Virus record (IMG/VR): IMGVR_UViG_3300021091_000163
Span: 1-40,421 of that record
DNA from: a virus
DNA length: 40,421 nucleotides
Strand: one strand, 5' to 3'
Shown: in pieces, positions 1 to 40,421 of the stretch
Layout of the letters: the number at the start of each line of letters is the position of its first letter
Numbering within the stretch: position 1 is the first letter of the stretch
Program-made: the position numbers and the translations under genes
The notes under the pieces: model-generated
What the model was told of the DNA's origin: nothing
What the model saw: only the letters and a program-made list of their open reading frames with translations
The model's database searches: none

Positions 1-2
1 AT

Positions 3-281
3 CTACTAGAGTCCGGAACATACAAAGAAATTTTAATCGTAGATGACATAAATGACAGTGGGGCTACATTTAATTGGATCATGGAAGACTGGAGATCTAC
101 TTGTTTTCCTAATGACGATTCATGGGATGAGGTATGGAACCAGAATGTAAAATTTGCTGTTTTGGTAGATAACCTTTCTAGCAAATGTTCAGTTCAAATG
201 GATTATATAGGTATTGAAATAAACAAAGCTGAAAAAGATGTTTGGGTAGACTTTCCCTGGGAAGATTGGTGGACAAAATGA
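3..281 (+). CDS. Phosphoribosyltransferase, C-terminal fragment (5' end outside window)
   Basis: The reading frame is open from base 3, and its start lies upstream of the window. The visible part has about 92 residues and contains ILIVDDINDSGATF, the hydrophobic-strand plus acidic PRPP-binding loop (VDDxxDSGxT) of type I phosphoribosyltransferases. Enzymes of this family transfer the ribose-5-phosphate of PRPP to or from a nucleobase; hypoxanthine/xanthine-guanine types are the closest in motif style. The C-terminus is rich in Trp and acidic residues (WVDFPWEDWW). The stop codon TGA overlaps the ATG of the next gene (ATGA), indicating translational coupling in a nucleotide-metabolism operon. 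The base specificity cannot be decided from this fragment. Confidence 0.75.
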   Translation, partial: LLESGTYKEILIVDDINDSGATFNWIMEDWRSTCFPNDDSWDEVWNQNVKFAVLVDNLSSKCSVQMDYIGIEINKAEKDVWVDFPWEDWWTK

Positions 282-505
282 TTGATGCGCTAGTGAAAGT
301 ACACTGCACAGATGCGGGTAAGAGTTTCGACATGCACGTGATTGGATACAAACCTAAGGCGCTTTTAGAAGTTGCTTTTCAAACAGTGAAAATTAGACTA
401 CAGTATATGGAGAGGACACGAGCATTCGCTGGCAGTTTAGGCGGGCGCGAATTCGTAATCAGAGAAGAAGAATTACCTCAAGAACGCAAGGAGTTTAGGA
501 GATGA
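278..505 (+). CDS. Hypothetical protein, 75 aa
   Basis: I do not recognise a family. The ATG at 278 is preferred over an in-frame GTG/ATG-like start at 242, because it overlaps the stop of the phosphoribosyltransferase as ATGA, the spacing used throughout this operon. The protein is small and charged, with a basic middle part (KIRLQYMERTRAF) and an acidic, Arg-ending tail (REEELPQERKEFRR). It shows no signal peptide or membrane segment. Its stop overlaps the start of the HIT-family gene (ATGA at 502-505), and the sequence AGGAG just before 502 serves as ribosome binding site for that gene. The function is unknown. Confidence 0.7.
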   Translation: MIDALVKVHCTDAGKSFDMHVIGYKPKALLEVAFQTVKIRLQYMERTRAFAGSLGGREFVIREEELPQERKEFRR

Positions 506-900
506 ATGACTTAAAGAAAGTAGTGCCTTGGGAGGTGAATTGTATTGACGATTCGAAAGGTGCTCCCTGGACCGAACTAGTAGACGAAGATTTTCATGTT
601 AAAATCTTCCGAGATGGATATCCGGTCACAGAAGGGCACCTTCTATTTGTGCCTAAATATAACAACTTTGCAGTGTTAAATGATGCGTTTGCTAGCGCCA
701 TTCGCCACGGTGAACGCAAACTTATCGAAGGCGAATGGGACGGTTTTAACATCGGAATGAATATCGGCGAAGCTGCTGGGCAGACCTGCACCTGGCCTCA
801 TGTGCATTTGATACCTAGGAGAAAGGGCGACATGCCAGATCCAACAGGCGGTGTCCGACATGTTATTCCAGAAAAAGGTAATTATCGAAAGTGGAAATAA
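502..900 (+). CDS. HIT-family (histidine triad) protein, 132 aa
   Basis: HIT proteins are nucleotide-binding hydrolases or transferases, for example Ap4A hydrolases and Hint. The signature is at residues 93-110: GQTCTWPHVHLIPRRKGD. In the canonical triad HxHxHxx, the second and third histidines are H100 and H102, while Trp98 stands where the first histidine is expected. A strand/turn typical of HIT folds (GHLLFVPK) lies at 45-52, and GGVRHVIPEKGNY at 116-128 is shared with other small HIT proteins. The start overlaps the preceding stop and has AGGAG directly upstream. The next gene begins at the base after its TAA. Because H102 and the surrounding fold are kept, nucleotide binding is likely; the exact reaction is not known. 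Confidence 0.8.
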   Translation: MNDLKKVVPWEVNCIDDSKGAPWTELVDEDFHVKIFRDGYPVTEGHLLFVPKYNNFAVLNDAFASAIRHGERKLIEGEWDGFNIGMNIGEAAGQTCTWPHVHLIPRRKGDMPDPTGGVRHVIPEKGNYRKWK

Positions 901-1731
901 ATGAGTAGAACTTTATTCATAGGTGACAGTCATACCATGGGATATAAATCAGTTTTGGATAAAACTGGTTTGGGAAGTTTTAGTCAATGGAATGATAATA
1001 ACTATGCAGAGATATACAGCGAAATTAACAACAAACCTGTTATTATATATGCATTATCCGGCGCAAGTAATCGATTATATACAGATTGGCTGAAATCAAT
1101 GTTTGAAACATACAAGGATATTGACGAAGTTTTTATTTGTTTAGCATCATTCAACAGATTTATTATTGCATTAGATGACATCACTAATGAAGAATGTATT
1201 CCTATCGATTGGTTTAAATTTAAGTTAGAAAATTCTACAGAAACAATACATAGATATATGGATGGCATAGTAAGAGATAATACTATGCAGTTACTGAACA
1301 AATCTACACTTAAAGATTACGATAATTATCCTGGAATTGAATTTAGCAGCGAAAATGGTTTAATAACTCCGGACTTACGTAAACATACATTTATGCAAGT
1401 CAAATTATTTTTTGAATTGAACACTTTTATAGAAAAGAAAGAATTTTTAAATTCTGTATATACATGGGATAATATTTGTAAAGATAATCATGCACAACTT
1501 CATTTATTTAATTTTACCAACAGACTCAAATTTCCAACGAAATTTGATTATTATGGAAAATTAAAAAACACAAAAATTGCAAATAAAACAGTTGAATCAT
1601 TTCTAGGAAATTTAGGATTCAATCATAAAAATTTTCTAATTGAAGATAACGAACATTACAATAAAGAATATCACGAACTGGTTGCTAAAAATTATATCCC
1701 ATGGCTAAAAACATTAAAAAATTACTCATAG
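901..1731 (+). CDS. SGNH/GDSL hydrolase-like protein, 276 aa
   Basis: The N-terminus reads LFIGDSHTMG (residues 5-14), matching block I of SGNH hydrolases with the nucleophile candidate Ser10. Near the C-terminus D249-N-E-H252 fits the DxxH catalytic Asp/His pair. A Gly/Asn block II/III candidate is ALSGASNR (about residues 51-58). SGNH enzymes are esterases or acyltransferases acting on lipids, O-acetylated sugars or peptidoglycan. There is no signal peptide. The ATG at 901 directly follows the stop of the HIT gene, and its 3' end overlaps the next SGNH-like gene by 31 nt. The middle of the protein is long and lysine/asparagine-rich and is not recognised. An inactive structural role is possible. 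Confidence 0.6.
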   Translation: MSRTLFIGDSHTMGYKSVLDKTGLGSFSQWNDNNYAEIYSEINNKPVIIYALSGASNRLYTDWLKSMFETYKDIDEVFICLASFNRFIIALDDITNEECIPIDWFKFKLENSTETIHRYMDGIVRDNTMQLLNKSTLKDYDNYPGIEFSSENGLITPDLRKHTFMQVKLFFELNTFIEKKEFLNSVYTWDNICKDNHAQLHLFNFTNRLKFPTKFDYYGKLKNTKIANKTVESFLGNLGFNHKNFLIEDNEHYNKEYHELVAKNYIPWLKTLKNYS

Positions 1732-2300
1732 CAGGAGATAGTTTCGCAGCGTTCTGGCCGGCATCTACTAACGGTTGGGTAAATCTCTTGGCTCAAGATT
1801 ACGAAGTAAAAAATATTGCTAAGGCAGGAGTTGGAGAATATAAAATATATAAACAAATACAAAATATCAATTTAAATAATTTTGATTGTATAATAGTCAG
1901 TCATACCAGTCCTAGTAGAATTCATACTAGAAATCATCCTTTGCACAAAACAGGATTTCATGACCAGTGCGATCTCATTATATCAGATTTGATGGGACAT
2001 TTTCAACCTTTCAATAAAAATCTAGCTGCATCTAAATCTTTTTTTAAATTTCATTATGATGAAGAATATCAGATAGACATCTATAAATTACTTCGAGAAA
2101 AGATCAATAAATTAATTCATATACCCTATGTCAGTTTAAGTCACATTGAAATTGTCAACGAATTAAAAATTGAGACTAATCATATAGATTTCAGTGATTT
2201 ATGGAAAATTGAAAGAGGACAAAATAATCATTATACAGACGAAGGCAACAGAATTATTTACAATACAGTCAAACAATTTATAGAAGATTTACATGACTGA
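1701..2300 (+). CDS. Second SGNH-like protein, 199 aa
   Basis: Residues 8-18 (LLIAGDSFAAF) resemble SGNH block I with Ser14 as nucleophile candidate. The C-terminus has NNHYTDEGNR (175-184), the usual position of the catalytic His (H177), followed by the helix that closes SGNH folds. The Asp three residues before the His is replaced by Gln174, so either the catalytic pair is incomplete or the family is divergent. HTSPSRIH near residue 68 is a conserved-looking loop. The gene starts inside the end of the preceding SGNH gene, which suggests that both products are made together and may have arisen by duplication. The substrate is unknown. Confidence 0.5.
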   Translation: MAKNIKKLLIAGDSFAAFWPASTNGWVNLLAQDYEVKNIAKAGVGEYKIYKQIQNINLNNFDCIIVSHTSPSRIHTRNHPLHKTGFHDQCDLIISDLMGHFQPFNKNLAASKSFFKFHYDEEYQIDIYKLLREKINKLIHIPYVSLSHIEIVNELKIETNHIDFSDLWKIERGQNNHYTDEGNRIIYNTVKQFIEDLHD

Positions 2301-2487
2301 AATTTGTGTACCTTGGAAAAGTCAGAGCGATCTTTGGTGGAATGAAACCTGTGCTCGTATTATTGATCATTTCGGACTTCCTGGAGATCGCTACACGACT
2401 GAAGTCAGCGTTGATTCTATGAAATTCTTTTTTCGAGACGAAAGAGAAGCGTTTATGTGTCGTATAATGATCAGTGAAGAACTATGA
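2293..2487 (+). CDS. Hypothetical protein, 64 aa
   Basis: This small soluble protein is rich in Trp and charged residues (PWKSQSDLWWNETC near the N-terminus, FFFRDEREAF near the C-terminus). The ATG at 2293 overlaps the end of the SGNH-like gene, and its TGA overlaps the ATG of the next gene, so it sits within a coupled operon. No domain is recognised. The pattern of a start, a beta-rich middle and a conserved aromatic cluster looks like a real short phage gene and not a chance frame. Confidence 0.6.
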   Translation: MTEICVPWKSQSDLWWNETCARIIDHFGLPGDRYTTEVSVDSMKFFFRDEREAFMCRIMISEEL

Positions 2488-2666
2488 CAAAATTTATTTT
2501 AGGTTTTTTATTGGCTTGTTTACTGTGGATATTAATTTTACATAACATAGAAATACCGGAATACAAAATTTATGATTGTAGCATGGCAGAGTGGAATCAA
2601 GAAATTCCAAGAGATGTAAGAGAAGAATGTCGTAAATTATATCGTAAACAAGAAAGATTTTTATGA
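2484..2666 (+). CDS. Small membrane protein, 60 aa
   Basis: The N-terminal segment ILGFLLACLLWILILHNI (residues 5-22) is a clear hydrophobic transmembrane helix or uncleaved signal anchor, followed by an acidic and then basic soluble tail of about 35 residues with two cysteines (C33, C49). Overlaps of 4 nt with both neighbours (ATGA) support the start and stop. Small single-span proteins of this kind are common in phage operons and can act at the host inner membrane, but nothing in the sequence tells which role this one has. Confidence 0.6.
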   Translation: MTKFILGFLLACLLWILILHNIEIPEYKIYDCSMAEWNQEIPRDVREECRKLYRKQERFL

Positions 2667-3112
2667 AAGAAAAATTTAAAAAAGCGTACATGCAGATCGC
2701 AGAAGTGTTTGCAGAACTAAGCCATGCACGTAGACTTCATGTAGGGGCTATAGTAGTCAAAGACGATCGTATTATCAGTATCGGTTATAACGGGATGCCC
2801 GCAGGTTGGGAAAACAACTGTGAAGACGAAGTAAAAGAAGAACTTGACGAAAAGTTTGTTACAGTTCTCAAAACTAAGCCAGAGGTATTACATGCCGAAT
2901 CAAATGCTATCGCGAAATTGGCAAAGAGTACAGAATCTGGTGCCGGCGCTACTATGTTTATAACTCATAGTCCTTGCTTAGATTGTGCGAAATTGATTTA
3001 TCAATCCGGAATCAACAATGTATACTATAAACAAAATTATAGAAACGAAGAAGGAATAAAATTTCTTGAAAAATCTGGAGTTCTAATTGAAAAGTTGGAT
3101 ATTGACCGTTAA
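2663..3112 (+). CDS. Deoxycytidylate (dCMP) deaminase, 149 aa
   Basis: This zinc-dependent enzyme converts dCMP to dUMP and so feeds dTMP synthesis during phage DNA replication. The zinc and proton-transfer motif HAE is at 77-79, the second zinc motif PCLDC at 104-108 (C105, C108), and the substrate loop GYNGMP at 41-46. The length is within the usual range for a bacterial or short phage dCMP deaminase and somewhat shorter than T4 Cd. The ATG overlaps the preceding TGA. The last 26 nt overlap the next gene, which begins with TTG. An allosteric dCTP-binding insertion as in T4 cannot be excluded or confirmed. Confidence 0.9.
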   Translation: MKEKFKKAYMQIAEVFAELSHARRLHVGAIVVKDDRIISIGYNGMPAGWENNCEDEVKEELDEKFVTVLKTKPEVLHAESNAIAKLAKSTESGAGATMFITHSPCLDCAKLIYQSGINNVYYKQNYRNEEGIKFLEKSGVLIEKLDIDR

Positions 3113-3281
3113 AGAAGATGGAATCGTAGAATTGCCAGAAGATCTGCTGAAAGAAACAGGCTGGCAGTGCAGAGACACTCTACACTGGATCGATAACAAA
3201 GATGGTTCGTGGACTTTAATTAAAGAAGAAGACTTGACAAACTTTATTAAAAAAGGTATAATAAGTAATGAGCAAAATTAA
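3087..3281 (+). CDS. SpoVT/AbrB-like small protein, 64 aa, TTG start
   Basis: The pattern ILTVKEDGIVELPEDLL, then TGW, DTL and a DGSW turn, fits the swapped-hairpin AbrB/SpoVT fold (strand, Gly, strand, LPxxLL, then GDxL-like). These folds are DNA-binding regulators or antitoxins; no toxin partner is seen next to it. The start is a TTG at 3087 inside the end of the dCMP deaminase gene, supported by GGAG six bases upstream. No ATG exists in the frame before the domain. The 3' end overlaps the QueE gene by 14 nt. The fold assignment is by pattern only. Confidence 0.5.
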   Translation: MKSWILTVKEDGIVELPEDLLKETGWQCRDTLHWIDNKDGSWTLIKEEDLTNFIKKGIISNEQN

Positions 3282-4125
3282 AATAGCAGAATTGTTTTAC
3301 AGCATTCAAGGCGAAGGACGCTATATGGGTGTTCCGTCTGTTTTCTTACGCACATTTGGTTGTAATTTTAAGTGTGCCGGCTTCGGTATGCCCAAAGGGG
3401 AATTAAGTAATGAGGTGGAGGCGATCGCGACTAAAATTGATTCTTTTAAAACTTATGAAGAATTACCATTGGTATCTACTGGCTGCGACAGTTATGCTAG
3501 TTGGGATCCCCGTTTTAAAGACCTTTCACCAATGCTCACATCAGACGCCATCGCAGAAAGAATATGTGAGATCCTGCCATATAATCAGTGGCAAGATGAG
3601 CATTTGGTGATCACTGGCGGTGAGCCATTGCTAGGTTGGCAACGTGCTTATCCTGATCTACTGCGTCATCCTAAGATGGCAGGACTAAAAGAAATTACAT
3701 TTGAGACTAATGGTACTCAAAAGTTAACATCAGAATTTAAAGAGTTTCTATCAATTGAATGGCTGATGCCGCATCCAGAATATAACAAAGAAATCACATT
3801 TAGCGTTAGTGCTAAATTAAGTTGTTCGGGTGAAGAGCGTCACGAAGCGATTCGTCCAGACATTGTATGTGAATATGAAGAAGTCGGTTATACATATCTT
3901 AAATTTGTCATAGCTACAGAAGAAGATGCAGAAGAAGCATTAGAGACTCTAGATATATATCGTGCAGAAGGGTTCGAAGGTCCTTGCTATTTGATGCCAG
4001 TTGGTGGCGTGGAAAGTGTTTATACTCTAAACAATCGTCGTGTAGCGGAATTAGCGATGAAACATGGATTGAGATACAGCGATAGACTACAGGTTCCGCT
4101 ATTTAAAAATGAGTGGGGAACATGA
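3268..4125 (+). CDS. queE: 7-carboxy-7-deazaguanine synthase (QueE), variant cysteine motif, 285 aa
   Basis: QueE is a radical SAM enzyme that turns 6-carboxytetrahydropterin into 7-carboxy-7-deazaguanine, the base precursor of queuosine and of 7-deazaguanine DNA modifications in phages. The family start ELFYSIQGEGRYMGVPSVFL is at residues 8-27, ITGGEP at 115-120 and FETNGT at 145-150. The cluster motif is unusual: C32-x3-C36 is followed not by xxC but by about 36 residues to C73 (TGCDSYASWD). The inserted segment begins GFGMPKGE. Other 7-deazaguanine genes (FolE, QueD, QueC, a transglycosylase) are not in the window. The ATG at 3268 overlaps the previous gene; the TGA overlaps the next ATG. 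Confidence 0.85.
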   Translation: MSKIKIAELFYSIQGEGRYMGVPSVFLRTFGCNFKCAGFGMPKGELSNEVEAIATKIDSFKTYEELPLVSTGCDSYASWDPRFKDLSPMLTSDAIAERICEILPYNQWQDEHLVITGGEPLLGWQRAYPDLLRHPKMAGLKEITFETNGTQKLTSEFKEFLSIEWLMPHPEYNKEITFSVSAKLSCSGEERHEAIRPDIVCEYEEVGYTYLKFVIATEEDAEEALETLDIYRAEGFEGPCYLMPVGGVESVYTLNNRRVAELAMKHGLRYSDRLQVPLFKNEWGT

Positions 4126-4565
4126 TGCAAAAATTTCTTAAAAAAATAATGGGATTAGATAGATTAGAAGAATCTATCCAAAAAGCAGAAAATGAATTAG
4201 CCGAAGCTAATCGCAAATTAGAAGAAGCATCAAAAGCACAAAAAGAAGCAGAGGCTCAAGAAGAAATATCCAAATTATCTCCCAAAGAGCGAGCTAATCG
4301 AAAAAAAGAACCTTGGGTTGGTGTATTAAATACGCATGTTAATCAAGACAACATCCGAAATGGATTTTTTGAGCTTGACTGGAACGACCATTTTGTGTTA
4401 AAATTAAAACAAGAGGGTTACGGTGCAGATGGCGATCCGGATGAAGAAATCGTAGATCGCTGGTTCCGTGAGCTTTGTGCAAACGTGGTTGTAGATGGTG
4501 ACTACGGTGGTCCTGTTAATACAGGTGTTATAGACATACAGAGTGTAAAGAAAAATAATCAATGA
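4122..4565 (+). CDS. Conserved phage protein with N-terminal coiled coil, 147 aa
   Basis: The start is taken as ATG 4122, which overlaps the QueE stop (ATGA) and follows GGGGA; a GTG at 4113 is less likely. Residues of about 15-55 are a charged heptad-like coiled coil rich in Ala, Glu and Lys, followed by a globular part containing PWVGVLNTHV, ELDWNDHFV and DPDEEIVDRWFRELC. I recognise the C-terminal part as a conserved protein of T4-like phages without known function. The stop overlaps the exonuclease gene (ATGA), so the pair may be translated together; a role near DNA replication is only an inference from position. Confidence 0.75.
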   Translation: MMQKFLKKIMGLDRLEESIQKAENELAEANRKLEEASKAQKEAEAQEEISKLSPKERANRKKEPWVGVLNTHVNQDNIRNGFFELDWNDHFVLKLKQEGYGADGDPDEEIVDRWFRELCANVVVDGDYGGPVNTGVIDIQSVKKNNQ

Positions 4566-5548
4566 CCTATATTTTGGTAGACACTGCTAATACGTTTTTT
4601 CGTGCTAGACATGTTATAAACGGCGATGCTGACATCAAGCTCGGCATGGCATTTCATATTACCCTAAATTCTATTCGCAAAGCCTGGCAGCAATTTAACG
4701 GCAGTCATGTTATTTTTTGTTTAGAAGGCAGATCATGGCGTAAAGATTACTATGCTCCTTATAAAAGAAACCGCAGTGAGGCTCGTGCTGCTCTTAATGA
4801 ACGTGAGCAAGAAGAAGATCGTGTATTTTGGGAAGCGTTTGACACTTTTAAAGAATTTATCTCAGAAAAAACTAATTGTACAGTTCTTCGTAACGAACAA
4901 CTAGAAGCAGACGATCTTATCGCGGGTTGGATACAAACACATCAAAACGACAATCATGTAATTATAAGTACAGATACCGATTTCGTGCAATTAATTGCTC
5001 CAAATGTTCGACAGTACAATGGAGTTATGGAACATGTGATTACACATGAAGGAATTTTTGACGATAAAGGTAAACCGGTAATCGATAAAAAGACCAAAGA
5101 ACCAAAAGCTGCTCCGAATCCAGAATGGCTATTATTTGAAAAATGTATGCGCGGTGACACTTCTGACAACGTATTTTCAGCTTATCCGGGGGTTCGTACC
5201 AAAGGTACAAGTAAAAAAGTTGGTCTTACTGAAGCGTTCGAAGATCGTAAAAGCAAAGGATTCGCGTGGAATAATCTCATGCTACAGCGATGGACTGATC
5301 ACGAAGGCAAAGAACATCGTGTATTAGAAGACTACGAACGTAATCGTAGGTTGATCGATCTTTCTTATCAGCCAGATTATATCAAAGAAATTGTCTCTAC
5401 AACTATTTCACAGGCTGTCGAATCAAATAAAAACATCAGCCAAGTTGGCATTCGATTAATGAAGTTTTGTAATCTTTACGATCTTAAAAAGATCGCAGAG
5501 CAGGCACAATCATATGCCGAACCATTAAATGCGAGGTACACACTATGA
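4562..5548 (+). CDS. rnh: RNase H / 5'-3' exonuclease of the T4 Rnh (FEN) family, 328 aa
   Basis: T4 RNase H removes RNA primers and flaps from lagging-strand fragments. The metal-binding acidic residues of the PIN/FEN fold are present: D7 in ILVDTAN, E115 with D117 and D118 (EADDLI), D138 and D140 (STDTDF), and D199/D202 in RGDTSDN. The helical-arch/substrate motif LEGRSWRKDYYAPYKRNR lies at 54-71. The segment AYPGVRTKGT after the last acidic cluster corresponds to the helix-hairpin-helix entry that binds DNA. The length is close to the family. It is coupled by 4-nt overlaps to the genes on either side. Confidence 0.85.
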   Translation: MTYILVDTANTFFRARHVINGDADIKLGMAFHITLNSIRKAWQQFNGSHVIFCLEGRSWRKDYYAPYKRNRSEARAALNEREQEEDRVFWEAFDTFKEFISEKTNCTVLRNEQLEADDLIAGWIQTHQNDNHVIISTDTDFVQLIAPNVRQYNGVMEHVITHEGIFDDKGKPVIDKKTKEPKAAPNPEWLLFEKCMRGDTSDNVFSAYPGVRTKGTSKKVGLTEAFEDRKSKGFAWNNLMLQRWTDHEGKEHRVLEDYERNRRLIDLSYQPDYIKEIVSTTISQAVESNKNISQVGIRLMKFCNLYDLKKIAEQAQSYAEPLNARYTL

Positions 5549-6021
5549 CAGATTTACACGCTAAACCAATTATAGATAACAAATTTTGGATAGTAGAAAA
5601 AGACGGCGCTAAATTTGCTACATTACGAAAGAACGAAGATAATAGATTCGTTCTTAGTAACGAGTTAGGCGTTAAAATTTATGACAATAAAGAAAGTTTA
5701 ACAAAACAATTTGGCAAAGATTTTTTTGTAGCGAAAATTCTAAAAGAAGCTGACGAATCTAAACCAAATGAGGTTCACGGATTTGGAACAAGCACAAGTC
5801 CATTCAATTCGATGTTCGATATTAAAAGAAAATTACCTTTGTTTACCAAGAGCGAAGATTCAAAAAGTTTGTACTGTGCCGGTTACTATGTTATTCGTTT
5901 TGACAAAGGTTGGGTCAAATCATTTTGTCCTAAACTAATTACTCTTCAAAGATACGAATATAGAGGTCCTTTTAAAACGGAATTAGAAATGAAACAGGCA
6001 TTATCAAATGTCTCAAAATAA
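5545..6021 (+). CDS. Conserved T4-like phage protein, 158 aa
   Basis: I recognise the C-terminal half (LPLFTKSEDSKSLYCAGYYV, then GWVKSFCPKLITL) as a family conserved in T4-like phages of aquatic bacteria. The function is unknown. It has a beta-rich N-terminal part (FWIVEKDGAKFATLRK) and two conserved Cys (in YCAGYY and SFCPKL). There is no membrane segment. The start overlaps the RNase H stop (ATGA), and its 3' end overlaps the next gene by 14 nt, so it is in the same operon and probably expressed with replication genes. Confidence 0.75.
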   Translation: MTDLHAKPIIDNKFWIVEKDGAKFATLRKNEDNRFVLSNELGVKIYDNKESLTKQFGKDFFVAKILKEADESKPNEVHGFGTSTSPFNSMFDIKRKLPLFTKSEDSKSLYCAGYYVIRFDKGWVKSFCPKLITLQRYEYRGPFKTELEMKQALSNVSK

Positions 6022-6256
6022 AATTCCTACTAATCTTCCATCTGTGGAAAAACTAATTCAACGATGTAATGTTGCAGAAAAAAGCCAACAAAAAGAGATC
6101 CGCATAACAATTCAAGAAGCTCGTGAACTTACACAGGAATTAGCTATTATTACTGCGCAAATGAGCAAGACTGTTCAGGAAATACATCAAATGTTATTGG
6201 AAATACGTGAATCTACCACTAAAATAGATGTTAAGTTCGACGGCGGTACCTTCTAA
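6008..6256 (+). CDS. Small helical conserved phage protein, 82 aa
   Basis: From residue 11 to about 72 the protein is an almost continuous predicted amphipathic helix (SVEKLIQRCNVAEK, EIRITIQEARELTQELAIIT, EIHQMLLEIRESTTKI), ending in a short strand VKFDGGTF. I have seen the EARELT-type helix in short proteins of T4-like phages, always without a function. It overlaps the preceding gene by 14 nt and is the last gene before a 42-bp gap with a late-promoter-like octamer, so it probably ends the early/middle operon. Confidence 0.65.
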   Translation: MSQNKIPTNLPSVEKLIQRCNVAEKSQQKEIRITIQEARELTQELAIITAQMSKTVQEIHQMLLEIRESTTKIDVKFDGGTF

Positions 6257-6260
6257 TTTA

Positions 6261-6268
6261 GATAAATA
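6261..6268 (+). promoter_or_regulatory. Candidate T4-type late promoter (GATAAATA)
   Basis: The only gap of note in the left part of the window (6257-6298) holds GATAAATA, one base from the T4 late-promoter octamer TATAAATA. Transcription would start near 6274, giving a 25-nt leader with AGGA (6284-6287) before ATG 6299. The octamer is short and the genome AT-rich, so chance occurrence is possible, but it is in one of the few intergenic spaces. Confidence 0.45.
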
Positions 6269-6298
6269 TATACGTGGTTAATCAGGACACGTATAATA

Positions 6299-6583
6299 AT
6301 GAGTAGACCAAAACCTAAAGTAATCCTTGAATATGCCAATAAGGAAAATTATAAGATTGAACAAATCTTAGAAAGTGATGCCATATGGGCTGTATTTTAT
6401 CAAGGGAAACCTTTTAATTTAAAAAGCGGAAGTTTACTAGCTTCATATCCTGGTCCTAAATATAAAAAAGTTTCTTTTTCAAATCCAGGACATGCTCATA
6501 ATTTAGCAAAGAAACTTAATAGATTATTTAAGACTTCGGACTTTTCTGTATACAAATTAAGTGAAGGTGAAAAAATAAATTAA
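6299..6583 (+). CDS. Conserved T4-like phage protein, 94 aa
   Basis: I recognise this as a small conserved protein of aquatic T4-like phages: it opens with MSRPKPKVILE, has IWAVFYQGKPFNLK in the middle and GPKYKKVSF followed by NPGHAHNLAKKLN. It is basic, soluble, and has no known function. It is the first gene after the candidate late promoter at 6261 and ends one base before the next start (TAATG junction at 6581-6585), so translation of the two is coupled. The aromatic and basic content would suit nucleic-acid binding, but no fold is identified. Confidence 0.75.
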   Translation: MSRPKPKVILEYANKENYKIEQILESDAIWAVFYQGKPFNLKSGSLLASYPGPKYKKVSFSNPGHAHNLAKKLNRLFKTSDFSVYKLSEGEKIN

Positions 6584-6966
6584 TGGATCTAAAGAATACC
6601 TATACAGAGGTATTCCTCAAAGCCTCAGGACTGCCTACAAGTGATGTTTACAAATACAAAAACTTATGGTGGTACAATCTTAGAAGAAAAAAAGATCAAG
6701 GTCTTAGACTGACCGAACAAGGTATTAATTTCGTAGAATCAAAAGCTGAAATTAAAACCTATAAAATCGATCTTCCAAAAGAAACAAAAATCACTCCACA
6801 GATTTTAGTTTGGTTAGATCATTTTATCAATACTCCATTTTATCTAGAAAAAAACTTTATCAAAGTTTTATCCGAAAAGTCTGCTTTTGAACTTTATCTA
6901 TTTTCCGGAGATATTAAAAAAATGGGGATGGCAAAGGCCATGAACAAAAGAATAAACCAAGAATAA
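6583..6966 (+). CDS. Conserved T4-like phage protein, 127 aa
   Basis: This belongs to a family I recognise from T4-like phages of aquatic bacteria; the function is unknown. The most distinctive piece is YKNLWWYNLRRKKDQGLRLT (residues 25-44): aromatic, very basic and followed by a Gly/Leu turn. The C-terminal part has ILVWLDHFINTPFYL and LYLFSGDIKKMGMAKA, likely helical. The ATG overlaps the stop of the previous gene. A DNA- or RNA-binding role is conceivable from the charge but not shown. Confidence 0.75.
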   Translation: MDLKNTYTEVFLKASGLPTSDVYKYKNLWWYNLRRKKDQGLRLTEQGINFVESKAEIKTYKIDLPKETKITPQILVWLDHFINTPFYLEKNFIKVLSEKSAFELYLFSGDIKKMGMAKAMNKRINQE

Positions 6967-6999
6967 GCTCTGGTTATTTTCTTTACAGTAAATATTATC

Positions 7000-7272
7000 A
7001 TGATCGAAATCAATGCTTTAGATGTTTTGAAAGAAAGAAAAGTAGATACTGCTTTTCCTCAATTTTCCAAAATGAAAATATCAGACGGAGAATGGCATCT
7101 AAACGATATCGAAAGCTGGATTACAAATAAATTAAAGGGTAGATTTTATCTACAAAAAATACCGAATGTGGGGTCTGATGGAAAGTTGAAAGCTTCTGCA
7201 TTCGTAGGTTTTGAAGACCATAAAGAACTAACATATTTTATGTTGGCCTGTCCATATCTAAGGAGAAAATAA
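7000..7272 (+). CDS. Hypothetical protein, 90 aa
   Basis: No domain is recognised. The sequence is mixed alpha/beta, with DGEWHLNDIESWITNKL in the middle and a C-terminal YFMLACPYLRRK. The ATG at 7000 follows a 33-bp gap with AGTAAATATTATC just before the start and no clear Shine-Dalgarno sequence, so initiation may rely on A/T-rich leader or a coupled ribosome. The TAA overlaps the ATG of the next gene by one base, and the AAGGAG for that gene lies within its last codons. Confidence 0.6.
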   Translation: MIEINALDVLKERKVDTAFPQFSKMKISDGEWHLNDIESWITNKLKGRFYLQKIPNVGSDGKLKASAFVGFEDHKELTYFMLACPYLRRK

Positions 7273-7499
7273 TGTCTGACGAAGTAAATCAACAAGCAGC
7301 ACCTGCGACAACAGAAGCACCTGCAGCACCACCGCCGCAGGGTCCAGATCTTAATCTAAGTGATTTATCTGCACTAAGAAGTATTGTCGAAGTAGCAAGT
7401 TCTAGAGGAGCCTTCAAAGCTGCCGAACTAGAATCAGTAGGAAAAGTGTTTAATAAATTAAATAACTTTTTAGAATCAGTTGCCAAAAAGGATGCCTAA
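7272..7499 (+). CDS. Small Ala/Pro-rich conserved phage protein, 75 aa
   Basis: The N-terminal 28 residues are low complexity, rich in Ala, Pro, Gln and Thr. The C-terminal 45 residues form a compact helical unit (LNLSDLSALRSIVEVASSRG, then ESVGKVFNKLNNFL) that I recognise in T4-like phages. A strong AAGGAG lies 6-7 bases before ATG 7272. The next gene starts immediately after the TAA. Its function is unknown; the short helical domain with a flexible tail would suit an interaction partner of the downstream protein. Confidence 0.7.
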   Translation: MSDEVNQQAAPATTEAPAAPPPQGPDLNLSDLSALRSIVEVASSRGAFKAAELESVGKVFNKLNNFLESVAKKDA

Positions 7500-8153
7500 A
7501 TGAAACCGATAAAACACGTAGGAAGAATTATTAAAACCGGAGCGAAAGTATTGGTAGTTTTTAGAACACTACCGGGTGAGTCGAATTACGCTTTGGTACT
7601 TCCCGTGGCGCAATTATCGGACTCGTATCATGATTCAATCATGAAACTTGTAGAATCAGACCAAGCTCAAGAATCGTTTGAATTCGGCGAAATCATGTTT
7701 ACACGTACCTTTCCCGATGGCAGACCAATGCTACAGGCAATGCAAGCTGATTCTACGCTACTAAGAGTAGCTACTGATTCTGTATTGATGACACCGGTGC
7801 CCGGAACCGAAATTGGTTTACATCAGTTAAATGTATTAATCGCTGAACAGAAGAATTGTGCTGTAGACGATCTATATACATTTGTGGCAGGTGCTCCTAA
7901 ACAAGGCACCGAGGTAAAAGATGTAGCCGAAGTTAAAGAACTAGGTAGAGATGTAGGAGAGCCTAATATTCCAAGAGCTCAACCATTACAGGCTAAAACT
8001 AACGAGGCATTATCAGATAAAGATATCGCCAAAGGTTTAAGGAGCCAAGCTGATGCACTTTATAAGGAAGCTGCAAGACTAAGAAAAGAAGCAGAAGACT
8101 TAGATCCAACTGTTAAAAAATCATCAAAGACCAAAGAAGTAGCAGATGCCTAA
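7500..8153 (+). CDS. Conserved T4-like phage protein, 217 aa
   Basis: The first ~130 residues form a beta-rich domain that I recognise as conserved in aquatic T4-like phages (KVLVVFRTLPGESNYALVLP, YHDSIMKLVES, FEFGEIMFTRTF, LNVLIAEQKNCAVDDLY). The last ~85 residues are a Lys/Glu/Ala-rich helical tail (residues of about 180-205: LRSQADALYKEAARLRKEAE) that may form a coiled coil. The function is unknown. It is adjacent to its neighbours with no gap on the left and an 8-nt overlap on the right, and is probably in the same late unit as 6299-8454. Confidence 0.75.
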   Translation: MKPIKHVGRIIKTGAKVLVVFRTLPGESNYALVLPVAQLSDSYHDSIMKLVESDQAQESFEFGEIMFTRTFPDGRPMLQAMQADSTLLRVATDSVLMTPVPGTEIGLHQLNVLIAEQKNCAVDDLYTFVAGAPKQGTEVKDVAEVKELGRDVGEPNIPRAQPLQAKTNEALSDKDIAKGLRSQADALYKEAARLRKEAEDLDPTVKKSSKTKEVADA

Positions 8154-8454
8154 ACCGCTATTTAAACCTCCGGAACATTTAATAAAAGAATGGCCGGAGG
8201 TATTCGAAGATCTTTACATGAATACTATGCCGGTTCATTATCTAGAATTAATTAGATTAGAATTTGGTAACGGACGAGTTTGGGAAATCAATATAAAAGA
8301 ACAGTTGATTCATTCACACAGCGACATCATAGCAAATAAACTAGTTGAAACTTTTCAAGAATACAAAAACGAAATACAAAAAATAGATTTCAAAATCAAT
8401 ATCGATAAATTAAAATCAGATATAGATAAAGAAACTAAAAGAATGCTAGATTAA
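8146..8454 (+). CDS. Conserved T4-like phage protein, 102 aa
   Basis: The N-terminus MPKPLFKPPEHLIKEWPEVF, together with TMPVHYLELIRLEFGNGRVW, marks a protein family that I recognise from T4-like phages of aquatic bacteria; no function is known. The C-terminal 35 residues are helical and charged (IDKLKSDIDKETKRML). The start overlaps the previous gene by 8 nt. The stop at 8452-8454 faces the stop of a gene on the opposite strand only 8 bp away, so this is the end of the rightward unit. No hairpin terminator is visible in that gap. Confidence 0.75.
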   Translation: MPKPLFKPPEHLIKEWPEVFEDLYMNTMPVHYLELIRLEFGNGRVWEINIKEQLIHSHSDIIANKLVETFQEYKNEIQKIDFKINIDKLKSDIDKETKRMLD

Positions 8455-8462
8455 TTTGTATA

Positions 8463-9248
8463 TTATTTCCGTTTATTTCTATCATTTATAAATTCTCGCT
8501 TACTATTAGAGTATTCAGCAGATAATAATTTTATATTTCTAACATTTGTTAAATTTTGTATATCCATATTATCTCTAAATCTAATTACATCGGCCCACAT
8601 TCTTAATTCGTTAACTGTTTCTATTCCGCATAAATTTAATAACCGCATTGTAACGTATTCATTTCTATATTTAAATTCGTGATCTTCTAATAAAAAAGTT
8701 TCTACCGCAGACTTCCAATTTTTTATTATGCAATTCCTAGCAGCTCTGTTTATGCACATTACTTGTGTAGACATCAAACTTTTATTGTTATCTACTTGAT
8801 TGCAGTAAATTGTGGGAATTTCATCAACAGTATATCTTGAGAGTGTTTCAGCAACTAATTGTGTATTAGAAGAAAAGATTAAATCTGTAGTAATAAAAAC
8901 ATCAAAATCACAATCTATATCTGATAACGATTTTGCCAACGTGATAAAATATTCGCAAGGAAATAAATGTATTATAGTAGTATTCTTATAATCTAAATAT
9001 TCTTCCGGATTTTCTTCTAATAATTTAAAATCATTAATCCAGGATATTCTACCTATATCTAATGCAATATCATCTAATGATTTTTCCTTAATACTGTGTT
9101 TTGCTTTAAAGGTTCCTTTCCAGGTTTCTTTTATAAACGGTATTAATGTACAAGAAATATTTTTTGCACCTTCAACAATTACCCTATGATTTTTAATACA
9201 CTCATAGTACCGCAATTGACCTATGTATTTTACAGAAAATGTATTCAT
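8463..9248 (-). CDS. Unknown protein, possibly glycosyltransferase-like, 261 aa
   Basis: This is the last gene of the leftward radical SAM/transferase operon. I do not recognise a family with certainty. The pattern FDVFITTDLIFSSNTQ (about residues 114-129), a hydrophobic strand ending in an acidic residue followed by another hydrophobic patch, resembles the metal-binding strand of GT-A glycosyltransferases but with TTD instead of DxD. Later MRLLNLCGIETVNEL and MWADVIRFRD are conserved-looking. The ATG at 9248 shares one base with the stop of the upstream radical SAM gene, so translation is coupled. A substrate-binding or glycan-related role is an inference from context. Confidence 0.45.
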   Translation of the reverse strand: MNTFSVKYIGQLRYYECIKNHRVIVEGAKNISCTLIPFIKETWKGTFKAKHSIKEKSLDDIALDIGRISWINDFKLLEENPEEYLDYKNTTIIHLFPCEYFITLAKSLSDIDCDFDVFITTDLIFSSNTQLVAETLSRYTVDEIPTIYCNQVDNNKSLMSTQVMCINRAARNCIIKNWKSAVETFLLEDHEFKYRNEYVTMRLLNLCGIETVNELRMWADVIRFRDNMDIQNLTNVRNIKLLSAEYSNSKREFINDRNKRK

Positions 9249-10462
9249 TAATGATCTGTTTTATAAATTCTATCAATAGAACTAACCTGTCCGCAGGTTT
9301 CTGCACAATAATACATTTTACCATCAGCTATTGATTTTTTAGACCAGCTATCAACAAATATATTATCGAGATGGTTTGAATCTAATATTTCTTTTAATGT
9401 ATGATTTTTTAAACTTAATTTATCATATCCGTATTTTTTAACTTCGTGATGAAGTTGTAATGTTGTTAAATCGCCGTACAGACCGTTCATTCTTGTACCA
9501 ACATAACAGCAAGGCATTACATTTCCGTAATTGTCGATAAAAATCTCTATCCCAGAATTAACTCTGCTTTTGCAATTAATAGAACAAGAATCAAATTTAG
9601 ATAAGTCTTGAATTTTTATAGAATCATACACAGAAGTATATTGTTTCTTATGGTATTGTAATAACGATTTAGCATTATCCTTTTTCATTTCAGCATATTC
9701 TTCTTTGGTAAAAGGCCAGAATCTGTGTTCTGTAATTCCTTGTGGATTTTGTAAATTTCTATTTTCCGGATCTGTTGGTGCTTCAATTATATAATCAAGC
9801 TGGCCTTCTTTATTTAATGCCACCATCGGTTGTAGCTTAACACCGTTATCTACACCTAATGCTCGTTTAGGAAGAAATTTAGAAAAATTCATTTTTTTAG
9901 CTAATGCTTCTGCTTCTTCTATCTGATGCTCATTATGCTTGAACATTAAATATTCCCATCTTGCATTTGCTCCGGTTGAAGTAAATGCACTAGCATTTGC
10001 CATTAACTTATCCCATTTAACATTTCGTCTATATATGTGGTTAGTGTCTTCTAATCCATCTATACTAAATGTTACCCAATGTTCGGACCAATGCTTTAAT
10101 AAATTTCCTAACTTAACCCAGAATTTCGGATTTCGCATCCCACCATTTGTATTAAATCTAATTTTTGTTTTAGGACTACTTGTTATAATATATTCTACGA
10201 TTTCTAATACATCTGCAGAAATACAAGGATCACCGTGTACTCCACAAAATATAATTAAATCAATTTGTTTTAAAAATTCAGGGCTTAACCAACTTTTAAA
10301 TTGTTTTTCGGAAATTTCACCTAATTCTAAATCAGGACGAAGCAATGGACTATTATTATAAAACCTAACACACATAGGGCAGGCAGCATTACATCTATTT
10401 GTTAATTCTATATGTAATTGTGTTATGCCGTTATAGTTATAAAACGCTGAAGTGTTTTCCAT
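9248..10462 (-). CDS. Radical SAM/SPASM protein, 404 aa
   Basis: The radical SAM cluster motif C24-x3-C28-x2-C31 (TNRCNAACPMC) lies at the N-terminus. A canonical C-terminal SPASM-type region follows: C293, C297-x15-G313-x4-C318 (IDNYGNVMPCC), then C386-x3-C390. SPASM enzymes use SAM-derived radicals with extra 4Fe-4S clusters to modify peptides, proteins or sugars. The SAM-binding Gly motif appears as CGVHGDP (73-79) instead of GGEP. The start is uncertain: ATG 10462 gives a 26-nt overlap with the upstream gene, while ATG 10507 would add 15 residues and a 71-nt overlap; neither has a strong ribosome site. This is the only one of the four radical SAM proteins here with the classical domain order. 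Confidence 0.8.
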   Translation of the reverse strand: MENTSAFYNYNGITQLHIELTNRCNAACPMCVRFYNNSPLLRPDLELGEISEKQFKSWLSPEFLKQIDLIIFCGVHGDPCISADVLEIVEYIITSSPKTKIRFNTNGGMRNPKFWVKLGNLLKHWSEHWVTFSIDGLEDTNHIYRRNVKWDKLMANASAFTSTGANARWEYLMFKHNEHQIEEAEALAKKMNFSKFLPKRALGVDNGVKLQPMVALNKEGQLDYIIEAPTDPENRNLQNPQGITEHRFWPFTKEEYAEMKKDNAKSLLQYHKKQYTSVYDSIKIQDLSKFDSCSINCKSRVNSGIEIFIDNYGNVMPCCYVGTRMNGLYGDLTTLQLHHEVKKYGYDKLSLKNHTLKEILDSNHLDNIFVDSWSKKSIADGKMYYCAETCGQVSSIDRIYKTDH

Positions 10463-11642
10463 ATTCTTTAAATGTTTCGTAAAAATTTTGAGATCGATAA
10501 TCATCACTTTGTTTAGTTTTTGTTAAGAACAGATGAAAATCAGATTTGCTGTGATTTTTTAAATTCATAAATGCTACAACTCCGGGAATGTGTTGCCAGG
10601 CCGTTGTATATTCTTTAGAGACTGATTCTAATTTTTCTTTTACTGCGGCTTTGATGTGGTCCGGCAATATAGAAATGTTATGATGCATAGGTCCGTGTAC
10701 TAAGTTAAGATACATACCCATATCTTTAGAAAAATGTTTTTCGTAAAATTCAATAGTCTCTGGGGCATCAAAAATATTTGCAGCACTTAATGTAATACAC
10801 CAGCTCATATTAATATTTCCGTACTCTTTCCCAATCTCCACAAATTTATTCATATTAGATAATACTTCTTCCCACTTAGCAGGATATCTCATATATTCAA
10901 ACTTGTCGCCAATTCCATCTATAGAAAAACTTAAATTAATTTGTCTAAAATTTTTCCACACTTTCATATCTTCTAGTGGCAAATGGGTTCCGTTAGTATT
11001 GTAGTGTAGTTCTATATTTTTAGAAACTCCAATGCTATCAGCCACTCTTAATAGTTCCCACATTTTCTTGCTCATAAACGGTTCGCCGCCATAAAAGTCA
11101 AACTGGCGAATCTGCGGTAATTGCGTTTTTAATTCTTCCCAAAACGGACTATCATCAGCATACGACTGATGGAATTTTTTCATTGTAGCAGCATACTCTT
11201 TATAAGAATATAAATTTAATTTATTAGTTTCATAATCTTCTTTCATCCACCCAGAACTAATGCTAGGACTACAAGTTCTGCAAGATAGATTACAGTTGTT
11301 TCCTAAATTTAATTCAAAATATGCTAATCCGTTATATGGTTCGTTCTTAAAAATGTATTTTTGATATTTGTCGTTGTCACGCATTCTCTTACTAGTTCTG
11401 CCAGAATCTTCTTCGTTCCAACATAATCTACAATTTTTATGTCTAATACCATTTTCAAGATCATTTCGTACATTAACAAATTCAGTTTTATTTAGATGTG
11501 ACTCAATCGATTCTTGCCCTAATGCAGGGCCGTAACTTTCCGGAGAGTACATACAACACAATTTTGTAGTACCATCATTATTTCCACTAAGTGCGTGAAA
11601 CGCATTTACACACCAACTGTGTTTATTGTTTTCATTTATCAT
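10437..11642 (-). CDS. Radical SAM protein with N-terminal twitch/SPASM-like cluster, 401 aa
   Basis: The radical SAM motif is C117-x3-C121-x2-C124 (CNLSCRTC), with YGGEPF at 184-189 and SFSIDGIGDKFEYMR as the later strand. Before the core, residues 11-74 carry C11-x12-G24-x4-C29-C30 and C71-x2-C74 (NCRLCW): the cysteine pattern of a SPASM/twitch auxiliary cluster, placed N-terminally. The C-terminus has DDYRSQNFYETFKEYG, resembling a DRRxxTNFLExFP motif in the next two proteins. It overlaps the gene upstream by 11 nt and the one downstream by 26 nt. The family is the group usually annotated as twitch-domain radical SAM proteins; the substrate is unknown. Confidence 0.8.
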   Translation of the reverse strand: MINENNKHSWCVNAFHALSGNNDGTTKLCCMYSPESYGPALGQESIESHLNKTEFVNVRNDLENGIRHKNCRLCWNEEDSGRTSKRMRDNDKYQKYIFKNEPYNGLAYFELNLGNNCNLSCRTCSPSISSGWMKEDYETNKLNLYSYKEYAATMKKFHQSYADDSPFWEELKTQLPQIRQFDFYGGEPFMSKKMWELLRVADSIGVSKNIELHYNTNGTHLPLEDMKVWKNFRQINLSFSIDGIGDKFEYMRYPAKWEEVLSNMNKFVEIGKEYGNINMSWCITLSAANIFDAPETIEFYEKHFSKDMGMYLNLVHGPMHHNISILPDHIKAAVKEKLESVSKEYTTAWQHIPGVVAFMNLKNHSKSDFHLFLTKTKQSDDYRSQNFYETFKEYGKHFSVL

Positions 11643-12987
11643 AATTTTCGTATGTATCTTTACAGAGATTATAAAACTCTGTGTATTCAGGAAAGATGTC
11701 TAATAAATTTGTTTCGAGTCTACGATCGTTTTCTGTAAAGAAACTATAAAAATCTCGTCTGCCTTGACGAATTTTCGTCGGGTCAACAGGATTTTCTTTC
11801 ATATAGTTTGTAACACGTTTAAATTTTTCGTATTCTACATCCTCAAACCATTCACTATTGTCTTGTATAAATTGAAGTGTATCGTCCATATGGTAGATAA
11901 AGTCTTCGGTAAGAATATTAATCATCCAGTGAGGTGGTTCTTTTAGATAAGGAGTATCAAATCTGATTGCTTTTTTGCCAAACTCTTTACGCCATTCTAT
12001 AATTTTTTCTAATAACAATTTAAAATTTGTAACACACAAAACATTAAACGTACACATAAAATTAACTGTTGTGCCAGTGGCTAGCACAGCTCGCATATTT
12101 CTTTCCCAGTGAGCACAATCTAATCCTGTACGCATATATTCTGCTTGTTTACCCCAAGAATCTATACTAGTGAAAAAACTAAATTTACGGATTTTCTTTT
12201 TTTGAATTAAGGATGTAACACGCTCGATTAATCTATCCACTTTAGCAAAAGATACTCCTAAATTACTATTAAGACTAATTTCTAATTGAGGCGATGGTTC
12301 ATTTTCGAGAAGATCAAAAAATTGCATAGCACCCGGATTCATTAAAGGTTCTCCACCGGTTATCCTTAGTGTATGCAAGTCATTCTTTAAACTCGGCCAC
12401 CAACGCCAAAATGCTTCTATATAAGGATTTTCTTCCTTGGGTGCATAGTATGTTCCAGATTTTAAAAATTCTATACCGTATTGGTTGTAAGTTAAATCAT
12501 AGTTACCATGTTTTTTAATTTCTTCCATCCACATAGTGCTAGCCTGTGGACAGCAATATCCGCAGCGATAATTACAGCCATTGCCGAAACTAACTTCTAG
12601 ATATCTAGGATTTATAGGTGCGTCCCACGGAAGCTCTGCAATCTGTTCAATAATAGGTTCGCTAAATGTGCTAGAACTATGCAACATTCTATCTGAAAAA
12701 TGTTCGCCTTCTAGATCTTCAATATTCCAACAGTAGTAACATTCTTGAGGTCGTTCACCTTCAAGCATTTTTTTACGTTGTTCTTTCTTCCATTTAGTAT
12801 TATGTAATGAGCTAACATCAATTGCTATTTCATCAAGATCAATATGATGGGGCCTCGGATGGTAACAACTATGATTATCTCCTGTGTGCAGGTATAAGGT
12901 TTGATGTAACCACTTCATTGTGCAAAAACTAGGACTAACAGCGTTAAGTCTATCTCTGACATTTTTTATATGTTGAATTCTATCCAT
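11632..12987 (-). CDS. Radical SAM protein with N-terminal twitch/SPASM-like cluster, 451 aa
   Basis: The N-terminal auxiliary-cluster signature is C22-x13-G36-x4-C41, then C83-x2-C86 (ECYYCW). Between them stands HNTKWKKEQRKKMLEGERP, a very basic, highly conserved stretch shared with the next paralog. The radical SAM motif is C138-x3-C142-x2-C145 (CNYRCGYC) with an extra C146, and TGGEPLM follows at 210-216. The C-terminus contains FFTENDRRLETNLLDIFP. CYHPRPHHIDL (41-51) is His-rich and could bind metal or substrate. It overlaps both neighbours by 8-11 nt. The substrate is unknown; protein or glycan modification is the family-level expectation. Confidence 0.8.
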   Translation of the reverse strand: MDRIQHIKNVRDRLNAVSPSFCTMKWLHQTLYLHTGDNHSCYHPRPHHIDLDEIAIDVSSLHNTKWKKEQRKKMLEGERPQECYYCWNIEDLEGEHFSDRMLHSSSTFSEPIIEQIAELPWDAPINPRYLEVSFGNGCNYRCGYCCPQASTMWMEEIKKHGNYDLTYNQYGIEFLKSGTYYAPKEENPYIEAFWRWWPSLKNDLHTLRITGGEPLMNPGAMQFFDLLENEPSPQLEISLNSNLGVSFAKVDRLIERVTSLIQKKKIRKFSFFTSIDSWGKQAEYMRTGLDCAHWERNMRAVLATGTTVNFMCTFNVLCVTNFKLLLEKIIEWRKEFGKKAIRFDTPYLKEPPHWMINILTEDFIYHMDDTLQFIQDNSEWFEDVEYEKFKRVTNYMKENPVDPTKIRQGRRDFYSFFTENDRRLETNLLDIFPEYTEFYNLCKDTYENYDK

Positions 12988-14395
12988 TTTGTTCTTTGCT
13001 TTTATTCCATAAAGTATTTAATGTTGGGAAGGTTTCTAAAAAGTTGGTTCCGCGTCTACGATCATGTTCCGAAAAATAAAGATAAAAGTTTTTTACAGCA
13101 ACGGTGTCGTTAAAAGTTGTAGAATTAATCCAGTCTATTAATCGTTGAACTTTACTAATTTCGTAATCTTTAAAACCTTTTAATCTAGTTAGTTCGGTCT
13201 CTTTATTTTGATTCATATATTCTATTGATTGTTCTAATACATAAACCATGTCCTTGGCCATTCTAGGATCCATCCATGCTGGACTAGTTAATTGAGGAAC
13301 ATCGAACCATATTAACTGTCTATTGGTATTAAACTCGCAGCGTAACAAATGAATGTTTTTTACATATTCTAGCCAACCAGGAAAACTTAAAACATTAAAA
13401 GTTACAATAAATGTTAAACTATGACGTTTTCCTTTACTTAAATATTCTCTAATATTTTTATCGAGTGTTTCGAAATTTAAACCGTCTCTAATATATTCTG
13501 CCTGGGATCCCCAACTATCTAAACTGCAAAATAACATAAAATGATCAATAGACTCAGTAACGCTGTTTAATTCTTTTATAAACTTGTTCCATTGTTCGCC
13601 GGGAGGACAACAGTTACTAGTAATACTTAGATGCAGATCTTTTTTAGGATTTGCCTTAATATAATCAAACATTCTAAATGTATTCTTATCCATTAGGGGT
13701 TCACCGCCTGTCATGCGAAAAGTTTGTAGTGTTGGATAAATCTGCGGCAACCATTGCCAAAAGGCCAATAGATAAGGATTATCTAGACTATTATTAGGCA
13801 TGGACTTATCTTTCATCCATGTAAGATCGTTATGATTTCTGTCTGTTAATTTAAAAGGTCCATTCCGTTCTATGTCTTGATGCCATGCAGTACTTAGATG
13901 AGGGCTACAATATGTACATCTAAAATTACAGGCCTGATTAAAATTTACCTCTACATATCTAGGGTTAGGATTTCCCTGATGTCCAATTGTCATTGCTTCT
14001 CTTATTAAGCCCGGTTTCCATACATCTAAACTTCGATATGGGCGATCACTTAAATTGTCTCCGCTATCCTCTATTTCCCAACAAAAATTACATTCTGAAG
14101 GTCTTTCACCGACCAACATTTTTTTACGTTGTTCTTTTTTATACTTTGTGTTATGCAGTGCGCTTACATCTATTTTTATTTCTTCTAAAGGAATATGATG
14201 ACTTCTGGGGTGGTAGCAACTGTGCGTTTGGCCTGTGGGTATGTGAATACTTACATTATACCATTTGGCTAGACAAAAGCTCGAACTAATTTTATTAAGT
14301 TCGGATAGCATTTTTTCCGATTTATGTAGATAGACCGATTCAAATTTTCCATCAATAATTTTTACTTCGTCTCCTGCTATATTTTTATCGGCCAT
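12980..14395 (-). CDS. Radical SAM protein with N-terminal twitch/SPASM-like cluster, paralog of 11632-12987, 471 aa
   Basis: The start is taken as ATG 14395; a TTG two codons upstream is less likely because GGAAAAG lies at a suitable distance before the ATG. The N-terminal signature is C41-x13-G55-x4-C60, then C102-x2-C105 (ECNFCW), with the same HNTKYKKEQRKKMLVGERP stretch as its neighbour. The radical SAM motif is C156-x3-C160-x2-C163 (CNFRCTYC), and TGGEPLM follows at 229-235. A near-C-terminal FSEHDRRRGTNFLETFP is shared as well. The strong similarity over the whole length shows that these two genes arose by duplication. They may act as a pair or on two related sites. Confidence 0.8.
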   Translation of the reverse strand: MADKNIAGDEVKIIDGKFESVYLHKSEKMLSELNKISSSFCLAKWYNVSIHIPTGQTHSCYHPRSHHIPLEEIKIDVSALHNTKYKKEQRKKMLVGERPSECNFCWEIEDSGDNLSDRPYRSLDVWKPGLIREAMTIGHQGNPNPRYVEVNFNQACNFRCTYCSPHLSTAWHQDIERNGPFKLTDRNHNDLTWMKDKSMPNNSLDNPYLLAFWQWLPQIYPTLQTFRMTGGEPLMDKNTFRMFDYIKANPKKDLHLSITSNCCPPGEQWNKFIKELNSVTESIDHFMLFCSLDSWGSQAEYIRDGLNFETLDKNIREYLSKGKRHSLTFIVTFNVLSFPGWLEYVKNIHLLRCEFNTNRQLIWFDVPQLTSPAWMDPRMAKDMVYVLEQSIEYMNQNKETELTRLKGFKDYEISKVQRLIDWINSTTFNDTVAVKNFYLYFSEHDRRRGTNFLETFPTLNTLWNKSKEQNG

Positions 14396-15452
14396 TTTCA
14401 AACTTTTCCTGTAACCAATTAAAGTCGTTTATCTTAGATAATGCCTCCAAATTTCCAATATTTTCTTCTCCATATTTTTTCCCTTCGATGGCTCCATCTA
14501 TAGCATATTCTCCGTACTTGTTTTCTATTCCGTCATTACACCAAACTTTTAATCTTTGATCAGTTTCTTCGTCGTAATATCTGTCTATGACATTACTAGA
14601 TAATTTTACACATTCTCTGAATGCACTTCTCCAGGTACTGAATGGATCAGTATTAAATTGTGTAATATTACTGATCGAAGACATAACTTTAAATTTTTCG
14701 CTAATCGATGTCGTCATATCTGGTTTAGAAACATCCATCTGCAAGGTTAATGTTTTTGGTAATAATTTTACACCCCCATAACCATATACTAGTCCATTTA
14801 TAGGATTTTGACTTTTCCACACATGAACTGTTTCGTTAAAATTTTTCCTTTCTTGAAAATTATAATAAGGAATTTGAGGTATCTTAAAGTTAAAATTTTC
14901 TAAAATTACAGCATCTGCATCTACCACCCAAAACATTTCGGTCGTAGATTCCCTAGCCGCTTGAATATGTGCATTATGAATTCCTGTGATCCCATTTAAT
15001 CTTTTAGCATATGAAATTTTTGATTTTAAATTACTATAGTTTTCATCTGCATTTATTTCGTTATAAGAAATAAAAAATACATCAAATGGTTTAGGATTAC
15101 TGGCAATTATATCTATTTCTTTTTTTCCATTCACAAAAAATCTATTTAGAAATTCTTTGTTACTAAACGAATATGTGCGTGGAAACAAGGAAATTCCATC
15201 ATAGTATTCCCCGTTTTTATATACATGAATATATTCTTTATCCCATTCAGGAACTTGGTAGGTAAAATCAAAATCATTGACTACTATTAAATCACTCCAC
15301 ACTACCCAAAAAAACTTAGTAAAGGCTCTAGATTTTATTTGTTCAAAAGAAGTGATTGTTTCTAGTTTTTGAGATCTAGGAAATCTCTTTTTGAATTTAA
15401 ACCAATCATCGTCATTTATTTGAGATGTGCTAACGAAAAATATGTCATACAT
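14385..15452 (-). CDS. GT-A-type glycosyltransferase-like protein with tandem repeat, 355 aa
   Basis: The C-terminal two-thirds (residues 123-355) is a GT-A-like domain with FDVFFISYNEINADENY (123-139), AKRLNGITGIHNAH (149-162) and the DxD motif VVDADAVI (176-183; D178, D180). The first 120 residues repeat the same plan in weaker form: YDIFFVSTSQINDDDW (2-17) and FFWVVWSDLIVV (47-58), where WSD replaces DAD. So the protein looks like an internal duplication with an inactive first copy. GT-A enzymes use nucleotide sugars and a divalent metal. The second half is closely similar to the neighbouring 300-aa protein. The acceptor is unknown. Overlaps: 8 nt upstream, 11 nt downstream. Confidence 0.65.
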   Translation of the reverse strand: MYDIFFVSTSQINDDDWFKFKKRFPRSQKLETITSFEQIKSRAFTKFFWVVWSDLIVVNDFDFTYQVPEWDKEYIHVYKNGEYYDGISLFPRTYSFSNKEFLNRFFVNGKKEIDIIASNPKPFDVFFISYNEINADENYSNLKSKISYAKRLNGITGIHNAHIQAARESTTEMFWVVDADAVILENFNFKIPQIPYYNFQERKNFNETVHVWKSQNPINGLVYGYGGVKLLPKTLTLQMDVSKPDMTTSISEKFKVMSSISNITQFNTDPFSTWRSAFRECVKLSSNVIDRYYDEETDQRLKVWCNDGIENKYGEYAIDGAIEGKKYGEENIGNLEALSKINDFNWLQEKFENGR

Positions 15453-16347
15453 TTTTTAAATAGGTATTAGATAAGTTAATTGTTTCTATATAAAGATCTA
15501 AGGTATATTTACTTTGTTTTGCATCTAGCCAAGGCCAACTTAAACCTAGTTGTTGTTTAATTTCCCCTCCAAGATCTTTTATCGCATCTTCAAGTCCTTC
15601 ATCTTTTGATTCTTCATAAGGCTTTCCGTATTGATTCCATATTCCTCGCAATATCTCAAAATCTCTAACCTCTATATAATTCCAATCACTACAATTGGTC
15701 AACCATGTTCCTAATCTTGATCCATATACCGCATATAGACCATTTTCTTCATGTGCGCCCACAGTTGACCACATACGCAGTCTGTGAATATTATGCCACC
15801 ATATACGTTCTTTAATTTCCATAGGAGGAACTTTAACACCGTCTAACAGAGTCATTTTAACTCCTTCTCGGAATCCTGCTCGCCATGCCTGGAATGGTGA
15901 ACCAGTTACTATAGTTTCACTATAACACTCTTTAAATTGTCTATATCCGTTTTCCCAACAAAAATCTACCTGAGCTCGATCACTTTCGCTGGCTTCATGA
16001 GTTTTCATATTCAGGACAAAATCTTTTTTCCAAATTTTTAGGCCGCCGTTTCCGTACAATAAACCGTTGATTTTATTCCTGCCTAACCAACTATAAACCT
16101 GAATATCGGGATCTGATGTATCTAATTCTAAATTAAAAAATCTAGTATCTACAACATTATCTGCATCTACAGTAATAAACCAATTTGTTTCACTTAATTT
16201 AGCCGCTTCTTTGTGAGCAGCATCTGATCCTTTGACTCCGTGAACACGTTTTGCCCAAGGTACTTTATTGCATAAATCAGCATAATGCAAATCTGCATTA
16301 GGTTCGTCATAACTTAAGAATATTATGTCTAGTTCAATCGTTTTCAT
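15445..16347 (-). CDS. GT-A-type glycosyltransferase-like protein, 300 aa
   Basis: The N-terminal strand LDIIFLSYDEPNAD (residues 6-19), AKRVHGVKGSDAAHKEAAKL (32-51) and the DxD motif ITVDADNVVD (58-67; D61, D63) define a GT-A-like nucleotide-sugar transferase fold. I recognise this YDEPNAD / GSDAAH / DADN pattern from proteins of unknown role in T4-like marine phages. WRAGFREGVKM (about 155-165) is shared with the tandem paralog downstream (WRSAFRECVKL). The C-terminal part is Trp-rich (SWPWLD). There is no signal or membrane segment. It overlaps the upstream gene by 14 nt and the downstream gene by 8 nt. Confidence 0.65.
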   Translation of the reverse strand: MKTIELDIIFLSYDEPNADLHYADLCNKVPWAKRVHGVKGSDAAHKEAAKLSETNWFITVDADNVVDTRFFNLELDTSDPDIQVYSWLGRNKINGLLYGNGGLKIWKKDFVLNMKTHEASESDRAQVDFCWENGYRQFKECYSETIVTGSPFQAWRAGFREGVKMTLLDGVKVPPMEIKERIWWHNIHRLRMWSTVGAHEENGLYAVYGSRLGTWLTNCSDWNYIEVRDFEILRGIWNQYGKPYEESKDEGLEDAIKDLGGEIKQQLGLSWPWLDAKQSKYTLDLYIETINLSNTYLKNV

Positions 16348-16912
16348 CGTGAAAAATATAATTTTTAAAAAGTCTTCTAGTATAGATACTAAATTTTTTT
16401 ATTTCTGGCAGATTTTCTACATGATCTTTTTCAATTAATTTACTGATCTTTACTGTAAAGATATTGTACAGTGTATGAGGATCGTTATATTCTGTAATAA
16501 AAAAATCCATTTCAGTTTCGCCGTTCCAAAATATTTTTTTACCGTTTCGATACTTTTCATGTAAAGTAATTACAATTTTATTATTTTGATTTAAGATAAC
16601 AATATCGGGGTCAACAACACTCGACCATTTAGATCCTATTACTCTATGCAATACATCATCTATTTTTGTTAAAGATTTCACTTCTACTATTTCAAATTTA
16701 CCATCATCTAAATCTACAAAGCAATTAAAAATAGAAGTGATTCCATTGGCTATTGACTCTGCAATCTCTTGATCAATTTCTACTTTGTATTTTACATTGA
16801 CAGCCGAATCTCCTGGATATATTCCTGTGACTTTTCCGGATTCAGGATCATATCCGGCCCAGTATTGAATTTTAATTTGCTGAGGTATTTTAATCCATTC
16901 ATCAAAATCCAT
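16334..16912 (-). CDS. Hypothetical protein, 192 aa
   Basis: I do not recognise a domain. The start chosen is ATG 16912, whose first base is the last base of the upstream TAA and which has GGAAGA at proper spacing; ATG 16924 is possible. A striking piece is IQYWAGYDPESGKVTGIYPG near the N-terminus, rich in Tyr, Gly and Asp, reminiscent of short repeats in phage structural proteins. The rest is beta-rich with many Asp and Lys. It lies between two transferase-like genes, so it could be the acceptor protein, a chaperone or an adaptor; none of these is shown. Confidence 0.6.
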   Translation of the reverse strand: MDFDEWIKIPQQIKIQYWAGYDPESGKVTGIYPGDSAVNVKYKVEIDQEIAESIANGITSIFNCFVDLDDGKFEIVEVKSLTKIDDVLHRVIGSKWSSVVDPDIVILNQNNKIVITLHEKYRNGKKIFWNGETEMDFFITEYNDPHTLYNIFTVKISKLIEKDHVENLPEIKKFSIYTRRLFKNYIFHDEND

Positions 16913-17751
16913 TAATTCTTCCATGCTATTTCCTCTAATATGCTTACAATTTCGTCGGTAATTAATTTCTTGTCAACATAATGTACAATACTATTTTGGT
17001 CATAATTTCCTATTTTTATATGACCATTATTCTTAAAATAAAAACCTACATGATCTGTCCACGAATCTGCCGGCCAAGGCCAATTTTGGATCATTGGTTT
17101 CATATGAATTACCTTAGGAAATTCTAGGTCGTAAGATATTTCATTTTCTATTCCTAAGATTTTTGCGCTAAGAGAAAAAGCTTCATCAGTACCTAACAAT
17201 TTAGGTTTATAGTCGGATAAAAATAAATTAGAAAATTCTATTGGGTTTTTTATAATGTGTCTACCTAATTCAAAAAATTCCTTGGCAAGGTTAGAATCTT
17301 TTTTGAAGAAAGTATAAAAACTATATAAATTTGGTAGATGATTTATTGTAAATGTTTTTCTATAAAAATCATCTATAATTGATTCCCCCCTATATGTGTA
17401 GGCTTTATTAGCAACATATAATTCGCAGTTTGTGACAAAATAGTCTATCCAATGACTGTAATCTTTAGTAAAAATCATATCTGCATCTAAACACACAGTA
17501 TTATCGAATGGAGAAAGCTGATCCATCCAAGATCTTCCATTCCAGAAGGTTTCTTGATCCCATTGTATAATATGATCAAAGACCCAAGGACTCTTTACTG
17601 ACGAGATCAATGATGGATTATCTATTACTAATGCTACATGACCGTATCCAGGTTTCTGAGTATTTTTAATACTAAGTGCGAGTGCATAGGCCATTTTTAA
17701 ATAATCAGTGTCTTTACTAGAGGACACAACAATCAAATATCCAAAATTCAT
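16912..17751 (-). CDS. GT-A/GT8-like glycosyltransferase, 279 aa
   Basis: The protein starts with FGYLIVVSSS and has AYALALSIKNTQK (21-33), the first strand/helix of nucleotide-sugar transferases, and the DxD motif VCLDADMIF (86-94; D89, D91). GTDEAFSLSAKILGI in the middle and VIHMKP / WPWPADSWTDH near the end match the acceptor-side region of GT8-like enzymes. GT8-type enzymes are retaining transferases that use UDP-sugars and manganese. There is no signal peptide. It overlaps the next upstream gene by 4 nt and shares one base of its stop with the downstream gene. Confidence 0.65.
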   Translation of the reverse strand: MNFGYLIVVSSSKDTDYLKMAYALALSIKNTQKPGYGHVALVIDNPSLISSVKSPWVFDHIIQWDQETFWNGRSWMDQLSPFDNTVCLDADMIFTKDYSHWIDYFVTNCELYVANKAYTYRGESIIDDFYRKTFTINHLPNLYSFYTFFKKDSNLAKEFFELGRHIIKNPIEFSNLFLSDYKPKLLGTDEAFSLSAKILGIENEISYDLEFPKVIHMKPMIQNWPWPADSWTDHVGFYFKNNGHIKIGNYDQNSIVHYVDKKLITDEIVSILEEIAWKN

Positions 17752-18608
17752 ATGATTTCTAAAAATTCCTTACTATTTCTTATAATGCTTTGCTTGTTCA
17801 TAATGTGTACATCTCTATCTCGGCTAGACATCGCTACAAATTTTTCCTCATTGACGCAATCACTAATTAAAAAAGTTAATGTTGATTCGTGAACCTTGAA
17901 CAATACATCCTTATCTATGATTGTATTAATCGGTGGTAAAGACCTTGATCCTATATCTTGGTATCCGTCTAATATGTGTTTAGCTATTGAAAATGCTATG
18001 TCGTTACGATATTGTAAAGGATTGAATCTATATAAATCTGCAAAATATTTGTAATTATTTTTTATATAATCAACTAAATTGAAAAATATTTGAGTATTTT
18101 TATTTTTCGTGAACATCACTGTAGTGGCCCAATACATGTGTATGCCCGTAGGGGATACATAACGATCTAAATAACCAACTCTGTCTCCTCCTATATCGTG
18201 CATAGAGTGTCCGATAAGAAGATCTTCTTCTACGTTCCAATATTGCGCTAGATTATCTGTAAAAACTAAAAAATCGCTGTCTATTACCAATGTTCTGTCA
18301 TACGGAGTTAAGTCCCATGCCGAATTTCGATTAGCATTTATGAAAGGAACTGTAGACGATTCTTTACCGTCATTTAATTTTCGATTGTTATTTGTGTGAG
18401 GACGTTCTGTTATAATTATATTGTCAAATACTATTTTAGCTTTGGGTAATGTTCCATACTCGCTCATCCATTCAACTGTAGAAGAATCTGTTACTAAACT
18501 TACAGGCACACTTAAATTTTTTTTTGCAAGCCCGCCAGAAATAATAGCAAGAAGACTATAGTCCACTTGTCGATTATTATGAGCAAAAATTAATATACCC
18601 GTATTCAT
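17748..18608 (-). CDS. GT-A-type glycosyltransferase-like protein, 286 aa
   Basis: The N-terminus (GILIFAHNNRQVDYSLLAII) and the first strand-helix unit resemble the neighbouring GT8-like protein. The DxD motif is LVIDSDFLVF (107-116; D110, D112). SPTGIHMYWATTVMFTKN and RNDIAFSIAKHIL (mid to C-terminal) fit the usual acceptor/donor loops with an Asp-Ile pair. Its 3' neighbour has the same layout, so the two are probable paralogs. It overlaps the first gene of the operon by 4 nt. The donor and acceptor are unknown. Confidence 0.65.
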   Translation of the reverse strand: MNTGILIFAHNNRQVDYSLLAIISGGLAKKNLSVPVSLVTDSSTVEWMSEYGTLPKAKIVFDNIIITERPHTNNNRKLNDGKESSTVPFINANRNSAWDLTPYDRTLVIDSDFLVFTDNLAQYWNVEEDLLIGHSMHDIGGDRVGYLDRYVSPTGIHMYWATTVMFTKNKNTQIFFNLVDYIKNNYKYFADLYRFNPLQYRNDIAFSIAKHILDGYQDIGSRSLPPINTIIDKDVLFKVHESTLTFLISDCVNEEKFVAMSSRDRDVHIMNKQSIIRNSKEFLEII

Positions 18609-18955
18609 AGATCTAATAGTTTTTCCACTGATCTAGATTTTTTTAATTTTTCATGCTGTTCATAATATTCGTAAACAGCAGAAAAATATCTATCTAATAT
18701 TTCTTCTTTAAAAGAATGCATACTATTAATTAAGATCGGAGTATCGTTGGAATCTAACAACGGCACATTTTCAATCCTACCATTATCGATCATAAACTGA
18801 ACAAAATTAATCAAAGAAATATTAATTTTAAATATTCCCCCGTTGCATCCATAGGTAAGTTTAGCATCAATCTTTTCTTTGAGCTGTTTACGTTGAAGGA
18901 CTAATGTTTGCCTATAATTTGAAAAATCTAAGGCTTGTTTGAGACGATCATCCAT
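18605..18955 (-). CDS. Conserved T4-like phage protein, first gene of the operon, 116 aa
   Basis: I recognise this family from T4-like phages of aquatic bacteria: DDRLKQALDFSNYRQTL at the start, KLTYGCNGGIFKIN in the middle and EKLKKSRSVEKLLDL at the end. No function is established. The protein is mostly helical with a central beta segment. ATG 18955 is preceded by AGGAG at 18961-18965, which lies within one arm of a perfect inverted repeat. Because this gene is first in the unit and broadly conserved, the transferase and radical SAM genes behind it look like an accessory cargo added downstream of a core phage gene. Confidence 0.75.
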   Translation of the reverse strand: MDDRLKQALDFSNYRQTLVLQRKQLKEKIDAKLTYGCNGGIFKINISLINFVQFMIDNGRIENVPLLDSNDTPILINSMHSFKEEILDRYFSAVYEYYEQHEKLKKSRSVEKLLDL

Positions 18956-18960
18956 GAGAA

Positions 18961-19004
18961 CTCCTATAAAATACGCACATTATTTATATGGTATTTTATA
19001 GGAG
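18961..19004 (-). promoter_or_regulatory. Perfect 14-bp inverted repeat enclosing a late promoter; RBS-sequestering hairpin
   Basis: Arms CTCCTATAAAATAC (18961-18974) and GTATTTTATAGGAG (18991-19004) are exact reverse complements with a 16-nt loop. On the leftward strand the downstream arm contains the Shine-Dalgarno TAGGAG of the 116-aa gene. In a transcript that reads through from the upstream structural genes, both arms are present and the hairpin would hide this site. No U-run follows on either strand, so it is not a standard terminator. Confidence 0.7.
18981..18988 (-). promoter_or_regulatory. Late promoter TATAAATA inside the hairpin loop
   Basis: The octamer is an exact match to the T4 late-promoter -10 element. 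By T4 spacing, transcription starts near 18975, the last loop base, so the RNA keeps only the downstream arm and its ribosome site is free. It would drive the whole unit from 18955 down to 8463. Confidence 0.65.
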
Positions 19005-19010
19005 TAGAAA

Positions 19011-19034
19011 AATTAACTGCCCGAAATAGGGCCT
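19011..19034 (-). terminator. Weak candidate terminator after the 300-aa structural gene
   Basis: On the leftward strand GCCC-TATTTC-GGGC spans the last codons and is followed by AGTTAATTTTT. The stem has only 4 G/C pairs, so efficiency is doubtful; some read-through into the hairpin region is expected. Confidence 0.35.
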
Positions 19035-19915
19035 ACCGTTGCTGATTGATAATTGGTTATACTAAAAGACCCGCCAGGAATCAACGATCCCGAAGCTCTA
19101 ACGGAATCTACAGATAATGTTAATATACCATCAACTAGATCCCCCGGTGGTGGGCTAGGTTCTGGACCTGGATCGAAATATCCATCGATCCAAGATACTC
19201 TAAAAGTTACTACGTTTGCAGTGCCGGACGAATTATTTGCTACATTACATAAGGCTTCTATTCTCCAAATATTTGCAGAATATGGACTACTGGCTGTTAG
19301 ATTATAGGCCGTCTGATACGAATTTGTTAGACTATAAAAATTGACACCGGGAGCATTACCTCCGAATGATCTAGTTCCAGATGCTGCTAACAAACTGCTC
19401 CAAGCAGAATTTTGAGCTGTACCGGTCCCGCCAGTTCTAGAACTTGAAAATCTTATTTGCCCACCGCTATTAAAAAAATATCTCGCTTGATCAGCAGTGT
19501 TAAAAGTAACGGTAACAGTAGAACTACATGATTGGTACCAACTGTCAGTAAAAGATTCAGATCCTATAATCTCAGTTACAAACTGTCCAGTTCCTAGATC
19601 AAATCTATTTGAAACAGCTTGATCAGCTAAAGTATCGTATTGGTTGTTAGGATTTCCCGCACCATAAGAAATTACACCTCCCACTGTGGGAACAAAAATT
19701 GCAGGGGCAGATCCAAGCTGGTGTAAGAGAGCATTATAAATATCGTATCGTAATGCATCCCATTGAGCTTTAGTCACAGTATTTCCTACAGAGACCAAAG
19801 TACTGAAAGTGGTTTGTCCGTAACCGCTGTTTCCTACGCCGGTTCCTATTACATTTATAATTTTACTACGAATTGTATTATAGTCTGTTGCAGAAATTAA
19901 ATCACCAATTGCCAT
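19013..19915 (-). CDS. Putative virion structural / tail fibre-associated protein, 300 aa
   Basis: The N-terminus (MAIGDLISATDYNTIRSKI, GNSGYGQTTFSTLVSVGN, VTKAQWDALRYDIYNALLHQ) is a module that I recognise at the start of structural proteins in T4-like aquatic phages. The rest is Ser/Thr/Gly/Asn-rich beta-structure, typical of fibre or decoration proteins, with a Pro-rich linker (DPGPEPSPPPGD) near residue 250 before a last small beta domain. AAGGAT just before ATG 19915 overlaps the stop of the upstream fibre gene, 9 bp away, so the two are co-transcribed. The exact position in the virion is unknown. Confidence 0.65.
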   Translation of the reverse strand: MAIGDLISATDYNTIRSKIINVIGTGVGNSGYGQTTFSTLVSVGNTVTKAQWDALRYDIYNALLHQLGSAPAIFVPTVGGVISYGAGNPNNQYDTLADQAVSNRFDLGTGQFVTEIIGSESFTDSWYQSCSSTVTVTFNTADQARYFFNSGGQIRFSSSRTGGTGTAQNSAWSSLLAASGTRSFGGNAPGVNFYSLTNSYQTAYNLTASSPYSANIWRIEALCNVANNSSGTANVVTFRVSWIDGYFDPGPEPSPPPGDLVDGILTLSVDSVRASGSLIPGGSFSITNYQSATVGPISGS

Positions 19916-19924
19916 GACATATCC

Positions 19925-21679
19925 TTATAGTACTATTGCCTCTATTGTTTTTACATCTGTGTTATCGTTGCTCTCTAACGCAATTGCAAAAACATCGTTA
20001 GCGTGTGGGACTGCCGCCACAGCCATACCGCCATTTGCTGCCACTAGACGTTGACCTTTTTTTATTGCTCCTACTACTTTTACTGGTACTCGACCTTTAA
20101 GTGCTATATATGTGCCGCCTATTAAATCTTTATTCATCATAAATGCAGGATTTGCACTGACTACACCAATTGCTTTATCTCCGTACTTAGCTGCGGTAAC
20201 TTCGGCACTACCACCAACAGCTACCACTGTTCCCGGTTCATAATCTTCATCTGTTAAATATTTTTCAGCTAGGTCTGCATATTGAGCCGCTGTCGCAGTC
20301 CCTTGAAACAGATTTGCCGATAAATTTCCCGAACTATCTCTAGCTGCTATCGAATTCGCTGCAATAATAGTTTTCGCCGATCTATAATTAACATCAGTAT
20401 CTACCGCTGCATTATCTATTTTCATTCTATCGGCTTTATCTGCAGTACCTATAAATCTATTAGCAGTGATGTTTGCCGAACTATCTCTTATAGCGATAGA
20501 TGTTGGCACCGCTCCTAATTCTCCGATTAAACTGTTTAATGTCAATGCATTAGTAGCTGTTCCTGTTACCGATCCAATAACGTTACCATTGAGCGTCCCG
20601 GAAAAACTTCCTAGGAAAGTTTTTGTTACGGCATTAAATGCCGTTGATTCATCTTCAGCGACTAGGTTACCGGTATGGTTTCCTGTTATATTACCTGTGA
20701 CATTACCGGTCAGTGCTCCTATAAATGTTGTAGCATGTATATTTGCATATTTGCTAGTAGAAGACCCAATGTTAAAAAAGTTATTTGCTCCAGGAAGAAT
20801 CGCTGTTGGTGTAAAAATAGCAACATTTCTCAAATCACTGTCTGTGATTCTGATACGCATAGTAATTGTATTACCAAGGCGGTTTTCAATTACAGGTTCA
20901 TCACCATTTTCAACTCTAAATCTAATATCGTTTTGATCACCTAAGACAAATCCAGAATCACTGAACGAAACTTCTTGTTCAAAGGATATTTCGCCAATTC
21001 TAATATAATCACTGGCTGGATATCCTCCTAATCTTGCAGCATTTGATGCTGTTCCCCAATAATAATGATCTGTGGAAGTGACACCTGTTGTACCGTTGGT
21101 ATTGACTAAATTTATACCCTTTTTGATTACACTGAAACCGGTAATAGGATTAATAACACTGTTTAGGGTAAAGGCATCCTTGCTGACTACTAACATAGTG
21201 TCGCCGCCGGAATTTATCTTTACGATTGTGTGATTGTTGTTAAGAGTATCTTTAACTACTTGCGCTATAATAGCCGAGGCTCCTAGATCTGGAGCAGTCT
21301 CGGGACCTATAAGAACAAATTCTACTCCATTCCATGCATATAATTGTTCTGCACTTGTGTCAAACCAAAAATCTCCAGTTTGAAGCCCGGACGGTGCCGT
21401 TGGACCTATTTCTGCACCGCTAGCAGTGCGAAATCTTGTACCATCATAAAATTTTAATTTTTTATTCCCGCTATCGTACCATATTTGTCCGGTAATAGCC
21501 TTTGGAGGTGCTGATGTATTTGAAAAATTTTCTAATAAATGTAAGAAATTTTCGTTTTGAACTTCACCGTAACCAGCATAATTTTTACCTAAAAAGCGGA
21601 GATCGGTGGTGGTATCGATAGTTCCGTCATCTACGGATACTAAAAAAGTTCCATTAAATCTATCTACTTGATATGCCAT
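19925..21679 (-). CDS. Tail fibre-like protein, paralog 1, 584 aa
   Basis: The first ~180 residues (MAYQVDRFNGTFLVSVDDGT, YGEVQNENFLHLLENF, ITGQIWYD, GDFWFDTSAEQLYAWNG) form the N-terminal domain shared by the next three genes, presumably the virion anchor. The middle has repeats of the TGNVTGNITGN type (about residues 318-335, and again near 355-370), a fibre-shaft signature. The last ~120 residues (AAQYADLAEKYLTDEDYEPG, GVVSANPAFMMN) form a C-terminal domain that resembles self-cleaving or chaperone domains of fibres (peptidase G2-like). RBS GGAG is 7 bases before the ATG. Paralog 2 shares this C-terminus; paralogs 3 and 4 do not. Confidence 0.75.
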   Translation of the reverse strand: MAYQVDRFNGTFLVSVDDGTIDTTTDLRFLGKNYAGYGEVQNENFLHLLENFSNTSAPPKAITGQIWYDSGNKKLKFYDGTRFRTASGAEIGPTAPSGLQTGDFWFDTSAEQLYAWNGVEFVLIGPETAPDLGASAIIAQVVKDTLNNNHTIVKINSGGDTMLVVSKDAFTLNSVINPITGFSVIKKGINLVNTNGTTGVTSTDHYYWGTASNAARLGGYPASDYIRIGEISFEQEVSFSDSGFVLGDQNDIRFRVENGDEPVIENRLGNTITMRIRITDSDLRNVAIFTPTAILPGANNFFNIGSSTSKYANIHATTFIGALTGNVTGNITGNHTGNLVAEDESTAFNAVTKTFLGSFSGTLNGNVIGSVTGTATNALTLNSLIGELGAVPTSIAIRDSSANITANRFIGTADKADRMKIDNAAVDTDVNYRSAKTIIAANSIAARDSSGNLSANLFQGTATAAQYADLAEKYLTDEDYEPGTVVAVGGSAEVTAAKYGDKAIGVVSANPAFMMNKDLIGGTYIALKGRVPVKVVGAIKKGQRLVAANGGMAVAAVPHANDVFAIALESNDNTDVKTIEAIVL

Positions 21680-21698
21680 CGATCAACTCCGTTATTGC

Positions 21699-21719
21699 TA
21701 TTATTTATCGTAAATAATA
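21699..21719 (-). promoter_or_regulatory. Late promoter candidate GATAAATA in a 9-bp palindrome
   Basis: The 44-bp gap between two fibre genes contains the arms TATTATTTA (21699-21707) and TAAATAATA (21711-21719) around TCG. On the leftward strand GATAAATA occupies 21709-21702. Transcription would start near 21696, leaving a ~17-nt leader with GGAG before ATG 21679. The palindrome does not cover the ribosome site. Confidence 0.5.
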
Positions 21720-21723
21720 TCTT

Positions 21724-23541
21724 TTAAATTCTACCTACAACTACCTCTATAAGCCCCGAATCACCATCAAAATCTTCTAAAGATTTTCCTAATATAGTAC
21801 CTATTTTAGGATCTGTAGTAGGTCTTGCGTATCCGTTGCCTCCACTAACTAGCATATCTCCTTTACGAATTCTTCCTCGAACTTTACAGGGGACTCTGCC
21901 TTGCAATGCTACAGCTACTACATGATTTCCTTGTAATTTACTATTCATTAGATGTGCTGGGTTGGTAGAAACAACACCTGCAATTTTTTTAGTTTCGTCT
22001 TCTGCTAGTGTAACTTCAAATTTACCACCAAATTCTAATACTGTTCCGGGTTCATAGTATGTATCTGCCAAATAATTTTCAGCTAAGTCGGCATATTGCG
22101 CCTGTGTTGCTGTACCTATAAAAAAGTTAGCGTAAACATTATTCCATTTTCTTGTGCTTATTCCTAGATTGGTAACTCCATTAGACTTAGGCAATAGGGA
22201 CGGAGCACTTAAACCACCTAAAGTTAATGCTTGTGTAGAATTTACTAATGCTATGTCAGTTTTGAGATTTGGCTGACTTAAGTCATTTATTTGTATTTTG
22301 ATAGTACCGGTCGTACCGCTTAAAACCGGTGTAACTCCAGTTTCTAATAAAGCCACAAACGGTGCCGAAGCAGAAGAAGGTCCTCCTATGGTAAAAGAGC
22401 CTCCTGAACTTATGTCTAAATTAGAAAGTGTACCTACTGTGGTAATGGCTGTTTCAACTACATTAGACGCTAAAACCGAACCTGTAATGCTAGATGCAGG
22501 CACTGGAACATTTATATTTGCTGTTCCGTCAAATAAAACTCCATTGATTGTTCTTGCATCTTGTAACTTGGTGGCTGTAAATGCATTTCCAGATAATGTT
22601 GCTCCAACAAATTCGTTGGCTTGCACGATATTAAAAATACTAGTGCCTGTAGAATTTACGTTTCCGCTTAGGTTACCTGATAAATTTGCTGTGATAGTAC
22701 CTGCAGAAAAATTTCCTGCACTATCTCTTGCTACTACTTTTCCGATTATATTATCTGGTGTAGCATCCACTGACCATGTTGTTGCTGACGATCCGTCAAA
22801 ATTAGTACCAGTTAAGTATACACCTCTAGATAAGATATTAGTAGTGCTAGATTTAATTGTTATGTTGTTAGCACCGTCAAAGAATACACCATTGATTAAA
22901 CGACCTGGATTCAAAATTGAAGCAGATGTTGAATTACCGATTAGACTTCCTGCAAAATTTCTTGTAGAAGCAACATTTATTCCAGGTTTTAATTCATCAT
23001 TAAAGCCTACAATAAAATTTGTAGGATTAATAACAAATTGTTCATTAGCACATATGGCTAACGTTGTACCGTCTACAACTAATTCTAATACTGCATGATT
23101 AACATTATTGCTGTCTAGCAAAGATCTTGCTCTTAATCTTGTTGTTCCTGCACCTTCTACAGCTTCTGGGCCAACTAATCTCCAAATACCGTCTCGATAA
23201 ACAAATAATTGATCCGTCGTACTCTTGTACCAAAGACCTCCATCGAACCCAGTAGGCTCTGAATTATCTACGATAGCTGTTCCTACAGGTCCCCATTCTT
23301 CTCCCGTATAGATATTCAGCGATTTTGTTAAAGTATTATACCATGTTTGTCCAGCAATAGGTCTGGAAGGCGGATCCTCATTAGCGAAATTTTCTAATAA
23401 AAATAAGAAATTTTCGTTTTGAACTTCACCGTATCCTACATAGTTGCGACCCAACAGGCCTATGCTGGTAGATGTATCTAGTGTTCCATCTTCAAGAACC
23501 ACTAACTGCTGACCGCTAAACCTGTTAATTACATATGCCAT
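21724..23541 (-). CDS. Tail fibre-like protein, paralog 2, 605 aa
   Basis: It has the same N-terminal domain as its neighbours (MAYVINRFSGQQLVVLEDGT, YGEVQNENFLFLLENF, PIAGQTWYN). The middle carries repeats of the type INGVFFDGANNITI and INGVLFDGTANINV, and a LSGNLSGNVNSTG shaft element, all common in phage fibres. The last ~130 residues (QAQYADLAENYLADTYYEPG, VVSTNPAHLMN, ALQGRVPCKVRGRIRKGDML) match the C-terminus of paralog 1 and may be a cleavable folding domain. AGGGAG precedes ATG 23541. A 29-bp stretch of identical DNA is shared with paralog 1 (about 21543-21571 and 23405-23433). Confidence 0.75.
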   Translation of the reverse strand: MAYVINRFSGQQLVVLEDGTLDTSTSIGLLGRNYVGYGEVQNENFLFLLENFANEDPPSRPIAGQTWYNTLTKSLNIYTGEEWGPVGTAIVDNSEPTGFDGGLWYKSTTDQLFVYRDGIWRLVGPEAVEGAGTTRLRARSLLDSNNVNHAVLELVVDGTTLAICANEQFVINPTNFIVGFNDELKPGINVASTRNFAGSLIGNSTSASILNPGRLINGVFFDGANNITIKSSTTNILSRGVYLTGTNFDGSSATTWSVDATPDNIIGKVVARDSAGNFSAGTITANLSGNLSGNVNSTGTSIFNIVQANEFVGATLSGNAFTATKLQDARTINGVLFDGTANINVPVPASSITGSVLASNVVETAITTVGTLSNLDISSGGSFTIGGPSSASAPFVALLETGVTPVLSGTTGTIKIQINDLSQPNLKTDIALVNSTQALTLGGLSAPSLLPKSNGVTNLGISTRKWNNVYANFFIGTATQAQYADLAENYLADTYYEPGTVLEFGGKFEVTLAEDETKKIAGVVSTNPAHLMNSKLQGNHVVAVALQGRVPCKVRGRIRKGDMLVSGGNGYARPTTDPKIGTILGKSLEDFDGDSGLIEVVVGRI

Positions 23542-23556
23542 TTGACGCTCCCTACA

Positions 23557-23564
23557 TATTTAAT
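23557..23564 (-). promoter_or_regulatory. Weak late-promoter-like octamer ATTAAATA
   Basis: In the 25-bp gap before ATG 23541, ATTAAATA differs at two positions from TATAAATA. The predicted RNA would begin at or just before GGGAG, leaving a leader of about 10 nt. The match is poor and could be chance in AT-rich DNA. Confidence 0.25.
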
Positions 23565-23566
23565 CA

Positions 23567-25405
23567 TCAACTTACAAATACCCAGGCGCCGCTAATAATT
23601 TGAAAGGTTTTCAAAGTTCTAGAAATACTAATATTTGGGGCCGCCACTGTGGCTGTTGCAAAACTTACGTTATTCAAACCAAAAGCAGTACCTGTAGGCG
23701 TTACGAATTCTGTAGAGCTTGTAGATACTAATGGATTAATTTCTAAATTAGTTGTACTATTAACAGCAAAAGAACATAGTATACGTGCTATGGTCCCGTT
23801 TCTGTATTCTGCTACCGGACATAATGTTTCCAATAAAGCTGCAATACCAGAGTTCGCAATACCATCTGAGATATCCATGGTAAAAGCTAAACTTCTGGTT
23901 TCAACAGTTCCGTCGACATATTCTTTTGTTGCTGCATCTTGTGCTACTGTAGGATTGGATAAATTAGATATTTTTTTATTACTTAAATTAAGTGTCCCTG
24001 TTCCATTTATATTCAGTATAAGATCAGTATTTGGAGCAGTAACTTGTATCGTACTGCCGTCCATAAAAATGTTGTCAACTGTAAACTGTGTTTGAGGTCC
24101 AAATGATGTAACACCTGGAATACTTGTAATACTGGCACCCAATGCCGTAGATGATAAAACTGTTACGCCGTTAATTTTGAATTCTTTACCGGTAGCCAAA
24201 TTAATATGTTCAGAACTTGTCCATGCTTGACTAGCCAGTGCAGGTATAGCGTCACTATAACCTTCAGATAATGCCGTGCCAGAGGCAGGAACAGCAGCAG
24301 CACCTACATCATGCCACAACCAAACGTGACTAGATGCTCCTTGTAATATTACACCACCACCCGCTGCTACTGCATCCGACGGAGTAACTTCTGATTGTTT
24401 TGCTAATACTATATTTTTATCTTCTACTACTAATGTAGCTGCATTTACTGTGACAACATCTCCGTTGACGGTAAGATCTCCGTCTATTGTAACGTCGCCT
24501 CCGATGTTTATCTTACTTGTTGGATAGCCATCATATAAACTAATAATTCTAGGCGCAGATTCTATTTTTATAGCTTCTTCGGCGATAACATCTCTTCTGA
24601 CATTAAGAATCATGTTTTTGTTAGAAGCAATATTAGCCATAACTAAATTACCGTCTTGTACCTGAAATTGACCTTGATTAGCATCGCCTATGATTAATCC
24701 CAAATTTGATGATATAATGATCTGTCCATCAATGATGTTTGATGTGTCATTTCTAACATACGAGCTGGCTGGTTGATTGCCTAATTTTTCAGCATTGGCA
24801 GATGTAACATTAAATTTGATTCCAGTTAATGTTCCGGCATTAAATCCGGGTTCAATACTGCCGCTAAATCCTTCAATAGGTAATTTTGGAGTAAAAGTAT
24901 CTTTAGAAAATATTCCTAATAATACACCATTAGTATAAAGATAAGTAATAACTCGATTTTGATTCAAAGAGTCTAAAATATTAGCCACTTTCAATCCGCT
25001 AAGACCTTGACTTACTGAATAATCAGGTCCAAGAAGAATAGTATTAGTTCCATCGAAAAAATATAATTGTTTATCGTTACTGTTAAACCAAAGATCCCCA
25101 ACACCTAAATTAAAAGGTTGTGTTCCTGAAATAGTTGCCGAACTAACTGGAACAAAACCGTTACCACTGTAAACTTTTAATTTTAACTCATTGACATCAA
25201 ACCAAATCTGTCCGCGTATAGGATGAACTGGTTCCGATGTGCTGGCAAAATTTTCTAGTAATTTTATAAAATTCTCATTTATCGATTCACCAAATCCGCT
25301 GTAATTTTTTCCTATAAGCGTTAAATCAGAAGATAACACATCGATTTGGCCGTCTGCTACCGTCGCTAATATTGTTCCGTCAGTTTTATTAATTGTATAT
25401 GCCAT
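23567..25405 (-). CDS. Tail fibre-like protein, paralog 3, 612 aa
   Basis: The shared N-terminal domain is present (MAYTINKTDGTILATVADGQ, FGESINENFIKLLENFA, PIRGQIWFD). The middle contains GDVTIDGDLTVNGDVVTVNA (about 305-324) and VAAGGGVILQGASSHVWLWHD-like sequence, a module frequent in T4-like fibre proteins of aquatic phages. The C-terminus (YVDGTVETRSLAFTMDISDG and a beta-rich tail ending AWVFVS) differs from paralogs 1 and 2, so receptor or assembly functions may be specialised. AAGGT precedes ATG 25405. Only 11 bp separate it from the Collar-domain paralog upstream. Confidence 0.75.
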   Translation of the reverse strand: MAYTINKTDGTILATVADGQIDVLSSDLTLIGKNYSGFGESINENFIKLLENFASTSEPVHPIRGQIWFDVNELKLKVYSGNGFVPVSSATISGTQPFNLGVGDLWFNSNDKQLYFFDGTNTILLGPDYSVSQGLSGLKVANILDSLNQNRVITYLYTNGVLLGIFSKDTFTPKLPIEGFSGSIEPGFNAGTLTGIKFNVTSANAEKLGNQPASSYVRNDTSNIIDGQIIISSNLGLIIGDANQGQFQVQDGNLVMANIASNKNMILNVRRDVIAEEAIKIESAPRIISLYDGYPTSKINIGGDVTIDGDLTVNGDVVTVNAATLVVEDKNIVLAKQSEVTPSDAVAAGGGVILQGASSHVWLWHDVGAAAVPASGTALSEGYSDAIPALASQAWTSSEHINLATGKEFKINGVTVLSSTALGASITSIPGVTSFGPQTQFTVDNIFMDGSTIQVTAPNTDLILNINGTGTLNLSNKKISNLSNPTVAQDAATKEYVDGTVETRSLAFTMDISDGIANSGIAALLETLCPVAEYRNGTIARILCSFAVNSTTNLEINPLVSTSSTEFVTPTGTAFGLNNVSFATATVAAPNISISRTLKTFQIISGAWVFVS

Positions 25406-25416
25406 TTGCTTTTACC

Positions 25417-27489
25417 TTAGAATGCCGGTGGGCCCGAGCGTATAATATAGTTCAAGGTCAAAAATGGATTCATAACCGAGAACGGTTGTCCTAAACTACC
25501 TGCTGTTTTAATTCCGCCGCTCGAAGGAATGTACTGACTTTGTCCTACCGTTGTTGGACCTTTGTCAGATAAAGAACCGGTGTCGATTGGAATAGCACTA
25601 TCCACTCTGGTTGCATAGTATTGCTGACCTGTAGATCCTTTCATGTTGTGTTCGTGGTCTGGTAAGTTAGAAACTGTCAAAGAGTTAGAACTCTGTCCTC
25701 CACCATCTCCTAAGTTGTCAGGGGCAGTACCTGCTACTCTATCTGCATTTCCTCCCCCTGCATCAACATATCCGCCTGAAGTGTTTGGAACGGTTCCTCC
25801 GTTATCCATATTATCTCTACCTAGAGCGAATCTTCCTCTTAGATCTGGTAATCTGAATGTACTCACTCCGACTAAGGGAATCGCTCCGTTATACGTTCCA
25901 CCGATCACATCAAACAGATCACTAAATTTTGTTCTTTCTACTTCTGAGCCGTCGCACAGCAAATATCCATAAGGCGCTTCTGACCCTCCATAGGGCAATA
26001 TAGCTCCTATAGGAACCGCTAAGTCTGAGACAAAAACATCTCTAGTTTCTTTAATAAGACCAGTACCTGGTCTAAAGACTAACAGAGTATCGGTCTTAGT
26101 TGATAAATTAGGAAACGGTTCAGATTTACTGCTGATAATACCCGAAGTTAAAGAAGTAGTAAAGGTCTTTATTAATCCTCCCACTTGGCCGTCGAAAGTA
26201 ATATTTGGAGATGTCACATCTCCTTCCATCTTAAATGTTGTGGTAAACTTTAAATTAGTAGCAGTCGATGCATTGCCGACAATATTACCTGTCAACACAC
26301 CTTGAATATTTTCAGCAACTAATGTTTTGGTATGTACAGCATTCCATCTCTTAATTTCAGTACCGCAAGTAAATGTATCTGTAGCCGCTGGTTGAATCGT
26401 GTCAAATTCTGATTTGTTTAGAACTTTAAGTCCGTCGCCTACTAATAAATTTTTACTTATAGCTGCGCCGCCAGCAGTTCTAAAGGTTCCGTTATTGAAA
26501 TTACTGCTAGCGGTAGTATCTGTTAAAATAATGGCTCCGTTAGTTCTGATATTACCGTCGACCTGTAGTGCTTCGTCGGGAGAAGCAACATTAATACCTA
26601 TTTTATTGTCAATGATTCTTAATACTGTTGACGGAATTCCGTCTCTATTAACTTGAATATCTACACTGGATCCAGGACTTGAATTATATATTTTAGCTGC
26701 TGTCTCACTATTTGAAATACTAAAAGTTCCATCTACTCCAATAGTTAATCCTTGATTATTTCTAACGTTTATTCCAAATTCAGTTGTATTGATAACATCA
26801 GATCTTAAAAATTTACTTGCAGCCACTTCCATATCTGAAATTATAAGTGATTCTGCTGCGGTAGCTGTTCCCCATATCTTTGTATCTAGCCCGCCTGCGC
26901 CTATGTCATTGGAAGTAATATTAAGACCTGACTTAATAGTTACGAAGCCTGTAACTGATATTTTTGGTGTAAAACTATCTTTAGAAAATATAATAACTGG
27001 AACATCTTCTATGTAAAATATTAGAACTACTCGACCGACGTTGTCTGAGTCAATGATCTGTTCTACTAAAGGACCGCTTCGTAATCCTGTTGAAAAATTA
27101 GGACCTACTAGAATCCATCTCGTGCCTGAATAAACATACAACTGTTGATTAGTCGTATCTACCCATAACTCACCTACTTTACTTTGTTCTGTAGCCGGTT
27201 CTACACCACCTTTTTGAATATTTGAAGCTGCTTTCCAATTGGTACTATCCCAAATTTGAAGAACTCCGTCGCTGGTATTAAACCATAGTTGCCCTTCTAC
27301 GGGGTTTACCGGAGCAGTATCTTTGGCAAAGTTTTCTAACAATGCTAGAAAATTTTCAGCTATAGTTTGTCCGTAGCCTGTGACATTTCTTCCCGGAAAA
27401 GTTAAACTGGTGTCTGTGCTAGATGTATTGTCATACACCGTAATCGGCAACTTATTTTCTTTATCTGTAAAATTAACGATATATGGCAT
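25417..27489 (-). CDS. Tail fibre-like protein with Collar domain, paralog 4, 690 aa
   Basis: The N-terminal domain is of the shared type (YGQTIAENFLALLENFAKD, PVEGQLWFNTSDG). Residues of about 489-563 are a phage tail Collar domain: VPIGAILPYGGSEAPYGYLL, CDGSEVERTKF, FRLPDLRGRFALGRD. Near residue 610 SNLPDHEHNMKG has a HxH element like the metal-binding tip of T4-type fibres (gp12/gp37). A Gly/Asn-rich loop (NADRVAGTAPDNLGDGGG) precedes it. A tip that binds a host surface sugar or LPS is likely by family. GAGG precedes ATG 27489; the upstream gene ends 2 bp away. Confidence 0.8.
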   Translation of the reverse strand: MPYIVNFTDKENKLPITVYDNTSSTDTSLTFPGRNVTGYGQTIAENFLALLENFAKDTAPVNPVEGQLWFNTSDGVLQIWDSTNWKAASNIQKGGVEPATEQSKVGELWVDTTNQQLYVYSGTRWILVGPNFSTGLRSGPLVEQIIDSDNVGRVVLIFYIEDVPVIIFSKDSFTPKISVTGFVTIKSGLNITSNDIGAGGLDTKIWGTATAAESLIISDMEVAASKFLRSDVINTTEFGINVRNNQGLTIGVDGTFSISNSETAAKIYNSSPGSSVDIQVNRDGIPSTVLRIIDNKIGINVASPDEALQVDGNIRTNGAIILTDTTASSNFNNGTFRTAGGAAISKNLLVGDGLKVLNKSEFDTIQPAATDTFTCGTEIKRWNAVHTKTLVAENIQGVLTGNIVGNASTATNLKFTTTFKMEGDVTSPNITFDGQVGGLIKTFTTSLTSGIISSKSEPFPNLSTKTDTLLVFRPGTGLIKETRDVFVSDLAVPIGAILPYGGSEAPYGYLLCDGSEVERTKFSDLFDVIGGTYNGAIPLVGVSTFRLPDLRGRFALGRDNMDNGGTVPNTSGGYVDAGGGNADRVAGTAPDNLGDGGGQSSNSLTVSNLPDHEHNMKGSTGQQYYATRVDSAIPIDTGSLSDKGPTTVGQSQYIPSSGGIKTAGSLGQPFSVMNPFLTLNYIIRSGPPAF

Positions 27490-27491
27490 CT

Positions 27492-28142
27492 TTATACCTC
27501 AGTAAACCCAGTTAAACTCTGTATTCTTATTGTATAGTCAATTTTAAAAAGTCTATTCAACGATTTTTGCACAGGATGAAACACTACATGAGTTAATAAT
27601 TTGCCTTCATCAGTAGGATGATAGCTCTTAAGTCCTAACTCATCAAAAACAAAACTTCCATTCATATCTTGACTATTGTCAAACGCTTCTTGTCCATCTG
27701 GCTCACCGTAATCTAATAAACAGCTGATTAAAATGTCGCTATAAGTAGCACCGCTAATATGCCTTACTTCCATTTTGTTCCTGATAGGATCTGCATTTTC
27801 AGCTGCGTTTTGATCTATAAGTTTAGAGTATGTCTGATTATACAAACTAGTGTTGATTCCCACTGTGTTAGGAGTAAGATATGTGATTAATCCTGTTGGA
27901 TCTACTGTTGTTCCTCCGTTGCCAAAAACCATCTGATATAAAGTTCCTTGACCTTGATTAGATAATGCATTTACCATTGCTACACTCATATTTTCATAAT
28001 GTATTGCGTTCCGCTTATCTATAAAAATTTCATTGGTTGTAGGATCAAAAATCTTGATGTGTCCTTGAAAATGAAAACCGCCCGTTTCGTTAGGTTTTCT
28101 TTGAGGTTCTATAGACTGTTGTGGTTCTTGATTTTGTGGCAT
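27492..28142 (-). CDS. Putative virion structural protein, 216 aa
   Basis: The start is placed at ATG 28142 (MPQNQEPQQ): it has AGAGA upstream and lies about 23 nt after the predicted start of a late transcript. An ATG at 28163 would add 7 residues but has the promoter directly against it. The protein has a Gln/Pro-rich N-terminal tail and a beta-rich body (GGFHFQGHIKIFDPTTNEIF, KRNAIHYENMSVAM, YQMVFGNGGTTVDPTG). I recognise it as a type found near fibre and baseplate genes of T4-like aquatic phages; its exact role is unknown. Two bp separate it from the Collar-domain fibre gene downstream. Confidence 0.65.
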   Translation of the reverse strand: MPQNQEPQQSIEPQRKPNETGGFHFQGHIKIFDPTTNEIFIDKRNAIHYENMSVAMVNALSNQGQGTLYQMVFGNGGTTVDPTGLITYLTPNTVGINTSLYNQTYSKLIDQNAAENADPIRNKMEVRHISGATYSDILISCLLDYGEPDGQEAFDNSQDMNGSFVFDELGLKSYHPTDEGKLLTHVVFHPVQKSLNRLFKIDYTIRIQSLTGFTEV

Positions 28143-28170
28143 TTTGGTCTCTGGATTAATCATAATAGTA

Positions 28171-28178
28171 TATTTATT
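28171..28178 (-). promoter_or_regulatory. Late promoter AATAAATA with T4-like downstream TACTATT
   Basis: The leftward sequence AATAAATATACTATT is close to the T4 late consensus TATAAATACTATT. It overlaps the stop of the giant gene (TAA at 28174-28176), and transcription would start near 28165, inside the longer version of the next reading frame. It would drive the 216-aa gene and the fibre genes behind it. Confidence 0.5.
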
Positions 28179-31100
28179 CTGGTAATTCTGTGGGCTTATC
28201 TGCTATGAAATTAGCGATAGGCGTGTTATTTGACAGCAATGATACTCCTCTGCTGGCGGTAAATTCACCTCTTTCATACCATAATTTCCCTAATTTTCTA
28301 ATAATACTGATTCGTGTTCCTGCTGCTACTGCATCTGTTAATCTGATATATTGAGTAAAGCCGTTGACTGAAAAATCAGCTTCTTTTGTAATATCTGCTG
28401 CCGGGCTACTAGATGCTATAGACTCGTCAAATATCGATAAAGAATTTTTAGATAATCTTTTACCGCCTACAAATACTTCGACTTCGTCACATGGTCCGTA
28501 TTCTGCAGGTATGGAAATTCGCTGCCAATTTGATCTTGAAGATTTTTTAGGTATAAAATCTAAAGGACCTACCAGTAAAGAACTTCCGTCGCTGATAAAA
28601 TCAGTTCTCTCTTGGTTTTCAAGATACGGTAAAGTGTCTCTGTATCCTATATCGATAACATAGCTTTGCACGGCATGTAATTCTTTTATGGCGGTTCCTA
28701 GACTTCCTCTTCGCAATTGGCCTAAAACATTGCCATCCTTGGAAAAATATTCTATTCTTTCGTTGTTTATAATAACTACCCCAGGAATATTTCTTTCAGG
28801 TATAGGTTGAGTCAATTTTGATGCATCGGTAACTTCAAAAGAAACATCATAATAAGTTAAATCTTTAGCCAAACTAATTGTATTATCTTTAGAATATCTC
28901 TTGTAGTGGTAATTGTTCAACATATCTTTGTAAATTTCAAATGCTCTAGGTGGTTGATATATTATATTACTGAACTGTACAATTCTAATTTGATCTGTTA
29001 AAAGTGTTTCATCATTTAGATAAACTACAGCCCTAGGTAAGCTCACAGAATAATCTCTGTCTTTAGTTAATCGTATACCATTTTTATAAATCCAAACATA
29101 ATTTGCATTTAATGGTGATCTTGCTAACTGATATTGAATTTTTCCTCCCGAGTATTCGTCAGATACTATATCCATAGTAGGATATTCTCCAAACCAAGTT
29201 ATATCTATGACATCTCCCTCGTTCAATGTAATATTATCAAGGTCAAATACTAAATTAAAATTGTCGATAGAATATTGTATTCTGGTATCTGTTTCTATCT
29301 TAATAATATCTCCTATGGATAAATTTGCACTAGGAAGATTAATTAAATTTAAGTTACCATTATAGGTATAATCTATAACAAATCTCTGTAATACATTATT
29401 GATGTAAACTTTGATAGACCCAGATACTATGGTACCAATAGCTTCGTCGGGATCAACCCCTACCTCTATATTATTATTTGTTCCGTCATATACAACATAG
29501 GTAGTGTCTACTCCTTCCAATAACACTCCATTTACTTCTACCAATATAGAAGCGATGACTGATCCTCTTTGTAAATCTACGAACCTATCTAAATCTATGC
29601 TAGATGTACTGCCATCATAAATCACCGTTTGTTTATTGATTCTTACAAAAGGAATACCTGTTGAATCTGTTTGGCTGCTTTCTCCAAAACATATAATCTT
29701 TACTACCTGTCTGAATTCGGGAGAAATACCAAACTGAATCATAGTTCGATTTTCTGTATCTATAAAATCACTACTGTTTACAAATCCTGTGTCCATGGCC
29801 TGGCCATCTACTGTAACTAAAACTTTTGAGGTTTGTTGATAAACAGCTTTAGTTAAAAATAAATTAGTTTCTCCGTCTGCTACAAATTCTTGATAATCTA
29901 ATAATGCTATTCCACCTATGCCTATAGCAATGATTTCTATTACTGCCCCTAATACAGGAGCTGAATTAAATTCTATAGTATTGTTAACAAAATCAATATT
30001 ATAATTTATGGTGCTGTCACCAATGTATTCTTGTTTTACTTTGTCTACGTAGACCAGTATTGATGACGATTCTACAATTGTTAACTGGATATCGTAAATC
30101 TTAGTAACTCCGTCTCCGACGATGGTTCTAGCCTGGATCGGAGTAGACCCGGGACTTGTTGTGGTAAAGACTTTGATACTCAAACTATCCAATACCTGTC
30201 CAGGAAGATTTTCTTCTGGGGAGGGCACCTGGTCCGGACTTATAAATTTATCTCCGTCTATAACGATTTCTTCAGGAGTTAACCCCGTAGCATTTACATA
30301 TGCTCCTCCCATATTTGATAAACTGCCGCCGCTTATTCTCGTGTCTAATAAATTTACATCAGTTATTGTTACCGAACCGTCACTATCTAATTTTCTAAAA
30401 ATTAATGTGTCGCCGCTGGCTAAGTTAACGTAATTTTGATCTGTTATAGGATTGTGCAATTGAACAATATTTGTAGATCCATCTCCTATAAATGTTGGCA
30501 TTAGTGCATTATCGGGCGCTGTCACTCTTCCGTTAGGTTGAGGCGTCGATCCATCATAATTTAAGAAATATAAATCGTCTATTCTAACTGGTCTAGATTC
30601 ATTTACACGTTTAATGTATATAGAGATAGGTTGATTTATTTCTGGAGTATAAGGCAATATAACATAGGTAGTGCTTCCGTCGGCAACGTAATAAAAATCT
30701 AAATTACTTTCTACGCTATCCCAATTATCTGTAAACCAAGGAAGAGCATCCCATCCGCCAGTTACATCAAAAGTAGTACCTTGAACCTGGACTCCACCAA
30801 AATCAATACCTGTCATTAATTGGTTGATTTGTTTGCCTTTCATTCCGCTGGCAGGCGCATAATACTTGTTAATTCTATTAACGCTGTCTAAAAGATCATC
30901 ATTCTTTTCGTATGTTATAGATATAAAATCGCCTAGTTTAGGTGCTGTAAAAAATCTTATCCTTCCCTTTAATAAAGTATATCCATTGTTAGCAACTCGA
31001 TAAAGACTGACTTCATATTCGTCGTTAAGAACTATTTGTCCATTTTTTATAACTTTAATTTTTGTCTTGTCGTTAGTAGGTGCATAATTTAATTCAAATA

Positions 31101-34100
31101 CTGCAGAATTTCCTGTAGCCGTAAATGTCTGTTGTTTTATGAATGATTGATAGATTCCTTCTTTGCTTATTCTGTCAAATTTTATAGACAAATCAAAACT
31201 TCGAACTTTAGATTCGCCTAATATAGCTACAGCTTTTGCAATATTTTGATTAGTGCCATTGCCGCCGACTAATGTGATTAACGGTGTCTTTGTATAACCT
31301 TTTCCAGGATCATCTACTCTAATACCCGATACACGACCGCTAGCTACAAAAGCGGTGGCTCTAGCCCCTGTACCATCTCCTTCAATAAGCACGGCAGGTG
31401 GATTTTTATATCCGTCACCAGAATTTGAAACAGATATCGATATGATCGAATAACCATTATTATCTAACCAATATTTCCAAGGATATTCGTTAAATCTGCT
31501 ATAAAATTGACTCACTGGCATTATTCTTCCATCTCTAACAGAATATGCAGGAGGCAAATCAAAGTCTGTATTTACACTGTTATAATTTTCTAATTCAGTA
31601 TATCTACTAGTGTACTCACGTATGGTCGTTCTAAATGGCTTAACTTCTTCTATATAATTTCTGAATTGATCTAGATTATCGTTTTTATAATTTGGACGTT
31701 GATCTAAATCTCCAACATTATGAATAGCATTTAAGAAACTAGTTTTAAACGCCCAATCAATATATTGCTGTTCTGAAAAAGCGTATCTTACAGAGGAGAA
31801 AAATAATTTATTCCATTCAGTTCCTAGATCTTCTATAAAAATGTTTTCTTTGGCAGCTTTTAAAATATATCGTAATTCAGTGATTGGTTGAAGATCATAT
31901 AGAACTGCATCATAAGTACCTAAATTATCGTATCCCAACGGATTGGTGATAGCATTATATAAGCTATCTTTGATTCTTATTGTACCATTCTGTCTACCTA
32001 CTAAGTTATAATTTGATAAAAATCTACCTTGACCGCTGATTGTTTTTTCTAAAACTATCCAGCCTCCACTTGAATATTCTTTTATTCTTAACAGTGATCC
32101 TATTTCTATTTGTATAGAAGGTTCTTCATACAGACTTATAATTTCTTTAGTAATCTTTGAATTAGAATCGTATCCTGTGTTCCACCAATCGATATATTCC
32201 CAATACTGTGTAGTATCGAATCCCTGTGCTTTACTTCTATAAAAAATCTTTCTTTGCTGATCCCAACCGTAGATACTCCAGAAATTTTTATCGCTGTCAT
32301 CATTTTTTACCAATACAGAAAATGGTCTAATCTTAACAATGGCTGAAGTGTATTTTTTACCTCTGGCTGTTACTGTAACCGAATTCACTCTTCCCTGAGT
32401 ATCCAACGTGATAATAGCTTTTGCACCTTTGCCAGTGCCTTCGATTTCTATAAATGGTACGGTTCGATAACCAAATCCGGGATCTATAATATCTATAGTG
32501 TCAATTTCACCGTTGATGAAATTTGCTGAAAGCACAGCCTGTTTAATTTTTACCGTGCCGACTTGTTGTAAATCGATGAAATTTTCAACTTCGATGTCAT
32601 ACTGATTTAAAGCTGGACCCGGAATAGGATCTCGAGCATTCAAATTTTCAAAACTGATTGTGTCCGCAAATGGTTTAGTCAACAGGATGTTGTTAATGTT
32701 GTCAATAACGATTCTCAGAGCCCTGGCTCTGTCTACAAACATAGTTTGTCTAGGTCTAAAACTTAGTCCATATCTTTGTTTAATAGAAAGTTTATCGTCT
32801 GGTACTGTATTTCCAGCTTCGTCAAATCCAACTAAACTGTCTATCCATTTTTTCTCTAAAAATTCTGCGGGCAGATTGTCTGCTACCCCTTCAGTTAATA
32901 GTTGATATTCTCTGTGTACAGGATTGATGTTGTCTCTAGATTTATTATATTCGACATTAATTAGTGCGGTGTCTCCGCTTAAGATCGAAGTAAAATTATA
33001 TAATAAGAATTTATCTTTATCTATAAAAGAAATATATGGCAATCCTGCCCCAATAGGATTATTAATATATGATGCTATTGTTGAAGTAGAAACTCGTCTA
33101 TCTTTATTATAAGGTAATACTGATTTGTTCTTCACCCAGAAATAATATAAAGTACCTGTGGGCTGACCTGTATTTGGATTAAAAATTTCTTTGGTATTAT
33201 ATGCTAAATCATTGCTGTATTTTGGTTGCCCTGATATACCTTCGGCTAATCCTTCTACTGTGTCTGCAACCAAACTCCATTCCGACGGCAATAGTGGAGT
33301 TTCCACCCATTCGTAAATGTCAACCGTAGAACCAGTGGCCTGTGAATTCCAGTTTCCTACTCTATATGCAAGGTCGCCTTGTTCGTAATTTTTAAATTTA
33401 ACTGTATTTAGATCCCACCACACCTTTCCTACTTGATCTTCAAACCAAGGTTGACTTTGATCTACTATTTCTGCGTCGGTACCTTTGATATAAATCGCCG
33501 GATCATATATTGTTTTATATTTGATATCCTGTTCTGCTACAGATAAAATTTTAAGTTTAAAATGATCTACTATATCGATATCTGCAATTTTTGTATTTTT
33601 AATATTGTCGTATAACTCAACATTTTTTACCATAGAAAGATCTATCTGCTCTTTCTGTTGTCTGATCACTTCTATGCTATTATCTAATGTTTTCTTAAAT
33701 AATCTCACTCTCCCAGCAGCAGATCCATCGATCTGATAATTAGGAGATCCTACTACTATTACAGAATTGGTACAATCTACAGATTCACCAAAAGATTCAT
33801 AATTTTGAAAGTCAGCTTCTAATTTTTCTGCTAGAAAATAACCTTGATCCTTTCTTTCGAAAACATAAGCCTGTCCGGGAAATCCAACAGGATCGCTAAA
33901 CGTTGTTCTCTTTCTATCGAAAGTTGTTCCTGAATCAAATTTGGTAGGCAGATTATACTGACTGTTTTTTGCACCTACTACTATACGTTCTGTCGCAGAA
34001 CTAATACTAACGCTACTACCAAAATATTCGTTAGTATAAGATTCATAGCTTTGTAACTTTTGTGTTAATTTAAATTCAATCTGACCGTTATTTTCAAATT

Positions 34101-37100
34101 TCTTGAATACAAAAACAGCACCTTGATTTTGTTTTAATATGTCTGCTGTAGGACTACTCACAACCAAGGTAGTTGCAGAGGAATCCATGTCTATAGCAAA
34201 TCCAAAATTATCTCCAGAATCTACAGTTGTAATTACACCAGATTCATTGAAGTCTTGAATATTTTGAGATGTTATGGTCTGAACAAGATTGTATATATTA
34301 TTAATTCTTTGATATACGTAAATTTTTCCAGAGTTTGCATATGAGCTGTCGCCTAGATCGTTCCAAGGTAATCCACTGTCGGGTAGCTCCCCTTTGCTGG
34401 TATTAGCAGAATCATCTGCAGGATCAGTATCTAAGAGTGTATGATACCCTCCGTTAAATTTAACTACATCGCCGGCTCTATATTCTTGATAGGGATTCCA
34501 CAATCCTCTGTAATTGTTAAAAAATTGTCCGTCACTGTTTGGAGTTCCTACTACTAAAATACTACCATCTCGAGACATTACAAGACTATGGCCAAAATTA
34601 TCTCCGTCTTTTACTAGTTCAGCTAACTGATTAGGATTTAATAATCCAGATGCCAATGTTGACCCATCATCTTCAATAGAAACACTCGAAGGCAATGAAC
34701 ATTGAGTGGCTACGGGATCTAATTTTGTCCAATCATTTGAATCTATAGAAATGCTACTTCCATCTCCTGCTGTAGTTGTCTTGGCTTGATATAAATCTCC
34801 TTCGCACCATACTATTGATTCTGCTGAATAGGTTACTATTCCTGTAATTGTTGTCAGAGGAGCATTCAAAGGAGGTACTACAGAAGGAGGTACACTTGAC
34901 GAATCAAGATAATCTACATAGTATTGTTTTGCTTCGGGATTTACTACTCTTACTAATCTACTACCAACTGGAATACCGCTACCGTAAATGTTCATTCCTA
35001 TTTCAACGGTCCCCTGTAATACTGATGAGATTGTTAAGATGTTATTAACAATTACTCCGTCAAAAACTGCTCCCGGATTATACAATCCGGAATAATTAGT
35101 ATTTTCTAAATGACTCCAAGTTGTTCCATTGTAATAATATAGATATACTCGTCCCTTACCTGAGCTATAACCTATCGACGGATCGCATAAAGATCCTGTG
35201 GCCGAAATAGCCAGATAGTATTTGTTGCCCGATACTCCGAATGTAATAGCACTACCGAATCTCTCATTCTGTGCTTGTCTCGGGCTTAATAAATTAATAA
35301 CATTTACCCATTGCCCGTCTACTTGAGTATATAAAGATACCATTCCCTGATTAAGATATCCGTCTCCTCTACCTATAATGTTGGCATCTACAATAGTAGC
35401 CGGTTCCCAAAATTCACTATCCAAATTAATAGAACTTCCGTCATAGGCAGGAATGTTTTCTTTGGCTTTCCATAACTTACCGTTGAATAATACTACCTCG
35501 CCTGCCAAGTAACTTCTGTAGGTTAAATCTCCAAGATATGTGCTAGGAACTGCACTGGCCATAGGACTACCTATAGCTAACCATTTAAAATCAGGACTAA
35601 CAGCTAACACGTCTCCAAATGTACCCAATACATTAGAATCAAGTCCGTCCGGTGCTGGAATAATTTGTTTTAGGCCTATACTGTTGTTTACCGATGTTCT
35701 ATCGGTATAAATCATAACGAACCCAGAATCAGGTAAGCTAGCTGCGATCTGTTTTAGATTTTCTATATAAACAACCGAGGTGCCGGTTTTCAAAGGATTA
35801 GTAATTCCGTAATCACTTAGATCAAATACTTTGTATTGTCTAATTTTTTCAACCACTTCCCATAATTCATTCTCATTAGAATCGACCCAAATTCTAGATC
35901 CGTTGGCTAGTAATGCTGTTTTTTTATAATCGAGATCTTGATAAGTGGGAACTCGTGCTACAGTAAATACTCCGACTACAGCAGACGTGCTATCTTCTAT
36001 AGCTGGTGTATCTCCCGATGTAGAACTTACTGTAAAAGTAGTAGAAGACACAGATTTGATTTTGTAAAATCCTGTCAATGAAAAAACTTGTGTAATTCCG
36101 ACTATGTCATTAACATTGAAACCATGTATTCTATTAGTAGTAATAGTAACATCATTTCCCTCTTTTTTGACCGAAACTATTCTTACACTGAGAGCTTCAT
36201 TATATCTTAATACTGTCCATGTGTACTTGTCGAAGGTAATCCAAAAATGATCATTTTCATTAACTAAAGAAATATCTACATTTAATATGTCATCTCTGGT
36301 CTTTAACGAAAACGCTACATCTTCTGAATGAACATAACCTGCGGATCTGGTTGGAGAATCAAAAATAGAACTTATGTTAACATCAGTAGTAAAGACACTG
36401 GGCCTTATAGTAAATTGATTACTATCTATTCTTAAATTTTGATCTGTAATTGCAGTAGATTGAGATTGAACTATAATAACTGGTTGAGGATTTATTACTA
36501 GAGAATCCTTTTTGATTTCGAATTCTATTTCTCGTAATTGGTCTTTTCCTCCTAGATCCCCTATCTTAAAAGCCCATTCCTCATTCAATACAACGCTGTC
36601 ATCACTGGTTCTGCTTAGTTTGTCAAAAACTTTGACTATTGAATTAGCTGTACCTTTCTCTCGTATAAATCCTTGATATAATCTAAATTGGCTAACTTCA
36701 TCCTCTGCTAGGCCTTGTAAATATTCTCTAGACTGATAGCCGATTACATGTCGAGCTAAACTTCGTTGACTAGATCCAACACCGTCTGCATCTACTTCGT
36801 AATAATCTTCAAATTGATTTATTCTATAATCAAAGTTTGCAATTAATCCTTTCGTAGGTGTGCTGTCTAATTTGGTCCATTTGTTATCGTCGAATAACTC
36901 TACTCCTAGTTGATTAGATTTGCTAGTCCAATAAAAAGATTTATAAGCAACGATATCTCCTAATCTATAATCAGTAAAAGGTTGCCATATTTGTATATTA
37001 ACTGCATCAAATAAAAATCCTGGGCTAGTATAATCGCCGTCCCAGTCCGCTGTGCGAAATCCTCTTGATTTAATACGTTCTTGTCTATACCCTGTAGATT

Positions 37101-40100
37101 TGTCATAGATAACATCGTTAAAAACTGTTCGATCATCAAATACAGTGACGTGCTCTTTTAGAACAAAATTTGCTCTTAAGAAAAATATTCCTGTATTCGT
37201 ATTTGTTATCGAAACAGTTAGACGCTGATAATCTCTGCTGACATTTACAAAATTAGGTTGCAGCGGTGTTCCGTCATCTCTTAAAATTTGATAATCATAA
37301 AATCCATCTAAGAAATTATCTGCAACACCTAGCGCCTGAATCAGATCAATTTTTTCAGCACTAGGACTTAGTGTGAGCAAGGATCCTGCACTCCAGTTAT
37401 GTTTGCTCCAAAACATAAATTCTTTGCAAGAGGTAAACCAATCAAGTGCGGATTGAGTAGATTCGCCATATCCCTCAAAAACAAATCCAATACTTTTGAG
37501 ATATTCTTGATAACCCAGTAAAAAATCAACTACATCTTGTATCTTAACTAGCAAGGTGCCATAATTTAATCTCTTAAGAGCCAATCTATTAAAATTTCTT
37601 CTTCTAAATGCTGTTACTGCTCCTTTTACTGGAAGCTCGGGAAGTTGTTTCCATAAAATGGAATCAAATTCATCTCCACTCTCATGACTCTTTAAACTTC
37701 TATAAAAATTATTATTGAATCTAACAATAACACCATTTCCATAAAATTTATTAATATCCCAATTTAAGAAATTTTCGCTTACTCCGCCAACTGTGATCAA
37801 TGGATCTGTCTGTGAGATAACAGGCTGATAGTAATTGAAATAAGGATCTTTGCTATCGTATCCGTTGATCTTAAAACCTTGTTGAGTTTTTTCTATGATC
37901 ACACCGCTATAGGCGATACTATAAATCGGTGAGCTTACATTAAAAATTATATCGTAATTTTCTTGAGGTACAAAAATACTACTAGTGGTTGAACTAGGAT
38001 TTTTGCTGTCTAATATATATAATTGCTGTTGCTGATCTACGAATCCAGAAAGTCTAGTAGTAAGATTGACATCAATTCCATAAATTTTTTCTATTAATTT
38101 TTCAATAGGAATCGCTTTGCTTTTTAAATAATTTACAACATATGATACTAATCCAGAAACAATTTTTGTATCGCTATTAATGAATAAAATATCTTCTATT
38201 GAAGAAAAAGATGATGTATTCTTATTAATTGTTTGAAATAATTTGTTTAATACTATTTCTGATTTGTTAAAATTGTCAGTTATATATTCAAAAGGTTTTA
38301 ACAAGCTCAATGCAATTACTAGTGCGAATGGCCACTCTGAACTTGACCTCCATGCATATTCAACAGGGCTGACATCTCCTATGTTAAACGTTCCCGAATT
38401 ATTAATCAAAGTAAAATTAGTAGCTAATCCGGAATTTAACGGACTTAATAATATTCCATCCCCGTCAACTGGAATATGAGACATCAAACTAGGTCTTTTA
38501 TATCTGTCTCTCGTACCTGCTCTAGGTCCTTGTCGAATAATTCCGTCTCTGAGATCTTCCCATAACAATAAATTATTGCTAGTATAAGGAGCCGGTCCAT
38601 ATTCGCTTTCCCACCAATCCGGTTGTTCTGAGAATCCCAACATTTCCCAAGGACAGCGATGAGGCCTATCTGTGTCATAGAACCATTTATAAACGCCTCT
38701 CCAATATCCAGGTAAATTTTTAGTACCTGTGGGATCAGTCATATTAGAGTAAGTATAGGTAAAACTATTTTCTGTATCTAAATAATTATTGTTAACATAA
38801 TCTATATTTGTATCTGCTATCCATTTTAAAAATTCAGGAGATACTATAGAATCTACTTCTCTTTTACCGAATAATGAATTTCCATAATATCCGCCTAAAA
38901 CCCTGTCGATATCGAATAATGATTCATCATATTCTTGTTTGATGTTATTATAAATCCTAAATTCTAATTCGAGAAGCACATCGTCTCTGAAATCACCATA
39001 ACATATGGTAATACTGCCGTCATGTCCTTGTATTACTTCTTTTGGTTCTACATATGAGTCGTCTACAAATTTTCTAGGAGTATATTTTCTATACAATCCC
39101 AACTTCGTAGGCGTAGGAGGAATATAATTAGACGAGGTAGATACATATTCTCTTATTTGTATTCTATCCCCTTCTGATAGGTTAATTTTTAAATTTACAA
39201 ATCCAAAAATAGAATTAAATTCATAATCTCTACCGTGCAATAATTGTTGATCGTTATGATAAAGATAAACGGCTTTTGAACTAAGAGTATCTAAATCAAA
39301 TTTCTCAGAAAGAGCAAATGTTTTAATACCAACATCCTCCACTTCATAATCTATTGAGGTATATGCTCCGCTACCAATCATATCTGATTGAGCAAACGGT
39401 CTAGATGCATTCTGTGTTCTACTAATTTCTTCTAAAATAACATCAACAAAATCATTAGAATTTTGGTCATAAAATAATTTGTAGGCTAAATCTATAAATG
39501 TATTTTTAAAATCTGTATAAGATTTTTTTGCAAATTGCAAAGATTTAATGATGTTAACTTCTTTGTCGCAAAGTAATACCATAGCCAATGGAGCTATATT
39601 TGAATGCTTTAAAAATCTTTTGTTTAGTGTTTGATATCCCTGTATATCTCTTAAATTATTATTTCCAGGATACGTTCCTGTAAATTCATCTAATAATTCA
39701 ATTCCTGTAAGGACATGATCAGCAGCTTGGCCGAGAGTAAAAGTTTCTATTTTTTGATTCAAAGGATTTTTTTCTAAACCTAATGGAACTTCATAATATC
39801 CGGTATTCGGATCTAAATCTGCAAAAATTTTAATTGTAACTATATCGCCTACAGAAAATTTAGTGTTGAATGTAAATTTATCTACTTCTCTAATATATGT
39901 TCTTTTAGTTTTAATGCCATTCACATAGAATAATATTTTCCTAATATTTTCTGTTTGAGCGTTTTCCCAATCTACCGCTGTAGAAGTAATAATATTAGTT
40001 TCTTGAGATATGGTAACTGTATCTATAATAGGCTGTGTATAATTTTTATCTAAAATTATCCAACCGTTGTTGTACGTGTCGAGTGGATTAAATTTATAAA

Positions 40101-40421
40101 ATCCAGTATCTAACCTCTTAAAAATAGTTTCTTGTGCAACTTTATATGTAAAAATTTCTGATTCTAAATCATATTCAAACTGAATATCTCCGACATTGTC
40201 AATATTAAGATAAGCAAGAGCGAATCCTAACTCTGAATCAATAGGACCTGTTCCGATTTTGTAACTGATTATTTCAGATCCTAAGAAAGAACTAACGCTG
40301 TATTTTTGAGGATCAGCAAAACTAATATTTTCATCGTCAAAAATGTCAAACAAAGGAGGCTGGTTAACAGAATTTTTCAATTGACTTTTAATCCAATTAG
40401 TGCCGTTAAAATGATACATTA
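28174..40421 (-). CDS. Giant virion structural/adhesin protein, C-terminal 4081 residues (5' end outside window)
   Basis: One reading frame is open from the right edge down to 28174. An ATG at 40419 is probably internal, since the sequence begins in mid-domain (YHFNGTNWIKSQLKN). Numbered from that ATG, residues of about 570-660 hold a conserved block (YWRGVYKWFYDTDRPHR, YKRPSLMSHIPVDGDGI). CBM5/12-like segments stand at about 885-925, 1140-1185, 1628-1673, 1865-1902 and 1972-2000 (patterns such as YRAGDVVKFNGGYH). FG-GAP-like blades run from about 1595 to 2240 (FGHSLVMSRDGSILVVGTP). Later come GxGYxxxP...GxGxGA repeats and several Ig-like DGSTxxF repeats. Giant proteins of this kind are structural in aquatic T4-like phages. 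The N-terminal part and start are not visible. Confidence 0.85.
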   Translation of the reverse strand, partial: MYHFNGTNWIKSQLKNSVNQPPLFDIFDDENISFADPQKYSVSSFLGSEIISYKIGTGPIDSELGFALAYLNIDNVGDIQFEYDLESEIFTYKVAQETIFKRLDTGFYKFNPLDTYNNGWIILDKNYTQPIIDTVTISQETNIITSTAVDWENAQTENIRKILFYVNGIKTKRTYIREVDKFTFNTKFSVGDIVTIKIFADLDPNTGYYEVPLGLEKNPLNQKIETFTLGQAADHVLTGIELLDEFTGTYPGNNNLRDIQGYQTLNKRFLKHSNIAPLAMVLLCDKEVNIIKSLQFAKKSYTDFKNTFIDLAYKLFYDQNSNDFVDVILEEISRTQNASRPFAQSDMIGSGAYTSIDYEVEDVGIKTFALSEKFDLDTLSSKAVYLYHNDQQLLHGRDYEFNSIFGFVNLKINLSEGDRIQIREYVSTSSNYIPPTPTKLGLYRKYTPRKFVDDSYVEPKEVIQGHDGSITICYGDFRDDVLLELEFRIYNNIKQEYDESLFDIDRVLGGYYGNSLFGKREVDSIVSPEFLKWIADTNIDYVNNNYLDTENSFTYTYSNMTDPTGTKNLPGYWRGVYKWFYDTDRPHRCPWEMLGFSEQPDWWESEYGPAPYTSNNLLLWEDLRDGIIRQGPRAGTRDRYKRPSLMSHIPVDGDGILLSPLNSGLATNFTLINNSGTFNIGDVSPVEYAWRSSSEWPFALVIALSLLKPFEYITDNFNKSEIVLNKLFQTINKNTSSFSSIEDILFINSDTKIVSGLVSYVVNYLKSKAIPIEKLIEKIYGIDVNLTTRLSGFVDQQQQLYILDSKNPSSTTSSIFVPQENYDIIFNVSSPIYSIAYSGVIIEKTQQGFKINGYDSKDPYFNYYQPVISQTDPLITVGGVSENFLNWDINKFYGNGVIVRFNNNFYRSLKSHESGDEFDSILWKQLPELPVKGAVTAFRRRNFNRLALKRLNYGTLLVKIQDVVDFLLGYQEYLKSIGFVFEGYGESTQSALDWFTSCKEFMFWSKHNWSAGSLLTLSPSAEKIDLIQALGVADNFLDGFYDYQILRDDGTPLQPNFVNVSRDYQRLTVSITNTNTGIFFLRANFVLKEHVTVFDDRTVFNDVIYDKSTGYRQERIKSRGFRTADWDGDYTSPGFLFDAVNIQIWQPFTDYRLGDIVAYKSFYWTSKSNQLGVELFDDNKWTKLDSTPTKGLIANFDYRINQFEDYYEVDADGVGSSQRSLARHVIGYQSREYLQGLAEDEVSQFRLYQGFIREKGTANSIVKVFDKLSRTSDDSVVLNEEWAFKIGDLGGKDQLREIEFEIKKDSLVINPQPVIIVQSQSTAITDQNLRIDSNQFTIRPSVFTTDVNISSIFDSPTRSAGYVHSEDVAFSLKTRDDILNVDISLVNENDHFWITFDKYTWTVLRYNEALSVRIVSVKKEGNDVTITTNRIHGFNVNDIVGITQVFSLTGFYKIKSVSSTTFTVSSTSGDTPAIEDSTSAVVGVFTVARVPTYQDLDYKKTALLANGSRIWVDSNENELWEVVEKIRQYKVFDLSDYGITNPLKTGTSVVYIENLKQIAASLPDSGFVMIYTDRTSVNNSIGLKQIIPAPDGLDSNVLGTFGDVLAVSPDFKWLAIGSPMASAVPSTYLGDLTYRSYLAGEVVLFNGKLWKAKENIPAYDGSSINLDSEFWEPATIVDANIIGRGDGYLNQGMVSLYTQVDGQWVNVINLLSPRQAQNERFGSAITFGVSGNKYYLAISATGSLCDPSIGYSSGKGRVYLYYYNGTTWSHLENTNYSGLYNPGAVFDGVIVNNILTISSVLQGTVEIGMNIYGSGIPVGSRLVRVVNPEAKQYYVDYLDSSSVPPSVVPPLNAPLTTITGIVTYSAESIVWCEGDLYQAKTTTAGDGSSISIDSNDWTKLDPVATQCSLPSSVSIEDDGSTLASGLLNPNQLAELVKDGDNFGHSLVMSRDGSILVVGTPNSDGQFFNNYRGLWNPYQEYRAGDVVKFNGGYHTLLDTDPADDSANTSKGELPDSGLPWNDLGDSSYANSGKIYVYQRINNIYNLVQTITSQNIQDFNESGVITTVDSGDNFGFAIDMDSSATTLVVSSPTADILKQNQGAVFVFKKFENNGQIEFKLTQKLQSYESYTNEYFGSSVSISSATERIVVGAKNSQYNLPTKFDSGTTFDRKRTTFSDPVGFPGQAYVFERKDQGYFLAEKLEADFQNYESFGESVDCTNSVIVVGSPNYQIDGSAAGRVRLFKKTLDNSIEVIRQQKEQIDLSMVKNVELYDNIKNTKIADIDIVDHFKLKILSVAEQDIKYKTIYDPAIYIKGTDAEIVDQSQPWFEDQVGKVWWDLNTVKFKNYEQGDLAYRVGNWNSQATGSTVDIYEWVETPLLPSEWSLVADTVEGLAEGISGQPKYSNDLAYNTKEIFNPNTGQPTGTLYYFWVKNKSVLPYNKDRRVSTSTIASYINNPIGAGLPYISFIDKDKFLLYNFTSILSGDTALINVEYNKSRDNINPVHREYQLLTEGVADNLPAEFLEKKWIDSLVGFDEAGNTVPDDKLSIKQRYGLSFRPRQTMFVDRARALRIVIDNINNILLTKPFADTISFENLNARDPIPGPALNQYDIEVENFIDLQQVGTVKIKQAVLSANFINGEIDTIDIIDPGFGYRTVPFIEIEGTGKGAKAIITLDTQGRVNSVTVTARGKKYTSAIVKIRPFSVLVKNDDSDKNFWSIYGWDQQRKIFYRSKAQGFDTTQYWEYIDWWNTGYDSNSKITKEIISLYEEPSIQIEIGSLLRIKEYSSGGWIVLEKTISGQGRFLSNYNLVGRQNGTIRIKDSLYNAITNPLGYDNLGTYDAVLYDLQPITELRYILKAAKENIFIEDLGTEWNKLFFSSVRYAFSEQQYIDWAFKTSFLNAIHNVGDLDQRPNYKNDNLDQFRNYIEEVKPFRTTIREYTSRYTELENYNSVNTDFDLPPAYSVRDGRIMPVSQFYSRFNEYPWKYWLDNNGYSIISISVSNSGDGYKNPPAVLIEGDGTGARATAFVASGRVSGIRVDDPGKGYTKTPLITLVGGNGTNQNIAKAVAILGESKVRSFDLSIKFDRISKEGIYQSFIKQQTFTATGNSAVFELNYAPTNDKTKIKVIKNGQIVLNDEYEVSLYRVANNGYTLLKGRIRFFTAPKLGDFISITYEKNDDLLDSVNRINKYYAPASGMKGKQINQLMTGIDFGGVQVQGTTFDVTGGWDALPWFTDNWDSVESNLDFYYVADGSTTYVILPYTPEINQPISIYIKRVNESRPVRIDDLYFLNYDGSTPQPNGRVTAPDNALMPTFIGDGSTNIVQLHNPITDQNYVNLASGDTLIFRKLDSDGSVTITDVNLLDTRISGGSLSNMGGAYVNATGLTPEEIVIDGDKFISPDQVPSPEENLPGQVLDSLSIKVFTTTSPGSTPIQARTIVGDGVTKIYDIQLTIVESSSILVYVDKVKQEYIGDSTINYNIDFVNNTIEFNSAPVLGAVIEIIAIGIGGIALLDYQEFVADGETNLFLTKAVYQQTSKVLVTVDGQAMDTGFVNSSDFIDTENRTMIQFGISPEFRQVVKIICFGESSQTDSTGIPFVRINKQTVIYDGSTSSIDLDRFVDLQRGSVIASILVEVNGVLLEGVDTTYVVYDGTNNNIEVGVDPDEAIGTIVSGSIKVYINNVLQRFVIDYTYNGNLNLINLPSANLSIGDIIKIETDTRIQYSIDNFNLVFDLDNITLNEGDVIDITWFGEYPTMDIVSDEYSGGKIQYQLARSPLNANYVWIYKNGIRLTKDRDYSVSLPRAVVYLNDETLLTDQIRIVQFSNIIYQPPRAFEIYKDMLNNYHYKRYSKDNTISLAKDLTYYDVSFEVTDASKLTQPIPERNIPGVVIINNERIEYFSKDGNVLGQLRRGSLGTAIKELHAVQSYVIDIGYRDTLPYLENQERTDFISDGSSLLVGPLDFIPKKSSRSNWQRISIPAEYGPCDEVEVFVGGKRLSKNSLSIFDESIASSSPAADITKEADFSVNGFTQYIRLTDAVAAGTRISIIRKLGKLWYERGEFTASRGVSLLSNNTPIANFIADKPTELPE

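Follow-up and report, generated by a model that had tools for sequence, protein, structure and literature searches.

A candidate late glycan-building cassette of transferase-like and radical SAM genes in uncultivated aquatic phages

Results

Eleven overlapping genes behind a tail-fibre block

The sequence analysed here (the window) is a 40.4-kb virus record. Eleven minus-strand ORFs run unbroken from 18955 to 8463, neighbours overlapping by 1–71 nt, so that the prediction of eleven leftward, end-to-end overlapping genes forming one unit holds. Their order is u116, GT286, GT279, u196, GT300, GT355, rS473, rS451, rS401, rS419 and g261 (Table 1); the products include three radical SAM proteins with an N-terminal twitch domain, a fourth radical SAM protein whose end is weakly SPASM-like, and four transferase-like proteins that form two pairs. 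A 57-nt gap lies ahead of u116, the first ORF. As rS419 overlaps rS401 by 71 nt, its true start may be downstream. Upstream of the cassette are a tail-fibre-like gene block (19925–27489) and a 4081-aa baseplate/virion ORF. The far side is occupied by a convergent block that includes exonuclease, QueE-like (3268–4125) and dCMP deaminase genes and in which no neck gene was recognised; the nucleotide-metabolism genes are on the strand opposite to the cassette.

Table 1. Features of the cassette and its leader in the window
Feature	Coordinates	Strand	Description	Basis
f300	19013..19915	-	probable virion protein, candidate acceptor	usual neighbour upstream of cassette
leader hairpin	18960..19005	-		late promoter at apex, Shine-Dalgarno in 3' arm
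u116	18605..18955	-	small protein, function not assigned, first gene of unit	invariant upstream neighbour of GT286
GT286	17748..18608	-	GT8/glycogenin-like transferase, DSD motif	alignment; GT279 homology; sub-threshold glycogenin matches only
GT279	16912..17751	-	GT8/glycogenin-like transferase, DAD motif	alignment; sub-threshold glycogenin matches only, best E 0.15
u196	16334..16924	-	conserved, function not assigned	alignment; constant place between GT279 and GT300
GT300	15445..16347	-	transferase-like, SYDEPNAD and VDADN motifs	motif counts; GT355 family
GT355	14385..15452	-	degenerate transferase half-copy (about 1–117), then intact GT-A-type domain	model, fold, length ladder
rS473	12980..14401	-	radical SAM, N-terminal twitch	NF033640 310.8 bits; motifs 45/45
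rS451	11632..12987	-	radical SAM, N-terminal twitch	NF033640 299 bits; CxxxCxxC 60/60
rS401	10437..11642	-	radical SAM, N-terminal twitch	NF033640 308.1 bits
rS419	9248..10507	-	radical SAM without N-terminal twitch, weak C-terminal SPASM	profile matches
g261	8463..9248	-	last ORF, outside conserved set, function not assigned	missing from 28/28 complete relatives

The original prediction described the 116-aa product as T4-like, which was not borne out: u116 had no PHROG match and no match among 50,697 isolated-phage records. The protein of no assigned function that was predicted at 192 aa is present, but it measures 196 aa from the first start codon; a structure search of its model (pLDDT 81.5, pTM 0.51) returned no significant match and did not identify it by fold. 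The last protein had been considered possibly transferase-like; profile comparisons gave g261 no transferase signal, and it also lies outside the conserved set. Ten cassette genes are under purifying selection (pN/pS 0.13–0.41, with synonymous sites near saturation), and g261 has a pN/pS of 0.75, measured against remote relatives. Purifying selection, together with a gene order kept in dozens of distinct loci, confirms that the operon is more than a chance arrangement.

Two pairs of transferases

Profile comparison of the four transferases (TRANSFERASES) resolved two pairs, since it joined GT286 with GT279 (98.8%) and GT300 with GT355 (hhalign, 100%), each as one family. GT286 and GT279 had been predicted to be DxD transferases of GT8 type. 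They carry the motifs, and among PDB profiles glycogenins were their sole matches up to E 1, but with best E values of 0.33 and 0.15, and no Pfam match was obtained at E 0.1 (PF01501 is GT8); both thus appear GT8-like, below threshold. Searches of the transferases against PHROG, Pfam and NCBIfam gave nothing significant. The two transferases predicted to be of the YDEPNAD type do belong together. YDEP and DxDN were present in 56/56 distinct GT300 members, and the DxD motif in 54/54 and 56/56 members for GT300/GT355. DxD motifs are kept in nearly all members of the transferase families.

Structure prediction, proposed earlier for the transferases, was made for GT355. In its model (pLDDT 86) the C-terminal domain is predicted to adopt a GT-A/nucleotidyltransferase fold (Z up to 11.1, rmsd 2.7, 128 aligned), and this model and the DxD counts together point to a GT-A fold with a DxD motif in GT300/GT355. 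The GT-A fold is common to nucleotidyltransferases as well, so the fold of GT355 alone does not establish activity. Matches that span the two domains of the model included Mimivirus R699 (Z 9.6, rmsd 10.8) and human COLGALT1 (Z 9.2, rmsd 14.5), values which indicate a different domain placement; the one-domain matches include a PBCV-1 capsid glycosyltransferase (Z 9.3). Like GT355, COLGALT1, LH3 and R699 have tandem GT-A-like domains that match both model domains, but at about 10% identity and with the domains placed otherwise (rmsd 10.8–14.5); unlike these proteins, the GT355 family carries 0–8 degenerate copies, in numbers that vary between close relatives. The idea of a collagen-type fibre acceptor, which these three proteins suggest, was rejected, as no G-X-Y run of at least 4 triplets was found in the window's fibre proteins tested; the only G-X-Y runs were of 18 residues, elsewhere in two relatives.

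A ladder of degenerate repeats in GT355

The lengths of GT355 relatives fall near 350, 452, 555, 660, 767, 874, 972 and 1084 aa. Each step of this ladder, which the original prediction had not noted, corresponds to one copy (about 101 aa) of the N-terminal half of the transferase, in which the DxD is changed to W-P/D-D/E/N; an intact VD[A/G]DA-type domain follows the degenerate copies. Among 94 distinct GT355 proteins, some of the short entries being fragments or distant members, there are 0–8 degenerate copies (about 101 aa per copy, r 0.96), and the window GT355 has one. Two phages with 98% identical GT300 proteins (L030 and L022) nevertheless have 4 and 8 GT355 copies.

These pseudo-transferase repeats would most likely dock or space the acceptor. 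A bolder proposal, which we regard as speculative and rather unlikely to be right as it stands, is that GT355 is a modular glycosyltransferase in which 0–8 catalytically dead modules, gained or lost whole between close relatives, dock or measure the acceptor for one live domain; the number of repeats would then set the site or the frequency of a radical-SAM-tailored sugar on the virion. The ladder is a natural length series for testing.

Three twitch radical SAM proteins and a fourth of another type

Membership of the N_Twi_rSAM family was tested with NCBIfam profile NF033640 (whole-protein score cut-off 170 bits). rS473, rS451 and rS401 passed this cut-off (scores in Table 1), in agreement with the three twitch-type proteins predicted. 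With 61.9 bits rS419 was under it; the match starts at profile position 104, the N-terminal part being missing. The assignment of one protein as a SPASM radical SAM enzyme stands in so far as rS419 is a radical SAM protein with a C-terminal SPASM match, but this match is weak. CxxxCxxC was present in all full-length relatives counted of the four families (45/45 for rS473, 60/60 for rS451, 63/63 and 32/32 for the others). One of the four proteins scored above the Pfam radical SAM cut-off and one level with it. Weak similarity to peptide maturases was detected for rS419 and rS401; peptides are often the substrate of twitch and SPASM radical SAM enzymes elsewhere. To our knowledge, phage twitch radical SAM proteins have as yet been assigned no function.

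A late promoter inside a predicted translation lock

The gap before u116 folds into a 20-bp hairpin (dG -23 kcal/mol, z -6.3), a feature that the original prediction had missed. An exact T4 late promoter, TATAAATA (18981–18988), spans its apex, and the Shine-Dalgarno AGGAG (18961–18965) lies within its 3' arm. Shuffled sequence contains the late motif, one mismatch allowed, at least as often as the window does, so the case for a late promoter rests on conservation and not on the motif alone: TAAATAW was found at -45 to -20 in 41/48 leaders of relatives and is rare before other cassette genes. The late promoter predicted for the operon is thus conserved in relatives, and it also appears to be part of a translation lock.

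The Shine-Dalgarno is paired across the promoter in 38/44 leaders. Leaders aligned by MAFFT are not aligned by structure; no pairs were counted from that alignment, and arm swapping took its place. Cognate arms had a mean of -15.5 kcal/mol compared with -10.2 for swapped arms (16 non-redundant clusters), and no permutation out of 10,000 matched this, which indicates covariation of the arms by compensatory change. Fibre-gene leaders with a late motif, taken as a control, have no such helix (mean z about 0, compared with -4.2). TAAATA was present in 24/24 leaders outside the discovery set, 16 of which had z below -2. The helix is weaker or shifted in a sub-group of leaders (L031/L134 type), and a clear lock is absent in four leaders. 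A gp55-like sigma factor is encoded in four related records; together with the conserved late lock, this suggests that the pathway is active during virion production.

In T4, late transcription begins a few bases past the late promoter element; a transcript of this kind would therefore not include the 5' arm of the hairpin. RNA reading through from the fibre genes would fold the leader and hide the ribosome site, and RNA begun at the apex promoter, being without the 5' arm, would be translated. The lock apparently acts as a late-only switch of the cassette and, because the downstream genes overlap, would probably govern the whole unit. The same design is found in T4 genes e, soc, 49 and I-TevI, in which the Shine-Dalgarno is locked in a hairpin of the read-through RNA (PMC3014915); in gene e a TATAAATA late promoter is within the region encoding the 5' strand (PMC3014915). 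The cassette leader has the gene e arrangement of a late promoter and a Shine-Dalgarno sequestered by an upstream arm. Unlike these T4 locks, it precedes a multi-gene enzyme unit, and it is known here from sequence.

A constant core and a variable add-on

IMG/VR searches with three queries returned 101 relatives of rS451, 491 of GT300 and 569 of GT286; contig counts include near-identical assemblies, and distinct-sequence counts were used where needed. The cassette is found in hundreds of uncultivated aquatic phage contigs, right behind tail-fibre genes. The core order u116-GT286-GT279-u196-GT300-GT355, that is, four transferase-like proteins and two small proteins of no assigned function, was invariant in 28/28 distinct intervals complete from u116 to c102 (the far flanking gene). 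These 28 intervals hold one to five recognised radical SAM genes each, of differing kinds. By these gene contents, the cassette is a constant transferase core with a variable radical SAM add-on. The set had been expected to travel together, and in these intervals the six core genes always do, in the same order, whereas the radical SAM genes vary and g261 is absent.

In 41 further distinct GT286 loci, u116 was upstream in 36/36 that had room for it and GT279 downstream in 39/39, and f300 mostly precedes u116-GT286-GT279. Contigs binned in marine MAGs have the same core order at 43–49% identity; we read them as phage, because f300 and u116 are also present. In records of 353, 199 and 188 kb (G013–G015), radical SAM genes above the cut-off are found close to the core. 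Conservation of GT300 and rS451 is strong (about 79–80% identity).

A DNA search with the 8–20 kb part of the window against isolated phages gave no match, and neither did protein searches of that collection, which may omit near relatives, with GT300, GT355, rS473, GT286 and u116. rS451 matched only Vibrio phages K566 and K567 among isolated phages (24% identity). Gp23, the T4-type capsid protein, was found in 4/5 related records searched; one of these, compared with isolates, had its nearest matches in the jumbo phages Phosso, Vibrio 2.275.O and PA5oct. In PA5oct, a similar fibre block has an f300 relative, gp360 (with an ESI-MS/MS note), as its last gene, followed by opposite-strand genes; no cassette is present at the site behind this f300 relative, so f300 does not always need the cassette, and PA5oct offers a natural comparison site. 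The moraphage lineage, which has four core glycosyltransferase groups (PMC12619734), was considered as the same lineage and rejected: according to its authors it does not belong to the T4 group, and radical SAM is absent from their text.

Discussion

The predicted fold, the DxD motifs and the neighbours in relatives make sugar chemistry the best-supported reading of the cassette. A DegT/StrS (sugar) aminotransferase adjoins a GT355 relative (L200), a carbamoyltransferase adjoins a radical SAM array (G004), a GDP-mannose dehydratase/epimerase lies within a second radical SAM cluster (G001) and a hexapeptide acyltransferase is present in L190; two actinobacterial GT355 homologues adjoin GT4-type transferases. 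Nucleotide sugars would be the sugar donors for GT286/GT279 and GT300/GT355, and the radical SAM enzymes would tailor the sugars by oxidation, deoxygenation, epimerisation or a C-linked change, a variable radical SAM set giving a lineage-specific glycan on a constant scaffold. We propose, at about even chances, that T4-like relatives of jumbo phages use the cassette, expressed late, to build a glycan, and that this pathway acts on the virion. The acceptor, of which we are less certain, would be a virion protein synthesised in the same phase, with a tail fibre or f300 the likeliest candidates. A dedicated modification pathway acting on the virion or on host glycans had been predicted; the co-travelling set, the late promoter and the sugar-type fold and neighbours speak for it, although the set is not uniform.

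The virion is favoured over the host surface by the late lock, by the place directly behind virion genes and by the conservation of the enzymes beside fast-changing fibres. Several observations run against our proposal: GT286 and GT279 reach GT8 only below threshold, the authors of the pelagimyophage study took comparable genes to modify the host O-chain (PMC7029224), twitch radical SAM enzymes act elsewhere often on peptides, the f300 relative of PA5oct exists without a cassette, and late timing is compatible with a host-surface role before lysis. The main rival, possible though on the unlikely side, is that the same enzymes act on the polysaccharide of the host surface (O-chain or capsule), so that further phages are blocked or released virions are kept off debris. 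GT8 genes in the pelagimyophage host recognition cluster have been read so (PMC7029224), and the kinds of neighbour seen (carbamoyltransferase, hexapeptide acyltransferase, sugar aminotransferase) typically go with surface polysaccharides; the lock, however, would delay expression to the late phase, too late against an early competitor, and the strong conservation of GT300 and rS451 contrasts with host surfaces, which usually vary.

That SPASM and twitch radical SAM enzymes often mature peptides, and that rS419 and rS401 weakly resemble peptide maturases, would fit a RiPP-like role: the radical SAM enzymes would introduce crosslinks or methyl groups straight into a peptide or a virion protein, and the peptide so changed would also be what the transferases glycosylate. 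We consider this improbable, because eleven overlapping ORFs leave no space for a precursor gene within the unit; the neighbours in relatives, moreover, are sugar enzymes and not peptidases or transporters. Very improbable, given the late timing, is a modification of phage DNA by the transferases and radical SAM enzymes: glycosylation of phage DNA is known, and the window also encodes the QueE-like protein and the dCMP deaminase, but DNA modification normally goes with replication, whereas the cassette follows virion genes as a late unit, opposite in strand to the nucleotide-metabolism genes.

Should our proposal hold, radical chemistry would supply the sugars with which a large group of uncultivated aquatic phages decorates its particles or hosts; the transferase core of this pathway has no match among the isolated phages searched, and phage twitch radical SAM proteins would gain a function.

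Some elements of the cassette are already known from other phages, namely many radical SAM genes in Campylobacter phages (PMC2853527) and radical SAM cassettes with GT8 in pelagimyophages (PMC7029224); of the fixed core, the late lock, the pseudo-transferase ladder and the constant/variable split, no description was found in the literature searched. The pelagimyophage host recognition cluster is hypervariable, lies between VrlC and gp14, and holds tail fibres, GT8-type glycosyltransferases and radical SAM cassettes (PMC7029224). Both regions are variable, with tail fibres, GT8-type (in the window, sub-threshold GT8-like) genes and radical SAM genes in T4-like aquatic phages, but the window cassette differs in its invariant transferase order, late lock and repeat ladder; in place of flanks from VrlC to the neck gene gp14, it has the giant baseplate/virion ORF on one side and the convergent block on the other. 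Campylobacter phages CP220 and CPt10 share with it multiple radical SAM genes, eleven and twelve, including an interchangeable module of five that holds a putative glycine amidinotransferase; 'glycosyl' is absent from the text of that paper (PMC2853527). A profile search found no glycine amidinotransferase in the window's unit; near the second cluster of G001 there was a weak arginine-deiminase-family match (E 0.0026, below cut-off). The cultured Vibrio phage K566 (OZ196521) resembles the cassette in that the rS401 profile matches four radical SAM proteins there. Two K566 proteins pass the Pfam cut-off for GT8, and a weak GT4-like match is also present; its 16.6-kb stretch differs in gene order and shows no match to the core transferase, u116, u196 and f300 profiles. 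The late lock predicts the timing of the pathway, and K566 provides a culturable comparison.

Cassette in bacterial contigs and radical SAM clusters elsewhere

The cassette, with its first gene u116 and the upstream virion-protein gene f300, was also found in public bacterial MAG contigs (L190-L195: PBPT01000016, NZHE01000008, NZHE01000012, NZGL01000008, JABGUH010000022 and NZVE01000006), which are probably phage contigs mis-grouped into bacterial genomes by binning. The genomes of cultured Parvibaculum, Micromonospora, Streptomyces and Nocardia (L199, L202, L204, L206) encode single-domain homologues of the transferase-like GT355, and GT4-type transferases adjoin two of the four.

A second radical SAM cluster of about 10 genes, unrelated to the cassette, was observed at about 230-262 kb in the related record G001 (IMGVR_UViG_3300042907_001080; L183-L185, L210). 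G004 carries an eight-gene radical SAM array at 98-110 kb (L211-L213), four genes of which belong to cassette family types; a carbamoyltransferase and a methyltransferase lie close by, and the transferase core was absent from the 57 kb read.

Other genes of the window

The QueE-like gene and its two neighbours suggest that 7-deazaguanine DNA modification is possible in this phage. The giant virion ORF may be incomplete, because it runs up to the end of the window.

Features in the window and in the second G001 cluster
Feature	Position	Strand	Remark
dCMP deaminase	window 2663-3112		adjoins QueE-like gene
QueE-like radical SAM protein	window 3268-4125	+	phrog_2076
Exonuclease-like gene	window 4562-5548		adjoins QueE-like gene
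Virion/baseplate ORF	window 28174-40419	-	4081 aa
GDP-mannose dehydratase/epimerase	G001, about 230-262 kb
2OG-Fe oxygenase	G001, about 230-262 kb
B12-binding radical SAM protein	G001, about 230-262 kb

A cultured phage with radical SAM and GT8 genes

Vibrio phage K566 (OZ196521; L294:4667-14134) has a pair of GT8 genes and one weak GT4-like gene together with four radical SAM genes, and a gene annotated PagP lies nearby; as a cultured phage with this combination, it offers a tractable model.
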